In this document: positions 1 to 64,000 of the stretch, one piece after another
Layout of the letters: each line of letters starts with the position of its first letter
Position numbering within the stretch: position 1 is the first letter of the stretch
NCBI GenBank assembly: GCA_029263455.1
Contig: JAJCXM010000001.1
Coordinates: forward strand, 1 to 64,000
DNA: 64,000 nt
Source of the DNA: Holophagae bacterium
GTDB lineage: Bacteria > Acidobacteriota > Holophagae > Acanthopleuribacterales > Acanthopleuribacteraceae
Direction: 5' to 3'
The notes under the pieces: generated by a model
What the model saw: the letters and a program-made list of their open reading frames with translations, nothing else
Databases searched by the model: none
Told to the model about the DNA's origin: nothing
Program-made: the position numbers and the translations under genes

Positions 1-130
1 TCATGTTGATTCCTGTCTATACGCTAGACTTTCACTCTCGATCTCAAACTTCATCCCGTTTGAGTCGTCTCTCACCTTATCCATCTGTCAACGAACCCGG
101 CCGTACCGATGTACTGCCGACAAGGACGAG

Positions 131-160
131 ATGGTAGCAAAACACCTTCTAAGGTGTCAA
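131..160 (-). promoter_or_regulatory. Strong leftward promoter with an embedded palindrome
   Basis: On the minus strand the -35 is TTGACA (155-160), the spacer is 18 bases and the -10 is TACCAT (131-136). Just upstream is an A-rich stretch (164-180 as T on the plus strand), like an UP element. A perfect dyad ACACCTT-AG-AAGGTGT (142-157) fills the spacer and overlaps the -35, as a repressor operator would. The leader to the possible start codon at base 4 is about 120 bases. Confidence 0.55.
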
Positions 161-263
161 ACGTTTTTGTTTCTTTTTTTTCTCGAATTATTAGTTATCG
201 CTTAAGTCGTTAGATATAAACACGTTAACTTTGGGCGGTAATCCGATTGTGCGAGCACAGAGG

Positions 264-286
264 GCAGCGGTTAAGCCGCTGCAGTT
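264..286 (+). terminator. Hairpin with short T run upstream of nqrA
   Basis: GCAGCGG (264-270) pairs perfectly with CCGCTGC (276-282) around a 5-base loop, followed by AGTTTT. It could be a weak terminator or an attenuator in the nqr leader. No rightward gene ends here, so the role is uncertain. Confidence 0.3.
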
Positions 287-616
287 TTGACCTAATCGCG
301 GCGCCCATACCTATATATATAGCACCCCTGTATGTGGCATGACGATGCCATGCGTGACCAACGTCGTGTCGTCAAACAAGACAAACGAAACAAGTCCATG
401 GATCTCTAGCAATTTCCCTAGGCGGCCCGTGGGTTTTATGTTTAAATAGTGCCGCTTGCGACTGGAGTCTGGCAGGCAATCAAATCGCTATCTTGCACTG
501 CGCGATATACGCTTTTTCTCCCGCAATGCATGCTTGAATATATGGAGAACTCTCAGCAGGGTAAATCGAACCGACGATGATGAAGCGCTGCGCGTTCTCT
601 CAAGGAGATTCACTCA

Positions 617-1969
617 ATGGCCCATTATAAGGTACGACAAGGATACACCGTGCCCATTTCTGGGGAGGCAAGCCGGTCCACAGACAAGCTTGGTCCGTCC
701 CCTTTCGTAGGTGTTTGCCCGGTAGATTTTGAACACATCAAGGCCAAGCTACTCGTAGCCGTCAACGACGAAATCAAGATAGGCTCGCCCTTGTTCCGAG
801 ACAAGGTACGCGAGGAGTGCCTTTTCGTTTCACCGGCCTCTGGCAGAATCGCGGCCATTAATTACGGTCCGCGTCGGGTCATCGAAGAAATCGTGATCGC
901 CACCGATGAGCAACCACAACATGTTGATCATCAGGCATTTGACATTGAAGCGTTGGCCGATTTTTCCCGTGAAGCGCTGTTGGATCATTTGCAGAAAGGC
1001 GGCGTTTGGCCCTTTATGAGACAGCGGCCATTCAATCGAATAGCCGATATTAAGCGAAAGCCAAAATCCATTTTCGTTAACTGTACAGACAGCGCACCCT
1101 TGGCCAACGACCCCAACTATTCTTTAAAAGAAAATGACGATTGGTTTGAAGCCGGTGTCGAAGCCATGAAGATTTTGTCTGACGGCAAGGTACATGTAGT
1201 CACCGACGCCAAAGGCGCACATGCGGGCTTCACCCGGCCACGTGGTGTTTCATATCACACCGTCGCGGGAAAACACCCCCGGGGATTGGTAGGCACTCAC
1301 ATCTCGCACATTGATCCGCTCAACCGAGGTGAATGTGTATGGACGATTGCCGCTCGAGATCTAGTTCTAATCGGTGGTTTACTACTTACGGGCCAATTTC
1401 AGAATCAACGAACAGTTGCCATAGCGGGGACGGGCTCTTCCAAGCGACGTTACGTGAAGAGTCAGATGGGTGCCAAGATTAGTCATCTAATCCAAGACTC
1501 CGTGAAGGCTGGAGAGCAGCGAATCATCAGCGGCAATATATTGACCGGTAAGCGTACCAGCGCTGACAGTTACTTAGGTTATTACGATGATCTGGTCACC
1601 ATCATCCCAGAAGGACGGCATAAACACTTTTTGGGCTGGATGCTTCCTGTATTCAATATCCCCAGCTTTGGCCGGGCTTTACCCACGGGATTCATGCCAA
1701 ACAAGAAGTTTGATATGACAACCAACCTAAACGGTGGTCATCGAGCCATAGTCCAGTCGGGTATATACGATCAAGTGATGGCCCTTGATATCCATCCGGA
1801 ATTTCTGATAAAGGCCGCTATGGCTGGTGATATTGACACGATGGAGAAGTTAGGCATGTTGGAGTGCGACCCCGAAGATTTTGCCCTTTGCTCTTATATA
1901 TGTCCCTCCAAAACAGACGTCATGTCAATTGTCAAACAGGGTCTCGAGCTCATGGAGAAGGAAGGATAA
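617..1969 (+). CDS. nqrA: Na+-translocating NADH:quinone reductase subunit A
   Basis: Subunit A of the Na+-pumping NADH:ubiquinone oxidoreductase, the peripheral quinone-associated subunit with no membrane span. The protein has 450 residues, about the family length, and the whole sequence reads as NqrA from the N-terminal MAHYKVRQGYT and GEASRSTDKLGPS onward. The ATG at 617 has an AAGGAGA ribosome site 8 bases upstream. It is the first gene of nqrABCDEF-apbE, all on the plus strand with short gaps or overlaps, so the subunits are probably co-translated. A complete Nqr is common in marine and host-associated bacteria that use a sodium circuit. Confidence 0.96.
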   Translation: MAHYKVRQGYTVPISGEASRSTDKLGPSPFVGVCPVDFEHIKAKLLVAVNDEIKIGSPLFRDKVREECLFVSPASGRIAAINYGPRRVIEEIVIATDEQPQHVDHQAFDIEALADFSREALLDHLQKGGVWPFMRQRPFNRIADIKRKPKSIFVNCTDSAPLANDPNYSLKENDDWFEAGVEAMKILSDGKVHVVTDAKGAHAGFTRPRGVSYHTVAGKHPRGLVGTHISHIDPLNRGECVWTIAARDLVLIGGLLLTGQFQNQRTVAIAGTGSSKRRYVKSQMGAKISHLIQDSVKAGEQRIISGNILTGKRTSADSYLGYYDDLVTIIPEGRHKHFLGWMLPVFNIPSFGRALPTGFMPNKKFDMTTNLNGGHRAIVQSGIYDQVMALDIHPEFLIKAAMAGDIDTMEKLGMLECDPEDFALCSYICPSKTDVMSIVKQGLELMEKEG

Positions 1970-1973
1970 GACT

Positions 1974-3167
1974 GTGAAATTCATACGTCAAATGCTCGAT
2001 AAACAGGAGCACCACTTCCTGAAGGGTGGCAAGCTCGAAAAGTTATATCCATTGTGGGAAGCCCAAGAGACCTTCCTATTTACATCAGACACGGTAACAG
2101 AACAAGGCCCGCACGTGCGAGACGGGCTTGATTCCAAGCGTTTGATGACGATGGTTGTCATCTCTTTAATCCCTTGCGTCTTGTTTGGCGCCTACAATAC
2201 CGGACTCCAGCAAGCTTGGGCCAATGGTCAGGCAAACCAGGATCTAATGAGTCTCGTGTGGACCGGACTGGTAGCCATGCTGCCGATCATCATCGTTAGT
2301 TATGCCGTTGGTGGGTTATGGGAAGCTTTGTTTGCGATCGTGCGCAAACACGAAATCAACGAGGGTTTCCTAGTCACCGGCTTACTTTTTCCACTTGTCT
2401 GTCCCCCTTCTATTCCGCTTTGGCAAGTTGCCGCTGGCATTAGTTTTGGGGTCGTGATCGGCAAAGAGATTTTCGGTGGAACGGGTATGAACATATTGAA
2501 TCCCGCTCTTACAGCGCGCGCCTTTCTGTACTTTTCCTATCCTGCCCAAATATCTGGAGATAAGGTTTGGATATTGGCACAGCCAGAAGGCGTTTCAGGC
2601 GCCACCCCCTTAAACGTTGCTGCTCTGACGCCTAACGGCGGCGACGCCATTGAAGCACTCAATCAATTCGGGAACGGTACCGAACTCGCGTACGGTTTGT
2701 GGGACATGTTTTGGGGTTTCATACCGGGCAGTTTGGGTGAAACATCCGCTGCCGCTTGCCTAATCGGCGCCTTGATCCTAATTGTGACAGGTGTAGGTAG
2801 TTGGAGAGTCATGTTGAGTGTGTTGGTAGGCGCTTGGGCCACTGCTGCAGCTCTTAATTTTGCAGCAACCGACCAGTTACCAGGAATTCTCAGCCTACCT
2901 GCTCACTATCATTTAGTAATGGGCGGACTGATGTTCGGTGCGATCTACATGGCCACAGACCCAGTCAGTGCCACGCGCACAACCAAGGGTATGTACATCT
3001 ATGGATTTCTCATAGGCATGTTGACAATCCTGATACGATTATGGAATCCCGCCTACCCCGAAGGCGTCATGTTGGCGATTCTGTTCATGAACGTATTTGC
3101 GCCACTGATTGACCACTACGTCGTCAACGTCAATGTGAAACGGAGGTTGAAGCGTGTCCAAAGCTAA
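1974..3167 (+). CDS. nqrB: Na+-translocating NADH:quinone reductase subunit B
   Basis: Membrane subunit B of Nqr, which carries a covalent FMN and non-covalent riboflavin and forms part of the Na+ path. I chose the GTG at 1974, 4 bases after nqrA, giving 397 residues starting MKFIRQMLDKQEHHF; an ATG at 1881 inside nqrA is possible but gives an unusual extension. The flavinylation motif SGAT is present, with the acceptor threonine at residue 211, and there are about ten hydrophobic helices. The last 14 bases overlap nqrC. The FMN is expected to be attached by the ApbE encoded at the end of this operon. Confidence 0.95.
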   Translation: MKFIRQMLDKQEHHFLKGGKLEKLYPLWEAQETFLFTSDTVTEQGPHVRDGLDSKRLMTMVVISLIPCVLFGAYNTGLQQAWANGQANQDLMSLVWTGLVAMLPIIIVSYAVGGLWEALFAIVRKHEINEGFLVTGLLFPLVCPPSIPLWQVAAGISFGVVIGKEIFGGTGMNILNPALTARAFLYFSYPAQISGDKVWILAQPEGVSGATPLNVAALTPNGGDAIEALNQFGNGTELAYGLWDMFWGFIPGSLGETSAAACLIGALILIVTGVGSWRVMLSVLVGAWATAAALNFAATDQLPGILSLPAHYHLVMGGLMFGAIYMATDPVSATRTTKGMYIYGFLIGMLTILIRLWNPAYPEGVMLAILFMNVFAPLIDHYVVNVNVKRRLKRVQS

Positions 3168-3990
3168 AAGCAACAAACAGGTCTACATTTTTGCCATCAT
3201 TGTTTGTGTCGCCTGCAGCGTCATTCTGGCTGGAGCGGCGACGCTGCTACAGCCTCGTCAAGCCGTGAATGTCAAGCTAGACATCGTCAAGAACATATTG
3301 GTCGCGGTAGGGCATACGGCTGAGGAGGTCAATTCGGCCACCCCAAAGCAGGTATTTGATATGTACGCCGCCGAGTTTAGCGAGACCTTGGTGGATGCAG
3401 AAAATCAAGGTGCAGACTCAACCTTCATGAAGCAGGAGCTGATCACATTATCTTACCCACGCCAACAGCTAGATGACATGGGTTTAAGCGACATTTTGCG
3501 CATTTTTAACAGTAAGAAAGAATTGCTGGCAAGGCGCTCAAAAAAGTCACTCGAGCAGTATGATCCGGGCTACAAACTAATCCATATTTGGAAACCAAGC
3601 GGAAGTATTGAAGCCTACGTCATCCCTATTGAAGGTTACGGACTATGGGACATTATCAAAGGCTATGTGGCACTTGAGCCTAACCTAAATACGATCAAGG
3701 GAATCAGCTTTTACGAACACAAGGAAACGCCAGGCTTGGGCGCTCGCATAACGGAAGATTGGTTCAAAGAGCAATTCAAAGGTAAGCAGATTCTCGAGCC
3801 ATCTGGTGAACTTGCTAGCGTCACCATTGTACGCGGCGTCGCCAGCGATCAGTATTCAGGATCAGACCTGACCCATCATGTCGATGGAATCTCGGGTGCC
3901 ACGTTGACGTGCAAAGGCATCAACCAGTTCTTAAGCGCGACATTAGCAACCTACGAACCATTTTTCGCAACTTTGCGAAAAGCGGGTTAG
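3154..3990 (+). CDS. nqrC: Na+-translocating NADH:quinone reductase subunit C
   Basis: Subunit C of Nqr, a periplasmic flavoprotein on one N-terminal membrane anchor (about residues 10-30). The FMN attachment motif DGISGATLT lies near the C-terminus, with the acceptor threonine at residue 250 of 278. The start is a GTG at 3154 with CGGAGG about 8 bases upstream, inside the end of nqrB, so translation is probably coupled. NqrC passes electrons between the iron centre of NqrD/NqrE and the FMN of NqrB. The length is slightly above the usual 255-265. Confidence 0.94.
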
Positions 3991-4004
3991 AAAGGGATCG
4001 ATTC

Positions 4005-4676
4005 ATGAGTGTTGCAGAAGCAGTTGTTGAAGTTCAGGCGAAAGCAAAACCTGATTGGTTCGGCAAGAAACAGAAAAAGACCTTAACTGACCCATTTTGG
4101 GACAACAACCCAATCACCTTACAGGTGCTCGGCATATGTTCAGCCCTAGCCGTGACAAGTCAATTAAAGCCGACCGTGGTTATGTGCATTGCCTTGACTA
4201 TTGTTTTGACGGGTTCTAACTTCGTTATTTCAGTCATTAGGCGTCATATTCCTTCCAAAATACGCATCATTGTGATGCTGTCGATCGTGTCGACTTTGGT
4301 GACGCTCGTTGACCAAATCCTCAAGGCGTATGCCTTCGACATGAGTAAGGAATTGAGTGTATTTGTGGGTCTCATCATTACCAATTGCATCGTATTGGGC
4401 CGAGCAGAAGCCTTCGCGATGGCCAATAAACCGTGGCCATCTTTGCTTGACGGGCTGGGCAACGGACTCGGATACAGCGTCATTCTATTGATGGTTGGTT
4501 TTGGTCGTGAACTATTCGGTAGCGGTAGCCTGTTTGGATTTCAGGTAATCCCTCAGGCCTTGTACGACATGGGTTATGTCAATGTTGGCCTCATGGTGCT
4601 GCCTCCGGGAGCATTCATTCTGTTAGGCCTAATTATTTGGGTGCAAAAACAATCATCTAAGCAGTTTGAGGAATAG
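4005..4676 (+). CDS. nqrD: Na+-translocating NADH:quinone reductase subunit D
   Basis: Integral membrane subunit D of Nqr, 223 residues with about six helices. NqrD and NqrE are inverted-topology homologues that hold an iron centre between them; cysteines consistent with this are in the first helix (GICSAL) and in [12 protein letters not shown]. The ATG at 4005 follows an AAAGGGA ribosome site. The open frame extends back to 3909, but that would overlap nqrC by more than 80 bases and add a non-NqrD tail, so the internal ATG is preferred. Confidence 0.95.
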
Positions 4677-4685
4677 GAGCATGAC

Positions 4686-5294
4686 ATGGTTGAACTAATT
4701 AGCATCGCCACAAAGGCGATATTTGTTGAGAACATTCTGCTCGCTTTTTTCCTCGGCATGTGTTCATTTCTTGCTTGTTCAAAGAAAATTGAGACAGCAA
4801 CTGGCTTGGGATTAGCCGTCATATTTGTCTTAGGTGTAACGGCTCCTGTTAACTGGTTAATTAACCACTACTTGTTGCGTGACGGGGCTTTGGCGTGGCT
4901 GGGTTATCCCAATGTAAACTTAAGTTTCCTTCAGTTTATCTGTTATATCGCAACTATCGCAGCCATGGTGCAGCTGGTTGAAATGGTCATGGACAAGTTC
5001 ACACCAGCTCTATACCAAGCATTGGGTATCTTCTTACCTTTAATCGCGGTGAATTGCGCTATTTTGGGCACCAGCTTGTTTATGGGCACCAAGGGTTATG
5101 ACTTCACTGAAAGTACCGTGTTTGGACTTAGTTCCGGGTTCGGCTGGTTACTCGCGATCGTTGCTATGGCGGCCATACGTACCAAACTTCAATACTCCAA
5201 CATCCCACATGGGTTACGCGGGCTAGGAATCACAATGTTGATCACAGGGCTGATGGCGCTGGGATTCATGAGCTTTATCGGTATCAATCTATAA
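4686..5294 (+). CDS. nqrE: Na+-translocating NADH:quinone reductase subunit E
   Basis: Integral membrane subunit E of Nqr, 202 residues with six predicted helices and the family's usual length. It pairs with NqrD; the iron-ligand cysteine contexts GMCSFLAC and VNCAILGTS are both present. The ATG at 4686 is 9 bases after nqrD, with AGGAGC just upstream. The next gene, nqrF, begins 13 bases after the stop. NqrM (7606-7854, minus strand) is the known maturation factor for this iron site. Confidence 0.96.
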
Positions 5295-5307
5295 GGGAGC
5301 TAAGTAC

Positions 5308-6540
5308 ATGAGCGAATTAATTACCATTGGCCTTAGTATCGCAATTTTCACCTTCGTCATCATGACGCTGGTTGTGATATTGACGACCCTTGAAAAACGA
5401 TTAATACCGCAAGGCGATGTCAGTATCTTGATCAATGATGATGCCGAAAAGAGTCCGCTCGTATCGCCCGGCACTACGTTACTGGGTGCCTTGTCTGGTT
5501 CAGGTCTCTTTTTGCCGTCAGCGTGTGGTGGTGCCGGAACCTGTGCGATGTGTAAATGCCAGGTATTGGAAGGCGGCGGCGATATATTGCCAACCGAGCT
5601 GAACCACATATCTCGTAAAGACGCGAAAGACAATTGGCGATTGGCCTGTCAGGTTAAAGTCAAAAATGACATGAAGATACGTGTGCCTGACGAAGTCTTC
5701 AGTATTCAAAAATTTGAGTGTACGGTCCGATCGAACGACAGCGTAGCGACATTCATTAAAGAATTGGTTTTGGATATTGATCACGGCAAACACTTAGACT
5801 TTGAGGCTGGCGGGTATATTCAAATCGATATACCCGAATATCACAATCTCACATATAAAGGCTACGACATCCCCTCAGAGTATCGCGAGGATTGGGATAA
5901 ATATGATTTGTGGAAGTATGTCGCTAACAATCCAGAAGATTGTTTCCGTGCCTATTCGATGGCCAATCATCCGGCGGAGGGCAACATGGTTATGCTCAAC
6001 GTACGCGTTGCCACGCCACCACCGGGACGTGATGACATACCTCCAGGCATTGCATCTAGTTACATCTACAATTTGAAAGCTGGAGACAAGGTCACCATTA
6101 GTGGCCCATACGGTGAGTTCTTCCAACAAAAGACACAGCGTGAAATGTGTTTTGTGGGTGGAGGCGCAGGTATGGCACCGATGCGCAGTCACTTATTTGA
6201 TCTGTTCCATACACAGGACACGAAGCGTAATGTGAGCTTTTGGTACGGAGCCCGCTCACTGCGCGAAATGTTCTATGACGATCAATTTCAGGATATCGCT
6301 GCGAAATGGAAGAATTTCAACTATAACGTGGCATTGTCAGCGGCATTGCCCGAGGACAACTGGACGGGATACACTGGTTTCATTCATCAGGTCTTACATG
6401 ACGAGTATCTCAGTAAACATGAAGACCCAACCGAGATAGAGTATTACCTATGTGGGCCGCCAATGATGATCAGCGCCATGCAAAAAATGCTCTACGATTT
6501 AGGCGTTGAAAAAGAAATGATCATGTTTGATGAGTTTTAG
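5308..6540 (+). CDS. nqrF: Na+-translocating NADH:quinone reductase subunit F
   Basis: Subunit F of Nqr, the electron entry point that oxidises NADH. One N-terminal anchor (about residues 5-27) is followed by a ferredoxin domain with [2Fe-2S] ligands Cys73, Cys79, Cys82 and Cys114, then an FAD domain with the RAYSMAN motif and an NADH-binding domain with GGGAGMAPMRSH and YLCGPPMM. The protein has 410 residues, the family length. An extra cysteine at residue 84 lies next to the cluster loop. The ATG at 5308 follows AAGGGAGC. Confidence 0.97.
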   Translation: MSELITIGLSIAIFTFVIMTLVVILTTLEKRLIPQGDVSILINDDAEKSPLVSPGTTLLGALSGSGLFLPSACGGAGTCAMCKCQVLEGGGDILPTELNHISRKDAKDNWRLACQVKVKNDMKIRVPDEVFSIQKFECTVRSNDSVATFIKELVLDIDHGKHLDFEAGGYIQIDIPEYHNLTYKGYDIPSEYREDWDKYDLWKYVANNPEDCFRAYSMANHPAEGNMVMLNVRVATPPPGRDDIPPGIASSYIYNLKAGDKVTISGPYGEFFQQKTQREMCFVGGGAGMAPMRSHLFDLFHTQDTKRNVSFWYGARSLREMFYDDQFQDIAAKWKNFNYNVALSAALPEDNWTGYTGFIHQVLHDEYLSKHEDPTEIEYYLCGPPMMISAMQKMLYDLGVEKEMIMFDEF

Positions 6541-6543
6541 CCA

Positions 6544-7581
6544 GTGACCCGTAGCTGGAACATATTCAAAGGGCGTCACGTTATAGTGGCGCTCTTTGTC
6601 GTTGTACAGAGCTGTCAGCAGCACGGCCAAGCCAATCGAGAAGCCATCCAGTTTCAAGGCGAAACGATGGGGACAAGCTATCGGGTAACCGTGGTCGTAA
6701 ACACGCATCTGATCGACACGGAGCTACTAGGCAATCAAATCCAGGAGGAGGTCGACAAAGTCGACAATCTAATGTCGAACTGGAAAGAGAACAGTGATAT
6801 TTCTCTGTTGAATCGAGCGCCCGCACACGAGACGGTGACGGTTTCTGATCACACTTCCAAAGTGCTAAAAAAGGCGTTTGCGACTTCGGAGCTCACAGCT
6901 GGCGCGTTTGATGTCACCATGAGCCCGCTGATCGAACTTTGGGGGTTCGGTACAACGGCGTTTGAGTCATTTCCGGCCGCTGTTGACATTCAAGAGAAAC
7001 TCAAATTAACCGGCCCACAGTCCTTTATGCTAGAAGATACTCGCGTAACCAAACTTGTTCCTGGCGTGACAATTAATATGTCGGCGATAGCTAAGGGCTA
7101 CGCGGTTGACCTGGTCCATCAACTACTCGCCCGTGAAGAAGTCATCGATCACATGATAGAGATCGGCGGGGAAGTCTATGTCGCTGGAAAATCAGTCCAC
7201 CGAAAACCTTGGCGAATTGGATTAGAGGCACCTGATTTTGAAGCTCGCACGCCAGTTGTTCACAACATTGTGCACATCTCTGACGTAGGACTTGCGACAT
7301 CAGGAAACTACCGAAATTACTTCACTTACGAGGGTCAACTCTATACACATATTCTTGATCCAAGAACAGGTTATCCAGTTCCGCCTGCATTGGCGTCAGT
7401 TTCAGTCATCGCACGTGATTGCATGACTGCCGATGCGCTCGCGACTGCGTTCATGGTCATGGGACCCAAGGCTAGTTTGGCATTGGTCGAGCAGTTAAGC
7501 GGCGTCGAGTGCGTTATGGTCGTAGAGGCGTCCGGCTCTCAAGACATCCTTATGAGTTCAGGAATGGAAGCCTATTTGTGA
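6544..7581 (+). CDS. apbE: FAD:protein FMN transferase (ApbE)
   Basis: Periplasmic flavin transferase that splits FAD and attaches FMN to the threonine of the SGAT motifs in NqrB and NqrC. The N-terminus looks like a lipoprotein signal (hydrophobic VIVALFVVVQSC, with Cys as the lipidation site). ApbE motifs are clear: GETMGTSY, INMSAIAKGYAVD, EIGGEVYVAG, ILDPRTGYPV and the late DCMTADALATA. The start is a GTG 3 bases after the nqrF stop, with no strong ribosome site, so it is probably coupled to nqrF. It ends the nqr operon. Confidence 0.93.
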   Translation: MTRSWNIFKGRHVIVALFVVVQSCQQHGQANREAIQFQGETMGTSYRVTVVVNTHLIDTELLGNQIQEEVDKVDNLMSNWKENSDISLLNRAPAHETVTVSDHTSKVLKKAFATSELTAGAFDVTMSPLIELWGFGTTAFESFPAAVDIQEKLKLTGPQSFMLEDTRVTKLVPGVTINMSAIAKGYAVDLVHQLLAREEVIDHMIEIGGEVYVAGKSVHRKPWRIGLEAPDFEARTPVVHNIVHISDVGLATSGNYRNYFTYEGQLYTHILDPRTGYPVPPALASVSVIARDCMTADALATAFMVMGPKASLALVEQLSGVECVMVVEASGSQDILMSSGMEAYL

Positions 7582-7605
7582 CGTATTCGGAAGGATTGCA
7601 GTGAA

Positions 7606-7854
7606 CTAGACAGAAAGACCTCTGTCTTTGCGATTTGGGTTGCCTAACTCTGCTAAGTACAATAATCCGCTCTCATCGTCCGTGGGGCATATCTCCGCCT
7701 CTTTTTTTGCACAGGCCCCGCATGAGGATTCACCAAGTGTAGCCGCAGCCCCTCCGCAGGACCCTTTAAGGGCAATACCACGTACGATATACCCCAATCC
7801 CAGACCTGCAAAACAAACCACAAAAATGGCCAATGTCAAAAGGAAAATGGCCAT
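7606..7854 (-). CDS. nqrM: Nqr maturation protein NqrM
   Basis: Small membrane protein needed for assembly of Nqr, thought to deliver iron to the NqrD/NqrE site. It has one N-terminal helix (MAIFLLTLAIFVVCFAGLGL) followed by the family signature KGSCGG and further cysteines (SSCGAC, EIC). I place the start at the ATG at 7854, which has GGAGG about 6 bases upstream; the frame opens at a TTG at 7869. It is convergent with apbE, with only 24 bases between stops, whereas it is usually on the same strand. Confidence 0.88.
   Translation of the reverse strand: MAIFLLTLAIFVVCFAGLGLGYIVRGIALKGSCGGAAATLGESSCGACAKKEAEICPTDDESGLLYLAELGNPNRKDRGLSV
7608..7627. terminator. Stem-loop between the apbE and nqrM ends
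   Basis: AGACAGA (7608-7614) pairs with TCTGTCT (7621-7627) around a 6-base loop, next to both stop codons of a convergent pair. It could terminate in either direction, but neither side has a good T run. Confidence 0.3.
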
Positions 7855-7923
7855 GGGCCCTCCAATCAACCGAAAGAGTCGGCTAAGATGATTCTAGCAG
7901 AAAAACACCAGGTAGGTTGCGTA

Positions 7924-8235
7924 ATGGACATTGGCTCATTTGTTGTTGCCACAATGATAGACCCCAAAGAGCAGTTTTGGGGGCGCCTGCTTTCCATCAC
8001 AGCCGCAGGCGTAGTGATCAGAGGAATCGATGCCAAACTCACCGACCAATACACCTATCAAGTCGGTAAGCCAGAGCAAGAAGTATTTGCCCAAACTCAA
8101 TTTATTCCTGCACGCCGGCTAATGTCGATATGGCTCGACGAAGCACAGGGTATTGTTCCATCGATAGCCCAACGCATTCGTGACCACAGCTCACTGGATG
8201 ATGACGGCATTTGCGGCATGGTCGGTGACAACTAG
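7924..8235 (+). CDS. Conserved hypothetical protein, about 103 residues
   Basis: Soluble small protein with no signal peptide or membrane helix. The first part, WGRLLSITAAGVVIRGID, looks like a short beta-rich domain that I have seen among unnamed acidobacterial and deltaproteobacterial proteins; I do not know its function. I chose the ATG at 7924 because AGGTAGG lies 7 bases upstream and the protein then begins MDIGSFVVAT; an upstream ATG at 7888 lacks a ribosome site. It is divergent from nqrM and its end nearly touches the end of the membrane gene at 8244. Confidence 0.6.
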   Translation: MDIGSFVVATMIDPKEQFWGRLLSITAAGVVIRGIDAKLTDQYTYQVGKPEQEVFAQTQFIPARRLMSIWLDEAQGIVPSIAQRIRDHSSLDDDGICGMVGDN

Positions 8236-8243
8236 GTAAAGGC

Positions 8244-9203
8244 CTAGAGGTCAGGCTGAGAGGAAACGAATTTCTTGTCTGACCGATGTGGCCAAAACTG
8301 GGGACTTTGCTCCCTACAGTGCCAAGCAAGAATACGAATTTGGGCACTTAGCAAGATGGCCCAAGCAGTACTAATCGCGATCAATTTCCAACTAGCTAAG
8401 CTCATTAATTCATACGTACGAATCCATGGGTTAAGCGGGCTCAATAAACTACATGCCAGGACGAGCAACACAGCCCAGACCCTACTCATTGAGCCGACGT
8501 CTTGTATTTGTTGAGAATGGCTCGCCCGTGAGATCATACCGCCAGCTACAGCCATTAAGATCATTGAGGCAACTAACCAATAGCCGTTGGCATCGAAGAG
8601 CGAGCCAAAGCCCCAGCTATATGCCAAGAGCGAAAGAATACCGTAGGTAATATGTCTACGTATGTCGTTCTGGGCCATAGCCAACAGGGCAAACACAATG
8701 AAGCTAACCAGAGACCAGTATTCGGGAATTTTCCATTCGTAGCGCAGGCCAATCGTCAATCCTTGCCAGCCAAAAAAGGCAACAATTAACAATCCCGATT
8801 GTATTGAGAATCGTCGTGCCCACTCCTGAACGTGCCCATGAAAAGGGATTAGAGGCGCCAGAACTATGCAAATGATGCAACTGGCCAACCTGGTATTGCC
8901 AAACATCAACTCGATCACAACAGCGGTCAAAGCGGCAACAAAGGCCGTTACCAACTTTCTGTATCCGTAGTATTCATGACGACTATCGCGAACAAGCCAG
9001 CAACACCAAGCTATGACAAAAGCTACCCACCCAAACAAATGGAGATCCGTTACCACGGGTACAAGTGCTAAACAGGGTAACAGGCAGGTCACCAAGTCGT
9101 AGCGATTTGCAGATGGGATTCTTGACCAAGCAAAAAGGAAAGCAAAAAAGAACGCAATACTTTGCATGGTGATCGGGGTTAGGTTCATTTGCGTCGAAAC
9201 CAT
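8244..9203 (-). CDS. Diverged NuoM/MrpD-like membrane protein
   Basis: Polytopic protein of up to 319 residues with about nine helices. Its middle resembles the antiporter-like subunits of complex I and Mrp (Proton_antipo_M family): IPFH at 119-122 matches the conserved P-F/L-H-x-W loop, MAQNDIRRHITYGILSLLAY (176-195) matches the AxxQxDxKRxIAYSS segment, and QQIQDVGSM (231-239) matches the loop after it. A glutamate at 265 sits where the antiporters keep one in helix 12. The helix-7 and helix-8 lysines are not at their expected places, and about 150 N-terminal residues are missing, so proton pumping is doubtful. Start: ATG at 9203, or at 9188, where ATGA overlaps the previous stop. Homology is my reading by eye. 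Confidence 0.5.
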   Translation of the reverse strand: MVSTQMNLTPITMQSIAFFFAFLFAWSRIPSANRYDLVTCLLPCLALVPVVTDLHLFGWVAFVIAWCCWLVRDSRHEYYGYRKLVTAFVAALTAVVIELMFGNTRLASCIICIVLAPLIPFHGHVQEWARRFSIQSGLLIVAFFGWQGLTIGLRYEWKIPEYWSLVSFIVFALLAMAQNDIRRHITYGILSLLAYSWGFGSLFDANGYWLVASMILMAVAGGMISRASHSQQIQDVGSMSRVWAVLLVLACSLLSPLNPWIRTYELMSLASWKLIAISTAWAILLSAQIRILAWHCREQSPQFWPHRSDKKFVSSQPDL

Positions 9204-9874
9204 TTGGCAAAGGGTTCAGTAATCAAGAAGACGAGTCCATCAGCGATAACAACGTCGCCGCCTCGCCACAACGTAGATGGGATGGGGGCGACGTATTTGC
9301 CCAATAAGCCATCAAGTAGTCGAAACAAAGGATCACTTGCGTTAGTTATTCGCGCCTGAATCCAAAATACGCCCGCCACGAGGCTCAGACAAAGGGTCCA
9401 AGTTAAATCCGGGAGCCACAAAGCCATCGCCAATAAGACTATAGCCAATACTCGCCACAACAAATGGCGACCTGGCTTTCTGTCACCAAAAAGAGATGGT
9501 ATCAAAAGTACGAGCCAAATAGGCGTTGCATGCAGGGTGATCATGTATCCCCATATTCCAAGGGAGAATGCGTCAATGAGGGCAACAGGGTGTTCAGATG
9601 TGTCGTTCGCCCAACCCATAAATGGGGGCAGAAGCGCCAGACACCAATAGGCGGGTACAGATTCGAAACTTGGCAGGCATATGAGCCACAGAATTGCCAT
9701 TAATTGCCAACCTGCAATCCATGAGGCAGCCCTAATTGAGGAATTTCGGGCCGCAAAAGCCAAACGCACAAGAACAATTACGGGCCACAAATCCAGCCAG
9801 TGTCCCCACCGTGCCGTCCAGGCGCCCAAAATGAAGAGTGAAATGGCACCCAATCGCCAAATAATGGGACTCAC
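9185..9874 (-). CDS. Polytopic membrane protein of unknown function
   Basis: 229 residues, mostly hydrophobic and tryptophan-rich, with about seven helices and a basic C-terminus (FAKWFRRK). It is translated just before the NuoM-like gene with overlapping ends, so the two probably form one unit. The tail from 180 to 215 (LLDGLLGKYVAPIPSTLW, then DVVIADGLV) loosely recalls the C-terminus of NuoL, but this is too weak to name it. It starts about 20 bases downstream of a terminator, so it probably has its own promoter or depends on read-through. Confidence 0.6.
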   Translation of the reverse strand: MSPIIWRLGAISLFILGAWTARWGHWLDLWPVIVLVRLAFAARNSSIRAASWIAGWQLMAILWLICLPSFESVPAYWCLALLPPFMGWANDTSEHPVALIDAFSLGIWGYMITLHATPIWLVLLIPSLFGDRKPGRHLLWRVLAIVLLAMALWLPDLTWTLCLSLVAGVFWIQARITNASDPLFRLLDGLLGKYVAPIPSTLWRGGDVVIADGLVFLITEPFAKWFRRK

Positions 9875-9892
9875 GGCCGTTCCTTAAACGAC

Positions 9893-9924
9893 AAAAAGGA
9901 GGTGGGACATATTCCCCACCTCCT
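9893..9924 (-). terminator. Rho-independent terminator after the TPR gene
   Basis: A perfect 10-bp stem (AGGAGGTGGG, 9897-9906, with CCCACCTCCT, 9915-9924) and 8-base loop are followed, in minus-strand direction, by five T. It lies 30 bases beyond the stop of the TPR gene and closes the exbB-tonB-TPR operon. Confidence 0.85.
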
Positions 9925-9954
9925 AATTGGCTTTCTGGTGATAGATGACTACCG

Positions 9955-11436
9955 TTAGTTTGATTTAAGTGCTTGTGCCATTTGCGGATAAAGATCTGTC
10001 GCAGCTGCGCCGCCACATCTCTTGGCATCATCAAACAATTGTTGCAGTTCTTTGAGTTCGCGTTCCAGTTCTAAGCGCGATTCCTTGATCACGGTACGCC
10101 CTTCTTGGATCGCTGTTTCAAGTTCCGCGGTTGGTTGTGAAATATGCATTTCCGTGTTTCGAGCCAAGCGCTCTTCGTTCACGGCAATTGTATTACGCAA
10201 ATTACCAATATTCTCAAGTGCTCGTTTGCGGTTCTCATCCTCTGTGCGTTGATTGTCTAATAGGATCTGAAGATTCCCTTTTTTGGCGTCAAGATCACGC
10301 TTGATGGCGCTATTACCTGGATTACTTCGGATCCCTTTGTTGAGAATATCAACGGCTTTCTGATAAAGAGGTATGTCGTGTCGATAGCAATCATTCTTTT
10401 GTTGCGTAAAGCTATAGGCCGCAAATACGTAAACATTCTGATTTTGATTGGCGCCCTTAGCGATGGCTTTGTTGTAACTTTCGATGGCCGCATCGTAGTC
10501 TTTGGCTGCCATTTGACAACTTCCTAGCGAGAAGTAGCCCATGCCATCATTGGGTTGCATCTGAACGTATTGTTTAAAGACGGTAACAGCTTCGGTGTAC
10601 CGTTTGGCACCCTGAAGCGCTTGTCCTTTGCGGTTCACCATCTTGGCGTTCTTTGGCCAGATACTGAGAAAACGGTCGATAAAGCCAACGGTACGGTCAT
10701 AAGCGGCGATCTTATCTCTTTCAGATGCCAAGTCTGTTAGTTGAAAGGAGACTTCAATCAAGAAACGATGAGCGTCTTCATGGCGCTGATCTTTCTTGAG
10801 AACTTGCTCAAAGCCCTGAATACAGTTTTCAAGTGACGTTCGCGTCCCCGACTTATTGCCAATTTTGAATTGACTATAAGCTTTCTGGAAAACAGCCTCA
10901 ATGCCTAATCTTGGATCGGGTGCAGTGTATTTTTCAGATTCCGAGAAACTGACGATAGCCTTACTGTAGTAGCTCATCTGTTTTTCTTTTGCGCCAGACT
11001 CTTCGGCAGCTTTGGCGATCTGCAATTCGCATTGACCCCGATTATAGTAGAGATCAAATTTACGCGCACCGGGGACAAGTGGAACTAGTTCGGTGAACGT
11101 CTTAATAGCTGAAGAGTAGTCTTTGCCAGCCATTTGAGTGCGCGCCAGATCGTATTTAACGACAGGGATTTGCTCCGTAGGAATCTCCAGGGTCATGGCG
11201 TCGTTATAACTCGTTAAAGCTTCTCTGTAATTTCCAAGTGCAAACTGGCACTTGCCGCGCAGGAAGATCGAGAACCACCAATCAGGATGGGACGCAATGG
11301 CTTCTTCTAATAAGACTAATGCCTCATTGTATCGACCTGCTTTGTATTCACTATGGGCTCTTTTCCATTCGTCCTGCCCTAATGCCGACGGCATCAAAAA
11401 ACAAAGCAAGACAAGCAATGGCATGATTTTTCTCAT
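9955..11436 (-). CDS. Secreted tetratricopeptide-repeat protein
   Basis: 493 residues with a signal peptide (MRKIMPLLVLLCFLMPSALG) and then TPR repeats through about residue 370, for example EYKAGRYNEALVLLEEAI, GNYREALTSYNDAM and KDYDAAIESYNKAIAKG. A charged coiled-coil follows (about 390-470). The start is the ATG at 11436, with GAGGAG 7 bases upstream. It is the last gene of the exbB-exbD-exbD-tonB-PATAN operon, which suggests a periplasmic scaffold linked to the Ton machinery, but the partner is unknown. Confidence 0.85.
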   Translation of the reverse strand: MRKIMPLLVLLCFLMPSALGQDEWKRAHSEYKAGRYNEALVLLEEAIASHPDWWFSIFLRGKCQFALGNYREALTSYNDAMTLEIPTEQIPVVKYDLARTQMAGKDYSSAIKTFTELVPLVPGARKFDLYYNRGQCELQIAKAAEESGAKEKQMSYYSKAIVSFSESEKYTAPDPRLGIEAVFQKAYSQFKIGNKSGTRTSLENCIQGFEQVLKKDQRHEDAHRFLIEVSFQLTDLASERDKIAAYDRTVGFIDRFLSIWPKNAKMVNRKGQALQGAKRYTEAVTVFKQYVQMQPNDGMGYFSLGSCQMAAKDYDAAIESYNKAIAKGANQNQNVYVFAAYSFTQQKNDCYRHDIPLYQKAVDILNKGIRSNPGNSAIKRDLDAKKGNLQILLDNQRTEDENRKRALENIGNLRNTIAVNEERLARNTEMHISQPTAELETAIQEGRTVIKESRLELERELKELQQLFDDAKRCGGAAATDLYPQMAQALKSN

Positions 11437-11460
11437 GGGTTGCTCCTCAATCGGAACCAC

Positions 11461-12318
11461 TTAGGGCTCTTTGATAATCTTCTTCAATTGGGCTGTAAGC
11501 GCTTTGGCGACTTGCGCATCCTCTAACAACTGAGAGGCTTTTACAATCTGTGATGCTGTCTCAATCACAGCTTCAAGGCTCTTGCCTTCATTGACATCTT
11601 TGACGCCTTTCGCACAATGGCGCTGGATAACGGGGTGAGCCAGTTCACTCATGGCCCCTTTGCTAGCACGATAGATCTTTTCGATCTTGGCCAACAGCCA
11701 TTCTTTTTCATCTTCTGGCGATTTCTTCCCGGGAGCAACTTTCGCCTTGGGTTTTGAAGCCAACGGGTTGGGATCGGGATTAGCCTTCGGTTGCTCACGC
11801 AAGTGCACAAGATCACCAGAGACCAATCCATATATGAGCTTGGCGACATCGACGGGAATCATGCCCACTTGCTTAGCAATGGAGCGAATACTATTGATGC
11901 CATTTATTTTGGATAATACGTGCCATTCTTGGGTATTAAAGCTCACCTTTTTATTACCCAAGCTATCGAGCTCCGGTATGAGGTCAAAAGATGGGATTTT
12001 TTTACTCAGAACGCGCCATTCGTCGAACTTACGCGCGACTTCCATGAGAATAAAGGTGTTCTTCTTGGTAACGGTTTGGTGGGTCGCCGCTACATCTTCT
12101 TCGAAGACAAACGTGCCTTGATTCCAAATTGCTAGTGAGTAGATAGCGTCCTCACCTTTGAGTTCATCGCATACTGCATGCACAATCTGCCCTTCACGCA
12201 AATAGATGAATCCACTATCTTCCTCGTGGTTTAGCTTGAAACGACCTGTTTTGGCCGACACACTCATAAGTTGAATGATATCGGGTAATTTGACATCGTT
12301 GAGAGACCCTTGGAACAT
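11461..12318 (-). CDS. PATAN (DUF4388) domain protein
   Basis: 285-residue cytoplasmic protein. Residues 1-110 are a PATAN/DUF4388 domain (MFQGSLNDVKLPDIIQLM, then TGRFKL and GFIYLREGQIVHA), a module common in Myxococcota and Acidobacteriota regulators. Residues 135-175 look like a winged helix (WHVLSKINGINSIRSIAKQ). A proline/lysine-rich linker and a helical tail follow. It sits between tonB and the TPR gene with a 24-base gap to the latter. The role is unknown; PATAN domains are thought to mediate protein contacts in two-component and motility regulation. Confidence 0.8.
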   Translation of the reverse strand: MFQGSLNDVKLPDIIQLMSVSAKTGRFKLNHEEDSGFIYLREGQIVHAVCDELKGEDAIYSLAIWNQGTFVFEEDVAATHQTVTKKNTFILMEVARKFDEWRVLSKKIPSFDLIPELDSLGNKKVSFNTQEWHVLSKINGINSIRSIAKQVGMIPVDVAKLIYGLVSGDLVHLREQPKANPDPNPLASKPKAKVAPGKKSPEDEKEWLLAKIEKIYRASKGAMSELAHPVIQRHCAKGVKDVNEGKSLEAVIETASQIVKASQLLEDAQVAKALTAQLKKIIKEP

Positions 12319-12384
12319 GTTTAGCGCTCAGTGTGAAAGATTTCGGCCGAAGCCAAGCATAGAGAAGTAGCCCCTTTACAGGAG

Positions 12385-13110
12385 CTACTGTAAGATGAAA
12401 TCGATTTTCAATGTCATTCTTACGTCAGCTGGTTTCCCGTTTACTTTGCCAGGTAAGAATTTCCATTGTTTGAGCGCGTTCATCGCCTCATCTTCGAACC
12501 CAAACTTGCCTTTCCCCAATCCACGAAGGACTTTAATTTCGTCCACCGCCCCGTCTTTACGAAGAATCGCCTCCAGAATGACATATCCTTGAAGCTTAAT
12601 TTTCGCAGCTCGGTCCGGGTAGTTGGGCTTGATTTTTTGTGTGAATACAGGAGGTTCTACACCTACCTGACCCACACGGGCAATGGTATCGCCTTGAGGT
12701 TCAGGTGGCCCGTCTGGAATACCAATTTCCCAATCGTCCGTTGGCAGTACTTCCGGCTCGGGTGGTGGGTCTGGTTCAACAATGGGCTCCGGCTCATCCG
12801 GAGTCATGTCTGGCATAGGTACTTTCTTAGCTTTTTTCTCTTGCGTCTTAATTTTTTCGATCGGTTTCTCAGGCGGCGGCTTCAGAACCTTGCGTTTCTG
12901 AGGCTTATTATCCTCCGTTGTCACCGTGAACACCTTATCGCCAAAAGACGGTAAGGGTGTCCAAATCAAGAACAAAACAAAAAGAAGCGACGCCAGCAAG
13001 CCTTTTTTGGCATAGGCGCCATCTTCAGCATCCGCGAAAGCCATAGCCATTACAGCCGAATGATCAGCACCATCATCGAAATTTAGGTCGACGGTTTTCA
13101 CATCACTCAT
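12385..13110 (-). CDS. tonB: TonB family energy transducer
   Basis: 241-residue TonB-like protein. A cytoplasmic N-terminus is followed by one helix (about residues 38-52, LASLLFVLFLIW), a proline/glutamate/lysine-rich periplasm-spanning stretch (70-135) and a C-terminal TonB domain (about 155-241, PNYPDRAAKIKLQGYVILEA). It passes proton-motive force from the ExbB/ExbD motor encoded just upstream to an outer-membrane receptor. The ATG at 13110 has AGGAGA upstream. No TonB-dependent receptor lies in the window. Confidence 0.9.
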   Translation of the reverse strand: MSDVKTVDLNFDDGADHSAVMAMAFADAEDGAYAKKGLLASLLFVLFLIWTPLPSFGDKVFTVTTEDNKPQKRKVLKPPPEKPIEKIKTQEKKAKKVPMPDMTPDEPEPIVEPDPPPEPEVLPTDDWEIGIPDGPPEPQGDTIARVGQVGVEPPVFTQKIKPNYPDRAAKIKLQGYVILEAILRKDGAVDEIKVLRGLGKGKFGFEDEAMNALKQWKFLPGKVNGKPADVRMTLKIDFILQ

Positions 13111-13122
13111 TAGGATCTCCTA

Positions 13123-13581
13123 TCACTGCACGCCATACCTGGAATATCGTTCCGCTTCCTCTTTGGAAGGGATGGTGATCGCCAAGTCGGTTTGCAGTTC
13201 TGCGCCCACTCGTTTGAGCTGGTTAAAAACGGATACCATGTCGCCATACCTAGCCTCACGGTTGGTATGTAGAATGATCGGTTTCTTCGCGTTTGTTTGA
13301 ACCTTCCCCATCACGTAATCGAAGACAACCTCCACGTCGTCAATTGCGTGAGGTTTTTGGTCCATCACGAATTGACCACTGGGGTATATCTGGATATACA
13401 CAGCTTCTTCGTTTTCCGTGTCTTCAAGCGGGGTATCGTCCTTCGGCGGTAACAGATGTTCAATTCCTTTGTTGGCCGAGAAGACCGTCGTAAGCATGAA
13501 GAATACGATCAAAAGAAAGGCAATATCTGCCATCGATGCTGTAGGAATTTCCGGTTCTTCTTTTTTGGTGTTGTCTTTCAC
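13123..13581 (-). CDS. exbD: ExbD/TolR biopolymer transport protein (second copy)
   Basis: 152 residues with one N-terminal helix (MADIAFLLIVFFMLTTVF) carrying the conserved aspartate and a periplasmic domain. It follows the other exbD by 14 bases. ExbD dimers plug the ExbB pentamer and use the Asp for proton translocation. The start is a GTG at 13581 with GGGGGAA upstream. Its acidic stretch (DDTPLEDTENEEAV) is absent from the first copy, so the two probably form a heterodimer rather than being redundant. Confidence 0.92.
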   Translation of the reverse strand: MKDNTKKEEPEIPTASMADIAFLLIVFFMLTTVFSANKGIEHLLPPKDDTPLEDTENEEAVYIQIYPSGQFVMDQKPHAIDDVEVVFDYVMGKVQTNAKKPIILHTNREARYGDMVSVFNQLKRVGAELQTDLAITIPSKEEAERYSRYGVQ

Positions 13582-13595
13582 GGTTCCCCCTTGTC

Positions 13596-14015
13596 CTACT
13601 TGGACTGTTCCGTCAGGAACTTGAGATTCGTGACGCCCGCGTTACGGAGATGTTCGAGTACATCATCGATTTTTCCATAATCGACTTCTGCATCGGACTT
13701 CACCACGACCGGCTGGTTGGGGTTCTTGTTCATCCACGAAGCAGCAAGAATGCCGATATCTTCGAGGTTAACCAGACGACTATCTTCAATGCCGTCTGAC
13801 GCCTTCAAAGCACCATCCTTGCGAATCACCACAAAAGCCGAACCTTTCACCACTTCAGAGCGCGTTTCGGTGGCACTCTGAGGTAGCTGAACCGTTGTCT
13901 TATCCACCTGAAAGACAGTGGAAATCATAAAGAACACGATCAGAAGAAAGGCGATATCAGCCATTGAGGCGGTGGGAATGTTTGCTTTAAGTTCCCGCGT
14001 TTTTGATATTTTCAT
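13596..14015 (-). CDS. exbD: ExbD/TolR biopolymer transport protein (first copy)
   Basis: 139 residues with the family layout: short cytoplasmic N-terminus, one helix containing MADIAFLLIVFFMISTVF with the conserved Asp, and a periplasmic domain. It lies 20 bases after exbB. The near-identical helix in the second copy shows they arose by duplication, while the periplasmic domains have diverged. Confidence 0.93.
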   Translation of the reverse strand: MKISKTRELKANIPTASMADIAFLLIVFFMISTVFQVDKTTVQLPQSATETRSEVVKGSAFVVIRKDGALKASDGIEDSRLVNLEDIGILAASWMNKNPNQPVVVKSDAEVDYGKIDDVLEHLRNAGVTNLKFLTEQSK

Positions 14016-14035
14016 GGGTCCTGCCTCTGGGCAGC

Positions 14036-14656
14036 TTAGATGCTGCGTTCCATATGCGAGAAAGATTCCATTAGAACGGCTGACGCCGATTCAATCTCGC
14101 GGATAAAGCTGTTTACACGCGTCGTGAAATAGCTGTACGCCAACAAGGTTGGTACAGCAACAATCAGGCCACCTGCAGTTGTGATTAACGCCTGCGAGAT
14201 ACCTGCGGCCACGGCGCCCGGATCATTCAGCTGCGACAAAGCTTCGAATGAAGCGATCATCCCAGTAACAGTTCCCAAGAATCCCAAGATAGGGGCCAAG
14301 TTTGAAATCGATGACAGAACAGGTAGACCCCGCTCCAAACGAGCGATCTCATGCATCGCAGCGTTTTCCATCGTTTTCTCAATTTCCTCTTTGGGATCGC
14401 CAAACTTCATCAACCCTGTTTTCAGGATAGATGCGATGGGCCCCTTGAATTTTTCACAAATCTGGACCGCTTCTTTGACGTTCTTGTTCTTTAGTGCGGC
14501 GCGAATCTTGGTGAGAAACTCCGCGGTATTAATCTTGGCTTTTGCAAGGGCTACAAAACGCTCGACAGTATAAGTAAGGCCTATAAGAAGCAAAACGACG
14601 AGTGGTCCCATGATAAACAGGCCACCCTCGATGATCTTGGTAAGAATAAAGCCCAC
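14036..14656 (-). CDS. exbB: ExbB/TolQ/MotA proton-channel protein
   Basis: 206 residues with three helices: residues 10-30, about 120-142 (APILGFLGTVTGMIASF) and about 155-180 (LITTAGGLIVAVPTLLAY). These two long motifs are the MotA/TolQ/ExbB signature. It forms the proton channel with ExbD and energises TonB. The start is a GTG at 14656 with GGAGGTAG about 8 bases upstream. It is the first gene of the operon and follows a recognisable promoter at 14712-14741. Confidence 0.94.
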   Translation of the reverse strand: MGFILTKIIEGGLFIMGPLVVLLLIGLTYTVERFVALAKAKINTAEFLTKIRAALKNKNVKEAVQICEKFKGPIASILKTGLMKFGDPKEEIEKTMENAAMHEIARLERGLPVLSSISNLAPILGFLGTVTGMIASFEALSQLNDPGAVAAGISQALITTAGGLIVAVPTLLAYSYFTTRVNSFIREIESASAVLMESFSHMERSI

Positions 14657-14711
14657 GGCTCTCTACCTCCATGACAATTGTTCGGTTTTTAATGAGCTAA
14701 CCGAGTTCAGA

Positions 14712-14741
14712 ATGGTACTAGAGACCAGAAGAACTCGTCAA
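14712..14741 (-). promoter_or_regulatory. Promoter of the exbB-tonB operon
   Basis: On the minus strand TTGACG (14736-14741), an 18-base spacer and TACCAT (14712-14717). The -10 has the same sequence as that of the promoter at 131-160. It lies about 60 bases before the exbB start. The rest of the 277-base gap shows only a small hairpin (AACCTG/CAGGTT, 14813-14827). Confidence 0.45.
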
Positions 14742-14933
14742 GTACTCTTTCCCCGTGACACAAACGTCCAGCCCGCCACTAGAGCGGCTTTTCGAGAGTG
14801 TTGGAGACATCCAACCTGCAGCAGGTTTTCCACGTTTATAACCCCACCACGCCAGCTTCGCAAGCACCGGGGGCAAAAACTTTCCATGTTTTTACACAAG
14901 CTTTTCACAGGCGAAGCCGCTAGGGGCAAGCGT

Positions 14934-17900
14934 TTAGGGCCCAGATTTGGCGGCTAATTTTATTTCAATAATTAATTCAAAAACTTCTTCGATGCGCAGA
15001 TGAAGCCATTGTTTGGCGCGAAAAAATACCGCATAAACGACCGGAATCACGAGTAGGGTCGATAAGGTTGCACTTAACATACCGCCTACCGTCGAGCGCG
15101 ACAGGCTCGAAAAGGTGGCCAGCGTTGTTTGTAGCCCTTGATTCTCCAAATTACCCAATTGGATATCGATATCCAAAATCCTGAACACAAAGGCGATCCA
15201 GCTCAACTCCATCATCCAGCGCACAAAATCATCCAATAATGGCAGAAGTCCGACAATAGTGGTTATGGCTGTCAACAAAACAGGACGTAATCGGTCACGA
15301 CAGGCACGAGCGATGGCATCATAAAAGCCCTCGCCCTGATGATCGGCTAGCCTAACTTCGGTATTGATATGAGACACCAACAGGATCGAGTTGTTGACCA
15401 CGATCCCTGCAAGGATGATAAGACCGATCATGGATGTCGAGTCGAAACTTTGCCCCGTAAACCAATAAATCCAAACGACGCCGATCAACGACAATGGAAT
15501 CGTCAAAAAGATGACTAGGGGGTCCACAAACGACTCATACAAGGCTGCGATGATCATAAAGACGAGCAAGGCTGCAAAGCCAAAGACCCGCAGAATATTA
15601 CGGGTTTCGTCTTCCGAGAGATGTTCCGTGAAGTCGAGTTCAGCGGAGAAGCCCGGAGGCAGCTCTAGACTCTCGAAAACAGCCTCGTTGAAATTACGTG
15701 CTTTCTTAGCCGATGCACGATAGTCCCAGCGCACACTGACCGAATACTGTTGGTCCTTGCGGTCGATGCCGCCAGATACCGACCTAGTGTCTAACGAGAC
15801 AAGATCCGCAAGCCGTATTCGATTACCTGCTTCAGTCAAAATCACTAATGACTCGAGGTCCTTAATGTCAAATTCATCAGCATCTTCGAATTTGACCTCC
15901 AAATACATCTCTTCGCCCTGAAACTTCGTCCTTGACCGTGATTCGACTTGCAAGTTACGGCCAATAAAGCCCAATAGATATTCAATGTCGATATCATGGT
16001 TCTTGAGTTCTTCGCGGTTTATCAGCAACAAGGTTTCTGTTTGTTCGCTAGCACCAAAGCGGTTAGATGAGGTTTCTAGCTTAGTCGACTTGACACGTCG
16101 ATCACGTTTCACGCGACTCAAAATATCGTTGCCATAGTCCATCAGCTTCTTGTAGTTGTAGCCAAGCAGTCGAACCGACGAGTTATACGACTCAAATCCT
16201 GTTGATCCAGAATAATAGTTGTCATCGTTCGAAATACCCATGACGCCAACGCCAATACCAGCTAATCGTTGCGCAATCCCAATGAGCCGGGATTTCAACG
16301 TTAATGGGAACGCCGACGCCAATTGTTCAGCTTCAAAACTCACGGTTAGTCTCGCGAAGTTCTGATACACCGTCGTTTCGACATCTTTGTAACTTGAACG
16401 TTGTAACTTGCCCATTTCGAGTAACGGTTCCTCGAACTGCCGAATCACGTGATCCGTCGTTTCGAGTTCCGCGCCCTCAGGCATGCGCACAAAAATAGAT
16501 AACTGGTCGTTGCGTCCAAAGAAAAACGAGAATCCACCCGTCTCAATTTCATTTTTGTTGATATAGAAAAAAGTCACACCGAGTGATCCGGCAACAACAA
16601 GAACTAACAGCTTGTGATGCAGCGACCACGACACCACGCGTCGATAACGCTCTGTGAAGGCGTCGAGCAGCCGCCCTGTCACACGCTGAAAAAGATTACT
16701 TCTGCCAGACGCCTGCAGAGCCGAGCCTCTGATCATTAAACTGAGTATTGGCGTAAAAGTGAAAGAAACAACTAATGAAGCTGATAGAGAAAAAATGACC
16801 GCGATTGCTAAGGGCAAATAGACCACAGACAAGCGATCTTCAAGCCATAACATACAACCGAATGCGGCGACGGTGGTCAATGTAGCTGCAACAATTGGCC
16901 AGACCACTTCCTGAGCACCCAGTATGGCCGCTTCAAATTTGGTGGCACCATTTTCGCGATGCCTGAAAATATTCTCAAGAACCACAATCGCGTTGTCGAC
17001 GAACATCCCAAAACCGATGGCCAAGCCGCTCAATGTCATGATGTTGAAGGTCAATCCGAAGTAGTACATGAAATTAACGGTAATCAACACGGAAAACAAA
17101 ATATTTAGCGTGATGACTAGCGCAGAAGACGCGCTTCGCAGGAAAAAGAGCAACAGGATAATGATGAGGCCGACACACCAAACTCCGCGTCGATAGATCG
17201 ACTGCAGTTGCTCCTCCATGAACTCGCCTTCGTCTGCGATCCAATCGACGCGTACTTCAGGTTTATTGGCTAACCGTTGCTGTACCGTTGAACGCACCAA
17301 TTTGGCGGCCTGGATGACGTTTGTGCCGACTTCTTTTTCAAGGTCTACCCTCAATGTAGGGTTGCCATTGATACGTGAATAGCTCTGAACTTTGGCATAA
17401 CCTAGGCTCACATTGCCCAAGTCTTTAACACGCACCAATTGATCGCCAAACTGCCATACAACTAAGTCTTCAACCGCGTGCGTATCCGCAATTGAGTTCT
17501 CGATGGTGATGGTATATTCCTGATTGAGCAGACGTGTTCTTGATGTCTCATAGGTCTGCGCCAATGCATTGACACGGCTCAACACTTGATTAGGAACCAG
17601 ACCGTACAGGTCCATCTTTTCACGGTCAAGCTCGACCCTTAATTGCTTGTCTCGCTCGCCGAAGATACTAATATCTGCAACACCATCTAACGAGCCAACT
17701 GAGTCTCGAATCTCCTCCTTAACGATCTCCGTCAGGCGCTGCAAATCGTAGGGACCTGAAACGGTAAAGGTCATGAAGCTGGTGTCTGATAAAGGCCCAC
17801 TTGCGAATTCAGAGATGACAGGTTGACTGGCTCCAGGTGGCAAATCCTCGCGTAACTTTGAAAGGCGTTCGTTTAAGTCGAGACGCGCAAAGTCCATATC

Positions 17901-18194
17901 CGTCTCACGGTTAAATTTAACCGTGACTTGGGCACCTTGACGGCGCGTAGACGAACTGACGATCTCCTCAACACCTTCTACTTGGGCCGCCACCTCTTCG
18001 ATTGGCGAGGTCAGGAATATCTGGACTACCTCAGGTGAGGTGTCCCCCCAAGTTGCTTGCACGACCAATTGTGGAAGGCCGACATCCGGTTGGCCTTCTA
18101 TACTCAAGTTAAGGTATGAAATAGCACCTAATATCACGATTGCGGCGTAACACATGCCCACCGAAACAGGGCGATTCATCAAGAAACGAATCAT
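14934..18194 (-). CDS. RND efflux permease (AcrB/HAE family), second of two
   Basis: Inner-membrane RND transporter of 1086 residues with the usual layout: helix 1, periplasmic porter domain, helices 2-6, second porter domain, helices 8-12. Helix 4 has GMFVDNAIVVLENI with the proton-relay aspartate, and late helices have GIVVNNSILLVSHIN. The ATGA at 18194 overlaps the stop of the preceding pump. An extra 44 residues (about 988-1031, containing RWMMELSWIAFVF) sit before the last helix, where the usual short loop is expected. With the adjacent pump it may form a mixed trimer like MdtBC. Substrate unknown. Confidence 0.9.
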   Translation of the reverse strand: MIRFLMNRPVSVGMCYAAIVILGAISYLNLSIEGQPDVGLPQLVVQATWGDTSPEVVQIFLTSPIEEVAAQVEGVEEIVSSSTRRQGAQVTVKFNRETDMDFARLDLNERLSKLREDLPPGASQPVISEFASGPLSDTSFMTFTVSGPYDLQRLTEIVKEEIRDSVGSLDGVADISIFGERDKQLRVELDREKMDLYGLVPNQVLSRVNALAQTYETSRTRLLNQEYTITIENSIADTHAVEDLVVWQFGDQLVRVKDLGNVSLGYAKVQSYSRINGNPTLRVDLEKEVGTNVIQAAKLVRSTVQQRLANKPEVRVDWIADEGEFMEEQLQSIYRRGVWCVGLIIILLLFFLRSASSALVITLNILFSVLITVNFMYYFGLTFNIMTLSGLAIGFGMFVDNAIVVLENIFRHRENGATKFEAAILGAQEVVWPIVAATLTTVAAFGCMLWLEDRLSVVYLPLAIAVIFSLSASLVVSFTFTPILSLMIRGSALQASGRSNLFQRVTGRLLDAFTERYRRVVSWSLHHKLLVLVVAGSLGVTFFYINKNEIETGGFSFFFGRNDQLSIFVRMPEGAELETTDHVIRQFEEPLLEMGKLQRSSYKDVETTVYQNFARLTVSFEAEQLASAFPLTLKSRLIGIAQRLAGIGVGVMGISNDDNYYSGSTGFESYNSSVRLLGYNYKKLMDYGNDILSRVKRDRRVKSTKLETSSNRFGASEQTETLLLINREELKNHDIDIEYLLGFIGRNLQVESRSRTKFQGEEMYLEVKFEDADEFDIKDLESLVILTEAGNRIRLADLVSLDTRSVSGGIDRKDQQYSVSVRWDYRASAKKARNFNEAVFESLELPPGFSAELDFTEHLSEDETRNILRVFGFAALLVFMIIAALYESFVDPLVIFLTIPLSLIGVVWIYWFTGQSFDSTSMIGLIILAGIVVNNSILLVSHINTEVRLADHQGEGFYDAIARACRDRLRPVLLTAITTIVGLLPLLDDFVRWMMELSWIAFVFRILDIDIQLGNLENQGLQTTLATFSSLSRSTVGGMLSATLSTLLVIPVVYAVFFRAKQWLHLRIEEVFELIIEIKLAAKSGP

Positions 18195-21100
18195 AAGCGC
18201 TCGCCTTCTGGCAATTCGCTTGGGTAGTCAACGACGGCTGATTCGAGTTTCTCAGCAGGCGAAAACACTTCATACAAAACAGGTATTAATATCAACGTCA
18301 TCAGAGTTGCCAAACTTAAACCGCCAATAACAACCAAAGCCAACGACTGTTGTATTTCAGCTCCCTGTCCAGAGAAGAGAGGCGAAATAATAGGTAATCC
18401 GATACGCTCCGCGACTAAATCTGCAAACGAGAATAACGGTCGGCCTACCGCAGAATTGGCAAAGGCTGGCAATATGCCAGACGCCATGGGCAATAGACCC
18501 AAGACGGTGGTCGCCGTGGTCATCAGGATGGGCCGCAAACGCACTCTAGAAGCCTGCAACACAGCTTCCCTAATCGAAGCACCCTGGCGCCGTTCTTCGA
18601 GGATAAAGTCGATTTTCACAATCGCATCATTGACCACAATACCAGTTAAAACGATGAGACCAATCAGCGACATAATGTTGATTGATTGGTCGAACGCAAA
18701 AAGGATCCCAACGGATCCGATGAGACCCATGGGTACGGTAAATATCACCACGAACGGATAGGTCAACGACTCAAATTGACCAGCCATAATCATATAAACG
18801 AGTAAACTGGACAATATGAAGGCCCAAACCAGCTGACGAAAACTCTGATTGATACCCTGCTGTTCACCGACAATCGTGCAGCTGACGCCACGCGGAAGAG
18901 ACAGCGAAGCTAGTGCCAACTCCACTTGAGGGATGACTTCCGAGATCTTTTTCCCTTCGAGGCTCGCAGACAATAAGGCCACTCGACGCTGATCAATGCG
19001 TCTAATTTCTTTTGAAGTCTTGACCACATCCACTGCCATCAATTCAGAAATGGGAACGGGTGAGCCTATAGGTGACACAACGACGCGCCCCATGATGCGT
19101 TCAAAATTATCACGGTCACTCTGTGCAAATCGCACACGGACATCAATCTTTCGGTCGAACTCCTTGTATTCGGTCGCCTGAGCACCGCGCATCCCCCCTG
19201 AGAGGTATTCGCCAACACCTGTTACCGTAAAGCCGTATCGCTCTATGGCATCGCGTTTCAGCTTAACTTGCATTTGTGGGTAATTGCGCGTCAGAGAAGT
19301 CTTCACGTCTCGTAATCCATCGACTTGCGACAGAGCCTTTAAAACGTCGTCATTCGCGGCATACAACGCATCCAGTTGTTCGCCTTCAATTTGAATTTGG
19401 AAACCCGCGCCGCCTTCACTAGCAAGTAAATCTTCAAAGGATGATTCACTTTCGGTAAAACTCACATCCATGCCGTTGATAGAACGACTCAGGTCACGTA
19501 CACGATCCGCGATTCGGTAGACTTCGTCCAACGAGATCCGGTTCTCTTTCAATTTGACTGAAATGACAGCGGTGTTTGTGCCGCTGTCTTTGAGCAATTG
19601 CGCCAGATTGGCCTCTGAGGCCCCGATCTGAGAAAAAACAACCGCAACGGCTTCATCGGCGCGCACAAAGTCCTCAATCGTCTTAACGGCACCTGCAGTG
19701 ATCTCAAGTGCCGTACCAGGCGGTAGCTTGGCATCAATGGTAAATTGGCCGGTCGCTGATTTTGGCATCAGCTCACGCTTGAGGTCAGGGACCGTCATGA
19801 CCGCGATGGCGAGCAGGACCAATGCCAGACAGCAAGTTGCGATCTTGCGTTTCAGACACCAATCCAGGATGCGGTGGTAAAAATGTTCAAAGCTTGAATA
19901 GCCTGCATCAAAGAGGGGCAATATGACACGATCCAAAACAGTGCCAATCGCAGCAACGACGACTCCAGAGACAAAAACAACTAGCTGGATCGTCCATGAA
20001 AGAACTAAAGTCACAATCCATTTGATCAAGAACAAAACACTTGGAAGCAGAACAACCGCTAGTGCTAGCAGCAAGGCTTGAGTCCAGGTTTTTTTGAAGT
20101 AGGACGCAGACCCTACCACCACGAGGATCGATATGAGTAATTCCCACCAACTCCAGTACCAGAACCGACGTGGGAATGCTTGTGCATCCAGTTTCGGCAT
20201 GGGCGCTAACTTAGCAGGCAAACTATCGCGACCATGGAGGATCTCAACTAAAGCCGTCAATAAAGGCAGGACGGTGATCGAGACAATTAGTGAGGCAAGC
20301 ATTGAAAATGTAACGGTTAAAGCTTGCTCACCAAATAGTGCGCCTGCGATACCCTTCAAATAGATAATCGGGAAAAAGACAGCTACGGTTGTAAGCGTCG
20401 AGGCGGTGACTGGCGCTACCACCTCGCGTGCGCCCTTAAATGCGGCATCAAAGGGAGACAAACCACGCTCACGGTGCCGATAAATATTCTCAAGAACAAC
20501 GATGCTGTTGTCCACAAGCATACCGACACCAAGCGCTAGGCCGCCAAGCGACATAATGTTGAGGGATACTGGCGAAAAGAATTTGTTCCACATGTACATG
20601 GCGACAAGCGTGGCGATGATGGCGATGGGAATGGATATAAAGATAAAGATGGGCGCTTTGAGGTCGCCCAGGAAAAGGACCAGGACCAGAAAGGCGAAAA
20701 AACCGCCAAAGAGCAATGACAACCAAACGTTGTTGAGTGCTTGTTCGATGAATTTGGCTTCTTCAAAAGCTAATGTGAGCTGGTAATTCGGATAGAGCGC
20801 CGCGAGCTCGCTTAATAACTCTTTGATCTTCTTGGTCGTTTCGATCGTGTTTGAGCCAGCCTCTTTGTAGATCAACAGGCCAATAGCTTGAAGTCCATTA
20901 ACTGTTGCCATGGATTCTCTATCTTTGGTGGTGTCATGGACATGTGCAATATCCTTAATACGAATCGCGCTGCCATCGTATCGAGTTACTACCACCTGAC
21001 TAATCTCAGCAACCGAATCGAACTCACCCAGTGTGCGCAAAGCATAGCGGTAGCGGCCTTTTTTTACCGTTCCGCCAGGAATATTGCCATTAGCTTTTGT

Positions 21101-21718
21101 GATGGCCTGCGTCACTTGGTCAAGCTGAATACCATAAAGGGACATCTTGTCTGCATCCACTTCGACGTCAATGACTCGTTCAATGTCTCCTGATATTTGC
21201 GCTAAGGCGACACCATCAAGCTGTTCAAAGCGGGGCTTAATGACTTCTTCAATGCCTTCTTTGAGCTCCAGAGTGGAGGCTTGGGCGGTAACCGCTAATC
21301 CCACGATAGGTTTTGCTGAGGGATCCCACTTCAGGATGTTGGGGCGATCAGCATCTTGAGGAAAGCCAGGTTGGAAGCGAGCGTTATCTAGTTTTTCGCG
21401 CACATTTAAGGTGGCGATCTGCATATCCTCGCCCCACTCGAATTCAATCGTGATCAGGGAGAGACCCTCACGCGAAACAGAAGTTATGCGGCGTTTACCC
21501 TTAACCGTCGCTAGCGAAGACTCGAGCTTGTCGGTGACAAACTCCTCAACTTCTAGGGGTGCTGCACCTTCATATTTGGTAAGCACCGTTAACGACGGAT
21601 AGGCAATTTCTGGTAACAGATCGCGACCAAGGTTGCTGTAACTGATGACACCTAAAACCAGTAACATGGAAACGACCATCGTCACTGTGACAGGTCGCTT
21701 TAATGAAGTAAGAATCAT
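18191..21718 (-). CDS. RND efflux permease with internal hydrophobic insertion, first of two
   Basis: 1175-residue RND transporter, longer than the usual 1020-1060. Core motifs are present: GMLVDNSIVVLENIYRHRE in helix 4 and GIVVNDAIVKIDFI late in the protein. Two inserts are visible. Residues 520-600 hold extra hydrophobic stretches (WSWWELLISILVVVGSA; LLLALAVVLLPSVLFLIKWI; VVFVSGVVVAAIG) between helices 6 and 7. Residues 1082-1116 are a loop insert before the last helix. It follows the membrane-fusion gene by 21 bases and overlaps the second pump gene by 4 bases. Confidence 0.9.
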   Translation of the reverse strand: MILTSLKRPVTVTMVVSMLLVLGVISYSNLGRDLLPEIAYPSLTVLTKYEGAAPLEVEEFVTDKLESSLATVKGKRRITSVSREGLSLITIEFEWGEDMQIATLNVREKLDNARFQPGFPQDADRPNILKWDPSAKPIVGLAVTAQASTLELKEGIEEVIKPRFEQLDGVALAQISGDIERVIDVEVDADKMSLYGIQLDQVTQAITKANGNIPGGTVKKGRYRYALRTLGEFDSVAEISQVVVTRYDGSAIRIKDIAHVHDTTKDRESMATVNGLQAIGLLIYKEAGSNTIETTKKIKELLSELAALYPNYQLTLAFEEAKFIEQALNNVWLSLLFGGFFAFLVLVLFLGDLKAPIFIFISIPIAIIATLVAMYMWNKFFSPVSLNIMSLGGLALGVGMLVDNSIVVLENIYRHRERGLSPFDAAFKGAREVVAPVTASTLTTVAVFFPIIYLKGIAGALFGEQALTVTFSMLASLIVSITVLPLLTALVEILHGRDSLPAKLAPMPKLDAQAFPRRFWYWSWWELLISILVVVGSASYFKKTWTQALLLALAVVLLPSVLFLIKWIVTLVLSWTIQLVVFVSGVVVAAIGTVLDRVILPLFDAGYSSFEHFYHRILDWCLKRKIATCCLALVLLAIAVMTVPDLKRELMPKSATGQFTIDAKLPPGTALEITAGAVKTIEDFVRADEAVAVVFSQIGASEANLAQLLKDSGTNTAVISVKLKENRISLDEVYRIADRVRDLSRSINGMDVSFTESESSFEDLLASEGGAGFQIQIEGEQLDALYAANDDVLKALSQVDGLRDVKTSLTRNYPQMQVKLKRDAIERYGFTVTGVGEYLSGGMRGAQATEYKEFDRKIDVRVRFAQSDRDNFERIMGRVVVSPIGSPVPISELMAVDVVKTSKEIRRIDQRRVALLSASLEGKKISEVIPQVELALASLSLPRGVSCTIVGEQQGINQSFRQLVWAFILSSLLVYMIMAGQFESLTYPFVVIFTVPMGLIGSVGILFAFDQSINIMSLIGLIVLTGIVVNDAIVKIDFILEERRQGASIREAVLQASRVRLRPILMTTATTVLGLLPMASGILPAFANSAVGRPLFSFADLVAERIGLPIISPLFSGQGAEIQQSLALVVIGGLSLATLMTLILIPVLYEVFSPAEKLESAVVDYPSELPEGERL

Positions 21719-21739
21719 GGACCCGTCCGATCTTATTGT

Positions 21740-22987
21740 TTAGTCGGCGACCTTGACCAGGGTGTCATGACCCATGGTGAAGTGATTATTGGTCAATACA
21801 AGATCACCCTCTTTGAGGTCCCCTTTTGTGATCTCTACGAATTGGCTGTTATCAACACCTGTTTCCACGTATTCCCATTTGGCGTGGTTGTCTTCGCTAA
21901 TTTTGAAAACGACCAAGCGATTGTCTCTCGGCAAAATCGCCGTTTTGGGGACCATGATTCGATTTTCGTAAATTCGCGAATCAACGATTACATCGGCAAA
22001 CATCCCAGGTTTGACGAGTGCTTTGGTATTTGGGAAGCGGATAATGACGTCCACGGTTTTGTCTTCAACATTAACAAAGGGGCTGATAGCTTCAACTGAG
22101 CCTGTCACAGAACCCATGGAAGGCAACGCGGCAAAGTTCACAGCCGCTTGGCGACCTTTCTCAATAGCACCGATCTCAGACTCTAAGACTTTGGCTTTTA
22201 CAGCCAAATCATTTAGGTTGACTAGATTGGTGATCATCGTTTGAGCGCTCAACAACTGGCCCTCGGCCACAGAAACACTGAAAACCGTGCCGTCAAAGGG
22301 GGCAACCAGATGACACTTCTCCAATTCGATTTGGGCGCGTTCGCTGGCTAAACGTGCCTGTTCATATGTGCGCGCGGCGATAACTTCGCCTCTTAAGCCT
22401 CCAGCCTTGAGTTCCTGGAGTTCAGACATAAAGGATTGTTGACGAAATGCTTCTTTCGAGATGTCTCCATTTTCGTACTGACGCTTCAGTTCAGCTAGTC
22501 TAGCTTTGGCATCAACACTGGTTTGTTGATTGGTTAAAGTCTCATCAAAATCGTAGGTGAGATAATCGGCCTTGGCTGCCAACAACTTGGCCTCTGCATC
22601 CTGGAGTGCCAGTCGATAGTCGCGATCGTCTATTTCGGCAATCAGGTCACCTTGTTTAACTAATTGGCCATCGCGAACATGGAGCTTAACCAAACGCCCA
22701 ACAACTTCATTCTTCAAATCAACTTGTTGATAACTTTTAACTCTGCCTTGAGCGCTTACGCGTTGAATCAAGTCGCCGCGTACAACTTGTTCAGCTTCGA
22801 CGAGAATGGGCGTGTCAGATCCACCCATTGTTTTGTTTAATGCATCAAACGACGAAGTGGAAGTCGACGGCGATTCGGAAGACGAATCAGGTGATTTCGC
22901 GTCCACCCGCTGGTAGCGATACATGATAAGAAAGCCACCCACAACAACCAAAAGCGAAACCAATAGGAATTCGCGACTGAATTTCAT
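21740..22987 (-). CDS. RND membrane-fusion (periplasmic adaptor) protein
   Basis: 415-residue HlyD/AcrA-type adaptor. An N-terminal anchor (about residues 8-24) precedes a lipoyl/barrel-sandwich half (VVGRLVKLHVRDGQLVKQGD), a long helical hairpin (about 130-215), the second lipoyl half (APFDGTVFSVSVAEGQLLS) and a beta-barrel with the membrane-proximal domain. It bridges the two downstream RND pumps to an outer-membrane channel. No TolC homologue is encoded in the window, so the channel must come from elsewhere. The gene starts the efflux operon. Confidence 0.9.
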   Translation of the reverse strand: MKFSREFLLVSLLVVVGGFLIMYRYQRVDAKSPDSSSESPSTSTSSFDALNKTMGGSDTPILVEAEQVVRGDLIQRVSAQGRVKSYQQVDLKNEVVGRLVKLHVRDGQLVKQGDLIAEIDDRDYRLALQDAEAKLLAAKADYLTYDFDETLTNQQTSVDAKARLAELKRQYENGDISKEAFRQQSFMSELQELKAGGLRGEVIAARTYEQARLASERAQIELEKCHLVAPFDGTVFSVSVAEGQLLSAQTMITNLVNLNDLAVKAKVLESEIGAIEKGRQAAVNFAALPSMGSVTGSVEAISPFVNVEDKTVDVIIRFPNTKALVKPGMFADVIVDSRIYENRIMVPKTAILPRDNRLVVFKISEDNHAKWEYVETGVDNSQFVEITKGDLKEGDLVLTNNHFTMGHDTLVKVAD

Positions 22988-23128
22988 CCAATATCCCCCA
23001 TAAAAATTTCACCAACCCTTGCAAATCAAGCAATCCGTTTTACATACGCATTCAACCGACCATTGGTTTCCAAGGCATGGCGCAGGCGTTGACATCATAA
23101 CGCGTCTGGCCCCAAATACTCACAAAGC

Positions 23129-24271
23129 TTAACGGAAGTAAAGGCGGCTTGGATAGTGAAGAACCAGCTCCGGCAGATCTGGGCATACGACGGAAACAGC
23201 GTGCCAGCCATCTTGTGGTGATTCGGTATAGTATCCAAGCAGAAACTGGAAGCCAAGGCGTCGACCTAATGTCTCAAACGCTTTGTTAATGGTGCTCCTG
23301 TTTTTTAGGATAAAGCTTTCGCCACCTGTTTCCTTGGCAATTTTGGTCAACACGTCTGGCGCAATATGAGCACCAACGCCCATGGTGTAAACAGGGATGC
23401 CTTCTTCCTGAGCGAGCTGAATACAATCCTCTAGTGACTTATTCAAGAGATCACCTGAATTCTGCATTTCTTGGTGGCCATCTGTAAAAATCATGACAGC
23501 TCGACGGCCATTAACGTTAGCTGAAGCGCGGATTCCGGACCATAGGGCACCATAAAGGTTCGTATCGCCTTGAGCTTCTAATCGCAAGGCGCGACGTTTC
23601 AATATGTCGTGGTCCTTCTCAAAATCGATCACTTGAAAAACACGTTCGTTAAAGCCCATTATTTGAACGGAATCATGCTCAGTCAACATATCAAAAAAGG
23701 AGTACATACCGCGCTTGAGCATGGGCAGTTTTGACTTCATAGAACCACTGAGGTCAACAACGAGCACCACGAAAAGCGGTGCTTGATCGGTAAAGGCTCG
23801 CGTCAATTTTTGCGGTTTGCCATTCTCGAGCAACTGGAAGTCTCGTAGAGCAAGTTTAGATACAAGCTCTCGCTGGCCTTCAACCAGGACCGGGACATGG
23901 ACTAAACGAACGTTTTCAGCATAAAAGCTAGATACGTTTCTGCCTTCCAATACGGTTTCTTCATCAGGACCCGAAAACTGATAAAGCACCGCCTTAATCA
24001 CCACCGGGCCCTCGTCAAAATCGCTCAAATTAACCGAAGTTACGAATGGTGCTTCATGTCCATAATAGATGGAGACATCGTTGACAAAAACTTCGAGCCC
24101 AACTAACTCTTCGATGTCAATATCAGTACTTACTTCAATTTCTGTCTTACCCGCAAATACATCACCTTGAGGTTTGACAAAACGTAAGGCTGGCTCATTT
24201 GCAGAAACTAAAAAAAGAACAAGACTCAACATTTCAATCCAGCCTCGGGGCAAGGAAACACCTATAACCAC
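23129..24271 (-). CDS. VWFA-related protein, acidobacterial type
   Basis: 380 residues with a putative N-terminal signal and a von Willebrand A domain from about residue 160. The MIDAS metal site DLSGSMKS is intact, and YFTDG-type motif VMIFTDGHQE follows. The pre-domain with LRDFQLLENGKPQKL is the hallmark of the acidobacterial VWFA-related family (TIGR03436). The start is a GTG at 24271; a second in-frame ATG at 24230-24232 is possible. It probably acts in the cell envelope, partner unknown. It stands alone between the Rsb operon and the efflux operon. Confidence 0.75.
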   Translation of the reverse strand: MVIGVSLPRGWIEMLSLVLFLVSANEPALRFVKPQGDVFAGKTEIEVSTDIDIEELVGLEVFVNDVSIYYGHEAPFVTSVNLSDFDEGPVVIKAVLYQFSGPDEETVLEGRNVSSFYAENVRLVHVPVLVEGQRELVSKLALRDFQLLENGKPQKLTRAFTDQAPLFVVLVVDLSGSMKSKLPMLKRGMYSFFDMLTEHDSVQIMGFNERVFQVIDFEKDHDILKRRALRLEAQGDTNLYGALWSGIRASANVNGRRAVMIFTDGHQEMQNSGDLLNKSLEDCIQLAQEEGIPVYTMGVGAHIAPDVLTKIAKETGGESFILKNRSTINKAFETLGRRLGFQFLLGYYTESPQDGWHAVSVVCPDLPELVLHYPSRLYFR

Positions 24272-24377
24272 TCCGGTTTAGAGCGATTCCAGCCTCAGTT
24301 GCACATCGTTCTTTTTGGAGCATCCTGCCTCCAATAACTAATAGGTTCGGCTAGCCTAGCATAAATAGGGACACCAC

Positions 24378-25736
24378 TCAGTCCGCCAAATCACGCTCCA
24401 CGTTAATCGTGTAGTGCTCTAGTTTCTTGTATAGGTTGGACCGGGGAGTTTGAATAGCTTCCGCGGTCCGAGAAATATTGCCTTCAAACTGCCTTAGTTT
24501 GGCAATCAAAAATTTTCGTTCTGTATCTTCCTTAAATTCTTTCAACGTCTCATAAATACCAAAGTCAACCGGGCTCGCCAACGCCTTATTCGCGGCATCA
24601 TCGTCCAGCACATAATCCTCACCTAGAATAGCCATGCGCTCAACTAAATTCTTAAGCTCTCGAATATTTCCTTTGTATGTACGTTGGCAAAGTTTCTTTA
24701 ACGCATGGGCACTGAAATCAGGTTGAGGAAGGTTATTTTCCGCAGCAAAGCGTTGTGCAAAATGCTCAATCAGCGCTGGAATGTCGTCACGCCTCAAGTC
24801 CAAGGGCACAGACTCTAGCGGAACCACATTAAGGCGGTAATAAAGATCCTCTCTAAACTCGCCTTGACTAATAAGCTCCTCTAGCCGCTTGTTCGTGGCT
24901 GAAATGACACGAACATCAACAGCGATCGTTTTTCCGGCACCAACAGGTTCAATTTCGCTCTCCTGCAACGCTCGCAGAACCTTTGCCTGGGTTTTTAAGG
25001 TCATATCACCGATTTCGTCCAAAAAAATCGTTCCTTTGTCAGCTAACTGAAATTTGCCAGCTTGATTTTCGACAGCGCCGGTAAATGCGCCTTTGACGTG
25101 CCCAAACAATTCGCTCTCTATTAAATCTTGCGGGATCGCAGCACAATTGACTTGAACAAAACGACCCCGTCGTCCCGACATCTGATGTAAACGTCGAGCC
25201 ATCAACTCCTTGCCGGTCCCACTTTCCCCGCAAATGAGCACTGTGGCATTGGTTGGCGCCACACGATCAATGCGTTCTTTCAAGCCATTTAACATGTGGT
25301 TTTGGCCAATCATTTGGTGTCGTTCACTTACTTCTTGGCGAAGCTCGCGGTTCTCGTCTTGTAATCCCTTTCGCTCTAATGCGTTGCGCACAACCAAAAG
25401 CAAGCGATCGCGATCCAACGGCTTCTCTAAAAACTCGAACGCACCCAATTTTGTGGCTTCAACGGCCGTCTGCACCGTACCATGGCCTGAAATCATGACA
25501 ACTGGTGCCTGAGTGCCCTGCTGTATCATGGTTTGTAGAACTTCAAGGCCATCCATTTTTGGCATCTTAATATCAAGCAATACTAAATCAGGCTCCTCTT
25601 GAAGGGCCAAGTTCAACCCCAAAGTGCCATTTGAAGCCAAAACAACCTTGTAGCCTTCGAACGTCAGTATACGATCGAGGCTCCTACGTATGGCTTCTTC
25701 ATCGTCAATAACAAGGATGCTTTGCTTTTTAGCCAT
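24378..25736 (-). CDS. NtrC-family sigma-54 response regulator
   Basis: 452-residue regulator. An N-terminal receiver domain (phosphoacceptor Asp55 in LLDIKMP) is followed by a sigma-54 AAA+ domain with Walker A GESGTGKE and the GAFTGA loop, and a Fis-type HTH (about residues 412-445, RTAEAIQTPRSNLYKKL). It activates sigma-54 promoters. I chose the ATG at 25736 (GGAG 8 bases upstream), which overlaps the upstream phosphatase gene by 8 bases. No histidine kinase is nearby, so its phosphorylation source is not local. Confidence 0.93.
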   Translation of the reverse strand: MAKKQSILVIDDEEAIRRSLDRILTFEGYKVVLASNGTLGLNLALQEEPDLVLLDIKMPKMDGLEVLQTMIQQGTQAPVVMISGHGTVQTAVEATKLGAFEFLEKPLDRDRLLLVVRNALERKGLQDENRELRQEVSERHQMIGQNHMLNGLKERIDRVAPTNATVLICGESGTGKELMARRLHQMSGRRGRFVQVNCAAIPQDLIESELFGHVKGAFTGAVENQAGKFQLADKGTIFLDEIGDMTLKTQAKVLRALQESEIEPVGAGKTIAVDVRVISATNKRLEELISQGEFREDLYYRLNVVPLESVPLDLRRDDIPALIEHFAQRFAAENNLPQPDFSAHALKKLCQRTYKGNIRELKNLVERMAILGEDYVLDDDAANKALASPVDFGIYETLKEFKEDTERKFLIAKLRQFEGNISRTAEAIQTPRSNLYKKLEHYTINVERDLAD

Positions 25737-27507
25737 GTTCGACACTCCGGCGTAACACCATAATGGTGAGATCATCTATCATTCGATGGCCGCCAAATTC
25801 AAGAACATCCGTGATCAATGTTTGCTTTAAGGATTCAGCGCAGTCCATACCACGCTGACTGAGCATTTTTTGTACCAGCCTCTCTTCACCGTATTCCTCG
25901 CCTTCACTGTCCATAATTTCGGACAATCCATCGGTAAAAATCAACAATTCAGTACCGGGCTCGATGGCTACAGTTTCAAATTCGTAAGGTGCCTTGGGAA
26001 ACATGCCAATCACCATCCCACCACAATCCAGTTCGCGGAAGCTACCGTCGGGGCGTAAAAGGATCGGTCGATTGTGACCGGCATTGATATAACAGAGCTC
26101 GTGGCGCTGTGGATCCAGGATCGCAAAAAACATGGTCACGTATTTATTTGTTTGCGTGGACATATAGATATGTTGGTTCAATCGCGTCATCACTTCGACC
26201 AGAGACAGGAGCGGAAAGCTGGTCAGTGCCCGTAAGGACGCTTGCGTGGTCGTCATGATCATCGATGCAGGCAGCGACTTGCCGGAAACATCGGCCATGC
26301 ACAGCGCAAGGCGTCCATCCTCAAATGGGATCAAGTCATAAAAATCTCCGCCGACTTGTTGATAGGGACGCATTTCAACCGCGATATCGTAGCCTTTAAC
26401 GATGGGAATAGATTTCGGCAACAGTCGTTGTTGTATTTCGCGCGCCAACTCCAACTCTTTTTCCATTCTCTTCTTTTCCAATACCTCGAGCTGCAGAGCC
26501 AAATTCTCAAGCGCAACCCCTGCCTGCTGGATCAGCGACTCCAAGAAATCGACGTCCTCCTCGTGAAGAGCACGACCATCAAGGCGCCCCCCAAGCAGAA
26601 TAAGCGCGTGTACCTTTCCTTCAACCAGAATCGTTGAGGCCGATTGCAGGCGTTTATCTTTCATATATGCGATTAACGACGCGTTTTGAAGTCCATCTCG
26701 ATTCAAGAGCCGTCCTAGCGCTACTTCATCCGACTCGCTCAATAGTATCTGAGGTAAACAGCCGTCATCCCTCAGGCCTTTCAAATAGACAAGCTGAGTC
26801 GTTTCACCGATTTCAAAAACGGCACAACGACTGATAAAGAATTGCCCCATAATATTACCGGCTAGCACGTCATAAACGCGCTCCGCTTCATAACAGCGCG
26901 CAAAGGAGCCTGCTATTTCGTAGAGTGAATTGAGTTGAAAAATTCGTCTCTGCAACTGCCGGTTAACGCCTTCGAGTCCGGATCGATATAAATAATTACC
27001 CAAAACGATGCCGGCAAAATCAGCCATCGTCGCGACTAATTGACACTTGCTCTCATCATCGTTCCTGAGACAGCCACCCAAAGCGATCATTCCTACCAAC
27101 TCACCATCGCTGCGCATGGGGAACAAGCACTGCAAGCCTGTGGCTTCAAGAAATGGCAAAAAAGTGCCCTCTGAATCTTTGTGATGTAAAACCCGCTTTA
27201 GCGCCTCGAAGTCACATTGAGCCGGGATCAGGTGTAGATGTTGCGGTATGGTTTTTATGCCCTTCACCAAAGGTGCCGACCATTGTCCATTCTGACGAAT
27301 GAGCATCACGCCTTGGCGCGAGGGGAACTCGCCGAGAATCGTTAGCAGGACTACATCTAAGATGGCCTCTAAGCTGCGAATGGTGTGTAAGGTAGTAACA
27401 AGCTCATTGAGACTAATGAGTTCAGACAGGCGGCGCGCCAACGCAGGGTCAGATGGCGATGCGTGCTGAAAATGTCGGATTAGGTCTGTGTATTGGTTAC
27501 GGGGCAC
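25729..27507 (-). CDS. RsbU-like PP2C/SpoIIE phosphatase with GAF domains
   Basis: 592 residues: two GAF-like sensor segments (about 30-180 and 195-345), a short helical linker (KKRMEKELELAREIQQRLL) and a C-terminal PP2C-type SpoIIE phosphatase with the metal-site motifs GGDFYD, ADVSGKS and FTDGLSE. It would dephosphorylate the anti-sigma antagonist encoded two genes upstream. The start is a GTG at 27507 with a weak ribosome site, overlapping the RsbW-like gene by 11 bases. Translation is probably coupled. Confidence 0.9.
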   Translation of the reverse strand: MPRNQYTDLIRHFQHASPSDPALARRLSELISLNELVTTLHTIRSLEAILDVVLLTILGEFPSRQGVMLIRQNGQWSAPLVKGIKTIPQHLHLIPAQCDFEALKRVLHHKDSEGTFLPFLEATGLQCLFPMRSDGELVGMIALGGCLRNDDESKCQLVATMADFAGIVLGNYLYRSGLEGVNRQLQRRIFQLNSLYEIAGSFARCYEAERVYDVLAGNIMGQFFISRCAVFEIGETTQLVYLKGLRDDGCLPQILLSESDEVALGRLLNRDGLQNASLIAYMKDKRLQSASTILVEGKVHALILLGGRLDGRALHEEDVDFLESLIQQAGVALENLALQLEVLEKKRMEKELELAREIQQRLLPKSIPIVKGYDIAVEMRPYQQVGGDFYDLIPFEDGRLALCMADVSGKSLPASMIMTTTQASLRALTSFPLLSLVEVMTRLNQHIYMSTQTNKYVTMFFAILDPQRHELCYINAGHNRPILLRPDGSFRELDCGGMVIGMFPKAPYEFETVAIEPGTELLIFTDGLSEIMDSEGEEYGEERLVQKMLSQRGMDCAESLKQTLITDVLEFGGHRMIDDLTIMVLRRSVEHG

Positions 27508-27943
27508 CAGCTTGGTCTCGTTTGCGGTACTTCTTCATGGAGCAACAATTCTCTTCACCTACATGATAGTCAACTTCGTCCATGAATTTTGTAATCAAGA
27601 GCAATCCTAAACCGCCCTTTCGACGTTCGGCAATGTATTGTTCCATATCGGGCAAATGAATGCTCTCGCTTCGCAAAGGTCGACCCGTATGAAAGATCTC
27701 AAGCATCAACGATTCGGCATTGATTGTTATCTTCAATTTGATCGTTTTGTTGCCTTTACCTTTATAGGCGTGGCGGATGACATTGGTAACGGCTTCATCG
27801 GTCGCGATCGCAACTTTGCCTGCCACCGAGCGGTCAAAACCCGCCATCGTCGCCGCGTTGTTGGCCATCATGGTCACCATGTGGACAAACTGTGTTTGGC
27901 TTGGGAAAATTACTTCAATGTTCCCCGCCTGAATTTCGTGCAT
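27497..27943 (-). CDS. RsbW-like serine-protein kinase (HATPase)
   Basis: 148-residue GHKL ATPase of the anti-sigma-factor kinase class: N-box DEAVTNVIRHAY and G-box GGLGLLLI are visible. It should phosphorylate the STAS protein of the preceding gene and bind an unknown target in turn. The start overlaps the upstream stop as TAATG. The C-terminus extends beyond the fold with basic residues (MKKYRKRDQAG). No sigma-B-type factor is in the operon. Confidence 0.9.
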   Translation of the reverse strand: MHEIQAGNIEVIFPSQTQFVHMVTMMANNAATMAGFDRSVAGKVAIATDEAVTNVIRHAYKGKGNKTIKLKITINAESLMLEIFHTGRPLRSESIHLPDMEQYIAERRKGGLGLLLITKFMDEVDYHVGEENCCSMKKYRKRDQAGAP

Positions 27944-28314
27944 TATGCTTGATCCTCGTCAGGTACCGCCGTCTCCATTGCGCGCAGTGCTTCATCCTCG
28001 CTCGGAAAAACTTTGAAAAGGTGCGTAAATCCCAACGTATCGAATATGTGGTACACCGTTTCGTTCATATTCGATAACCATAAGTAGCCCTTATTTTCCT
28101 GGATCTCTTCAATCACGCCCATTAACACACCCAACCCAGAAGAATTGATATATGAAAGTGATTGACAATTGATCAAGATCCGATATTTGCCGCCCTCAAG
28201 CGGAGACTGAATCGATTTTTCAAAGTCCTGCACCGTATGGGCGTTAATAAACCCCTGCGGATATAGGATGTGCATTTCATGCTTCTCGACAGAATGCACT
28301 TGAAGTTCCGACAT
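27943..28314 (-). CDS. RsbV-like anti-sigma factor antagonist (STAS)
   Basis: 123-residue STAS domain protein. The phospho-acceptor site is in YINSSGLGVLMG, where the conserved serine is present. The ATG at 28314 follows AAGGAGCG; the frame extends to 28353 without a better start. It heads the operon rsbV-rsbW-rsbU-ntrC, each gene overlapping the next. In the partner switch its phosphorylation state decides which partner RsbW binds. Confidence 0.9.
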   Translation of the reverse strand: MSELQVHSVEKHEMHILYPQGFINAHTVQDFEKSIQSPLEGGKYRILINCQSLSYINSSGLGVLMGVIEEIQENKGYLWLSNMNETVYHIFDTLGFTHLFKVFPSEDEALRAMETAVPDEDQA

Positions 28315-28636
28315 GTGTTCGCTCCTTGACAGCTTGCCCTCATTTTTGGGCATTGAGAATATACGTGTCCGACCCTCGCGGGTTGCAGAATTCCCCTTAC
28401 CTCATGTGCTTGGACGCTGCCCTCAAGGTTATAAACGGAATGCCACGATGTCAACACGGATCGGTTATGCTCCGATGATTCTATCACTTCATTGCGAGAC
28501 TTTTCGACCTAACCTAGTGTCTTTTCAACGGCTTTAATCCGGCGCTATCGGTTGCCAGCACTCATTTACATATGCCAATCTTGGCCAAGCTGGACTGAAT
28601 CAATAAGCGAAACATGGCCCTATTCTTTAGCACAAA
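28315..28636. other. Intergenic region between the Rsb operon and rdgB
   Basis: About 320 bases without a gene. It contains the likely promoter of the Rsb-like operon at 28429-28454 and small stems such as TGCCC/GGGCA (around 28337-28354). I see no RNA gene, repeat or terminator with a T run after rdgB. Confidence 0.6.
28429..28454 (-). promoter_or_regulatory. Possible promoter of the rsbV-like operon
   Basis: On the minus strand a perfect -35, TTGACA (28449-28454), faces TTATAA (28429-28434), but the spacing is 14 bases, shorter than usual. The next alignment gives a poorer -10 at 17 bases. It lies about 115 bases before the start codon. Confidence 0.35.
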
Positions 28637-29239
28637 TTATTTATTTGAATGGCTATCCATAACTTGATTGACAAGTTGACTGAGCGCCTTTCCTCGGTGA
28701 GACAGGCTATTTTTGGTGTCGCTATCAAGTTGAGCCATCGTGGGACCGCCCCATTTGGGACAGAAAATTGCGTCGTATCCAAATCCCTGCGTACCTTGCT
28801 CGCTAAGTGTAATAAAACCTTCAACCGTGGCATATGCCGACAGGCAGCGAACCCCATCGTCATAAACGGAGACACAGGCAAAACGGGCTGTACGGTCGCG
28901 CTGGGGTACATCATGCATCAAGGAAAGCACGTAGGCGCGTTTTTCGTCATGAGTCGCGAAGCCTCCGAATCTAGCGGAAAACACGCCTGGTCGCCCACCA
29001 AGTGCATCAATCACTAACCCCGAATCATCGGCAATGGTCGCGTAGCCAGTTGCCTTTTGGTAATAGGCAGCCTTCATCACCGCATTTTCATGAAACGTCT
29101 CGCCCGTTTCCGGTGCATCTGCTGGTAGATCGAGGTCTGCAAGCGAGACCAGCTCACGTCCGTAAGGAGCGAGAATCTGCCTAAACTCTCTCAGCTTACC
29201 TGGATTCCCAGAAGCCAATAACCACTTCAAGGCAGCCAA
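28637..29239 (-). CDS. rdgB: Non-canonical purine NTP pyrophosphatase (RdgB/HAM1)
   Basis: 200-residue HAM1/RdgB enzyme that hydrolyses dITP, XTP and ITP to keep deaminated purines out of nucleic acid. The N-terminal LASGNPGKLREF and the central DDSGLVIDALGGRPGVFSAR are signature motifs, and FGYDAIF is also present. It overlaps the 3' end of rph by 13 bases, a common arrangement. The C-terminal SHRGKAL is typical. Confidence 0.96.
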   Translation of the reverse strand: MAALKWLLASGNPGKLREFRQILAPYGRELVSLADLDLPADAPETGETFHENAVMKAAYYQKATGYATIADDSGLVIDALGGRPGVFSARFGGFATHDEKRAYVLSLMHDVPQRDRTARFACVSVYDDGVRCLSAYATVEGFITLSEQGTQGFGYDAIFCPKWGGPTMAQLDSDTKNSLSHRGKALSQLVNQVMDSHSNK

Positions 29240-29964
29240 TCGCGCTCCACACCGTGATGCTCTAATGCCTTAAATTGAACTTCTGCAATTTCGGCCACCG
29301 CATCCTGAGCCAGTTTCAGCATCTTCGACATTTCTATGTCTGAAAAGACGCCCTCTTCTCCCGTGCCTTGTATTTCCACAAAGGCACCGTCGTGCGTCTT
29401 GACCAAGTTCATATCGACATCAATGCCAGAGTCTTCTTCATAGTCCAAATCAACAAGGACTCGATTCTCTCGAATACCCACGGACAATGCCGCAATCCCC
29501 CTTACCAGAGGCATACTTCGAAACAGCTGTCGGTTCTTCCAAATACACAGGCTCATGGCGACCCAACCCCCGGTTACGGCTGCTGTCCTTGTCCCGCCAT
29601 CGGCCTGGATCACATCACAATCAATGGTAATGGTACGTTCACCCAGCGCAGGCATGTGTAGCGCTGCACGCAAGCTGCGACCTATCAGCCGCTGTATCTC
29701 CACCGTGCGTCCTGATTGCTTGCCGCGAGCAGCTTCGCGAGCCGAGCGTTGTGTCGTTGCACCAGGCAACATACTGTATTCGGCCGTCAACCATCCTTGG
29801 CCTTTTCCCTTCAGGAAGGGTGGCACTTTATCTTCCAGAAAAGCCGTACAGATAACCTTCGTATGGCCTACCGAAATCAGGACGCTGCCATCCGCATGCG
29901 TCGTAAATCCGGTCTCAATCGTTACGGGACGTGTTTCATGGTCTTCGCGAGCAAAACTTCGCAT
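29227..29964 (-). CDS. rph: Ribonuclease PH
   Basis: 245-residue phosphorolytic 3'-5' exoribonuclease that trims tRNA 3' ends. Family motifs RDHETRPV-like EDHETRPVTIETG, GWLTAEYSMLPGAT and DCDVIQADGGTRTAA are clear. I chose the ATG at 29964 (GAAGGGAAG about 7 bases upstream), since the frame from 30009 adds a non-family tail. Co-transcribed with rdgB. Confidence 0.96.
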   Translation of the reverse strand: MRSFAREDHETRPVTIETGFTTHADGSVLISVGHTKVICTAFLEDKVPPFLKGKGQGWLTAEYSMLPGATTQRSAREAARGKQSGRTVEIQRLIGRSLRAALHMPALGERTITIDCDVIQADGGTRTAAVTGGWVAMSLCIWKNRQLFRSMPLVRGIAALSVGIRENRVLVDLDYEEDSGIDVDMNLVKTHDGAFVEIQGTGEEGVFSDIEMSKMLKLAQDAVAEIAEVQFKALEHHGVERDWLP

Positions 29965-30095
29965 AATCTTCCCTTCATCTAGCTGTCGGCTCTTTTGCCT
30001 TGCGCCCAACGCCCGACCGATTCAAAATCTAATTCAGTTTGCCAATGACCTATTTCCACAGAGTCACTTCTCAGCAAGACGCCAAGCTCGCTATT

Positions 30096-30719
30096 TTAGT
30101 GATTTTCGAGACGATTGCAAATCGGGCAGTGTTCCACTACATGTCCGCGAGCAGGGCAATAGCGACGCCCGTAATAGATAAACTGCAAATGTAAGCGTGC
30201 CCAAAGAGCACGTGGGAAGAGACGTTTAAGGTCTTTTTCCGTTTCATTCACGTTCCTGCCTCGAGATAGCTTCCAACGTTTCGCGAGCCGATGAATATGG
30301 GTATCTACGGGAAAAGCAGCAACACCAAAAGCCTGACACATGACGACCGAAGCCGTCTTATGGCCAACCCCTGGTAACGTCTCGAGCAGCTCAATCTTAT
30401 CAGGCACACGCCCACAAAAACGCTCTAGTAGCAACTGGGAAAGCGCATGAATATTGCGCGACTTCTGCTTTGAAAGGCCGCATGTTCGGATGAAGTGTTG
30501 GATTTCGTCCACGGTCAACAAAGCCATCTTTTGCGGGCTATCGGCAGCTTCAAATAAAGCTGGTGTCACCTTATTGACCCGCGCATCCGTACATTGAGCT
30601 GATAGCAACACGGCAATCAATAACGTATAGGCATCTTTGTGCTCGAGCGGGATCGGCACATCGGGAATGAGCCGCTGCAACTCTTCTCGCACGAATTCGA
30701 CACGTTCAGCTTTGCGCAT
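30096..30719 (-). CDS. nth: Endonuclease III with altered iron-sulfur motif
   Basis: 207-residue base-excision glycosylase/AP lyase. The helix-hairpin-helix LPGVGHKTASVV contains the catalytic lysine and the Asp is in FPVDTHIHRLAKR. The C-terminus departs from the usual C-x6-C-x2-C-x5-C: it reads YCPARGHVVEHCPICNRLENH split as C-x9-C-x2-C, so two canonical cysteines are replaced (Val and Leu) and one extra cysteine appears. A [4Fe-4S] cluster may be incomplete or lost. It follows the HutF-like gene by 12 bases. Confidence 0.92.
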   Translation of the reverse strand: MRKAERVEFVREELQRLIPDVPIPLEHKDAYTLLIAVLLSAQCTDARVNKVTPALFEAADSPQKMALLTVDEIQHFIRTCGLSKQKSRNIHALSQLLLERFCGRVPDKIELLETLPGVGHKTASVVMCQAFGVAAFPVDTHIHRLAKRWKLSRGRNVNETEKDLKRLFPRALWARLHLQFIYYGRRYCPARGHVVEHCPICNRLENH

Positions 30720-30731
30720 CAGAAAACGTGC

Positions 30732-32156
30732 CTAGGAAGCGGTCGTTTCTGACTGGATCTCAGGCGTCTCTTGTGTATTCTTCTCGACGGTACGTAAAAA
30801 AGCTTCACTCCACTGCTCTAAGCGGTCATAACTCTTCTGAATTGAGCCATGCGTCAAGAGATTCTGGTTAACAACTTTCTGACCATTGACAACCAAACCT
30901 AGCAACGACACTTGAGGCCCCCACCCAAAAACGAGTTGGTTCATAAAGGCTTCTGTTGAGAAGTTCCAACGCGGCCGGAAACTTGGCCCTTCAATGTTAA
31001 CCAGAAAAAAGTCGGCGGGCGCTCCAGGCATCAAACTTCCAGCCGGACAATTCGTCATTTTCGCCGGCAAGGTAGTCGCCAACTCCCAAAGCGTACCAAT
31101 TGCAGCCTGACGATTGAGAATATTGAAGGAACTTTGCTGTGAGCGCTGTAAGAACTCTATGAGTTTGATGTCGTCAAGTGGCGAAAAGGCATTGTTTGAA
31201 CAAACGCTGTCGGAACCAATTGAAAAGGGGATTCCCGACTTCAATAAGCCGTAAACGTTTGGCGCGTCTTCGCCTCTAGCAAGTGAGGCGGTAGGGCAAA
31301 TAATTGTCTGCACATCACGCGTTTTCATCAGTTCCAATTCGCCATCATCTAGTAAAGTACCGTTGATGACCACCAAACGCTCATTGACAAGACCCATTAG
31401 GTCTAACGCGCGCAGAGGCGTGGTGCCAAATTGAACTTCGGAGGTGTGCAACTCCGACTCGCGCTCGGCCAGCTGAACGTGTAGCGGCAGCGAATACTTT
31501 TTTGACAATTCACCGGCAGCAATAATGGCTTCCGACGAGGTGTGTTCTAGCCCGTGAATACCTGGCAGAATACGAACCATCGGATTATCGCCATAGGACT
31601 GTAACAATTGTTCGAATTTGTTAACCGACACATTCATGGGTTCAATAAAGGCTTCTGTATCTTCGCTCATGCCCTGATCAAAGAAACCGTACACCAAATT
31701 AATTCGCAAACCCATGGCTAAGGCGATTTCAATAATGCGGTCGGCTAAGGCTGGCTTGTGCCCATCGCGGTAGGATGCATTGTGCAAGTAATGAAATTCG
31801 GTCACCGTCGAAACGCCAGATATAGCTTGTTCTGCGAACGATATTTGATAAAGCGCATCAAACAAGTCGATATCTATGACGCGACTGAGCGGCCACATCA
31901 GCCGATGAAGCAGTTCATCGTAACTGGAAACTTGGTCTGCGATACCACGGAAGACAGCATGAAACCCGTGGTGATGGGGATTAATGAACGAAGGTAAAAT
32001 CGCGGCTTGTGGGTAGTGGATCACCTGGCTGGCTTTCGAAACCAATTGGCGCCTTGGACCGACGGCCTGGATAATGCCAAGATCGTCAACCATCAATGCC
32101 CAATCACGCTCAAAACGACCCTTAACAAAGACGCGCTCGGCCGACCAAACCCGCAT
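30732..32156 (-). CDS. HutF-like amidohydrolase
   Basis: 474-residue TIM-barrel amidohydrolase closest, in my reading, to formiminoglutamate deiminase (HutF): NPHHHGFHAVFRG, then GVSTVTEFHYLHN, HVQLAERESEL and IGSDSVCSNN. The HxH metal pair, the His-x3-Glu and the Asp are kept. The HATH segment of HutF, whose first His is catalytic, is here INGT, so that His is Asn. Histidine catabolism genes are not nearby. It starts at the ATG at 32156, 4 bases after smpB. The exact substrate is unknown. Confidence 0.65.
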   Translation of the reverse strand: MRVWSAERVFVKGRFERDWALMVDDLGIIQAVGPRRQLVSKASQVIHYPQAAILPSFINPHHHGFHAVFRGIADQVSSYDELLHRLMWPLSRVIDIDLFDALYQISFAEQAISGVSTVTEFHYLHNASYRDGHKPALADRIIEIALAMGLRINLVYGFFDQGMSEDTEAFIEPMNVSVNKFEQLLQSYGDNPMVRILPGIHGLEHTSSEAIIAAGELSKKYSLPLHVQLAERESELHTSEVQFGTTPLRALDLMGLVNERLVVINGTLLDDGELELMKTRDVQTIICPTASLARGEDAPNVYGLLKSGIPFSIGSDSVCSNNAFSPLDDIKLIEFLQRSQQSSFNILNRQAAIGTLWELATTLPAKMTNCPAGSLMPGAPADFFLVNIEGPSFRPRWNFSTEAFMNQLVFGWGPQVSLLGLVVNGQKVVNQNLLTHGSIQKSYDRLEQWSEAFLRTVEKNTQETPEIQSETTAS

Positions 32157-32160
32157 GCCG

Positions 32161-32619
32161 TTACCCCCGGTTCCGTGACTTCATTGCGGCTTGTGCTTCG
32201 CGATCCATGGTTTTCCGTTTTACGGTTTCCCGTTTGTCGTAATTCTTCTTGCCTCTAGCGAGCGCAATCTCGATCTTTGCAAATCCGTCTTTGAAATACA
32301 ACTTAATCGGAATTGCAGTCAAACCTTTTTCCTGAACTTTGCTACGCCAACGGTCGAGTTCTCGTTTGTGCAGCAAGAGTTTTCGAGGCCTTTGAGGGAC
32401 GTGATTGGAATAACCACCATTGAGATAGGGAGAAATGTGAATCGCCTCAAGGAATGCATCCCCGCTGCGAAATTTGACATAACCGTCCGTCAAATTTGCA
32501 CGTCCTTCTCGAAGTGATTTTACTTCCGAACCCACAAGGACTAGACCTGCCTCAAGCGTTTCAACAATTTCGTAGTTGAATCGGGCCTTCCTGTGTTCGG
32601 CGATTAGCTGAATCCCCAT
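32161..32619 (-). CDS. smpB: tmRNA-binding protein SmpB
   Basis: 152-residue SmpB, which brings tmRNA to stalled ribosomes for trans-translation. The N-terminal RKARFNYEIVETLEAGLVL, the GSEVKSLREG motif and the basic tail (KRETVKRKTMDREAQ) are family features. The ATG at 32619 has AGGAG upstream. It heads an operon with the HutF-like gene and nth. I did not find ssrA (tmRNA) in the window. Confidence 0.97.
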   Translation of the reverse strand: MGIQLIAEHRKARFNYEIVETLEAGLVLVGSEVKSLREGRANLTDGYVKFRSGDAFLEAIHISPYLNGGYSNHVPQRPRKLLLHKRELDRWRSKVQEKGLTAIPIKLYFKDGFAKIEIALARGKKNYDKRETVKRKTMDREAQAAMKSRNRG

Positions 32620-32671
32620 GGGCCGAATAGACTCCTACCATGACCAATTATGGACCAATTTTGGTGACCTG

Positions 32672-32699
32672 ACTATACATGAAAGCCAGCTATATGGAA
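32672..32699 (-). promoter_or_regulatory. Possible promoter of smpB
   Basis: On the minus strand TTCCAT (32694-32699), 16-base spacer, TATAGT (32672-32677), about 50 bases before the start. The -10 is good, the -35 weak. The rest of the gap to lon (32620-32888) shows only an ATAGC/GCTAT stem at 32869-32881. Confidence 0.35.
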
Positions 32700-32888
32700 A
32701 CCCGAACAGCATAACTGATGTTACTCAGATCCCTTGATCACTCTATCATACCGACCTACGTTTTCGACAATTCGTGACCACGAAACTCGCATAAGCCCGG
32801 AAATAACGTCCCTATCTTCATCGCCAGCACGATGTTTAAGTTTCGTTTGACATCAGAAAACCCAATAAATAGCGCGGCTATATTAAGG

Positions 32889-35252
32889 TTAAATGCCCGT
32901 TGAGTCCTTTGGGAGCACGGCCAATTTCAAAACTTCAGCGACATCGCGAACCGTGTGGAACCGAACTTTGGCGCGGATCTCTTCGGGGATTTCCTCCAGA
33001 TCGGGTTCATTCATTCTCGGAATAATGATTTCGGAAATTCCGGCACGTACGGCAGCCAGCACTTTCTCTTTTAGGCCACCAATGGCAAGCACTTCGCCGC
33101 GTAAGGTTAATTCGCCCGTCATGGCTATCTCACATCGAACTTCACGGCCCGTAAGAATTGACAACAAAGCCGTAGCCACGGTAATCCCAGCGCTTGGACC
33201 ATCCTTGGGAATTGCGCCCTCCGGAAAATGCACGTGGATATCCGCTGTTTTGAATAATTCGTGGTCGATCTTATAGGTTTTCGCTCTCGATCTAAGCAAA
33301 GAAAGCGCAATCTGAGCAGACTCCTTCATGACGTCACCCAGTTGGCCGGTCAAGGTTAAACGACCTGTACCATTCATTTGCGAGGCTTCAACAATCAAAA
33401 TCTCGCCGCCCACAGGCGTCCATGCCAACCCAACAACCACACCCACGCGCGGTTTTTTCAGACGTTTGTCGGGAAAATTCTTGATGACCCCCAAATATGA
33501 TTTGAGGTTCGATTTGCGAATACGAAAAGACTCGCCTTCGCCTTCTGCGACTTTACGTGCTACCTTCCTACACACTTTCCCTATCTCCCGCTGCATATTG
33601 CGAAGACCAGCTTCGCGCGTATATTGTTCGATCAAGGCACGTAAAGCGTCGCGTTGGAAAGTCACATGCGACTTGGAAAGTCCATGTTCTTTAATTTGCT
33701 TGGGCACGATGTGACGAACGGCGATTTGCAGTTTCTCCTGCATCGTGTAGCTACTCAGCTCTACGATCTCCATTCGATCCCTAAATGCAGGCTGTATGGT
33801 ATCCAACGAGTTAGCCGTCAGAATAAACATCACTTTGGACAGGTCGAATGGAACACCTAAATAATGATCTCGGAAATGATCGTTTTGTTCCGGATCCAAC
33901 ACCTCTAAGAGTGCGGCACTGGGGTCACCGCGAAAGTCCTGCCCAATTTTGTCGACCTCGTCCATCACAAAGACCGGATTCATGGTTTTGGCTTGCGCAA
34001 TACCTTGCACAATACGGCCAGGTAACGCCCCAACATATGTTTTTCGATGCCCGCGGACTTCGGCTTCGTCACGCACGCCGCCTAGCGACAAGCGCACAAA
34101 CTGGCGCCCAAGTGCACGTGCGATGGAGCGACCTAAAGACGTTTTCCCAACCCCTGGCGGGCCCACGAAACACAAAATAGGATTCTTTGTCTTAGGATTC
34201 AGCTTGCGCACGCTTAGAAACTCAAGGATTCTTTCTTTGATGTCATCTAACCCAAAGTGGTCTTCGTCAAGAATACGACGCGTCCGCTGTAAGTTGAGGC
34301 TATCTTTTGAGTATTTGCCCCAAGGCAGATCAGTCATCCAATCCAGATAGGTTCGAATCAATCCGGTTTCTGCGGTATCCGGATGCATATTCTCGAGGCG
34401 TTTAAGCTGTTTTTCGATTTCTGTCAGCGCTTCTTCGCCAATTTCCATCTTCTCTATTTTGGCTCGATAGGCACTTATTTCCTCTTGTAACTCATTGACT
34501 TCGCCCAATTCGGCCTGAATGACTTTTAGCTGCTGTCGCAAGTAAAAATCGCGCTGGGTGCGGTCCATCTCACCACGAGCCTGTGAGTTAATTTGCTGTT
34601 GCATTTCAAGCAGAGTCAATTCGCGGGACAAAAACTCATTGACCAATTTGAGGCGTCGATTAGGATTCAATTCCTCTAGGATCGCTTGCGATTCGTGCAT
34701 CTTAAGATCGATATTGCTCGAAACCAAATCGGCTAGCCGGCCCGGGTTCTCCATGCTGTTGGCAATAACTAAGACTTCCGACGAAATGGGCCGCCCCATC
34801 GAGGCGCTCCGCTCTAAGAGGCTCTTGACGTTACGCATCAATGCTTGTTCTTCAAGCCCCTCTGCATCTTGATCAAGATCGCCCAACAATAATAGTTTGG
34901 CCTCACGATATGGTTTGTCCAAGGTGTAGTACTCAACAGAGCAGCGTGAGACACCTTGCACTAAAATTCGCATCCGACCATCTGGAAGCTTTAGCATCCG
35001 CATGATGGTCGCTACCGTTCCGATACGGTGTAAATCGTCATTGCCCGGATCTTCTTGTGATGGATCTCGTTGTCCTACCAGAACCAGTAATCGGTTGCCC
35101 GCCAATGCGGCGTCCACGGCCGTAACCGACGTATCACGCCCAATCGACAGCGGCACAATAATGAATGGGAACACTGCCAAGTCGCGAGTTGGGATAACAG
35201 GTAAAAGTTCCGGGATCTCAAGGTCGCGATCCACATTAAATTCTTGTTCCAT
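32889..35252 (-). CDS. lon: ATP-dependent Lon protease
   Basis: LonA-type AAA+ serine protease, 787 residues from the ATG at 35252 (the frame opens one codon earlier at a TTG). N-terminal substrate-binding domain, then Walker A GPPGVGKTSLG and Walker B FVMDEVDKIG, and the proteolytic domain with the catalytic serine in PKDGPSAGIT and the lysine in GGLKEKVLAAVRAG. It degrades misfolded and regulatory proteins. It lies 34 bases after nrdR, likely one transcript. Confidence 0.98.
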   Translation of the reverse strand: MEQEFNVDRDLEIPELLPVIPTRDLAVFPFIIVPLSIGRDTSVTAVDAALAGNRLLVLVGQRDPSQEDPGNDDLHRIGTVATIMRMLKLPDGRMRILVQGVSRCSVEYYTLDKPYREAKLLLLGDLDQDAEGLEEQALMRNVKSLLERSASMGRPISSEVLVIANSMENPGRLADLVSSNIDLKMHESQAILEELNPNRRLKLVNEFLSRELTLLEMQQQINSQARGEMDRTQRDFYLRQQLKVIQAELGEVNELQEEISAYRAKIEKMEIGEEALTEIEKQLKRLENMHPDTAETGLIRTYLDWMTDLPWGKYSKDSLNLQRTRRILDEDHFGLDDIKERILEFLSVRKLNPKTKNPILCFVGPPGVGKTSLGRSIARALGRQFVRLSLGGVRDEAEVRGHRKTYVGALPGRIVQGIAQAKTMNPVFVMDEVDKIGQDFRGDPSAALLEVLDPEQNDHFRDHYLGVPFDLSKVMFILTANSLDTIQPAFRDRMEIVELSSYTMQEKLQIAVRHIVPKQIKEHGLSKSHVTFQRDALRALIEQYTREAGLRNMQREIGKVCRKVARKVAEGEGESFRIRKSNLKSYLGVIKNFPDKRLKKPRVGVVVGLAWTPVGGEILIVEASQMNGTGRLTLTGQLGDVMKESAQIALSLLRSRAKTYKIDHELFKTADIHVHFPEGAIPKDGPSAGITVATALLSILTGREVRCEIAMTGELTLRGEVLAIGGLKEKVLAAVRAGISEIIIPRMNEPDLEEIPEEIRAKVRFHTVRDVAEVLKLAVLPKDSTGI

Positions 35253-35286
35253 CAATACTCCGTTTGAAATGAATTGGGAACGAGAT

Positions 35287-35754
35287 TCATTCTTTGGCTT
35301 TGGCTTTCAGGATGAGTGTCTCCAATTCGCCCATGAACTCAGTGACATCTTTAAAGGCTCGGTAAACGGAAGCAAATCGTACGAAGGCAACTTGATCTAA
35401 TAACTTCAATCGATCCATCACAATTTCGCCGATTTCTTCGCTGGAGATTTCTTTATCAGGCTTCTCATACAACATCGACAAAACATCGTTCACAATATTC
35501 TGGCAGTCGGTGGTTCGGACAGGTCTCTTCTGACAAGCGGCCAGAATCCCATTCAGCAGTTTCTGACGATTGAAAATTTCACGGCGTCCATCTTTTTTGA
35601 CCACCATGAACTGGATCTCGTCCAGTCTTTCATAACTGGTAAACCTTCGCCCACACTCGAGGCATTCTCTGCGGCGACGTATGAGTTCGCCCTCTTTACT
35701 CTCGCGGGAATCGACCACGCGGTCGCCCACATGGCCACAAAAAGGACACTTCAT
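35287..35754 (-). CDS. nrdR: Transcriptional repressor NrdR
   Basis: 155-residue repressor of ribonucleotide reductase genes. A zinc ribbon (MKCPFCGHVGD, then ECLECGRRF; two CxxC pairs) is followed by an ATP-cone (VVKKDGRREIFNRQKLLNG). ATP/dATP state decides DNA binding. The ATG at 35754 follows GGAGGC. A promoter lies at 35779-35807. No nrd genes are in the window, so its targets lie elsewhere. Confidence 0.97.
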   Translation of the reverse strand: MKCPFCGHVGDRVVDSRESKEGELIRRRRECLECGRRFTSYERLDEIQFMVVKKDGRREIFNRQKLLNGILAACQKRPVRTTDCQNIVNDVLSMLYEKPDKEISSEEIGEIVMDRLKLLDQVAFVRFASVYRAFKDVTEFMGELETLILKAKAKE

Positions 35755-35778
35755 GCTGGCCTCCTGAATCGAGGGCTC

Positions 35779-35807
35779 ATTGTAGCGAGGAGAAAGCCAG
35801 CCAGCAA
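35779..35807 (-). promoter_or_regulatory. Promoter of nrdR-lon
   Basis: On the minus strand TTGCTG (35802-35807), a 17-base spacer and TACAAT (35779-35784), followed 15 bases later by the ribosome site region of nrdR. No NrdR box was recognised near it. Confidence 0.5.
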
Positions 35808-35821
35808 GGCGTCAATATCGG

Positions 35822-36904
35822 TCAAGGCTCCTCGGCACAAATCCCACGTATCTCGTCGACGATATTTTGCACTTGTGGAATCGACGCTAGTTCAAGTATT
35901 TCATGTAAACCAACACCGGGGACATCTGCGCCAGCGAGTAGTCGAGGGCGCGCATGCAATTCATAAAAACATTCTGTGATAATTTCTCGCAAAATATGTT
36001 CGCCAAAATTGCAAACGGGCGTGTCTTCGTTTAAAACCAAAACACGTCCAGTTTTTCGAATGGAGTTCATGACCGTCTCTCTATCCCACGGATAAAGCGT
36101 GCGTAAATCCACAATTTCAACCGAAACCCCATCGGACTCTTTCAATTGAGCCGCGGCTTGACGGGCCATGAAAACGTGGCGCGCGTAGGTGACAACCGTA
36201 ATATCGGTCCCCTCCTGCACAATATTGGCCTTGCTAAACGGAACTTGGTAGTCCGTTAAACCGCTGGGCCATTCGGGCTTCCAGTCAACCCGCGCTTGTT
36301 CAATATGAGCTAGCGTGGGACCCGTAGGTGCATCTATCATGCGCTTCAGTATTTTTTCGTCAGGCTCACCAGGAATACGTTGCTCGCCTTTAACGCGGAT
36401 CAATGCCTTCGGGTAAAGGAACATTACTGGGTTAGGGTCCTTAATCGCGCTGATCATCAATCCGTAAGCATCGATTGGCGTGGATGGTAGAACGATTTTC
36501 CAGCCGGGTATGTGTGCAGCCACCGACTCAAAACTATGAGAGTGATAAATGGAGCCATGGATTCCCGCGCCAACAATCGTCATACATACCAATGGCACTT
36601 CGAATTGGCCGATACAACTCCAATGCGTGTTGCCGACAATTTTTAGCAGATCAATGGTATTGAAAATGTAATCGCCGAACTGGATTTCACACACAGGACG
36701 TTGACCAGCCAGCGCGAGCCCAAGTGCCGTGCCGATAATACCGCGTTCATCTAGGGGTGAGTTCCAAGCCGTCTTTAGTCCTTGAGAGGCTGTAAAAACG
36801 CCTCCTAAGGGAGGACCAACGTCCTCGCCAAAGACATCAGTTACTCCGAGATTCTCTTCACCATAATGAAGTGCCATTCGAATGGCCTGGGCCATAGTCG
36901 CCAT
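35822..36904 (-). CDS. 2-oxoacid dehydrogenase E1 beta subunit
   Basis: 360-residue beta subunit of a 2-oxoacid dehydrogenase E1 (branched-chain 2-oxoacid or pyruvate type), with transketolase pyrimidine-binding and C-terminal domains. Motifs: FGEDVGPPLGGVF, DERGIIGTALGLALAG, EIQFGDYIFN and the C-terminal DLRTLYPWD. It lies 10 bases after the alpha subunit, so the two form the alpha2-beta2 E1. E2 (dihydrolipoyl acyltransferase) and E3 are not here. Substrate cannot be settled from sequence alone. Confidence 0.88.
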   Translation of the reverse strand: MATMAQAIRMALHYGEENLGVTDVFGEDVGPPLGGVFTASQGLKTAWNSPLDERGIIGTALGLALAGQRPVCEIQFGDYIFNTIDLLKIVGNTHWSCIGQFEVPLVCMTIVGAGIHGSIYHSHSFESVAAHIPGWKIVLPSTPIDAYGLMISAIKDPNPVMFLYPKALIRVKGEQRIPGEPDEKILKRMIDAPTGPTLAHIEQARVDWKPEWPSGLTDYQVPFSKANIVQEGTDITVVTYARHVFMARQAAAQLKESDGVSVEIVDLRTLYPWDRETVMNSIRKTGRVLVLNEDTPVCNFGEHILREIITECFYELHARPRLLAGADVPGVGLHEILELASIPQVQNIVDEIRGICAEEP

Positions 36905-36913
36905 TTCTAAACC

Positions 36914-37879
36914 TCACGCGTCTTTGTAGATGTGGTCATATATCGATTCCGGAGTGGGTGCAGGCTCTTGTTTAACCTCTTTAAGGTATTCATTCATTCG
37001 CTGCGTTTCCGCCTCGTATTTCGCTTGGTAATCTTTGCGTGTCAACAGTTTCGCTTTGATAAGTTTCTTTACCCATTCTTCCAGTGGGTCGGTCTCAGAA
37101 TCCTCGGGTACACGGTTGGCGCCCGAACTAGAAGAGTGACCGTACAATCTCGACACGCTCGCCTCTAAAAGATAGGGACGGCGCTCTTTGCGAACGAAAT
37201 CCATCACTTCTTCAAGTTTAGAGTAGGATGCTTCGACATCGGTCCCATCCACAATGCCAAATTCCATGCCGTAGCCACGTGCCATTTCGGCGATATTGCC
37301 GGCTCCATGAACTTGGTCATAGGACGTAGAAATGCCATAGCGATTATTGGTAACAATAAACAGGAGAGGAAGGTCCCAACCGGGTTGGGTTGCCCAGTTG
37401 AGGCCGATATGGAAATCACCTTCAGCCGTTCCTGCATCTCCGCAAGTGACAATCGTAATGCCTTCACCGCCGTGACGTTTTTGAGCACGTGCGGTGCCTG
37501 GCGCGATCAGCCATTGTGTCTGAATGGTAGATGTAACAGGACATACATTCCATTCGACACGGGCGAAATGGTTAACAAAGTTGCGGCCGCCCGAAAATGG
37601 ATCTGTTGCGCGATTGTTGGCTTGCCTCAATTCATCCCGTGGGTCCATGCCCATCGCCAACATGGTTGCGGCGTTGCGATAATGAAAATGGAAGTAGTCA
37701 TATTCGACGCCCCTGCCTGGACGAGACAACATCCCCAGCGGCACATTGAAGGCTTCTTCGCCCGGGCCACCTAGCCAAAAATGGCCATCCGCAGATTTCG
37801 ACATCTTTATCATTCGTTCTTCAAGACAACGAGCAGTCACCATTAAATCGAAGATTTTTAACTTTACATCTTTCTTCAT
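36914..37879 (-). CDS. 2-oxoacid dehydrogenase E1 alpha subunit
   Basis: 321-residue thiamine-diphosphate-binding alpha subunit. The TPP motif normally GDG...NN reads CGDAGTAEGDF and ends at IVTNNRYG, so the third position is Ala instead of Gly. The YGHSSSSGANR loop fits the branched-chain class. It precedes the beta gene by 10 bases. The N-terminus is short (MKKDVKLKIFDLMVTARCLEERM), as in many bacterial types. Confidence 0.88.
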   Translation of the reverse strand: MKKDVKLKIFDLMVTARCLEERMIKMSKSADGHFWLGGPGEEAFNVPLGMLSRPGRGVEYDYFHFHYRNAATMLAMGMDPRDELRQANNRATDPFSGGRNFVNHFARVEWNVCPVTSTIQTQWLIAPGTARAQKRHGGEGITIVTCGDAGTAEGDFHIGLNWATQPGWDLPLLFIVTNNRYGISTSYDQVHGAGNIAEMARGYGMEFGIVDGTDVEASYSKLEEVMDFVRKERRPYLLEASVSRLYGHSSSSGANRVPEDSETDPLEEWVKKLIKAKLLTRKDYQAKYEAETQRMNEYLKEVKQEPAPTPESIYDHIYKDA

Positions 37880-38113
37880 GCAGTCCTCGCCACAAGAATT
37901 GCGCTCGCAAACGGTTCACGGTCCCGGAATAGCCCGAGGCTCGATCCGCGCGGCTAGCGAGACAGCGGCGGATTTGAGCGCGCGAATTGCCACTTTAACA
38001 CACGGCTTCCGTTCCGGTAAACGCCCCTTTCTATCTTGTACAAATCGACATACGTCTCAAGGCATGCTTGCACTTAGACAGCCATCAAAAACCAGACAAC
38101 CGCACCACCGACG

Positions 38114-39919
38114 TTATTTGCGTAAAAAATTACGTTCTATCTCATCGTTAGACAAAGTTAAGGCGATGGGTCGGCCATGAGGACAGAACAAAGGACTTGA
38201 ACTCTGCCAGAGTTGATCAATGAAGTGCTGCATCTTCTCACTAGTCAACCGCATATTGATTTTGACTGCAGCCTTGCACGCTCTGGTAGCAGCCAACAAA
38301 TCAATGATGGTTTCCACGGCGGTCTCTTCCCTCTGACCTCGTGCCTTCTCAACGAGTTCGATAATAAGGTCACCTACCTTCTTGGCCGCTAGGAAGGCGG
38401 GCACCTCTTGAACGACACAGGTTCGGTCATCAAGCGCACCAACATCAAACCCGAATCGTTCAAACGTCTCTTGCAAAGCATGGAAATCAACCATTTGGGC
38501 ACGCGTCAGCTCAACCGTTTCAGGTATCAACAAACGTTGCTGCTCAAAGCCACCTTGCTCCAGTCCCGCCACAATTTGGTCATACAGAATACGCTCATGG
38601 GCGACATGCTGATCAATAAGATAAAGATGATCGCGATCCTGCGCCACGATATAGCTGTCCCTAAACTGGCCAATAACTTGCGGGTGCATGAGGGCGGGCT
38701 CGGATTCGAATAAGGGCGCGCCATCTCCGTTTGCTTGCACTGGCAGGGGCTCGCTCACTGGCCCTTGTGTCGCGGAAACCTGTGCGACAAATTCAGAATA
38801 GGGCGTTGTCTTAGGCTGCGATTCAGTAAATAGAGGACCGCTTTGACGTTCATCAAACGCAGCTTGACGGGCAGGCATATATGCCGGTCGTGGAGGAGTC
38901 TTTTGTCGAAACCGGTAGTCAGTCGTCAATGGTTGAGAAACTAGTTTTTGACGTATGGCGTCACGAACAAAATCGTGCACGATGTTGGACTGAATAAACT
39001 TAACTTCCGTTTTGGCCGGGTGAACGTTGACGTCAACCTCAGTTGACGGTACTTCAACAAAAAGAAAAACGACCGGGAAATATTTGCCTTCCCCGAACCC
39101 GCGATAAGCATCACTAATCGCATGAGTGAGGACCTTGTCGCGGACGAGTCGCCCGTTGACGAATAGGTATTGATGCGTTCGACTCGTCTTAAAATAATTT
39201 GGTGTCGAGACTAAACCTCTAACTGTCAACCAATCGCGACTGGCTTCTACCTCTAACATATGTTGCATCATGTCGCGCCCAAAGTGCTGATAGATTCGCT
39301 CCTTGACATTTTTCACGGCAGGAACGTCAAATAAGGTCTTTTGATCGTGTTGCAGCATAAATCTTTTGTCGAGATGGGCGAAGCTGTACTGCATCACCAA
39401 ATTGACGATCCATGAAAGTTCGGTTTCCGTTTTTCGTAAGAACTTTCGCCGTGCAGGAATATTGAAGAACAACCCGTCTACTGTGATCTGGGTTCCAGGC
39501 GGACATGCAATCTCGCTGACCTTAAGGATCTTGTTCCCCTTCAACTCGATACGTACGCCGACCTCACTATCCAAGGTCCTGCTCTCAAGACTCAGTCGCG
39601 AAACAGAGGCAATGCTGGGTAAAGCCTCGCCCCTGAAACCTAGGGTCTTGATAGAAAACAAATCTTCTGCGCGCGTCAATTTTGAGGTGGCATGCCGCTC
39701 AAATGCCATCAGACAATCATCGTGATCCATGCCTCGACCATTATCTTGTATAAGAATGCGGCGTTTACCACCGGCCTCAACTTGGACCCGGATTTCGCTT
39801 GCTCCGGCGTCAAGACTATTCTCAAGCAGCTCTTTTACAGCCGAAACAGGCCTCTCAACGACTTCACCGGCGGCAATTTGATTAGCTAAATGATCAGGAA
39901 GAACTCTAATATTACCCAT
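38114..39919 (-). CDS. mutL: DNA mismatch repair protein MutL
   Basis: 601-residue MutL. GHKL ATPase N-terminus with ELLENSLDAGASEI, DNGRGMD and GFRGEALPSIASV, then a linker (about 340-410) and a C-terminal domain. The endonuclease-type motif is DQHVAHERILYD, one substitution from DQHA, and CPHGRPIAL closes the domain; this fits MutL that nicks DNA itself, as in bacteria without MutH. MutS is not in this window. Divergent from the secreted protein at 40071. Confidence 0.96.
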   Translation of the reverse strand: MGNIRVLPDHLANQIAAGEVVERPVSAVKELLENSLDAGASEIRVQVEAGGKRRILIQDNGRGMDHDDCLMAFERHATSKLTRAEDLFSIKTLGFRGEALPSIASVSRLSLESRTLDSEVGVRIELKGNKILKVSEIACPPGTQITVDGLFFNIPARRKFLRKTETELSWIVNLVMQYSFAHLDKRFMLQHDQKTLFDVPAVKNVKERIYQHFGRDMMQHMLEVEASRDWLTVRGLVSTPNYFKTSRTHQYLFVNGRLVRDKVLTHAISDAYRGFGEGKYFPVVFLFVEVPSTEVDVNVHPAKTEVKFIQSNIVHDFVRDAIRQKLVSQPLTTDYRFRQKTPPRPAYMPARQAAFDERQSGPLFTESQPKTTPYSEFVAQVSATQGPVSEPLPVQANGDGAPLFESEPALMHPQVIGQFRDSYIVAQDRDHLYLIDQHVAHERILYDQIVAGLEQGGFEQQRLLIPETVELTRAQMVDFHALQETFERFGFDVGALDDRTCVVQEVPAFLAAKKVGDLIIELVEKARGQREETAVETIIDLLAATRACKAAVKINMRLTSEKMQHFIDQLWQSSSPLFCPHGRPIALTLSNDEIERNFLRK

Positions 39920-40070
39920 AATGTTTTGCTCCAGATTGGCCGATAACTTACCACATCGGCCTTGTGCGCTTGGCTCAGCCGAAAGAAATCTATAGCAATC
40001 GCTTGTCTTTATGTAATTTTTTTAATAGATTACTCCTACGGGAGTGTCTACCCCGAACTAGGAGCAATGA

Positions 40071-40571
40071 ATGTATCGAGCCGCAATTATCCTATTATTT
40101 TGTTCCGCTTTGTTTAGTTGGGCGCAAGAAACCGCTACCGTCGACGACATGCAATTCACAAAAATTGAAGATGTCTGGGTCCATGATGCACTTCCCGATG
40201 AATACGATGTCGAGGAAAGGTTTTCCGCGGTTACTGGCGACGAGAAATGGAAAGCTTGGTATGAGTCGGGCAACGATAAGTTGCGCGCGGTTTTGGACCT
40301 CGGTCCTAACGTAGCTTTCATCATGACCAGTGCCGAAGACGGCGAACTCCATATTTTCAGTGCTTGGGAAAACGAAAAACGATTAGATTGTGCGGTTGAT
40401 CACGACAAGGCATACGTGATGGGCAACGTCAATTGTCCCAAGGTGGGTTGGTGGGTTAAGGCCGGCATTCCCATTGGCGCAATAATTACTGGAGCGATCA
40501 TTGTCAACGATGAAGGCGGCGGCACAACGACTGCAGGTGACGAAGCTTCGCCAATACGGCCAAAAATCTAA
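40071..40571 (+). CDS. Secreted protein of unknown function
   Basis: 166 residues with a clear signal peptide (MYRAAIILLFCSALFSWAQ, with cleavage after the alanine or near it). The mature part is acidic (DVEERFSAVTGDEKWKAW), has two cysteines (LDCAVD, VNCPKVGWW) and ends with a hydrophobic segment and a Gly/Thr-rich tail (GGGTTTAGDEASP). The ATG has AGGAGCAATGA upstream. I know of no named family. It precedes the two-component genes but is separated by about 150 bases. Confidence 0.7.
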   Translation: MYRAAIILLFCSALFSWAQETATVDDMQFTKIEDVWVHDALPDEYDVEERFSAVTGDEKWKAWYESGNDKLRAVLDLGPNVAFIMTSAEDGELHIFSAWENEKRLDCAVDHDKAYVMGNVNCPKVGWWVKAGIPIGAIITGAIIVNDEGGGTTTAGDEASPIRPKI

Positions 40572-40723
40572 CCCTAGTTTCTTCTGGATCGACAACATAC
40601 GCGTGTAACCTCAAACTTGGGTTGTAAAACTCACGTCAATTTATTGGCCAGGTACCTTGATTCCCGAGGCTTAACGCCGGTAACATGGAGTCAACACCTG
40701 ATTGATTAAATGAGGGAGGTCCT

Positions 40724-41446
40724 ATGCCGGACCAAACGAAACGCATTCTCGTCGTTGAAGATGAACCTAAGATTCTCGAAGGCTTACGCGACGCACTAGA
40801 GTTTCAAGGTTTCGAAGTCATGGCAGCCATGCGCGGCGATGAAGCTTTGTCCATGGCTCTAACCCAGGGACCTGACCTTATTCTTCTGGACATCATGCTT
40901 CCGAAGCTGAGTGGGCTCGATGTTTGCGAGAATCTTCGGCGTAGCGGGATCAAAGCGCCCATAATATTCCTAACCGCTAAGGGTGGTGAATCTGACCGCG
41001 TTGAGGGCCTGGAGCTGGGCGCTGACGACTACATAACCAAACCATTCTCTATCAAGGAACTCATAGCTCGAATTAACGCCCACCTTCGGCGTCGTGAACT
41101 GGACGCGTTGGACGCATTGTCCGCTGGCAAACGAGATACGGTATTCCATATCAAACAATTGACGGTAGATTTCGCTGCCAGGTCCTGTTGGTTGTCCGGC
41201 GAGCCGCTTCATCTTTCAGAAAAAGAATTCTTGATTCTCAAAATACTGCTGGAGAATATTGGTCGCGTTGTAGACCGAGAAACACTATTACGTGAAGTAT
41301 GGGGCTATCACAACATTGATTTAGAAACCCGGACAGTAGACGTTACGATCGGTAAACTTAGACAAAAGATCGAAAACGACCCCGTCATGCCTCAGGTGAT
41401 AAAAACCAAACGCGGTAAGGGTTATATGATCGAAGGCACCATGTAA
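40724..41446 (+). CDS. OmpR-family response regulator
   Basis: 240 residues: a receiver domain with VEDEPK, the phosphoacceptor Asp56 in LLDIMLP and a winged-helix DNA-binding domain (about 140-238, ending LRQKIENDPVMPQVIKTKRG). It is co-transcribed with the kinase at 41446 (stop and start overlap as TAATG). The ATG has GGGAGG about 7 bases upstream. The regulon is unknown. Confidence 0.95.
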   Translation: MPDQTKRILVVEDEPKILEGLRDALEFQGFEVMAAMRGDEALSMALTQGPDLILLDIMLPKLSGLDVCENLRRSGIKAPIIFLTAKGGESDRVEGLELGADDYITKPFSIKELIARINAHLRRRELDALDALSAGKRDTVFHIKQLTVDFAARSCWLSGEPLHLSEKEFLILKILLENIGRVVDRETLLREVWGYHNIDLETRTVDVTIGKLRQKIENDPVMPQVIKTKRGKGYMIEGTM

Positions 41447-43263
41447 TGAAGAACCGGATTGTCCGGACATTTTCTATCTATGTCGTTCTCATCATCATTC
41501 CGGTTGCTACGTTGCTCTACCAAGGCTTTCGATCGTTGCGTCTACATCGCGAGCAACTAGAGTCGTCACTTATAAGTCAATTGGAGCAAGCGCGCGCCCA
41601 ATTTCGTCGCGACCTCTTTGAAAAGTGGCGACTCTTCCTTGAAGAAGAGCGTAAGCGCGACTATTCCCATTACCAGCCCACCATATTTCCAGACGAGGGT
41701 CGCTTCTTTTTCCCAGAGCCGGGTGCGATGGAAAGATCGCCGTTACAACTTGAACCCAACCATTTCGCTTACCTTTTGGAGAGTAGCGCACCCAGTGTTT
41801 CTGGCCAGGAAGGGTTGATCTTCAAGAACAGCTTGATAGGCTATTTCGAATTCGATATTCATTCGCAAACCTTCTACACCCCGTACGATCAATCGACGCC
41901 CTTCACCAACGCCAAGGACACGCCTAAACTGTTGGACCGCTTCCGCAACTTTCTCAATGGCGTGATTCAACCCTCAATACGCGATGAGCTAAGACTTTCT
42001 GGCGATGGTCCGGTCAACGTCCGCGGCTTGTTACTCAATCTTAAAATGAGGCGCTACCAAAAGACGTATGTACGGGCGGATCGCGCCATTGAGCTGGACC
42101 GACTTCGTGGTCTGCCTCCACAGATCCGGCCTGGAACAAGGTCTTCCTCTAATCTGGAGGTGAGTTATTACGACTTTAAGTTCGATACCCTAAACCAATC
42201 AGAAGGTAAGTATATTTATGGCTTTAGGACCGTCATTATTCATGACGATGTGCGAATCCAAGGCTTCGTTTTTGATGTATTGCGTTTGTTACAAGAAATT
42301 CAGTCGATGATAGAACCGCTGCAGCCTGAATTCGGTAGTCTAGTGATCGCTGCATTCGATTCACGCTCAGGCGCTCCATTGTTTGAACCTTTTAACGTGT
42401 TAACGATGGATTTCAACCTCAACGAAGACGAAACCTATCTCGAGAGCTATTATGCGGAACGCCAACGGTTCTTTTTGACGATGGCGTTCTTATTTGTTGC
42501 CTTAATCGCCTCGACAATTCACATGACGCGACTACTGACCGCAGAAAACCAGTTGGCGGCCAAAAAGAATGATTTTGTATCGGCCGTGACCCACGAACTG
42601 AAAGCGCCTCTCACGAGTATTCGTTTATATGCGGAACTGCTGGAGGAAGGCTGGGCCAAGGGCAAAGAGATGAAGTACTACCGCTATATCCATAGCGAGA
42701 CCATTCGACTTGCCCGTCTGGTGACAAATATCTTAGATTTCGCGCGATTGGAGCGAGGCGAATTCAAACTTAATCCAAAACCGATCAAGTTGCATACATT
42801 CATCAAGGAGACCGTCGAGTCTTGGCGATTCTGGCTTGAAGAAAACGGCTTTAGAATTCACTATGATTTCCGCGGTTCACCAAGTATAAATGCCGATCCA
42901 GATTCGCTCATCCAGATCGTTTATAACCTATGCGACAATGCCCTGAAATACGGACACAGTGCCGAAACCCCGACTATCTATGTCATCATTGATGAGACCG
43001 ACGACGAAGCGATCCTCATCATTCATGACAACGGTGCGGGCGTAAAAAAAGAAGAAGAAGAGAAGGTGTTCCAAAGGTTTTTTCGCGGCGAAGATGAGAT
43101 GACACGCGAAAACACAGGCACCGGTCTTGGTCTAGCCTTGGTAGAAGAATTAGTGACAAAGAACGAAGCCACCATGAAAATCTACTACCCAACCGCACAT
43201 TCAGGATTTGGCATCCAATTCACTTTTCCCAAGTTACTAGCTCAAACTGATGACGACGCTTAA
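41446..43263 (+). CDS. Sensor histidine kinase with large sensory region
   Basis: 605-residue kinase. Helix at about 9-28, a long extracytoplasmic region (29-340) with no domain I recognise, second helix at about 342-360, HisKA with the phospho-histidine His383 (THELKAPLTS) and a HATPase domain (YNLCDNALKYG, DNGAGV, TGTGLGLALVEEL). It should phosphorylate the regulator encoded just before it. The stop overlaps the convergent AAG gene by 4 bases. Confidence 0.95.
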   Translation: MKNRIVRTFSIYVVLIIIPVATLLYQGFRSLRLHREQLESSLISQLEQARAQFRRDLFEKWRLFLEEERKRDYSHYQPTIFPDEGRFFFPEPGAMERSPLQLEPNHFAYLLESSAPSVSGQEGLIFKNSLIGYFEFDIHSQTFYTPYDQSTPFTNAKDTPKLLDRFRNFLNGVIQPSIRDELRLSGDGPVNVRGLLLNLKMRRYQKTYVRADRAIELDRLRGLPPQIRPGTRSSSNLEVSYYDFKFDTLNQSEGKYIYGFRTVIIHDDVRIQGFVFDVLRLLQEIQSMIEPLQPEFGSLVIAAFDSRSGAPLFEPFNVLTMDFNLNEDETYLESYYAERQRFFLTMAFLFVALIASTIHMTRLLTAENQLAAKKNDFVSAVTHELKAPLTSIRLYAELLEEGWAKGKEMKYYRYIHSETIRLARLVTNILDFARLERGEFKLNPKPIKLHTFIKETVESWRFWLEENGFRIHYDFRGSPSINADPDSLIQIVYNLCDNALKYGHSAETPTIYVIIDETDDEAILIIHDNGAGVKKEEEEKVFQRFFRGEDEMTRENTGTGLGLALVEELVTKNEATMKIYYPTAHSGFGIQFTFPKLLAQTDDDA

Positions 43264-43850
43264 TTTCTCGAAACATACGCATTCCTATCGTGCCAAAAGC
43301 GCCAAAGCAGATCTTCTGATTTGCTGATCCCGATGCGGGCACCTTCTCTGATTTCCTGCGTAGGAATGGATGTGTCTGATGCAAGCCAAATATTTTTCCC
43401 GCCTAAAGGCTGGCCGTCCATCTTCTTGTCGATGGCAAAAGACTGGCAGCATTTGGCCGGACCACGACAAAGATCGTAATGATCCTTCGCTGATGGACGA
43501 TTTGCGTGCATCGTCTCAAGACCCGAAAGTGGTTCCATGGCGCGGATAAGAACGGCGGCTCCCGTGCCGGCGGCCTCACTCACGACGTTCATGCAGTAAT
43601 GCATGCCATAAATGAAATAGACATATAAGTGTCCTGCTGGACCAAACATGGCAGCATTGCGAGCCGTTTTGCCTGCATAAGCATGGCACGCGCGATCCCC
43701 ATCTTGATGATAGGCCTCAACCTCAACAATGCGCGCCTCTAGTTCGACACCGTTGCAGATACGAATCAATCGTTTACCTATTAAGGCGCGCGCCAATTGC
43801 AATGTGGGTTGCTGATAGAAAGTAGGCGGCAAGGCGAGCCTTGGGGTCAC
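43260..43850 (-). CDS. 3-methyladenine DNA glycosylase, AAG/MPG type
   Basis: 196-residue alkyladenine glycosylase. VEVEAYHQDGDRACHAYAG contains the catalytic glutamate region, and MFGPAGHLYVYFIYGMHYCMNVV is the family core. It removes alkylated purines. It is translationally coupled to the phosphatase-superfamily gene (ATGA overlap 43847-43850). The third gene in an overlapping trio with trmL. Confidence 0.93.
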   Translation of the reverse strand: MTPRLALPPTFYQQPTLQLARALIGKRLIRICNGVELEARIVEVEAYHQDGDRACHAYAGKTARNAAMFGPAGHLYVYFIYGMHYCMNVVSEAAGTGAAVLIRAMEPLSGLETMHANRPSAKDHYDLCRGPAKCCQSFAIDKKMDGQPLGGKNIWLASDTSIPTQEIREGARIGISKSEDLLWRFWHDRNAYVSRN

Positions 43851-45433
43851 TGTAGATAACCCAACGAACGCATCAGCTCAAGTTGTTCCTCGCTAAGATC
43901 ACCCACTTGGTCAACGTCTGACGAGATTTGTTCCAAATAGATTTCTAGTAGGTTATACAAATGATCTCTCCGCTGAGATTCCGTCTCTTGTAGATTGTCC
44001 TGCTCTTGTGGATCCGTGGCCAAGTCAAAGAGGGAAACCTCGAACTCATTCTCCTGTTGAGATTGAATCAATTTGTAGTTTCCTCGCCATGTGGCGTAAA
44101 TACGTGCGTCCTTAGCGTTAATGTGAGGACCAAAAAAGTAAGATTCAGCAAAGTTGGTTGGCAACTCCGGAGCCGGTAGTACGCGACCCTGCCAACTTGC
44201 TGGCACCTGGCCACCGCTTAGTTCTACGAGTGTGGGCGCAACATCCAATAGGTTTGTACGCACCGAATAAACGCCTAGATCCACACCAGGTCCAGCCATC
44301 GCTATGGGCACACGAACCGCTTCTTCAAACAAGTTATCAGCGTGGAGTAAGCCACCGTGTTCGCCGAATTCTTCTCCATGATCACTAACCAAACATACCA
44401 ACCAACCGTCATCCAACAATCCTGATATCCAGGGTGCGATCGTCTCATCAAGGTACTTAACCTCATTGGCGTATAGCGCTTTAAGATGTGTCGATTCCTC
44501 CGCGTCCAACATTCGTCCGTCATTGGCCAATAACCAATCTGTGTGACCGTATCCATGTTCATCGCTTAATCCGAAACGAGGTAAGAAAGGACAATGGACT
44601 TCATAAGTGTGGAAAAACGCGAAGACAGGTACCTCAGATAGCTGATCGAGTTCCAGCGACAACCAGGATAGATTCGCTTGCAGAACAGAAGCCGATTGCG
44701 GGTCGGAGCTGGACAAATCTGGTGCGTTTTCTCGATACCAATCAAAACCGTGATTGAGTTGGTACGAGGCTGACAAGTAATTGCCCTCATTCATCGAAAG
44801 CGTGTAATAGCCCAGACTCTTCATGGCCGTGGCCACCGTAACTAATTCGGACGACAAGGCGTCATTCGAAAGGCGAACGCCATGCCGTGCCGGGTACAGA
44901 CTGGTGAGTAGCGACGCATGGGCTGGCAAAGTCCAGGGTGACGTCGTGTAGGCATTCTGCCAAATGGCGCCTCGCTCTTTGAATAGCCTGTAGGTGTTAG
45001 GCATATGTTCTTGATTGAAGTGATCGGCTCTTAAAGTATCAACACTAATCAGCATGACATTCGGACGTGTTTTAACCCTCAGCGGCACAACCGACGAAAG
45101 TTTGCAGCCAGCGTTGCCTTTAAAAACCAATTGCTGGCTCTCTGCAGTCACTAAGCACTTTTGCCAACCGGGTTTGAGTTGCAAGCTATTTGGCTTGCCA
45201 CCTTCGATGGCAATAGTAGCTGCGACATCATTTGTATTACCCAAAATAATCCAGTAGTCCGTACCCTTTTTCACATTGAGCCGCAGATCCTGTGTCACTG
45301 ACTCAGAAAAACACGTCACATCACCCATTCGCAACGGTTCCAGTTGCTGGCGTTGCGGACGATTAAGTAACTCATTCGAATGGCAACCAACAAGGAACGC
45401 GAGAAGCCACAAAACCTGAAGCCTTGCCATCAA
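43847..45433 (-). CDS. Sulfatase-like lipoprotein of the alkaline-phosphatase superfamily
   Basis: 528 residues, N-terminal lipobox (WLLAFLVGC), then a periplasmic sulfatase/phosphatase fold. SVDTLRADHF has the metal aspartate. The site that is C-x-P-S-R in classical sulfatases reads TLPAHASLLT, so the nucleophile would be Thr168 with His172 in place of Arg; this resembles phosphoethanolamine-transferase-type active sites and would not need formylglycine. SDHGEEFGEHGG is intact. Substrate unknown. Overlaps trmL and AAG. Confidence 0.85.
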   Translation of the reverse strand: MMARLQVLWLLAFLVGCHSNELLNRPQRQQLEPLRMGDVTCFSESVTQDLRLNVKKGTDYWIILGNTNDVAATIAIEGGKPNSLQLKPGWQKCLVTAESQQLVFKGNAGCKLSSVVPLRVKTRPNVMLISVDTLRADHFNQEHMPNTYRLFKERGAIWQNAYTTSPWTLPAHASLLTSLYPARHGVRLSNDALSSELVTVATAMKSLGYYTLSMNEGNYLSASYQLNHGFDWYRENAPDLSSSDPQSASVLQANLSWLSLELDQLSEVPVFAFFHTYEVHCPFLPRFGLSDEHGYGHTDWLLANDGRMLDAEESTHLKALYANEVKYLDETIAPWISGLLDDGWLVCLVSDHGEEFGEHGGLLHADNLFEEAVRVPIAMAGPGVDLGVYSVRTNLLDVAPTLVELSGGQVPASWQGRVLPAPELPTNFAESYFFGPHINAKDARIYATWRGNYKLIQSQQENEFEVSLFDLATDPQEQDNLQETESQRRDHLYNLLEIYLEQISSDVDQVGDLSEEQLELMRSLGYLQ

Positions 45434-45918
45434 AAACCCTCTTTGATTTGGCGCATGGCCTCATAGGCAACAATGCCCACGCTGACCGCCAAGTTAAGAC
45501 TTCGAATTGGACCAAACATCGGCAGGGTGTAACAGGTCTCGTTGTACTGCTGGCGTAGATCCGCGGGCAACCCTTTCGTCTCTTTACCAAATACAAGAAA
45601 GTCGCCCAACTGATAGTTCGCATGCGTATAGGCCCGATCGGTCTTCGTCGTAAACAAAGCCAACCTCGACTGAGCCCCAAGAGATGCAACGAATGCGTCC
45701 CAACTACTTAAAACTTGAAAGCGCAAATAAGGCCAATAATCTAAGCCAGCCCGTTTCAAGTAGCGATCTTCCAACGAGTAACCCAAAGGCTCAATGAGTG
45801 TCAAACTCGCGCCTAAGCCAACACATAAACGACCAATTGAGCCTGTGTTGCCCGGAATCTCGGGCTCCAACAAGACAATATTGAGTCCCGATTTGTAGTC
45901 AATTGGCAACATGTCCAT
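45430..45918 (-). CDS. trmL: tRNA 2'-O-methyltransferase, TrmL/CspR type
   Basis: About 162-residue SPOUT-class RNA methyltransferase likely acting on the wobble base of tRNA-Leu. Motifs: EPEIPGNTGSIGRLC, FGKETKGLP and IRSLNLAVSVGIVAYEAM. The frame opens at 46164, but the family starts near the ATG at 45918 (MDMLPIDYKSGLN); the extension is unlikely and would run into the sigma-factor region. The stop overlaps the phosphatase start by 4 bases. Confidence 0.88.
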   Translation of the reverse strand: MDMLPIDYKSGLNIVLLEPEIPGNTGSIGRLCVGLGASLTLIEPLGYSLEDRYLKRAGLDYWPYLRFQVLSSWDAFVASLGAQSRLALFTTKTDRAYTHANYQLGDFLVFGKETKGLPADLRQQYNETCYTLPMFGPIRSLNLAVSVGIVAYEAMRQIKEGF

Positions 45919-46026
45919 ACCGGCCGCGTTATAACATCGCTGAGCAAAATTTGCCAATCTTAGTGAGGACATGGAATAGTTGCAATCGTTTATGTTGTTT
46001 CTTGATTGAACCGCGGAGGTGCATGA

Positions 46027-46626
46027 GTGAAGGAATTTCAAGACACGGTTTTGCCGCTCTCGAACCGGATTTATCGGTTCGCTTACCGGCTGGCACAAAA
46101 CGAACGCGATGCGGAAGATCTTGTACAAGACACGCTCATTCGGGCCTTCACCAAATTCAATCAATACCAGCCTGGCACAAGCCTACTGGCCTGGCTGCTC
46201 ACCATTACCCGCAGTATTTTTATCAACCAATACCGTAAGCGACAACGAGAAGGTTTGCAAGTGCGCTTTGAGGACATGGATATCGATATCGATAGGATCG
46301 CCCCAGCTAATCTGAGCCAATTTTCTGAAAACCCGGAAACCTATCTTTTCCAATCCATCTTGGATGCTGACTTGCGGCGAGCCATGGAACAATTGCCGCT
46401 TCATTACCTTGAAGTCCTCATATTGGTCGATCTAGAGGATATGAGCTATCGCGAAACCGCCGACATACTGAATATTCCGACCGGTACGGTGATGAGTCGC
46501 CTGCATCGAGCACGAAAATCATTACAAAAGGACCTTATTGAGCTAGGACGAAAGCGAGGGCTAATCAAACCTCGTCTGGAAGCCGTAAAGGGCCCTATAA
46601 GTGAAGACGAGGTGTCTCATGGATAA
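46027..46626 (+). CDS. ECF sigma factor
   Basis: 199-residue extracytoplasmic-function sigma factor. Region 2 (RFAYRLAQNERDAEDLVQD) and region 4 (LEDMSYRETADILNIPTGTVMSRLHRARK) are clear. The start is a GTG at 46027 with GGAGGT 6 bases upstream. The stop overlaps the next gene, a membrane anti-sigma factor, by 8 bases. Its target promoters cannot be read here. Confidence 0.93.
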   Translation: MKEFQDTVLPLSNRIYRFAYRLAQNERDAEDLVQDTLIRAFTKFNQYQPGTSLLAWLLTITRSIFINQYRKRQREGLQVRFEDMDIDIDRIAPANLSQFSENPETYLFQSILDADLRRAMEQLPLHYLEVLILVDLEDMSYRETADILNIPTGTVMSRLHRARKSLQKDLIELGRKRGLIKPRLEAVKGPISEDEVSHG

Positions 46627-47251
46627 GACATATTGGCAAGAAAGGCTGCAAGCCTATCTCGACAACGAACTGGAACCAGCCGATCGCAAAGCCTTTGAAC
46701 AACACCTCGGATCAGATCAGGATATCGCGGCCGAATTCAAGTTTATGGGCGCACTCAAGAAGCGATTAAGCGCTTATCGCGACTCAGTAAGTATCCCCAG
46801 TTCCGTAGAACAACGAATACGCAACCGATTCGGGAAACCCCCAAGGCGTTTCGCGTCCACCTGGTTAATTGCTGCGAGTACATTAGCAGCGGTCATATTG
46901 GTCGCACTCTTTCTGCCAAGGCTAAATGCGGAGGCCTTGAGCTTTGAACATTCAGTCGTACGAGGAACGATTTCTTGCTATGGCTGCGAAGTCGCCCAGC
47001 GAAGTGGTCTTGAGCAAGGCATCATATGTCTTGACGGACATGAGATGGGCCTCGTATGCGCAAATGGCCAACTATGGCGGTTTGCATCAGACAAGCAAGG
47101 GTTGGCAATAAAAGGCGATCAGGATCTGTACAAAAAGGATGTAGAAGTTTCCGGAATGATCAATCGAGAGGAACGTCTCATCCGCGTGCAAAGTATCGCA
47201 CCCCTCGCCATTGTAAAGGCTGGCATTGGATCATTGGCATTCAATCGATGA
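46619..47251 (+). CDS. Membrane anti-sigma factor
   Basis: 210 residues from the ATG at 46619 (GAGG 7 bases upstream). Residues 1-75 form a helical anti-sigma domain (RLQAYLDNELEPADRKAFEQH) without the full zinc-finger HCC motif; a helix at about 81-100 spans the membrane; the periplasmic part has several cysteines (SCYGCEV, IICLDGHEMGLVC). It should sequester the ECF factor. The cysteine-rich outer part could sense redox or metals, but that is inference. Confidence 0.8.
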   Translation: MDKTYWQERLQAYLDNELEPADRKAFEQHLGSDQDIAAEFKFMGALKKRLSAYRDSVSIPSSVEQRIRNRFGKPPRRFASTWLIAASTLAAVILVALFLPRLNAEALSFEHSVVRGTISCYGCEVAQRSGLEQGIICLDGHEMGLVCANGQLWRFASDKQGLAIKGDQDLYKKDVEVSGMINREERLIRVQSIAPLAIVKAGIGSLAFNR

Positions 47252-47306
47252 TATAGTTCAGCTTTTGAAAAGCCTAGGTGACTCATAACTAGATGGGAAT
47301 GAATCG

Positions 47307-48788
47307 ATGGATTCGCTAATACTGACTTGTTATTTCGGGATTCTGGTAGTGCTGTGCATATATGGCTGGCATCGAATTCACATCACCTACCTGTTTCATC
47401 GCTATGCCAAACAGGTCCCACAACCAGAAACACGTTTTGACGAGCTCCCCATTGTCACGATTCAGTTGCCTGTTTATAACGAAAAATTCGTGGTTGAACG
47501 TCTCATCGACGCTGCGGTCGCGGTGGATTACCCAAAAGACAAACTTCAAATCCAAGTCTTAGATGATTCAACCGACGAGACCCGAGAACTCGCATCAAAT
47601 AAAGTTGCCGCCTTTGCCCGTTTAGGGTTCGACATTCAATACCTTCATCGCGTAGATCGCATAGGATTCAAGGCGGGTGCTTTGGAAGCTGGCCTCAAAA
47701 AGGCACGCGGAGCTTTCGTTGCTATCTTCGATGCCGACTTCATACCCAACCCGACCGTATTGAGAGAGTCGATTCACTACTTTAGTGATCCAAAGGTCGG
47801 CATGGTTCAAACACGTTGGGAACACCTGAACCGTGAACAAAACACACTTACCCAAGTCCAAGCAATACTGCTTGATGCCCACTTCATGATCGAACATGGC
47901 GGTCGCTGCTATTCTGATCGTTTTTTTAACTTCAACGGCACCGCCGGAATCTGGCGAAAAACCGCCATTGCCGACGCCGGTGGATGGCAGCACGATACGC
48001 TCACCGAAGACCTCGACTTAAGCTATCGAGCACAGATAAAGGGCTGGCGATTCCTTTTCCTGCCTGACTTAACCTGCCCAGCGGAACTGCCGACCGACAT
48101 GATTGCCTTCAAGAGCCAGCAACACAGATGGGCCAAAGGCTCGATACAGGTAATGAAAAAACTTCTGCCGCGAATTTGGCGCAGCTCATTGCCGCTGAAA
48201 GTGAAAGTTGAAGCCACCTTCCATTTGACTGGCAATCTCGCCTACCTTTTGATGCTCACCAATACGCTCTTTTTTGTCATTCCTAGCATGGTCGTGCGTC
48301 GCGACTTAGATTGGCAAAGCGTGCTCTTTGTTGACGGGCCCCTGTTCTTGCTTGCGTCTGTCTCATTTATTCACTTCTACCTTTCGTCACAACACGCCAT
48401 TTTTCAGTCGATCAAGGGTCGCAAAAGATTCATCCCGGCTTTAATGGCACTCGGCATTGGTCTCGGATTAAATAACACCAGAGCCGTCATCTCGGCACTA
48501 CTTGGGCGCACCTCGGAATTTGTACGAACTCCGAAAACGGGCGCAGGTGGATCCATTAATTCGCTACAAATGGCACCCTATTTTTCGCGCCGAGAAGCAT
48601 GGGCATATCTGGAAGTCATGATTGGCGTCATGTATACAGGAGCTATAATTTGGGCCGTCATGTCAGGGACATGGGCCAGTATCCCGTTCTTAGTCCTATT
48701 TCAGAATGGCTTCTTTTTTGTCGGCGTCAAAACCCTTGCAGAACAAGTTCAGCAAAGGCGTTATCGAGCATCAACCCAATTGGTCTGA
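47307..48788 (+). CDS. Processive GT2 glycosyltransferase (cellulose-synthase-like)
   Basis: 493 residues. Helix at 5-22, then a GT2 catalytic domain with DDSTD, DADF (142-145), TEDLD (233-237) and QQHRW (271-275), and four to five C-terminal helices. This is the pattern of cellulose/mannan-synthase-like enzymes that polymerise and export a polysaccharide. It follows the anti-sigma gene by 55 bases, so the ECF factor may control it. The product is unknown. Its end overlaps the HxlR gene by 18 bases. Confidence 0.88.
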   Translation: MDSLILTCYFGILVVLCIYGWHRIHITYLFHRYAKQVPQPETRFDELPIVTIQLPVYNEKFVVERLIDAAVAVDYPKDKLQIQVLDDSTDETRELASNKVAAFARLGFDIQYLHRVDRIGFKAGALEAGLKKARGAFVAIFDADFIPNPTVLRESIHYFSDPKVGMVQTRWEHLNREQNTLTQVQAILLDAHFMIEHGGRCYSDRFFNFNGTAGIWRKTAIADAGGWQHDTLTEDLDLSYRAQIKGWRFLFLPDLTCPAELPTDMIAFKSQQHRWAKGSIQVMKKLLPRIWRSSLPLKVKVEATFHLTGNLAYLLMLTNTLFFVIPSMVVRRDLDWQSVLFVDGPLFLLASVSFIHFYLSSQHAIFQSIKGRKRFIPALMALGIGLGLNNTRAVISALLGRTSEFVRTPKTGAGGSINSLQMAPYFSRREAWAYLEVMIGVMYTGAIIWAVMSGTWASIPFLVLFQNGFFFVGVKTLAEQVQQRRYRASTQLV

Positions 48789-49427
48789 TAGCGGGAATAT
48801 CGTAAAAAGCAGGGCAACCGCCGTATCCTGCCCAACTATTTGGAGATCGCCAGATTGACGAGCCTGTTTGAAGTTGCGGGTGCGTTGCACGAATAGCTCC
48901 CGAAATGTTTGTTCGTCTGTTTTAAGTTCTACATCTGCCGCCTCAACTTTTCCTTCATAAGTACTCAAGCTGCCACGATCGACGACTATATGATGGGCAT
49001 AAACTCCGATTTGAAAACTGGCAGTTAATTGGAACTTTGCTGCTGCCTGCGCATCAAATCTGGCTTCTAGCGCCAGACCATTCCATGCAGGACTCCAATA
49101 GGCCTGAGTCGGGAGTTCATTGAGTAAAGGCAGCCCCCACCGGGCAAGGGCGACGACTGTCGCTCTTAAGTGCAGGCCATTGTCCGTCAGTCGATAGGCT
49201 AATACCGCGTTAGGAGGTGGCAATCGAACCGATTCCAACAGGCCCGCCTGTTGCAAAGACTTAAGCCTATTTGTCAGTAAGTTGGTCCCCATACCCGGCA
49301 AGTTTGCCAGCAGATCTTTGAATCGGCGTGGGCCAGCCAACAATTCCCTCACCAACAACAAGGTCCAACGTTCTCCAACAAGATCAAGTGCGCTTGCCAA
49401 TGAGCAAGCCTGATCATACGATCGCAC
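48771..49427 (-). CDS. HxlR-family regulator with C-terminal extension
   Basis: 218 residues. The N-terminal winged helix (ALDLVGERWTLLLVRELLAGPRRFKDL, then GMGTNLLTNRLKSLQ) is the HxlR/MarR-like fold. Residues 110-218 resemble an SCP2-like pocket domain, so a ligand may be sensed. GTG start at 49427 with AGGAGCGG upstream. Divergent from the small membrane protein at 49532, its likely target. Confidence 0.85.
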   Translation of the reverse strand: MRSYDQACSLASALDLVGERWTLLLVRELLAGPRRFKDLLANLPGMGTNLLTNRLKSLQQAGLLESVRLPPPNAVLAYRLTDNGLHLRATVVALARWGLPLLNELPTQAYWSPAWNGLALEARFDAQAAAKFQLTASFQIGVYAHHIVVDRGSLSTYEGKVEAADVELKTDEQTFRELFVQRTRNFKQARQSGDLQIVGQDTAVALLFTIFPLSDQLG

Positions 49428-49490
49428 ATCCGCTCCTATCCTTTAATACACCATCCTACCTACCTGCCCATTCTAACGCACTAAACTTAT

Positions 49491-49514
49491 TTTACTTTAA
49501 AATCGTATAGTAAA
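49491..49514. promoter_or_regulatory. Dyad in the HxlR-divergent promoter region
   Basis: TTTACT (49491-49496) and AGTAAA (49509-49514) are an inverted repeat with a 12-base centre. TACT...AGTA dyads are typical of HxlR operators. It overlaps a possible -10 (TATAGT, 49506-49511) of the membrane gene. Confidence 0.45.
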
Positions 49515-49531
49515 TCATCAGGAGGTGTTAT

Positions 49532-49918
49532 ATGGTTCACGCACATTGGTTATTAAGAACAGCCCTACTCGCTAACGCTCTATTCTCCGCGATGGCTGCT
49601 TCTACTTTAGGGATTTGGCCAGATCTATTAGCCGATAAGCTAGGTCTTTTTGGGCCCGGCACACTGCGTCTTTTGGCTCTCTGCTTAGGATTCTTCAGCG
49701 CGCATCTCTTTTGGGTCGCTCGTGGTTCGCTCATGAGGCGTAAGGACGTTATTTATTTCTGTTGCATGGACGTGGCATGGGTGATCGCTTCGGTTATCAT
49801 GCTGGTCGCGCCTAACCAGCTCTCGGCTGCGGGTCAATTGGCGGTGCCGATAACGGCATTGGTCGTTGCCGACTTTGCATTTCTGCAAATCTGGGGGTTC
49901 AAGAAGAGCATTTCCTGA
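49532..49918 (+). CDS. Small four-helix membrane protein
   Basis: 128 residues with four hydrophobic stretches (LLANALFSAMAASTLGIW; TLRLLALCLGFFSAHLFWV; MDVAWVIASVIMLV; ITALVVADFAFLQIW). GGAGGTG lies about 6 bases before the ATG. I know of no named family. Placed divergently from an HxlR regulator, it may be induced by the regulator's ligand, for example as a stress or detoxification membrane protein; that is inference. Confidence 0.75.
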   Translation: MVHAHWLLRTALLANALFSAMAASTLGIWPDLLADKLGLFGPGTLRLLALCLGFFSAHLFWVARGSLMRRKDVIYFCCMDVAWVIASVIMLVAPNQLSAAGQLAVPITALVVADFAFLQIWGFKKSIS

Positions 49919-49976
49919 TTCAAACGATTACCCAAATATCGATATCAGGCTTCGATTCGAAGTCAGAGCAGCGGGG

Positions 49977-50975
49977 TTAGGTATCGGTCTCTTGAGGGTC
50001 TTGATCTTGGGCTTCCTCATCAATCGTCGGCTGCGATCTGTGAGGTGCAGAGGCCATCGCGTAATGGATTTGCAGCTGATGTTCCGTCATGCGGGTGTAT
50101 AGGATCACAACTAATATGCCGACTAAGACGGCAATAACGCCCAAGAGACCGCCTTCTGGTCCAAAGTCACCACCTGTCCACATAGCAGGGCCTTGCTGGT
50201 CTAAGACCAAGAACCTCGCGGGCAGTTTGTCTTGAACTCCACTCACAGGAAATCCAAATATAGAACCTTGAGCGAAATTCCAAGAAATATGTAGGCCAAT
50301 TGACATGGCCAGACGACCCGTCAGGATAAATGGAAGCGCCAAAAAAACGCCAGCCAAGAATATAGAAACGACGCTCGCAGTGGTGGCATTAGGATTTGAC
50401 GCATGGGCAAGACCAAACAGACCAGATGAGAGGACCACAGCCACGGTAATGGCGCCTTTAGATCCCCAAAACGAAAAATTAAAGGCTTCAGACAGGTTCT
50501 TCACCAGGTATCCTCGAGCCACCAACTCCTCAAAGTAACCAACGCTGGTGAATAACAGAAGCGTTAATAAGATTCCTGACGTGAACGATACGCCATCTCG
50601 GCTTCCAAACATGTCAACGATACTTACCCAACCAGCGCTATATTCAACCGCAAAGATGGCAGCCATCAACCCTACACCCAGGACCAGCCCAAAAACTAAA
50701 TCACGCCACCATAGTCGATGGTTAGCCAATCCAAAGTCGGAGAATGGGCGACGATCGATCCATTTTGCAGACAGCCAGAAAACGGCCGTTGCGATAACGG
50801 ACCCTACCAATGTATTGACCAACATGCTTGTGATTTCACTGGGGTCGAAAAATCGGATGGCAAAACGTGCCCCCATCATAAGCGCGGCCATGGTAAGCAC
50901 AACACCGATAAGTCGGAACAGGAAGCGTAGCCGCTCGTCCCTAAAATTCCAAAAGAGTTGGTAAACCATGCGCAT
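49977..50975 (-). CDS. CPBP-family intramembrane metalloprotease
   Basis: 332 residues with about eight helices. The Abi/CPBP active-site motifs are visible: FEELVARG (EE-x3-R), FGLAHASNP and LHISWNFAQG. Such proteases process prenylated or bacteriocin-type peptides, or act in anti-sigma regulation. I start at the ATG at 50975 (AGGGG 8 bases upstream); the frame opens 13 codons earlier at 51014. Confidence 0.9.
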   Translation of the reverse strand: MRMVYQLFWNFRDERLRFLFRLIGVVLTMAALMMGARFAIRFFDPSEITSMLVNTLVGSVIATAVFWLSAKWIDRRPFSDFGLANHRLWWRDLVFGLVLGVGLMAAIFAVEYSAGWVSIVDMFGSRDGVSFTSGILLTLLLFTSVGYFEELVARGYLVKNLSEAFNFSFWGSKGAITVAVVLSSGLFGLAHASNPNATTASVVSIFLAGVFLALPFILTGRLAMSIGLHISWNFAQGSIFGFPVSGVQDKLPARFLVLDQQGPAMWTGGDFGPEGGLLGVIAVLVGILVVILYTRMTEHQLQIHYAMASAPHRSQPTIDEEAQDQDPQETDT

Positions 50976-51078
50976 AGCAAAACCCCTGTATTCTGTTGGT
51001 CGATGTCGGATCACAGTAATTGACGTTCAACAGATCAAAAATGTTTAGACGACGATTCCATTTCACGTCGTCAGTTCA

Positions 51079-51096
51079 TTCAAAAGTTAATTTGAA
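51079..51096. promoter_or_regulatory. TTCAAA/TTTGAA dyad in the CPBP-aroA gap
   Basis: A perfect dyad TTCAAA-AGTTAA-TTTGAA lies about 100 bases upstream of the CPBP gene and 70 bases beyond the aroA stop. It may be an operator. No promoter of good match was found near it. Confidence 0.2.
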
Positions 51097-51162
51097 ATGA
51101 ATCCATTGAGATGCCAGATTACACGAGGCAACCTAATCTCAGCACGATGAACGACAATATTT

Positions 51163-52464
51163 TTACAAAAACAGTTGAGATTTTTCGTTTAAGGCCGCTT
51201 CAAAATCCGTGTAGAAGGTGGGGTACGTCTTTTCCACACAGCGAGCATTCTTGATCGTAACCATGCCGTCAGCCAATCCCAAAAGCGCAAAAACCATGGC
51301 CATACGGTGGTCGTCCTCAGGGTCTAGTACAGCTGCATTCTGAACATGTCCAGGATAAACACGTACCCAATCGGGCCCCGACGCCATGCGCAAACCCAGG
51401 GCGTCAAACGCTGTTTGCATGGTTTGTATGCGATCGCATTCTTTAATGCGCATGTGGCCAATGCCGCGGATCGTCGTCGGGCTAGAGGCTCGCGTGGCCA
51501 CCGCCATCAAGGTCGGTGCTACATCCGACATAGTATTCATGTCGATATCAATGCCTGACAGCGGTCGCTCTGCAGCTATACGTAGGCTGTCTTGCGACCA
51601 AGACACTTCCGCGCCCATTTCCTGCAGTGCATTTACCAGCCCAAGGTCACCCTGTGTACTATGCCTATCCACATGACAGACTTTGACCTGACCACCCAAC
51701 ATGAAGGGCAATGCAAACCAGTAGGACGCGGTAGACAGGTCACTTTCGACCGTCACGTCGCAGGCTGTGTAGGGACCAGCTGGTACGACGAACTCATCTG
51801 CCGTGGCGTCAACTTCAATACCAAACGTCTGCATACAGACCAGTGTCATCTTTACATAGCTTTGACTGACTAGCTCGCTGCTTAAACGTACTCGGCCTCC
51901 TCCAACCATAGGCAAAGCCATCAACAGACCAGAAAGGTACTGAGAACTTCTGTCACCTCTGACTTTGACCGCCTGTTTAGCGATGGGACCCTCGATTTCG
52001 AGAGGCGGATAGCCATGATTCTCAGGAAACCTAATTTGCACACCTAGTTCTGCTAGAGCATCAGCCAAATCGGCGATGGGCCTCAAGGCCATGCGCGACG
52101 AGCCTTGCAGGTGTACCTTGATTGGAAAGGCAGCTAATGCTGGTGTGAGGAAGCGCATGACGGTGCCAGCGTTGCCAACGTAAAGGGCCGTGCGCGGTTG
52201 CTGAAGCTTACCTGTCCCAGTTACCTTCATTTCAGATTCATGTTGCTCAACGCTAACGCCACACGCACTTAAGGCCGCCGCCATCAAGGTCGTGTCTTCG
52301 CTATGCAAAGGCCGCTTAATGTGCGAAACACCATCAGCTAAGCTAGCCAGGAGCAGATAACGATTTGTGAGACTCTTAGAGCCAGGCACACTCGCAGTGA
52401 CGTTGACGGGGCCTTGGGGAGACACCTCAACTCGGTCACCTACCCAATGAAACGGGTCTTTCAT
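51163..52464 (-). CDS. aroA: 3-phosphoshikimate 1-carboxyvinyltransferase (EPSP synthase)
   Basis: 433-residue EPSP synthase of the shikimate pathway. PGSKSLTNR, GNAGTVMRFLTP, RIKECDRIQ and DDHRMAM are signature motifs. I chose the ATG at 52464, 4 bases after the fabF stop; the frame extends back to 52662 but the extra 66 residues are inside fabF and non-family. Last gene of the fatty-acid cluster. Confidence 0.97.
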   Translation of the reverse strand: MKDPFHWVGDRVEVSPQGPVNVTASVPGSKSLTNRYLLLASLADGVSHIKRPLHSEDTTLMAAALSACGVSVEQHESEMKVTGTGKLQQPRTALYVGNAGTVMRFLTPALAAFPIKVHLQGSSRMALRPIADLADALAELGVQIRFPENHGYPPLEIEGPIAKQAVKVRGDRSSQYLSGLLMALPMVGGGRVRLSSELVSQSYVKMTLVCMQTFGIEVDATADEFVVPAGPYTACDVTVESDLSTASYWFALPFMLGGQVKVCHVDRHSTQGDLGLVNALQEMGAEVSWSQDSLRIAAERPLSGIDIDMNTMSDVAPTLMAVATRASSPTTIRGIGHMRIKECDRIQTMQTAFDALGLRMASGPDWVRVYPGHVQNAAVLDPEDDHRMAMVFALLGLADGMVTIKNARCVEKTYPTFYTDFEAALNEKSQLFL

Positions 52465-52468
52465 GCGA

Positions 52469-53701
52469 TCAAATCTTGCGCATAATGATGGCGGCATTTG
52501 TGCCACCAAATCCAAACGAATTGGACATGGCGCAGCGGATACTTGTTTGTCGGCTCTCGCCAACGACCGCATCAAAACGGCACCGTTCATCCTGATTCTC
52601 AAGATTAAATGTCTGGTGCACCAGCCCTGTTTCAAGGGTTTTGGCCAAAACGACGGCTTCAATTCCGCCCGCGGCCCCTAGTAAATGTCCGATCATGGAT
52701 TTCGTCGAATGAACCATGAAGCGATCGGTATGGTCACCAAACACATTGCGAATGGCACCGGCCTCAATATGATCGCCTGCCGGCGTTGAAGTTCCGTGGG
52801 CGTTAACTAAATCTACTTCGTGAGCGGGAATCCCAGCATCCTTCAATGCAGCAGTCATTACGCGGATTGGGCCGTCGCCGTCCTCAGATGGAGACGTGAT
52901 GTGGTATGCGTCGCCAGACATGCCATATCCAATCAATTCGGCATAAATCTTGGCACCGCGCGCCTTGGCATGTTGATATTCTTCTAAGACAAGTAGACCG
53001 CAGCCCTCGCCCAAAACAAAACCATCGCGATCGACATCAAAAGGTCTGCTGGCACGACCGGGCTCGTCATTGCGCGTCGATAGCGCTTTCATGGCCGCAA
53101 AGCCGGCCACGGCCAATTCGGTCACGACCGCTTCTGTGCCGCCAGCAAGCATCATATCTGCTTCATTGCGTTGAATGACGCGCATGGCATCGCCTATCGC
53201 GTGGGTTCCGGTCGCACACGCGGTAGCTGGGGCTGAGTTTGGACCTTGGAGATGGTGTTCGATGGACACATGACCTGCAGCCAAGTTAATGATTAACGAG
53301 GGGATAAAAAAGGGTGTGATTCGACGCGGCCCTTTTTCCAGGAGAATTTTGTGCTGTTCTGCAATAGCAGGAAGACCGCCGATGCCCGAACCGATAATGG
53401 TTCCAAAACGGGCCGGATCCTCTTTTTCCATGTCCACACCACAGTCGGCCATGGCTTCGCGCGCAGCCAAAAGAGCGTATTGGATGAAGGTGTCCATCTT
53501 ACGTAGTTCTTTACGCGCAAAATGGTCTTCTAGGTTTAGATTCTTAACCTCACCTGCGATGCGGCATGAATAGTCTGTGCAATCGAATTTTGTGATCGGG
53601 CCGATGCCTGAACGACCTTCGACTAACCCTGTAAAGGTGTCCTGAACGTTATTCCCGAGAGGGCTAACGCCCCCGAGTCCTGAAATGACAACCCGTCTCA
53701 T
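52469..53701 (-). CDS. fabF: 3-oxoacyl-ACP synthase II (KAS II)
   Basis: 410-residue condensing enzyme of fatty-acid elongation. Catalytic Cys in PATACATGTHAI, His in NAHGTSTPAGD and HSTKSMIGHLLGAAGG. The ATG at 53701 has GGAG 6 bases upstream; the frame opens earlier at 53731 with no family residues. It follows acpP after a 120-base gap with two stem-loops. Confidence 0.97.
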   Translation of the reverse strand: MRRVVISGLGGVSPLGNNVQDTFTGLVEGRSGIGPITKFDCTDYSCRIAGEVKNLNLEDHFARKELRKMDTFIQYALLAAREAMADCGVDMEKEDPARFGTIIGSGIGGLPAIAEQHKILLEKGPRRITPFFIPSLIINLAAGHVSIEHHLQGPNSAPATACATGTHAIGDAMRVIQRNEADMMLAGGTEAVVTELAVAGFAAMKALSTRNDEPGRASRPFDVDRDGFVLGEGCGLLVLEEYQHAKARGAKIYAELIGYGMSGDAYHITSPSEDGDGPIRVMTAALKDAGIPAHEVDLVNAHGTSTPAGDHIEAGAIRNVFGDHTDRFMVHSTKSMIGHLLGAAGGIEAVVLAKTLETGLVHQTFNLENQDERCRFDAVVGESRQTSIRCAMSNSFGFGGTNAAIIMRKI

Positions 53702-53730
53702 GACAACTCCGTTTTCTTTTGAGAACGACA

Positions 53731-53817
53731 AAAGGCCGCAAAATACGCAAACCTAATCGGCTTCCGGCTTATTTACGGCCTTTCATCATGAACCATCTGA
53801 GGATTCACGCACCTCAG
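53731..53817 (-). repeat. Two inverted repeats between acpP and fabF
   Basis: AAAGGCCG (53731-53738) pairs with CGGCCTTT (53776-53783), and CTGAGG (53797-53802) with CCTCAG (53812-53817). Neither is followed by a T run on the minus strand, so they look like RNA processing or stability elements, or a partial terminator that sets acpP above fabF. Confidence 0.4.
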
Positions 53818-53821
53818 GTTA

Positions 53822-54055
53822 TTAGGCATTCGCCTCGACATACTTAACGGCGTCACCGACCGTCTGAATTTTCTCTGCTTCATCGTCCGGTATTTCCACA
53901 CCAAACTTCTCTTCTAGACGCATGATAAGTTCCACGACGTCCAGTGAGTCAGCACCAAGATCGTCAACGATCATGGATTCCATATTAATTTGCGCTTCAT
54001 CCACTTCCAGTTCTTCAGCAATCAGTGCTTTTACCTGGTCAAAAATATCCGACAT
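53822..54055 (-). CDS. acpP: Acyl carrier protein
   Basis: 77-residue ACP. The phosphopantetheine serine is in [12 protein letters not shown]. Highly acidic. AAGGAGGG lies upstream of the ATG. It carries acyl chains for the Fab enzymes encoded on both sides. A strong promoter of its own lies at 54083-54112. Confidence 0.98.
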
Positions 54056-54082
54056 TGGGTGTAACCCTCCTTGATGTTATGC

Positions 54083-54112
54083 ATTCTATGAGTCGTTAAA
54101 AAATCTTGTCAA
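54083..54112 (-). promoter_or_regulatory. Promoter of acpP
   Basis: On the minus strand TTGACA (54107-54112), an 18-base spacer and TAGAAT (54083-54088), about 28 bases before the acpP start. The -35 is part of a small hairpin GTCAA-GGC-TTGAC followed by six T, which could also terminate fabG. Confidence 0.7.
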
Positions 54113-54124
54113 GCCTTGACGGCA

Positions 54125-54859
54125 TTACATGTAGAGTCCGCCATCAACTGTTAGCACCTGTCCTGTTATGTATCCTGCAGCGTCACTGGCCAGAAAAGAA
54201 ACAGCGTGGGCTATCTCTTGCGCCTGTCCCATTCGCCCCAACGGAACCTGTTTCAAAAAAGCAGCCTTCACATCAGGATTCAAGTTTTGAGTCATATCGG
54301 TTTCAATATAACCCGGTGCAATGGCATTGACGGTGATATTTCGACCACCTAATTCTTTGGCCATAGACTTGGTGAGTCCATGTAAGCCAGCCTTCGAAGC
54401 CGCATAGTTGGCTTGACCGACGTTGCCCATTAAGCCTACTACCGACGAGATGTTAATCTGGCGGCCCCACTTCTGGCGCATCATGGGTCGAATAGCGGCT
54501 TGAGACAAGAAAAAGGTGCCTTTTAGATTTGTTTGCATGACGTCGTCATAAGCTGATTCACTTATTCTCATCATCAAATTGTCTGCGGTAACGCCTGCAT
54601 TATTCACTAAGACGTGTATGCCGCCGAAATCTTCGACAATCTGCTTCACAATATCTTTGAAAGTTGAAATATCGGTTAGATCCAGTGCCAACCCGTGTGC
54701 CGTATGGCCTGCCTCACGAATTGAACTAGCAACCGCATCCACTTTCTCCTGGGAACGGCTAGCAACTAGTACCGTAAAGCCATCAGCGGCCAATCGCCGA
54801 CAAATTGCCTCACCAATCCCTCGTGATCCACCTGTGACCAGCGCTACGCGCTCCGACAT
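54125..54859 (-). CDS. fabG: 3-oxoacyl-ACP reductase
   Basis: 244-residue short-chain dehydrogenase. TGGSRGIGEAI binds NADPH; NNAG and the catalytic YAASKAG are present. It reduces 3-oxoacyl-ACP in the elongation cycle. The ATG at 54859 follows AAGGAACG. Sits between rpmF and acpP. Confidence 0.95.
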   Translation of the reverse strand: MSERVALVTGGSRGIGEAICRRLAADGFTVLVASRSQEKVDAVASSIREAGHTAHGLALDLTDISTFKDIVKQIVEDFGGIHVLVNNAGVTADNLMMRISESAYDDVMQTNLKGTFFLSQAAIRPMMRQKWGRQINISSVVGLMGNVGQANYAASKAGLHGLTKSMAKELGGRNITVNAIAPGYIETDMTQNLNPDVKAAFLKQVPLGRMGQAQEIAHAVSFLASDAAGYITGQVLTVDGGLYM

Positions 54860-54870
54860 AATGGCGTTCC

Positions 54871-55053
54871 TTAAGCGGTTTCGACTTCGACCACAACGCG
54901 GCCGGCGTAATAACCACAGTCACCACAAACATGGTGAGGTCGCGTAGTGGCACCACAGTTTGAGCAATTATTTGATGCAACTACGGGAATCGCATCGTGT
55001 GAGCGGCGCAAGTCGCGACGACGCTTTGAGGTCCTGCGTTTTGGGTTTGCCAT
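54871..55053 (-). CDS. rpmF: Ribosomal protein bL32
   Basis: 60-residue L32. Basic N-terminus ([20 protein letters not shown]) and a zinc-ribbon with two CxxC pairs (CSNCG, CGDCG). It lies directly after the yceD gene and before fabG, the usual conserved order. Confidence 0.97.
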
Positions 55054-55054
55054 C

Positions 55055-55564
55055 TCAGTCTTCTCCTTGTTTCTCTTCTGGTTCGTTCAATAAATGAGCT
55101 AAATCTGCAAAGGGTCTATTCTTTGGCGTGTCACTTAAGACTCGATTACCAAATCCCTCGCATTCGCCATCTGCATGTCGCGGGAATTCCGGTACTTCAA
55201 GATCCATCACTTCGTCAACAAAATGATCCACATCTAATTCGGGTTGGTTTAAAAATTTAGTATTCATGTCTGATTCTTGTAAGACTACCTGATGTTCTGA
55301 AGGTTGTTCAAACCGCAATGCAATCCAGTCTCGTTCCTGAATCGGCAACTGCACGAGTTCGCCACAACGGACACAGCTTGTGCTTGCGATTGCCTGAAAT
55401 GCGTAACGAGCGACGTACCCTACGGGATCCACTTGAATCTCAAGGTCGAATACAACCTCACTCAGTTGAACTTCGCGATCCGAAGAATTCAATTCATGGC
55501 TTGCAAACGTCAGTTTCCGATGGAACGGCGACTTTGCGTCGATGTCGGTCAACTGGATCTTCAT
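55055..55564 (-). CDS. YceD/DUF177 family protein
   Basis: 169-residue protein of the YceD family (large-ribosomal-RNA accumulation in E. coli and plants). Motif SCVRCGE and a C-terminal CEGFGN are present. I start at the ATG at 55564, which has GAGG upstream, because the promoter at 55593-55620 lies between this and an earlier start at 55624. It heads the L32-fatty-acid cluster. Confidence 0.88.
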
Positions 55565-55592
55565 CGGGCGCACCTCGCACGCAAAGGACACT

Positions 55593-55620
55593 ATTATACG
55601 AGTGAGACGCCCTTTGTCAA
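55593..55620 (-). promoter_or_regulatory. Consensus promoter of the yceD-rpmF-fab cluster
   Basis: On the minus strand a perfect TTGACA (55615-55620), 16-base spacer and perfect TATAAT (55593-55598), about 30 bases before the yceD start. It is one of the best sigma-70 matches in the window. Confidence 0.85.
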
Positions 55621-55757
55621 TCAAAAGACAGCCTGCGCCCTATGAAATAGGCTTTGATCAAAACATGTTACGTCAGTAAGTCGTAAAATTAGCCGAATAC
55701 GTCGGCACGCTTCTTGATCTGGGTTTTGAGGTTCGCTTTTTAGACGGAGGAGACGGT

Positions 55758-58346
55758 ATGTACTTGACAACGATATGGCTGATTTTTGCTCTACAGGCTG
55801 AATCACCGGCACCAATCCCGCTTTGGACGCTGGAGCCATCATCACAGACTCATACATTTTTGTTACCAGACGATCTGGCTTCAAATCCAGTCCAACCGGA
55901 ACTTCGTCACGCCATTTTGCGCTTGGACAAGCAATGGCAGTCCATAAACAAGCAGGACGCCTTCAAATTAAAGGCTTGGATTGTTAGTCTAAAATCAGCC
56001 GCCCCCCAAGCGCTCGTGGCTCTTGAGGCCAACCCTGACCAGATTAATTCGCTCATGGAGCATGAACTTGCACCCTACATCGATGGCTACGTCTTCGATG
56101 ATTCACCTTACATTCCAGATGCAGACGAAACAGGTAAGTTATGGTTACGTGTTGACCAAGCGCCTAAATCCAAGTTACTCGAACTCATTGACGCAGCGGC
56201 CATTGGCATTCAGCTTGTTATTTTCGAAGATATACCTCTAGCCGACGATGAGCGTCTCTTTTTGGAGACAATCCGCGCCACCAAGACAGGCAGCCTTGAC
56301 CAGCAACCCGAACTTCCTGGCTTCGAGAGCCATCAATACCATCTGTTTATGGACCCGGGTACAGGCATTCACCATTTGGCCATCAGTGATCCCAAGGCCG
56401 AGGGTCGCTTTGTCTCATTGCGACAGAACAGCGTGTTCAACGTCGAGATGGTTTATCCCAACCAAAAGACGGTCAAATCAAAATCAATAGGTACAACACG
56501 AACAGAGTTCACCGTCCCAGAAGGATTTGCCCACACCCTTTTCAAACTCGTACCCACAAGCGACGTGGGACCAACAGAATCTATTCAGATCGTTGCCAAG
56601 AAGTCCGTGGACCCCTATGAGTTGGTGGTCAAAAACCAAGTATTCAAAGACAGCCAGGCCAAACTAGTCGATTCTTTACAAGTTGAGGAAGAGGTGACCT
56701 ATCGCTATCAGGGCCCCAGCGGCGCTGGTGTCGACATCATGTTCAAGGACACCGTCATTCATCGCAAGGACCAAGCGACCGAACGAGTCCGTCACGATAT
56801 GTACCTGGGCGGCGTCAAATGGCCCTATGACGAGTTAATCGAATTGCCCCTTGTTCAGCCTGAAAAGGTGCAGCGCGAGCCGCTGGTCATCGATTTGGAC
56901 AAATCCTATCAATACACCTATCTCGGCGAAGAAGATATCAACGACCATTTGGCATGGAAAGTAGGCTTTGTCCCCAAGAATTCTGGCGATTTCTTTACAG
57001 GAACGGTCTGGATTGACCAAGAGAACGGGGCCCATCACAAGATCAGGGCCGTTCAGTCTGGACTACAATCCCCGGTGATTGGCAACGAAGTCACCGCCTA
57101 CTACGACTGGGTGGAAGACGATTCCAATCGCTACTGGACACAGGTTAGAGAGCAAAACCTGATGGTTATCAATTTCATCGGCGAAACCGTGCCTATTCAA
57201 CTCGACAGCGTGCGCTCTGAATTCAAATTCAATCGCCCAGAAGTCAATGAGGTATTAAAGGCCGCTTACGAAAGCAAGGCTTTGATCCTTCGCGACACCG
57301 ACAGCGGCTATAAATACTTGGTAAATAAGGGTGGCGAACGTGTCTTGGAGGAAAACTCATTTACACGTCAACGATTCTTGTTAGGCGGCATTCTTTTTGA
57401 TCCGGGCCTGGACTATCCCATACCCTTGGCCGGTTTTAACTACCTCAATCTCGACTTTATGAATCAAGGTTATCAATTCAACGCGCTGATTGGCGGCGCT
57501 CTAAATGTCGTACATTTTGCCAACAATGATCTTTGGGGAAAGGGCTGGGATTTAACCGCTGAATTGTTTACAACCGCGCTCTATTTTTCCGATGATATTT
57601 ATGAGGAAGGCGAGCGTCGAGACGACTTGGAAGTGAAGGAACTGCGCGAGGCGTTCAATCTAAGCTTAGGTATACCGCTTGGTAATTATGTCAAGTTTTC
57701 AAGTAATTACAGCCTGCGTTATCTTGACTACAAAGACGGTGACGACACCGACCCCGAATTTGTCCTGCCATCTAGTACGTTCGAACATATCGCACGGCTC
57801 AAACTCAACTTTAACCGCGCTCGATTCGCCTCCTCACTTGAATACGAAACGGCCAATCGCACAAGTTGGGAGCCCTGGGGTTTTGCTGCCGACGAGAACC
57901 CAATTCAAGACCAATACAGTAAGGTCCAGTTCGACGCCTCAGTAACCAAACGCTTGCAGCGTTTCCAATCCATCACTACAGACGTGCGTTACATCAAGGG
58001 TTGGGATCTTGATCGCTTTTCTAGCATCCGATTCGGCGGCTTTGAGAATTCAGTATCAGGTTTCGGCACAACGGGTATTCAAGCAGATGAAGCGGTTCGC
58101 TTGCGAACCGAATACGAGTTTGGCGTAAAGGAACTCTTTCAGATGGATGTCTCACTCGATGCGGCACGAGCCTGGGCAAACACGGGAACAGAAGAGGTTG
58201 ATTTAGTGGGTATTGGATTGGCCGCCAATTTCATCGGGCCCTGGAAACTTCTATTGAGGGCCAACATAGGTTACGGACTCCACTCAACCATCAAAGGCGA
58301 AGAAGGTGACCTGACAGGCCAAATATTTCTGTTGCGTATTTTCTAA
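55758..58346 (+). CDS. Large outer-membrane protein of unknown function
   Basis: 862 residues with a signal peptide (MYLTTIWLIFALQA). Residues 20-280 look like a globular periplasmic domain; 280-490 resemble a lipoprotein-sorting-like sheet domain (YQYTYLGEEDINDHLAWKV); 530-862 have alternating beta strands (GWDLTAELFTTALYF, VKFSSNYSLRYLDY) ending in FLLRIF with a C-terminal Phe, the pattern of an outer-membrane barrel. GGAGGAGACGGT lies just before the ATG. No named family fits. It stands alone, divergent from yceD. Confidence 0.75.
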   Translation: MYLTTIWLIFALQAESPAPIPLWTLEPSSQTHTFLLPDDLASNPVQPELRHAILRLDKQWQSINKQDAFKLKAWIVSLKSAAPQALVALEANPDQINSLMEHELAPYIDGYVFDDSPYIPDADETGKLWLRVDQAPKSKLLELIDAAAIGIQLVIFEDIPLADDERLFLETIRATKTGSLDQQPELPGFESHQYHLFMDPGTGIHHLAISDPKAEGRFVSLRQNSVFNVEMVYPNQKTVKSKSIGTTRTEFTVPEGFAHTLFKLVPTSDVGPTESIQIVAKKSVDPYELVVKNQVFKDSQAKLVDSLQVEEEVTYRYQGPSGAGVDIMFKDTVIHRKDQATERVRHDMYLGGVKWPYDELIELPLVQPEKVQREPLVIDLDKSYQYTYLGEEDINDHLAWKVGFVPKNSGDFFTGTVWIDQENGAHHKIRAVQSGLQSPVIGNEVTAYYDWVEDDSNRYWTQVREQNLMVINFIGETVPIQLDSVRSEFKFNRPEVNEVLKAAYESKALILRDTDSGYKYLVNKGGERVLEENSFTRQRFLLGGILFDPGLDYPIPLAGFNYLNLDFMNQGYQFNALIGGALNVVHFANNDLWGKGWDLTAELFTTALYFSDDIYEEGERRDDLEVKELREAFNLSLGIPLGNYVKFSSNYSLRYLDYKDGDDTDPEFVLPSSTFEHIARLKLNFNRARFASSLEYETANRTSWEPWGFAADENPIQDQYSKVQFDASVTKRLQRFQSITTDVRYIKGWDLDRFSSIRFGGFENSVSGFGTTGIQADEAVRLRTEYEFGVKELFQMDVSLDAARAWANTGTEEVDLVGIGLAANFIGPWKLLLRANIGYGLHSTIKGEEGDLTGQIFLLRIF

Positions 58347-58351
58347 GGCGC

Positions 58352-58846
58352 TCAACGATGCGGGTCAAGCTGCCCAGATTCTGCCAGTTGGGTCTCCATT
58401 GACAGCACTTGTTTAAGGCCCAAGTAGCCACCCATGAGACCCAAGAGCGCGAGCACATGGAGCGCAAGCGCCGCAAAGTTGCCTGACTTCAAGCACAACA
58501 CGGCATCAAGCGCGTACAACAAGATACCCAAAACAAAGGCCTGCCTGAATTTGCGTCTAGCAAAGTTAGCAAACACCAAAAAAAGGGCCGCAGCCATGGC
58601 AAAGATTAGCCACATCTCCGTCGTCATGGCTTCAGCCTCAACCAACGTATAGAGACCTAACTGTATGAAATTAAGCCACTTGGACTCAAGGCCGTTGAAT
58701 ACACACACGAGATAGACCAAAGCCAGGACGCCGACGTAGTTGAACCAGTTGGCTCCGTATTTAAGGGTGGTAATGTGTTTTTCAGCCTCTTTTGCCCAAC
58801 TCGACAAATCGTCTTCATTGACATTTGACGCTTCACGGGCACTCAC
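58352..58846 (-). CDS. Four-helix membrane protein of unknown function
   Basis: 164 residues: a soluble charged N-terminus (residues 1-30), then about four helices (VGVLALVYLVCVF; MWLIFAMAAALFLVFANF; AFVLGILLYALDAVL; LHVLALLGLMGGYLGL). The ATGA overlaps the stop of the eRF1-like gene by 4 bases, so the two are coupled. No family is recognised. Its end meets the outer-membrane-protein gene end to end. Confidence 0.7.
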   Translation of the reverse strand: MSAREASNVNEDDLSSWAKEAEKHITTLKYGANWFNYVGVLALVYLVCVFNGLESKWLNFIQLGLYTLVEAEAMTTEMWLIFAMAAALFLVFANFARRKFRQAFVLGILLYALDAVLCLKSGNFAALALHVLALLGLMGGYLGLKQVLSMETQLAESGQLDPHR

Positions 58847-59262
58847 TTCGCGCGCGACCGCCCCGTTTTTCTGACTGGAACATCAAAATACTCTTTAATA
58901 AAGGCGACGAGTTGAGGTTTGGTGAGATTATCTTTGGCTTGCATTTTGGTGATGATTGCTTTTGTCGAGGGCGTTTCCGAGATCACCTTTAGTAATTCCG
59001 TTTTTGCTTCTCCTGGACCCATAATCAGAAGGACATCAATGTCGTTCAGGCGACCTACAATATCTTGATAAAACTGAGCATATTGCAGGGCTAAACGACG
59101 GTCTCGTCTTTTTTCGGAGGACCCGGTTTCGGAAGGACCTCTGGAACTCAACATTTTCGAATCTATTTCCGATTCGATGGTTTCTGTGAATGCCCGTTCT
59201 CCCTTGAGACGAATGAGCACAGCTTGACGATGATCAATCCATATTCCTGCTTGTAGCGTCAT
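58843..59262 (-). CDS. eRF1-like small protein
   Basis: 139 residues. GIWIDHRQAVLI at the N-terminus and DVLLIMGPGEAKTELLK in the middle resemble the Rossmann-like domain of eRF1-related translation proteins, a group often annotated only as hypothetical in bacteria. No catalytic residue is identifiable to me. The gene is coupled to the downstream membrane protein. Function unknown. Confidence 0.65.
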   Translation of the reverse strand: MTLQAGIWIDHRQAVLIRLKGERAFTETIESEIDSKMLSSRGPSETGSSEKRRDRRLALQYAQFYQDIVGRLNDIDVLLIMGPGEAKTELLKVISETPSTKAIITKMQAKDNLTKPQLVAFIKEYFDVPVRKTGRSRAK

Positions 59263-59538
59263 AAAACTCCTCTCTTAGATAGACCCCGCCATTCGTTTGG
59301 GCCGCACTGGAAGTAAAAGGAAGACGGAGTCGATATGCAACTCTTCCACTCCTCCAAGCCAAAGTCAACCCAAACCGGAAACTGGTCACAAACCAATACC
59401 GGGGTCGACAATTTTGCAATGTTGCAATTCAGGATCGGAGCATGTTTGGATAACTTATTCTGTCGCGCTTTACCTACCCATCGAACGACTAATGCGGATG
59501 CTATCTTATCCATCTGAGGATCACTGGGAGGCGATTTC

Positions 59539-60237
59539 TTGAAGCTATTCGTATTGATGACAATCTTTGCTATCGGTGCCAACGCCAGCGATGTCCAGCA
59601 CGTACTTATCATCGGGAATTCCTATGTTGCATCGAATAATTTATCGGACATGGTTGCGAAACTCGCCACACAACAGCAAGGACCCGTTGATATCGCCCAA
59701 GTGGCACATGGCGGATGGACATTGAAGCAGCACGCCAATTCAAAAAAGACACTTGAGCTCATTGCCTCGCGAAAGTGGCTGGCGATCATCCTGCAAGAAC
59801 AAAGTACGATTCCCGCTCAAGAGAATCGTCGCCAGCCATTTATCGAGGCCATACACGGCCTCAAGAAAGCTGCTCAACCTAATACGACATTCTACTTGAT
59901 GGCGACATGGGGTCGCGAACGCGGTTTGCCTAGCTTAGGCTTCAAAGAATTTCAATCCATGCAAAAGGCGCTAAACACAGGCTACCAGCTCGCTGCGGCA
60001 GCAACGAAAAGCCAGGTGATCCCGGCCGGCACTGTATGGCAGGCCGCTTATCAAGAAGGAATCAAAGATCTTTGGATGCCCGATGGAAGTCATCCAAGCA
60101 GAAAAGGCAGTTACCTTGTGGCCTGTAGCATTGTGCGCACGATCTGGCAGATCGAGACCTCTGGACTACCGAACGAAGGCACGCTGTCGAAGGAGGAGTG
60201 CCTTGCCCTACAAGGGATTGTCGATCGCGTGATCTAA
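59539..60237 (+). CDS. Secreted SGNH/GDSL-type hydrolase
   Basis: 232 residues with a signal peptide (MKLFVLMTIFAIGANAS). The nucleophile block is IIGNSYV (GNS in place of GDS) and the C-terminal DGSHPSRKGSYLVA supplies the Asp-His pair, the SGNH pattern. It probably cleaves an ester or acetyl group in the envelope. The start is a TTG at 59539 with GGGAGG 7 bases upstream. It stands alone. Confidence 0.75.
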   Translation: MKLFVLMTIFAIGANASDVQHVLIIGNSYVASNNLSDMVAKLATQQQGPVDIAQVAHGGWTLKQHANSKKTLELIASRKWLAIILQEQSTIPAQENRRQPFIEAIHGLKKAAQPNTTFYLMATWGRERGLPSLGFKEFQSMQKALNTGYQLAAAATKSQVIPAGTVWQAAYQEGIKDLWMPDGSHPSRKGSYLVACSIVRTIWQIETSGLPNEGTLSKEECLALQGIVDRVI

Positions 60238-60582
60238 ACGCCAGGCACCATGCCAAATTAACTGCGCGAAGCCTTTAACGAAGACAACGAACATCGCAAA
60301 TCGCGCTTCATGATGCTGGCTCAAGATCGAAAGGTAAAACCACCCGTTCGCCGCTCCCTCAACCGCGGACTAGTGACGACAACCCATCTTTCAGATAGCG
60401 TTGATGCCGGACAATCAGGCGAGCTCGAGACACCAAGGCAACTTTATGGGGACACGTTGTCGTGAAGCCAGCCTTTACTTCCTGAATACGGATCACGGCG
60501 GCCGAAATCGACATGGGGTTATCACACAAATGTGCGTAGGATGGAAGACTGATCCGACGAATGATGGTTGGAAGTCCGGTGT

Positions 60583-60606
60583 AAGGGCGGTTCGCGAACC
60601 GCCCTT
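60583..60606. repeat. Perfect 24-base palindrome
   Basis: Two 12-base arms, AAGGGCGGTTCG and CGAACCGCCCTT, meet with no spacer. It has no T run after it. It could form a cruciform or be a protein-binding site or the end of a decayed mobile element. Confidence 0.7.
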
Positions 60607-60790
60607 GTCTGTCTTTGAAGGGAGTCGGGTTGTTTGATGATCAGACCATCCAACCTTCCCGTCGTCGAAACTCCCGGCTGATGATTTTTAACAGGGACGC
60701 CTATTTGAACTCGCTATCAATAGTGCTAGTCAAGGCCTAGCAGCCTTAATGGCGTGCGGGTTTCATATGGCTATATCTAAACGCTTTTTT

Positions 60791-60799
60791 TGTTATACT
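60791..60799 (+). promoter_or_regulatory. Extended -10 promoter of the rdgC-like gene
   Basis: TG-T-TATACT (60791-60799) is an extended -10, with no good -35. Transcription would start near 60806 and give a short leader to the ribosome site GAGGAG (60811 on), which supports the ATG at 60823 over one upstream. Confidence 0.5.
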
Positions 60800-60822
60800 T
60801 GCGCCTTTGCGAGGAGATCAAT

Positions 60823-61740
60823 ATGGCACTTATTTCAGGTAGTGTGGCCTGCACGCGGTTCAGTGTAGTTGCGGCGCCCGAGGAGATCGATTTCGATAGT
60901 GTGCGATTTAGGGCCCTGCAACCGGGTTCGATTCTTCGCGAAAGCTCAGGTTTTGTGCCTTATGAACCCGAGGAGCCCTACTTGATTGCCAATCGCATGT
61001 GGGCATTCAGGATTCGCTGCGATCAAAAGAAAGTGGACGCGAACCAACTCAAGGAACGTGTCCGTGAGTTAGTCAAAGTGGAGATGCAAGAAGTCGGTCC
61101 ACCCTCGATGAAGAAGATTCAAGAGCTACGTAAACTCGCAGAAGAAGAGTTGCTAGAGCGCCAATCATCTTCCACAAAAATCATCGAATGTGTACTCGAC
61201 GATCACACGTTATATGTTGGAACTGTCGCGCAATCAAATCTCGGCTTAGTTTCCGCCCTTTTATTGAAGGTAGGCGTGCAGCTTGAATTCAAAACGCCTT
61301 GGATTGACGCCGGACTGGAATCTCAATCGGCCGATCACATTGATTACCAAGACCCAAGTCAATCGGTCATCGGCTGCCACTTTCTCAACGCGCTACTCAA
61401 CGACCCAGACGTCTTTCCAGAGGTCGAACGTGGGCAAGCCAAGCTTATTACAGCCAGCGGTACGACGGTTACCCTGAAAGGAACTATCCAGTCAGACCTG
61501 GACCGTTTCTTAGACGAAGGTTCCGATTTAATCAATCTCAAATTACTGTACGAAGACACGCTTTTCACCTTGGATGGATTATCGTTTCGGATCTCAGGCC
61601 TCAAAATAAACCCTTACAAATCAGATCACTGGACTGGCAAGTTACAGTCCCGACTCGACCGCATCCGTGAGGTGTGGGAGGCCATGGATCAGAAGTTTCT
61701 CGATTTTGCCAACAAAAATAGCTTAGGAATTAATTCATGA
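60823..61740 (+). CDS. RdgC-like recombination-associated protein
   Basis: 305 residues from the ATG at 60823 (GAGGAG upstream). The N-terminal ISGSVACTRFSVV, GFVPYEP and MWAFRIRCDQKK and the long charged helix before ERQSSSTKII resemble RdgC, the DNA-binding ring that modulates RecA recombination, mostly known from Proteobacteria. Similarity is by eye. It is coupled to a rhodanese (ATGA overlap). Confidence 0.65.
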   Translation: MALISGSVACTRFSVVAAPEEIDFDSVRFRALQPGSILRESSGFVPYEPEEPYLIANRMWAFRIRCDQKKVDANQLKERVRELVKVEMQEVGPPSMKKIQELRKLAEEELLERQSSSTKIIECVLDDHTLYVGTVAQSNLGLVSALLLKVGVQLEFKTPWIDAGLESQSADHIDYQDPSQSVIGCHFLNALLNDPDVFPEVERGQAKLITASGTTVTLKGTIQSDLDRFLDEGSDLINLKLLYEDTLFTLDGLSFRISGLKINPYKSDHWTGKLQSRLDRIREVWEAMDQKFLDFANKNSLGINS

Positions 61741-62048
61741 CCGTGCTTGAACTTCAGAAGTTACTTAACAACCAAGAACCGATCACCCTCTTAGATGTTC
61801 GTGAACCTTATGAATGGGAAATCGCAACCATACCGGGCACGACCCATCAGATTCCTCTGAAATGGGTGCAAGACAGAGCCTCTGAAATCGACACATCCAC
61901 ACCATGTGTCGTTTACTGCCGATCAGGTAAACGCTCGCAACTTGCCATTGAGCTATTACAAGAAAAAGGTCTGCTGCATCTCGTTAATCTTGAAGGGGGC
62001 ATTCTTGCTTGGTCGGAACACATAGATCCAAGTATGGATACCTATTAG
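61737..62048 (+). CDS. Rhodanese-domain sulfurtransferase
   Basis: 103-residue single rhodanese domain. LLDVREPYEWEIATIPG and the catalytic Cys in VYCRSGKRSQLA are clear. It transfers sulfane sulfur; the substrate and partner are unknown. It overlaps the rdgC-like gene by 4 bases. Convergent with the cNMP-FHA gene (ends overlap by 4 bases). Confidence 0.93.
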   Translation: MTVLELQKLLNNQEPITLLDVREPYEWEIATIPGTTHQIPLKWVQDRASEIDTSTPCVVYCRSGKRSQLAIELLQEKGLLHLVNLEGGILAWSEHIDPSMDTY

Positions 62049-62824
62049 TCACCGTCATCTTTAACGAGATAGAACTTAAAGGCCAACATGCCAAAATTGA
62101 TGGTGTCTTGGTCGTTTATCTCAAGCTGCTCACCGCCCGGACTGGCTTTCGCTCCATTTACAAAAGTACCATTCAAGACACCAATTTCTTCTTGTACGAA
62201 AAAGCGATTGTCACGACGAAAGATAATTGCATGGCGACGTGACACGGATCTGTTTTCATCTTCATAGGTCAAATCGACCTCTGGTTTGATTCCCGTGACC
62301 GGATCGTAGCGTCCGACCAGATTGTCATCGCTATCCAGGATGAACACACGATTGGTCGCCAAAGAAACCGCCTTGCCAACGACCTTCTTTTCCTTCGGGA
62401 CAACAATACCCGGACGCGTTTTTTGAGTTTCACTTTCAAACGCGTTAAGTGCGTTCAAGAACTCGTCCACCTTTTCTTCGGCTTGCCGTAATTTGGTGGA
62501 GAACTTCTGCATCATGCGAAACGCGATTTCCATGTTGGACTTCAACATTTTCACAAAGGTGCCACGATGAATGACGACAAGCGCGCATTCCGTCACCGCT
62601 TTAGCCGTTTCTGTTCTGGCCACATGTTCCAGAATAGAAAGTTCACCAAAGAAGTCGCCTTTGCCTAATTCGGCCATAACTTCAGTAGCTTCGCCTTTTT
62701 GTTTCGACAACTCAATTTTGCCTTCTGTGATGACAAACATAGAGTTGCCTGGTTCATGTTGGCTATAGATTATTTCGCCTTCTTCAAAGGAAAGCGTGTA
62801 TTGGGAGAAAACACTACCACTCAT
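62045..62824 (-). CDS. Cyclic-nucleotide-binding/FHA fusion protein
   Basis: 259 residues. Residues 10-115 form a cNMP-binding domain (EPGNSMFVITEGKIEL; GDFFGELSILEHVARTETAKA, the PBC with Glu and Arg). A helical linker (105-130) leads to an FHA domain at about 165-255 with GRYDP, SVSRRHAII and NGTFVNG, which binds phosphothreonine. There is no DNA-binding domain. A likely adaptor joining cyclic-nucleotide signals to Thr phosphorylation; partners are not here. Confidence 0.88.
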   Translation of the reverse strand: MSGSVFSQYTLSFEEGEIIYSQHEPGNSMFVITEGKIELSKQKGEATEVMAELGKGDFFGELSILEHVARTETAKAVTECALVVIHRGTFVKMLKSNMEIAFRMMQKFSTKLRQAEEKVDEFLNALNAFESETQKTRPGIVVPKEKKVVGKAVSLATNRVFILDSDDNLVGRYDPVTGIKPEVDLTYEDENRSVSRRHAIIFRRDNRFFVQEEIGVLNGTFVNGAKASPGGEQLEINDQDTINFGMLAFKFYLVKDDGD

Positions 62825-62912
62825 ACATATGCCCCGATCTCCCTATTCTACCTAAATATGGCGTGGCAACAGACACTGTTTTTCATTATTGCCTCATTAT
62901 AACCTAGCTTGT

Positions 62913-64000
62913 TCATCTTCCCCATCGCTCTCGTCGACGCTGAGACTCGACACAGGTCAACGCCGTAAGTCCCACGACAGACTCTGCCGAAGCGTGTCTT
63001 TGCACGGCATTAGCCGGAAATCGCAACCCGACCATGATCGGTCCAATAAAGGACGCGTTACTCAGTTCCAATAACAACTTGTGGCCTATGTTTCCAGATT
63101 GCAAATCAGGGAAGATTAATACGTTCGCGCTACCGGTAAGGGTCGAAAACGGGTATTGGTGTTCTCTGACATCAGGGTCAAGCGCCACATCGGGTTGCAT
63201 TTCACCATCAACTTCCAGGTCAGGGCGCCTGTTACGAATGAGGGCAGTCGCCTTCTGCACACGTGCCACCATCGGAGAAGGCGCGGAACCAAACGAAGAA
63301 TAACTCAGCATGGCGATTTTGGGTGGCAGGAATTGGTTGGCGAAGTCTGCCGTCATGATGGCAATCGAAGCTAATTGTTCTGGCGTTGGGTCCTCAGTCA
63401 TGGTGGTATCGGCCAAAAAGAGTAGTCTTTGTTTAATAGCCATAATATATAGTCCCACTACCTGGCCATCTGTTTCTTCGTCGCGTAAAACTTGTAAAAG
63501 TGAACGCGCCGCTCGAGGGTAAGTCGTTGCAAAGCCATTAATTAAGCCATCGGCATGACCCTCGTGAACCATGAGTGCCGCAAAATAATCACTACGCCTA
63601 ACTTGCTGCCGCGCATCGATGAGCGTTAATCCTTTTCGGCGCCGTTTTAGCCAATAAAGCTGTGCAAATGATTCTGCGCGTTCATCTGTACGCGGGTCCA
63701 CAATTTGAACCAAAGCGGGATTCACCCTTGCCCGCGCTAAGCTAGCCTCAATTTCATCTTTAGGTCCAACCAGGATTGGATGAGCAATGCCTTCTTCTAG
63801 GACTCGTTTGACGACAAGCGCCACTTTGGGGTCGTGAGCATCTGCATAGGCAATCCTTTGAGGGTTGGCACGGGCCTTCTGGACGACGGCATGCAAAGCA
63901 GCTTTGGATTCATCCTGTGTATTGGCCAGACGCGCCACATAGAGTTCTCGGTCAAAATCGGCGACCCCTGCGACGCCAGACTGAATGGCGGCTTCAGCCA
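62913..64000 (-). CDS. maeB: MaeB-type malic enzyme, C-terminal part (truncated by window edge)
   Basis: The frame is open to the right edge with 361 residues visible. The right-hand end (AEAAIQSGVAGVADFD) is the tail of the malic-enzyme NAD-binding half, and the rest is the phosphotransacetylase-like domain (SAPSPMVARVQKAT, LTGSANVLIFPDLQSGNIGHKLL). MaeB-type NADP-malic enzymes convert malate to pyruvate, with the PTA domain as regulator. The ATG at 63938 is internal. Confidence 0.85.
   Translation of the reverse strand, partial: AEAAIQSGVAGVADFDRELYVARLANTQDESKAALHAVVQKARANPQRIAYADAHDPKVALVVKRVLEEGIAHPILVGPKDEIEASLARARVNPALVQIVDPRTDERAESFAQLYWLKRRRKGLTLIDARQQVRRSDYFAALMVHEGHADGLINGFATTYPRAARSLLQVLRDEETDGQVVGLYIMAIKQRLLFLADTTMTEDPTPEQLASIAIMTADFANQFLPPKIAMLSYSSFGSAPSPMVARVQKATALIRNRRPDLEVDGEMQPDVALDPDVREHQYPFSTLTGSANVLIFPDLQSGNIGHKLLLELSNASFIGPIMVGLRFPANAVQRHASAESVVGLTALTCVESQRRRERWGR

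Follow-up and report, generated by a model that had tools for sequence, protein, structure and literature searches.

Gene content of the locus

The window, by which we mean the whole stretch of 64,000 nucleotides, carries the nqrA-F operon of the Na+-Nqr (617..6540, plus strand), the NADH dehydrogenase of the window's family, and next to it apbE (PF02424; 6544..7581, plus strand), which encodes a flavin transferase. Beside apbE, on the strand opposite nqr, a gene (7606-7869, minus strand) encodes a small membrane protein that bears the motif CGG...CGAC and that we take to resemble the Nqr maturation factor NqrM; a Pfam search with its copy in the sister species (L025:7458-7727, minus strand) returned no match. 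A small conserved protein without an assigned family is encoded at 7888..8235 (plus strand), convergent with the two open reading frames that are the subject of our study.

These two frames, ORF2 and ORF1, lie on the minus strand at the positions that the sequence-only reading had given them, with ORF2 upstream of ORF1. ORF1 (8244..9188 including the stop codon, 8247-9188 without it) encodes a cut-down NuoM-like membrane protein, which we designate nuoM'. The earlier reading had placed it correctly and given it 319 residues, the length obtained from an alternative ATG at 9203; the start is most likely the ATG at 9188, which yields 314 amino acids and forms, in the sister species too, an ATGA overlap with the preceding gene (9185..9188, minus strand, as read from the sequence), where the start of ORF1 and the stop of ORF2 share bases. 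ORF2 (9185..9874), designated nuoL', begins with a GTG behind AAGGAACGGCC and encodes a membrane protein of 229 amino acids that resembles the C-terminal part of NuoL. Both proteins are strongly hydrophobic and tryptophan-rich; on a simple scale, we counted about 10 and 9 hydrophobic stretches in the two ORF1 sequences and 7 and 4 in those of ORF2. The spacer between ORF1 and its 3' neighbor measures 8 bp in the window, and in the sister species the two stop codons overlap.

Upstream of the pair, a terminator-like hairpin with a T run (9897..9924, minus strand) separates ORF2 from the gene of a TPR protein (9955..11460), which is the last member of a block that is common to families of the class (9955-14656, all on the minus strand). 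The block starts with an ExbB/TolQ-like gene (PF01618; 14036..14656) and continues with two ExbD-like genes (13596-14015 and 13123-13581), a TonB-like gene named by sequence (12385..13110), and a gene for a DUF4388 protein (11461..12318). The ORF2-ORF1 pair lies immediately behind an exbB-tonB-TPR block and on the opposite strand from nqr. Upstream of exbB and on its strand, two large genes of the RND efflux pump type, also named by sequence, overlap each other by 4 bases (14934-21718, minus strand).

The sole other genome of the genus is the metagenome-assembled genome of a sister species, Acidobacteria bacterium HKST-UBA04 (G001:C27), and the pair is present there in the same place. Its locus (L025) was reached by synteny through the TPR and NqrF neighbors; a plain protein search of related genomes missed it. 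The ORF1 orthologue lies at L025:8079-8942 and the ORF2 orthologue at L025:8939-9571, both on the minus strand, and the hairpin just before ORF2 has its counterpart at L025:9587-9607. Gene order is identical in the two species (nqr, apbE, small ORF, ORF1, ORF2, TPR, DUF4388, TonB). The identity between them is 28% for ORF1 and 34% for ORF2, against 88% for NqrF, 83% for DUF4388, 70% for TPR, and 53% for ApbE. BLAST scores of 57.8 bits (ORF1) and 65.5 bits (ORF2) stand far above the maxima of 26.6 and 28.5 bits reached in 1000 block shuffles, which identifies both pairs as true orthologues that have diverged very fast. The 28% global identity of ORF1 is barely over that of composition-matched shuffles (mean 25%), which argues that constraint on this protein is weak or tolerant of change.

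Similarity of ORF1 and ORF2 to NuoM and NuoL

To classify ORF1, we built a profile from the window and sister sequences and ran it against 396 genomes of the phylum, 139 of which gave matches at E values up to 0.01. The best matches outside the genus were fetched as 28 loci (L052-L079), and all 28 are NuoM or NuoL; they were chosen as best matches, and the point is that none of them is another protein. On these sequences, the profile scores 13.8-25.5 bits, compared with at most 7.5 bits on 551 composition-matched shuffles and at most 1.1 bits on reversals. The sequence-only reading had made its proposal depend on a significant profile match, and such a match was found with hhalign at an E value of about 1e-9, with 0 of 40 shuffles scoring as high. 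Across the comparisons of ORF1 with NuoM, the probability was 95-97%, E ranged from about 1e-8 to 4e-10, the global alignment took in 278 columns, and the scores were 68.6 (local) and 51.8 (global), against maxima of 25.1 and 8.1 in the 40 shuffles. Among all 14 Nuo subunits and the controls, NuoM ranks best, NuoL second, and NuoN lower.

The alignment covers positions 181-501 of the 553 in the NuoM profile. The IPFH, AMAQNDIRR, and QQIQDVG landmarks of ORF1 align with the PFHTWLPDAH, AMAQ.D.KK, and I.DFGG loop motifs of NuoM, in the NuoM order that had been proposed for them; the shared features can be written as PFH, AMAQ.D.(K/R)(K/R), and I.D(F/V)G, and they are those of NuoM within PF00361. 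ORF1 differs from NuoM in its H.QEW motif and in its length, since it has 314 amino acids and the 14-helix NuoM has about 500. An N-terminal loss of about 150 residues had been noted before; the loss stands, and its extent is larger, at about 180 profile positions, with the C-terminal end shortened too. An hmmscan of ORF1 gave no match to PF00361 (Proton_antipo_M), which falls below the HMMER reporting level. On this evidence, ORF1 is a truncated NuoM.

The residues on which pumping by NuoM depends are not kept. The TM7 lysine is replaced by Leu in the window's ORF1 and by Trp in that of the sister species, and neither sequence has the TM8 lysine, as had been claimed for the lysines of helices 7 and 8. 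The TM5 glutamate is not preserved either. These assignments depend on aligning sequences that have diverged strongly, but the two species agree. NuoM-type proton pumping by ORF1 is very unlikely because the TM5 glutamate and the TM7 and TM8 lysines have been lost. A glutamate near the helix-12 position, which had been pointed out as a landmark, falls in different columns in the two species and is therefore not supported as conserved.

ORF2 resembles NuoL weakly but specifically. Its local score against NuoL is 33.8, compared with at most 21.2 in 40 shuffles (local P 0.001), and the match is weak and confined to the C-terminal tail, which agrees with the faint likeness to the NuoL C-terminus seen earlier. 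NuoL is the best match, and no other Nuo subunit, TPR, ExbB, or TonB protein rises above noise. The two proteins share the pattern LW...DV.I.DG.V, and the gene order is also that of nuoL, just before nuoM; in ORF2, the stretch WRGGDVV..DGL is identical in both species and differs partly from the NuoL majority. In contrast to NuoL, with its full antiporter domain and long lateral helix, ORF2 has only 229 amino acids, most of the pumping domain is missing, and similarity is low. The match is thus weak but apparently real, and what would be a poor case alone is made good by synteny.

Other searches returned no relative. Searches with single sequences and with two-sequence profiles found none in Pfam, NCBIfam, PDB, or plasmids, and ORF1 patterns found none among GTDB genomes. 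AlphaFold models were too poor to be used, with pLDDT values of 52.6 (ORF1, from a single sequence) and 42.9 (ORF2, from two sequences), and a Foldseek search with the ORF1 model returned no significant match, which is no surprise at this model quality. In the literature, we found no account of a nuo remnant of this kind, and a paper on Acanthopleuribacteraceae, which may be the window's family, mentions neither Nqr nor NADH.

The probable former nuo site and the respiratory genes of the family

The position of the pair is explained by comparison with a sister family of the same class (f3), in which about 11 kb separate the TPR orthologue from NuoM. In the locus of this family that was fully read (L110), the genes for ExbB, two ExbD proteins (in the same order as in the window), TonB, DUF4388, and TPR lead, across a gap of 15 bp, into nuoA-B-C-D-E-F-G-H-I-J-K-L-M-N, behind which comes a gene for a Rex-like repressor; the Nuo subunits and Rex were identified from their sequences. 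Four other loci of the family agree with it as far as they extend: L112 and L114 have TonB, DUF4388, and TPR beside nuoL and nuoM, and L111 and L113 have TonB and DUF4388, with TPR matches coming from a separate search. In the window, the same exbB-exbD-exbD-tonB-DUF4388-TPR series leads directly into ORF2-ORF1, that is, into the nuoL-nuoM order. The same upstream block and the same order of the two genes indicate that the pair apparently occupies the former site of the nuo operon.

Complex I itself is absent from the window's family. NuoH (PF00146) and NuoD (PF00346) were found in 0 of its 7 genomes, with positive controls detected in 11 of 14, and NqrF orthologues are present in all 7 and in 0 of the 54 other genomes of the class that were searched. 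From the absence of NuoH and NuoD and the presence of NqrF, we infer that Nqr replaced complex I in this family. Taken with the synteny of the sister family, this makes the pair a probable in-place nuo remnant, so the proposal of a degenerate complex I antiporter-like pair is borne out and can be sharpened to a nuoL'-nuoM' pair that marks the old nuo locus.

An origin of the pair from an Mrp system was considered and rejected on the basis of gene order and of lower scores on the ORF1 profile. MrpA and MrpD belong to the same superfamily as ORF1 and are present in the window's genome, but they are full length, are encoded elsewhere, and are less similar to ORF1 than NuoM is. The Proton_antipo_M matches in this genome form an Mrp-type cluster (L085:5500-12300; G000:C7) with three consecutive antiporter-like proteins of 500, 490, and 596 amino acids, and in other genomes of the family such matches are few and clustered. 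One member of the family (G002, 3.5 Mb) has no Proton_antipo_M protein at all and does have Nqr; it therefore lacks a standard Mrp as well as complex I.

The pair is restricted to the genus. It was absent from all five genomes of other genera in the family, so that 2 of 7 family genomes have it and 7 of 7 have nqr. In three of the five (G003, G005, and G006), the small ORF adjoins the TPR gene directly, and in the other two (G002 and G004), other genes follow the TPR gene. Where one contig carries both, about 115-138 kb separate the nqr operon of the other genera from the TPR block, and adjacency of the pair to nqr occurs in this genus only.

Retention, decay, and possible roles of the pair

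Whether the two frames are kept by selection was judged from their divergence. Between the two species, the third codon positions of the neighboring genes have changed almost to saturation, and both frames are open in each. The probability that a neutral ORF would stay open at 20% divergence is 0.0005 for ORF1 and 0.0025 for ORF2, and at 30% divergence this happened in 0 of 2000 runs; this retention argument is based on two genomes. Position-wise codon identity was also tried as evidence of selection and was dropped because composition-matched shuffles give nearly equal values. The open frames, the ATGA overlap, the short 3' spacer, and the shared motifs that have changed favor a role that has been kept and altered, and intact orthologous frames at such divergence suggest a retained non-pumping role. 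The global identity, so close to that of composition-matched shuffles, and the hairpin ahead of ORF2 in both species point the other way.

We consider it probable that the pair is what complex I left behind in its original place, retained as a non-pumping membrane heterodimer. The ancestor would have had the arrangement exbB-exbD-exbD-tonB-DUF4388-TPR-nuoA..N, which is still that of the sister family. In the window's family, complex I would have been replaced by the Na+-Nqr, with nuoA-K and nuoN lost, nuoL shortened to its C-terminal part (ORF2), and nuoM reduced to its middle part (ORF1). Both genes would then persist because of some other activity, most likely as a small non-pumping membrane heterodimer that preserves the old NuoL-NuoM contact. 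The two proteins would be translated as a coupled unit and would have lost their link to NADH oxidation and ion transport, and our best guess for their role in the cell is a structural or regulatory one in the membrane.

A different explanation is that the pair has no function and is decaying, with chance or very weak selection accounting for the pieces of nuoL and nuoM that are still open in both species. Divergence to 28-34% identity beside neighbors at 70-88%, the loss of the pumping residues, and the complete absence of the pair from five other genomes of the family would all fit decay, as would the terminator just upstream and the lack of a clear promoter when one was looked for. However, a neutral ORF would not be expected to stay open as far as the near-saturated third positions of the neighbors imply, and decay does not sit well with BLAST similarity far above shuffles, with WRGGDVV being identical in both species, or with the shared ATGA overlap and the 8 bp spacer to the 3' neighbor; we therefore regard a functionless relic as unlikely. 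It is considerably less probable that the pair serves the Na+-Nqr as an accessory, coupling, or assembly module, as the sequence-only reading had suggested. In both species of the genus, the pair adjoins nqrA-F and apbE, and every genome that bears the pair has nqr; but it lies on the opposite strand, convergent with the small ORF, and the old nuo locus fully accounts for its position. The co-occurrence that this role would imply was not found, since 5 of 7 family genomes carry nqr without the pair, and with nqr some 115-138 kb from the block in same-contig cases of other genera, adjacency confined to one genus leaves a coupling or assembly role unsupported. The Na+-Nqr would be the functional substitute for complex I in the family and has no homology to the pair, and the place of the pair beside nqr is positional only. 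We also think it improbable that the remnants of the distal pumping subunits of complex I now form a new small membrane complex that helps the Na+-Nqr, for instance in its assembly or regulation.

Continued movement of ions (H+ or Na+), by the pair on its own or in concert with either the Mrp antiporter or the ExbBD channel, seems very improbable to us. Its descent from antiporter-like subunits would be compatible with such an activity, the genome has the Mrp-type cluster of three antiporter-like proteins, and ExbBD is encoded upstream; against this, the TM5 glutamate and the TM7 and TM8 lysines are not kept in the NuoM alignment, and much of NuoL is missing. We give still less credence to a separate acquisition of the pair, for instance from an Mrp-like or another NuoL/M-bearing system, that came to lie at the old nuo place by accident. 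The absence of the pair from the other genera of the family would fit this explanation, but the position and the L-M order are as in the nuo operon, with the same genes upstream, and the Mrp proteins of the family score below NuoM on the ORF1 profile.

As an in-place remnant of complex I, the locus would capture the sodium pump Nqr taking the place of respiratory complex I inside a single bacterial class, with what is left of the old operon still readable where it stood. The part worth following is the persistence of two truncated subunits as intact genes. If selection truly keeps both shortened subunits, they would be a case of antiporter-like subunits outliving both their complex and their pumping residues, and the pair would let one ask what antiporter-like proteins do besides pumping.
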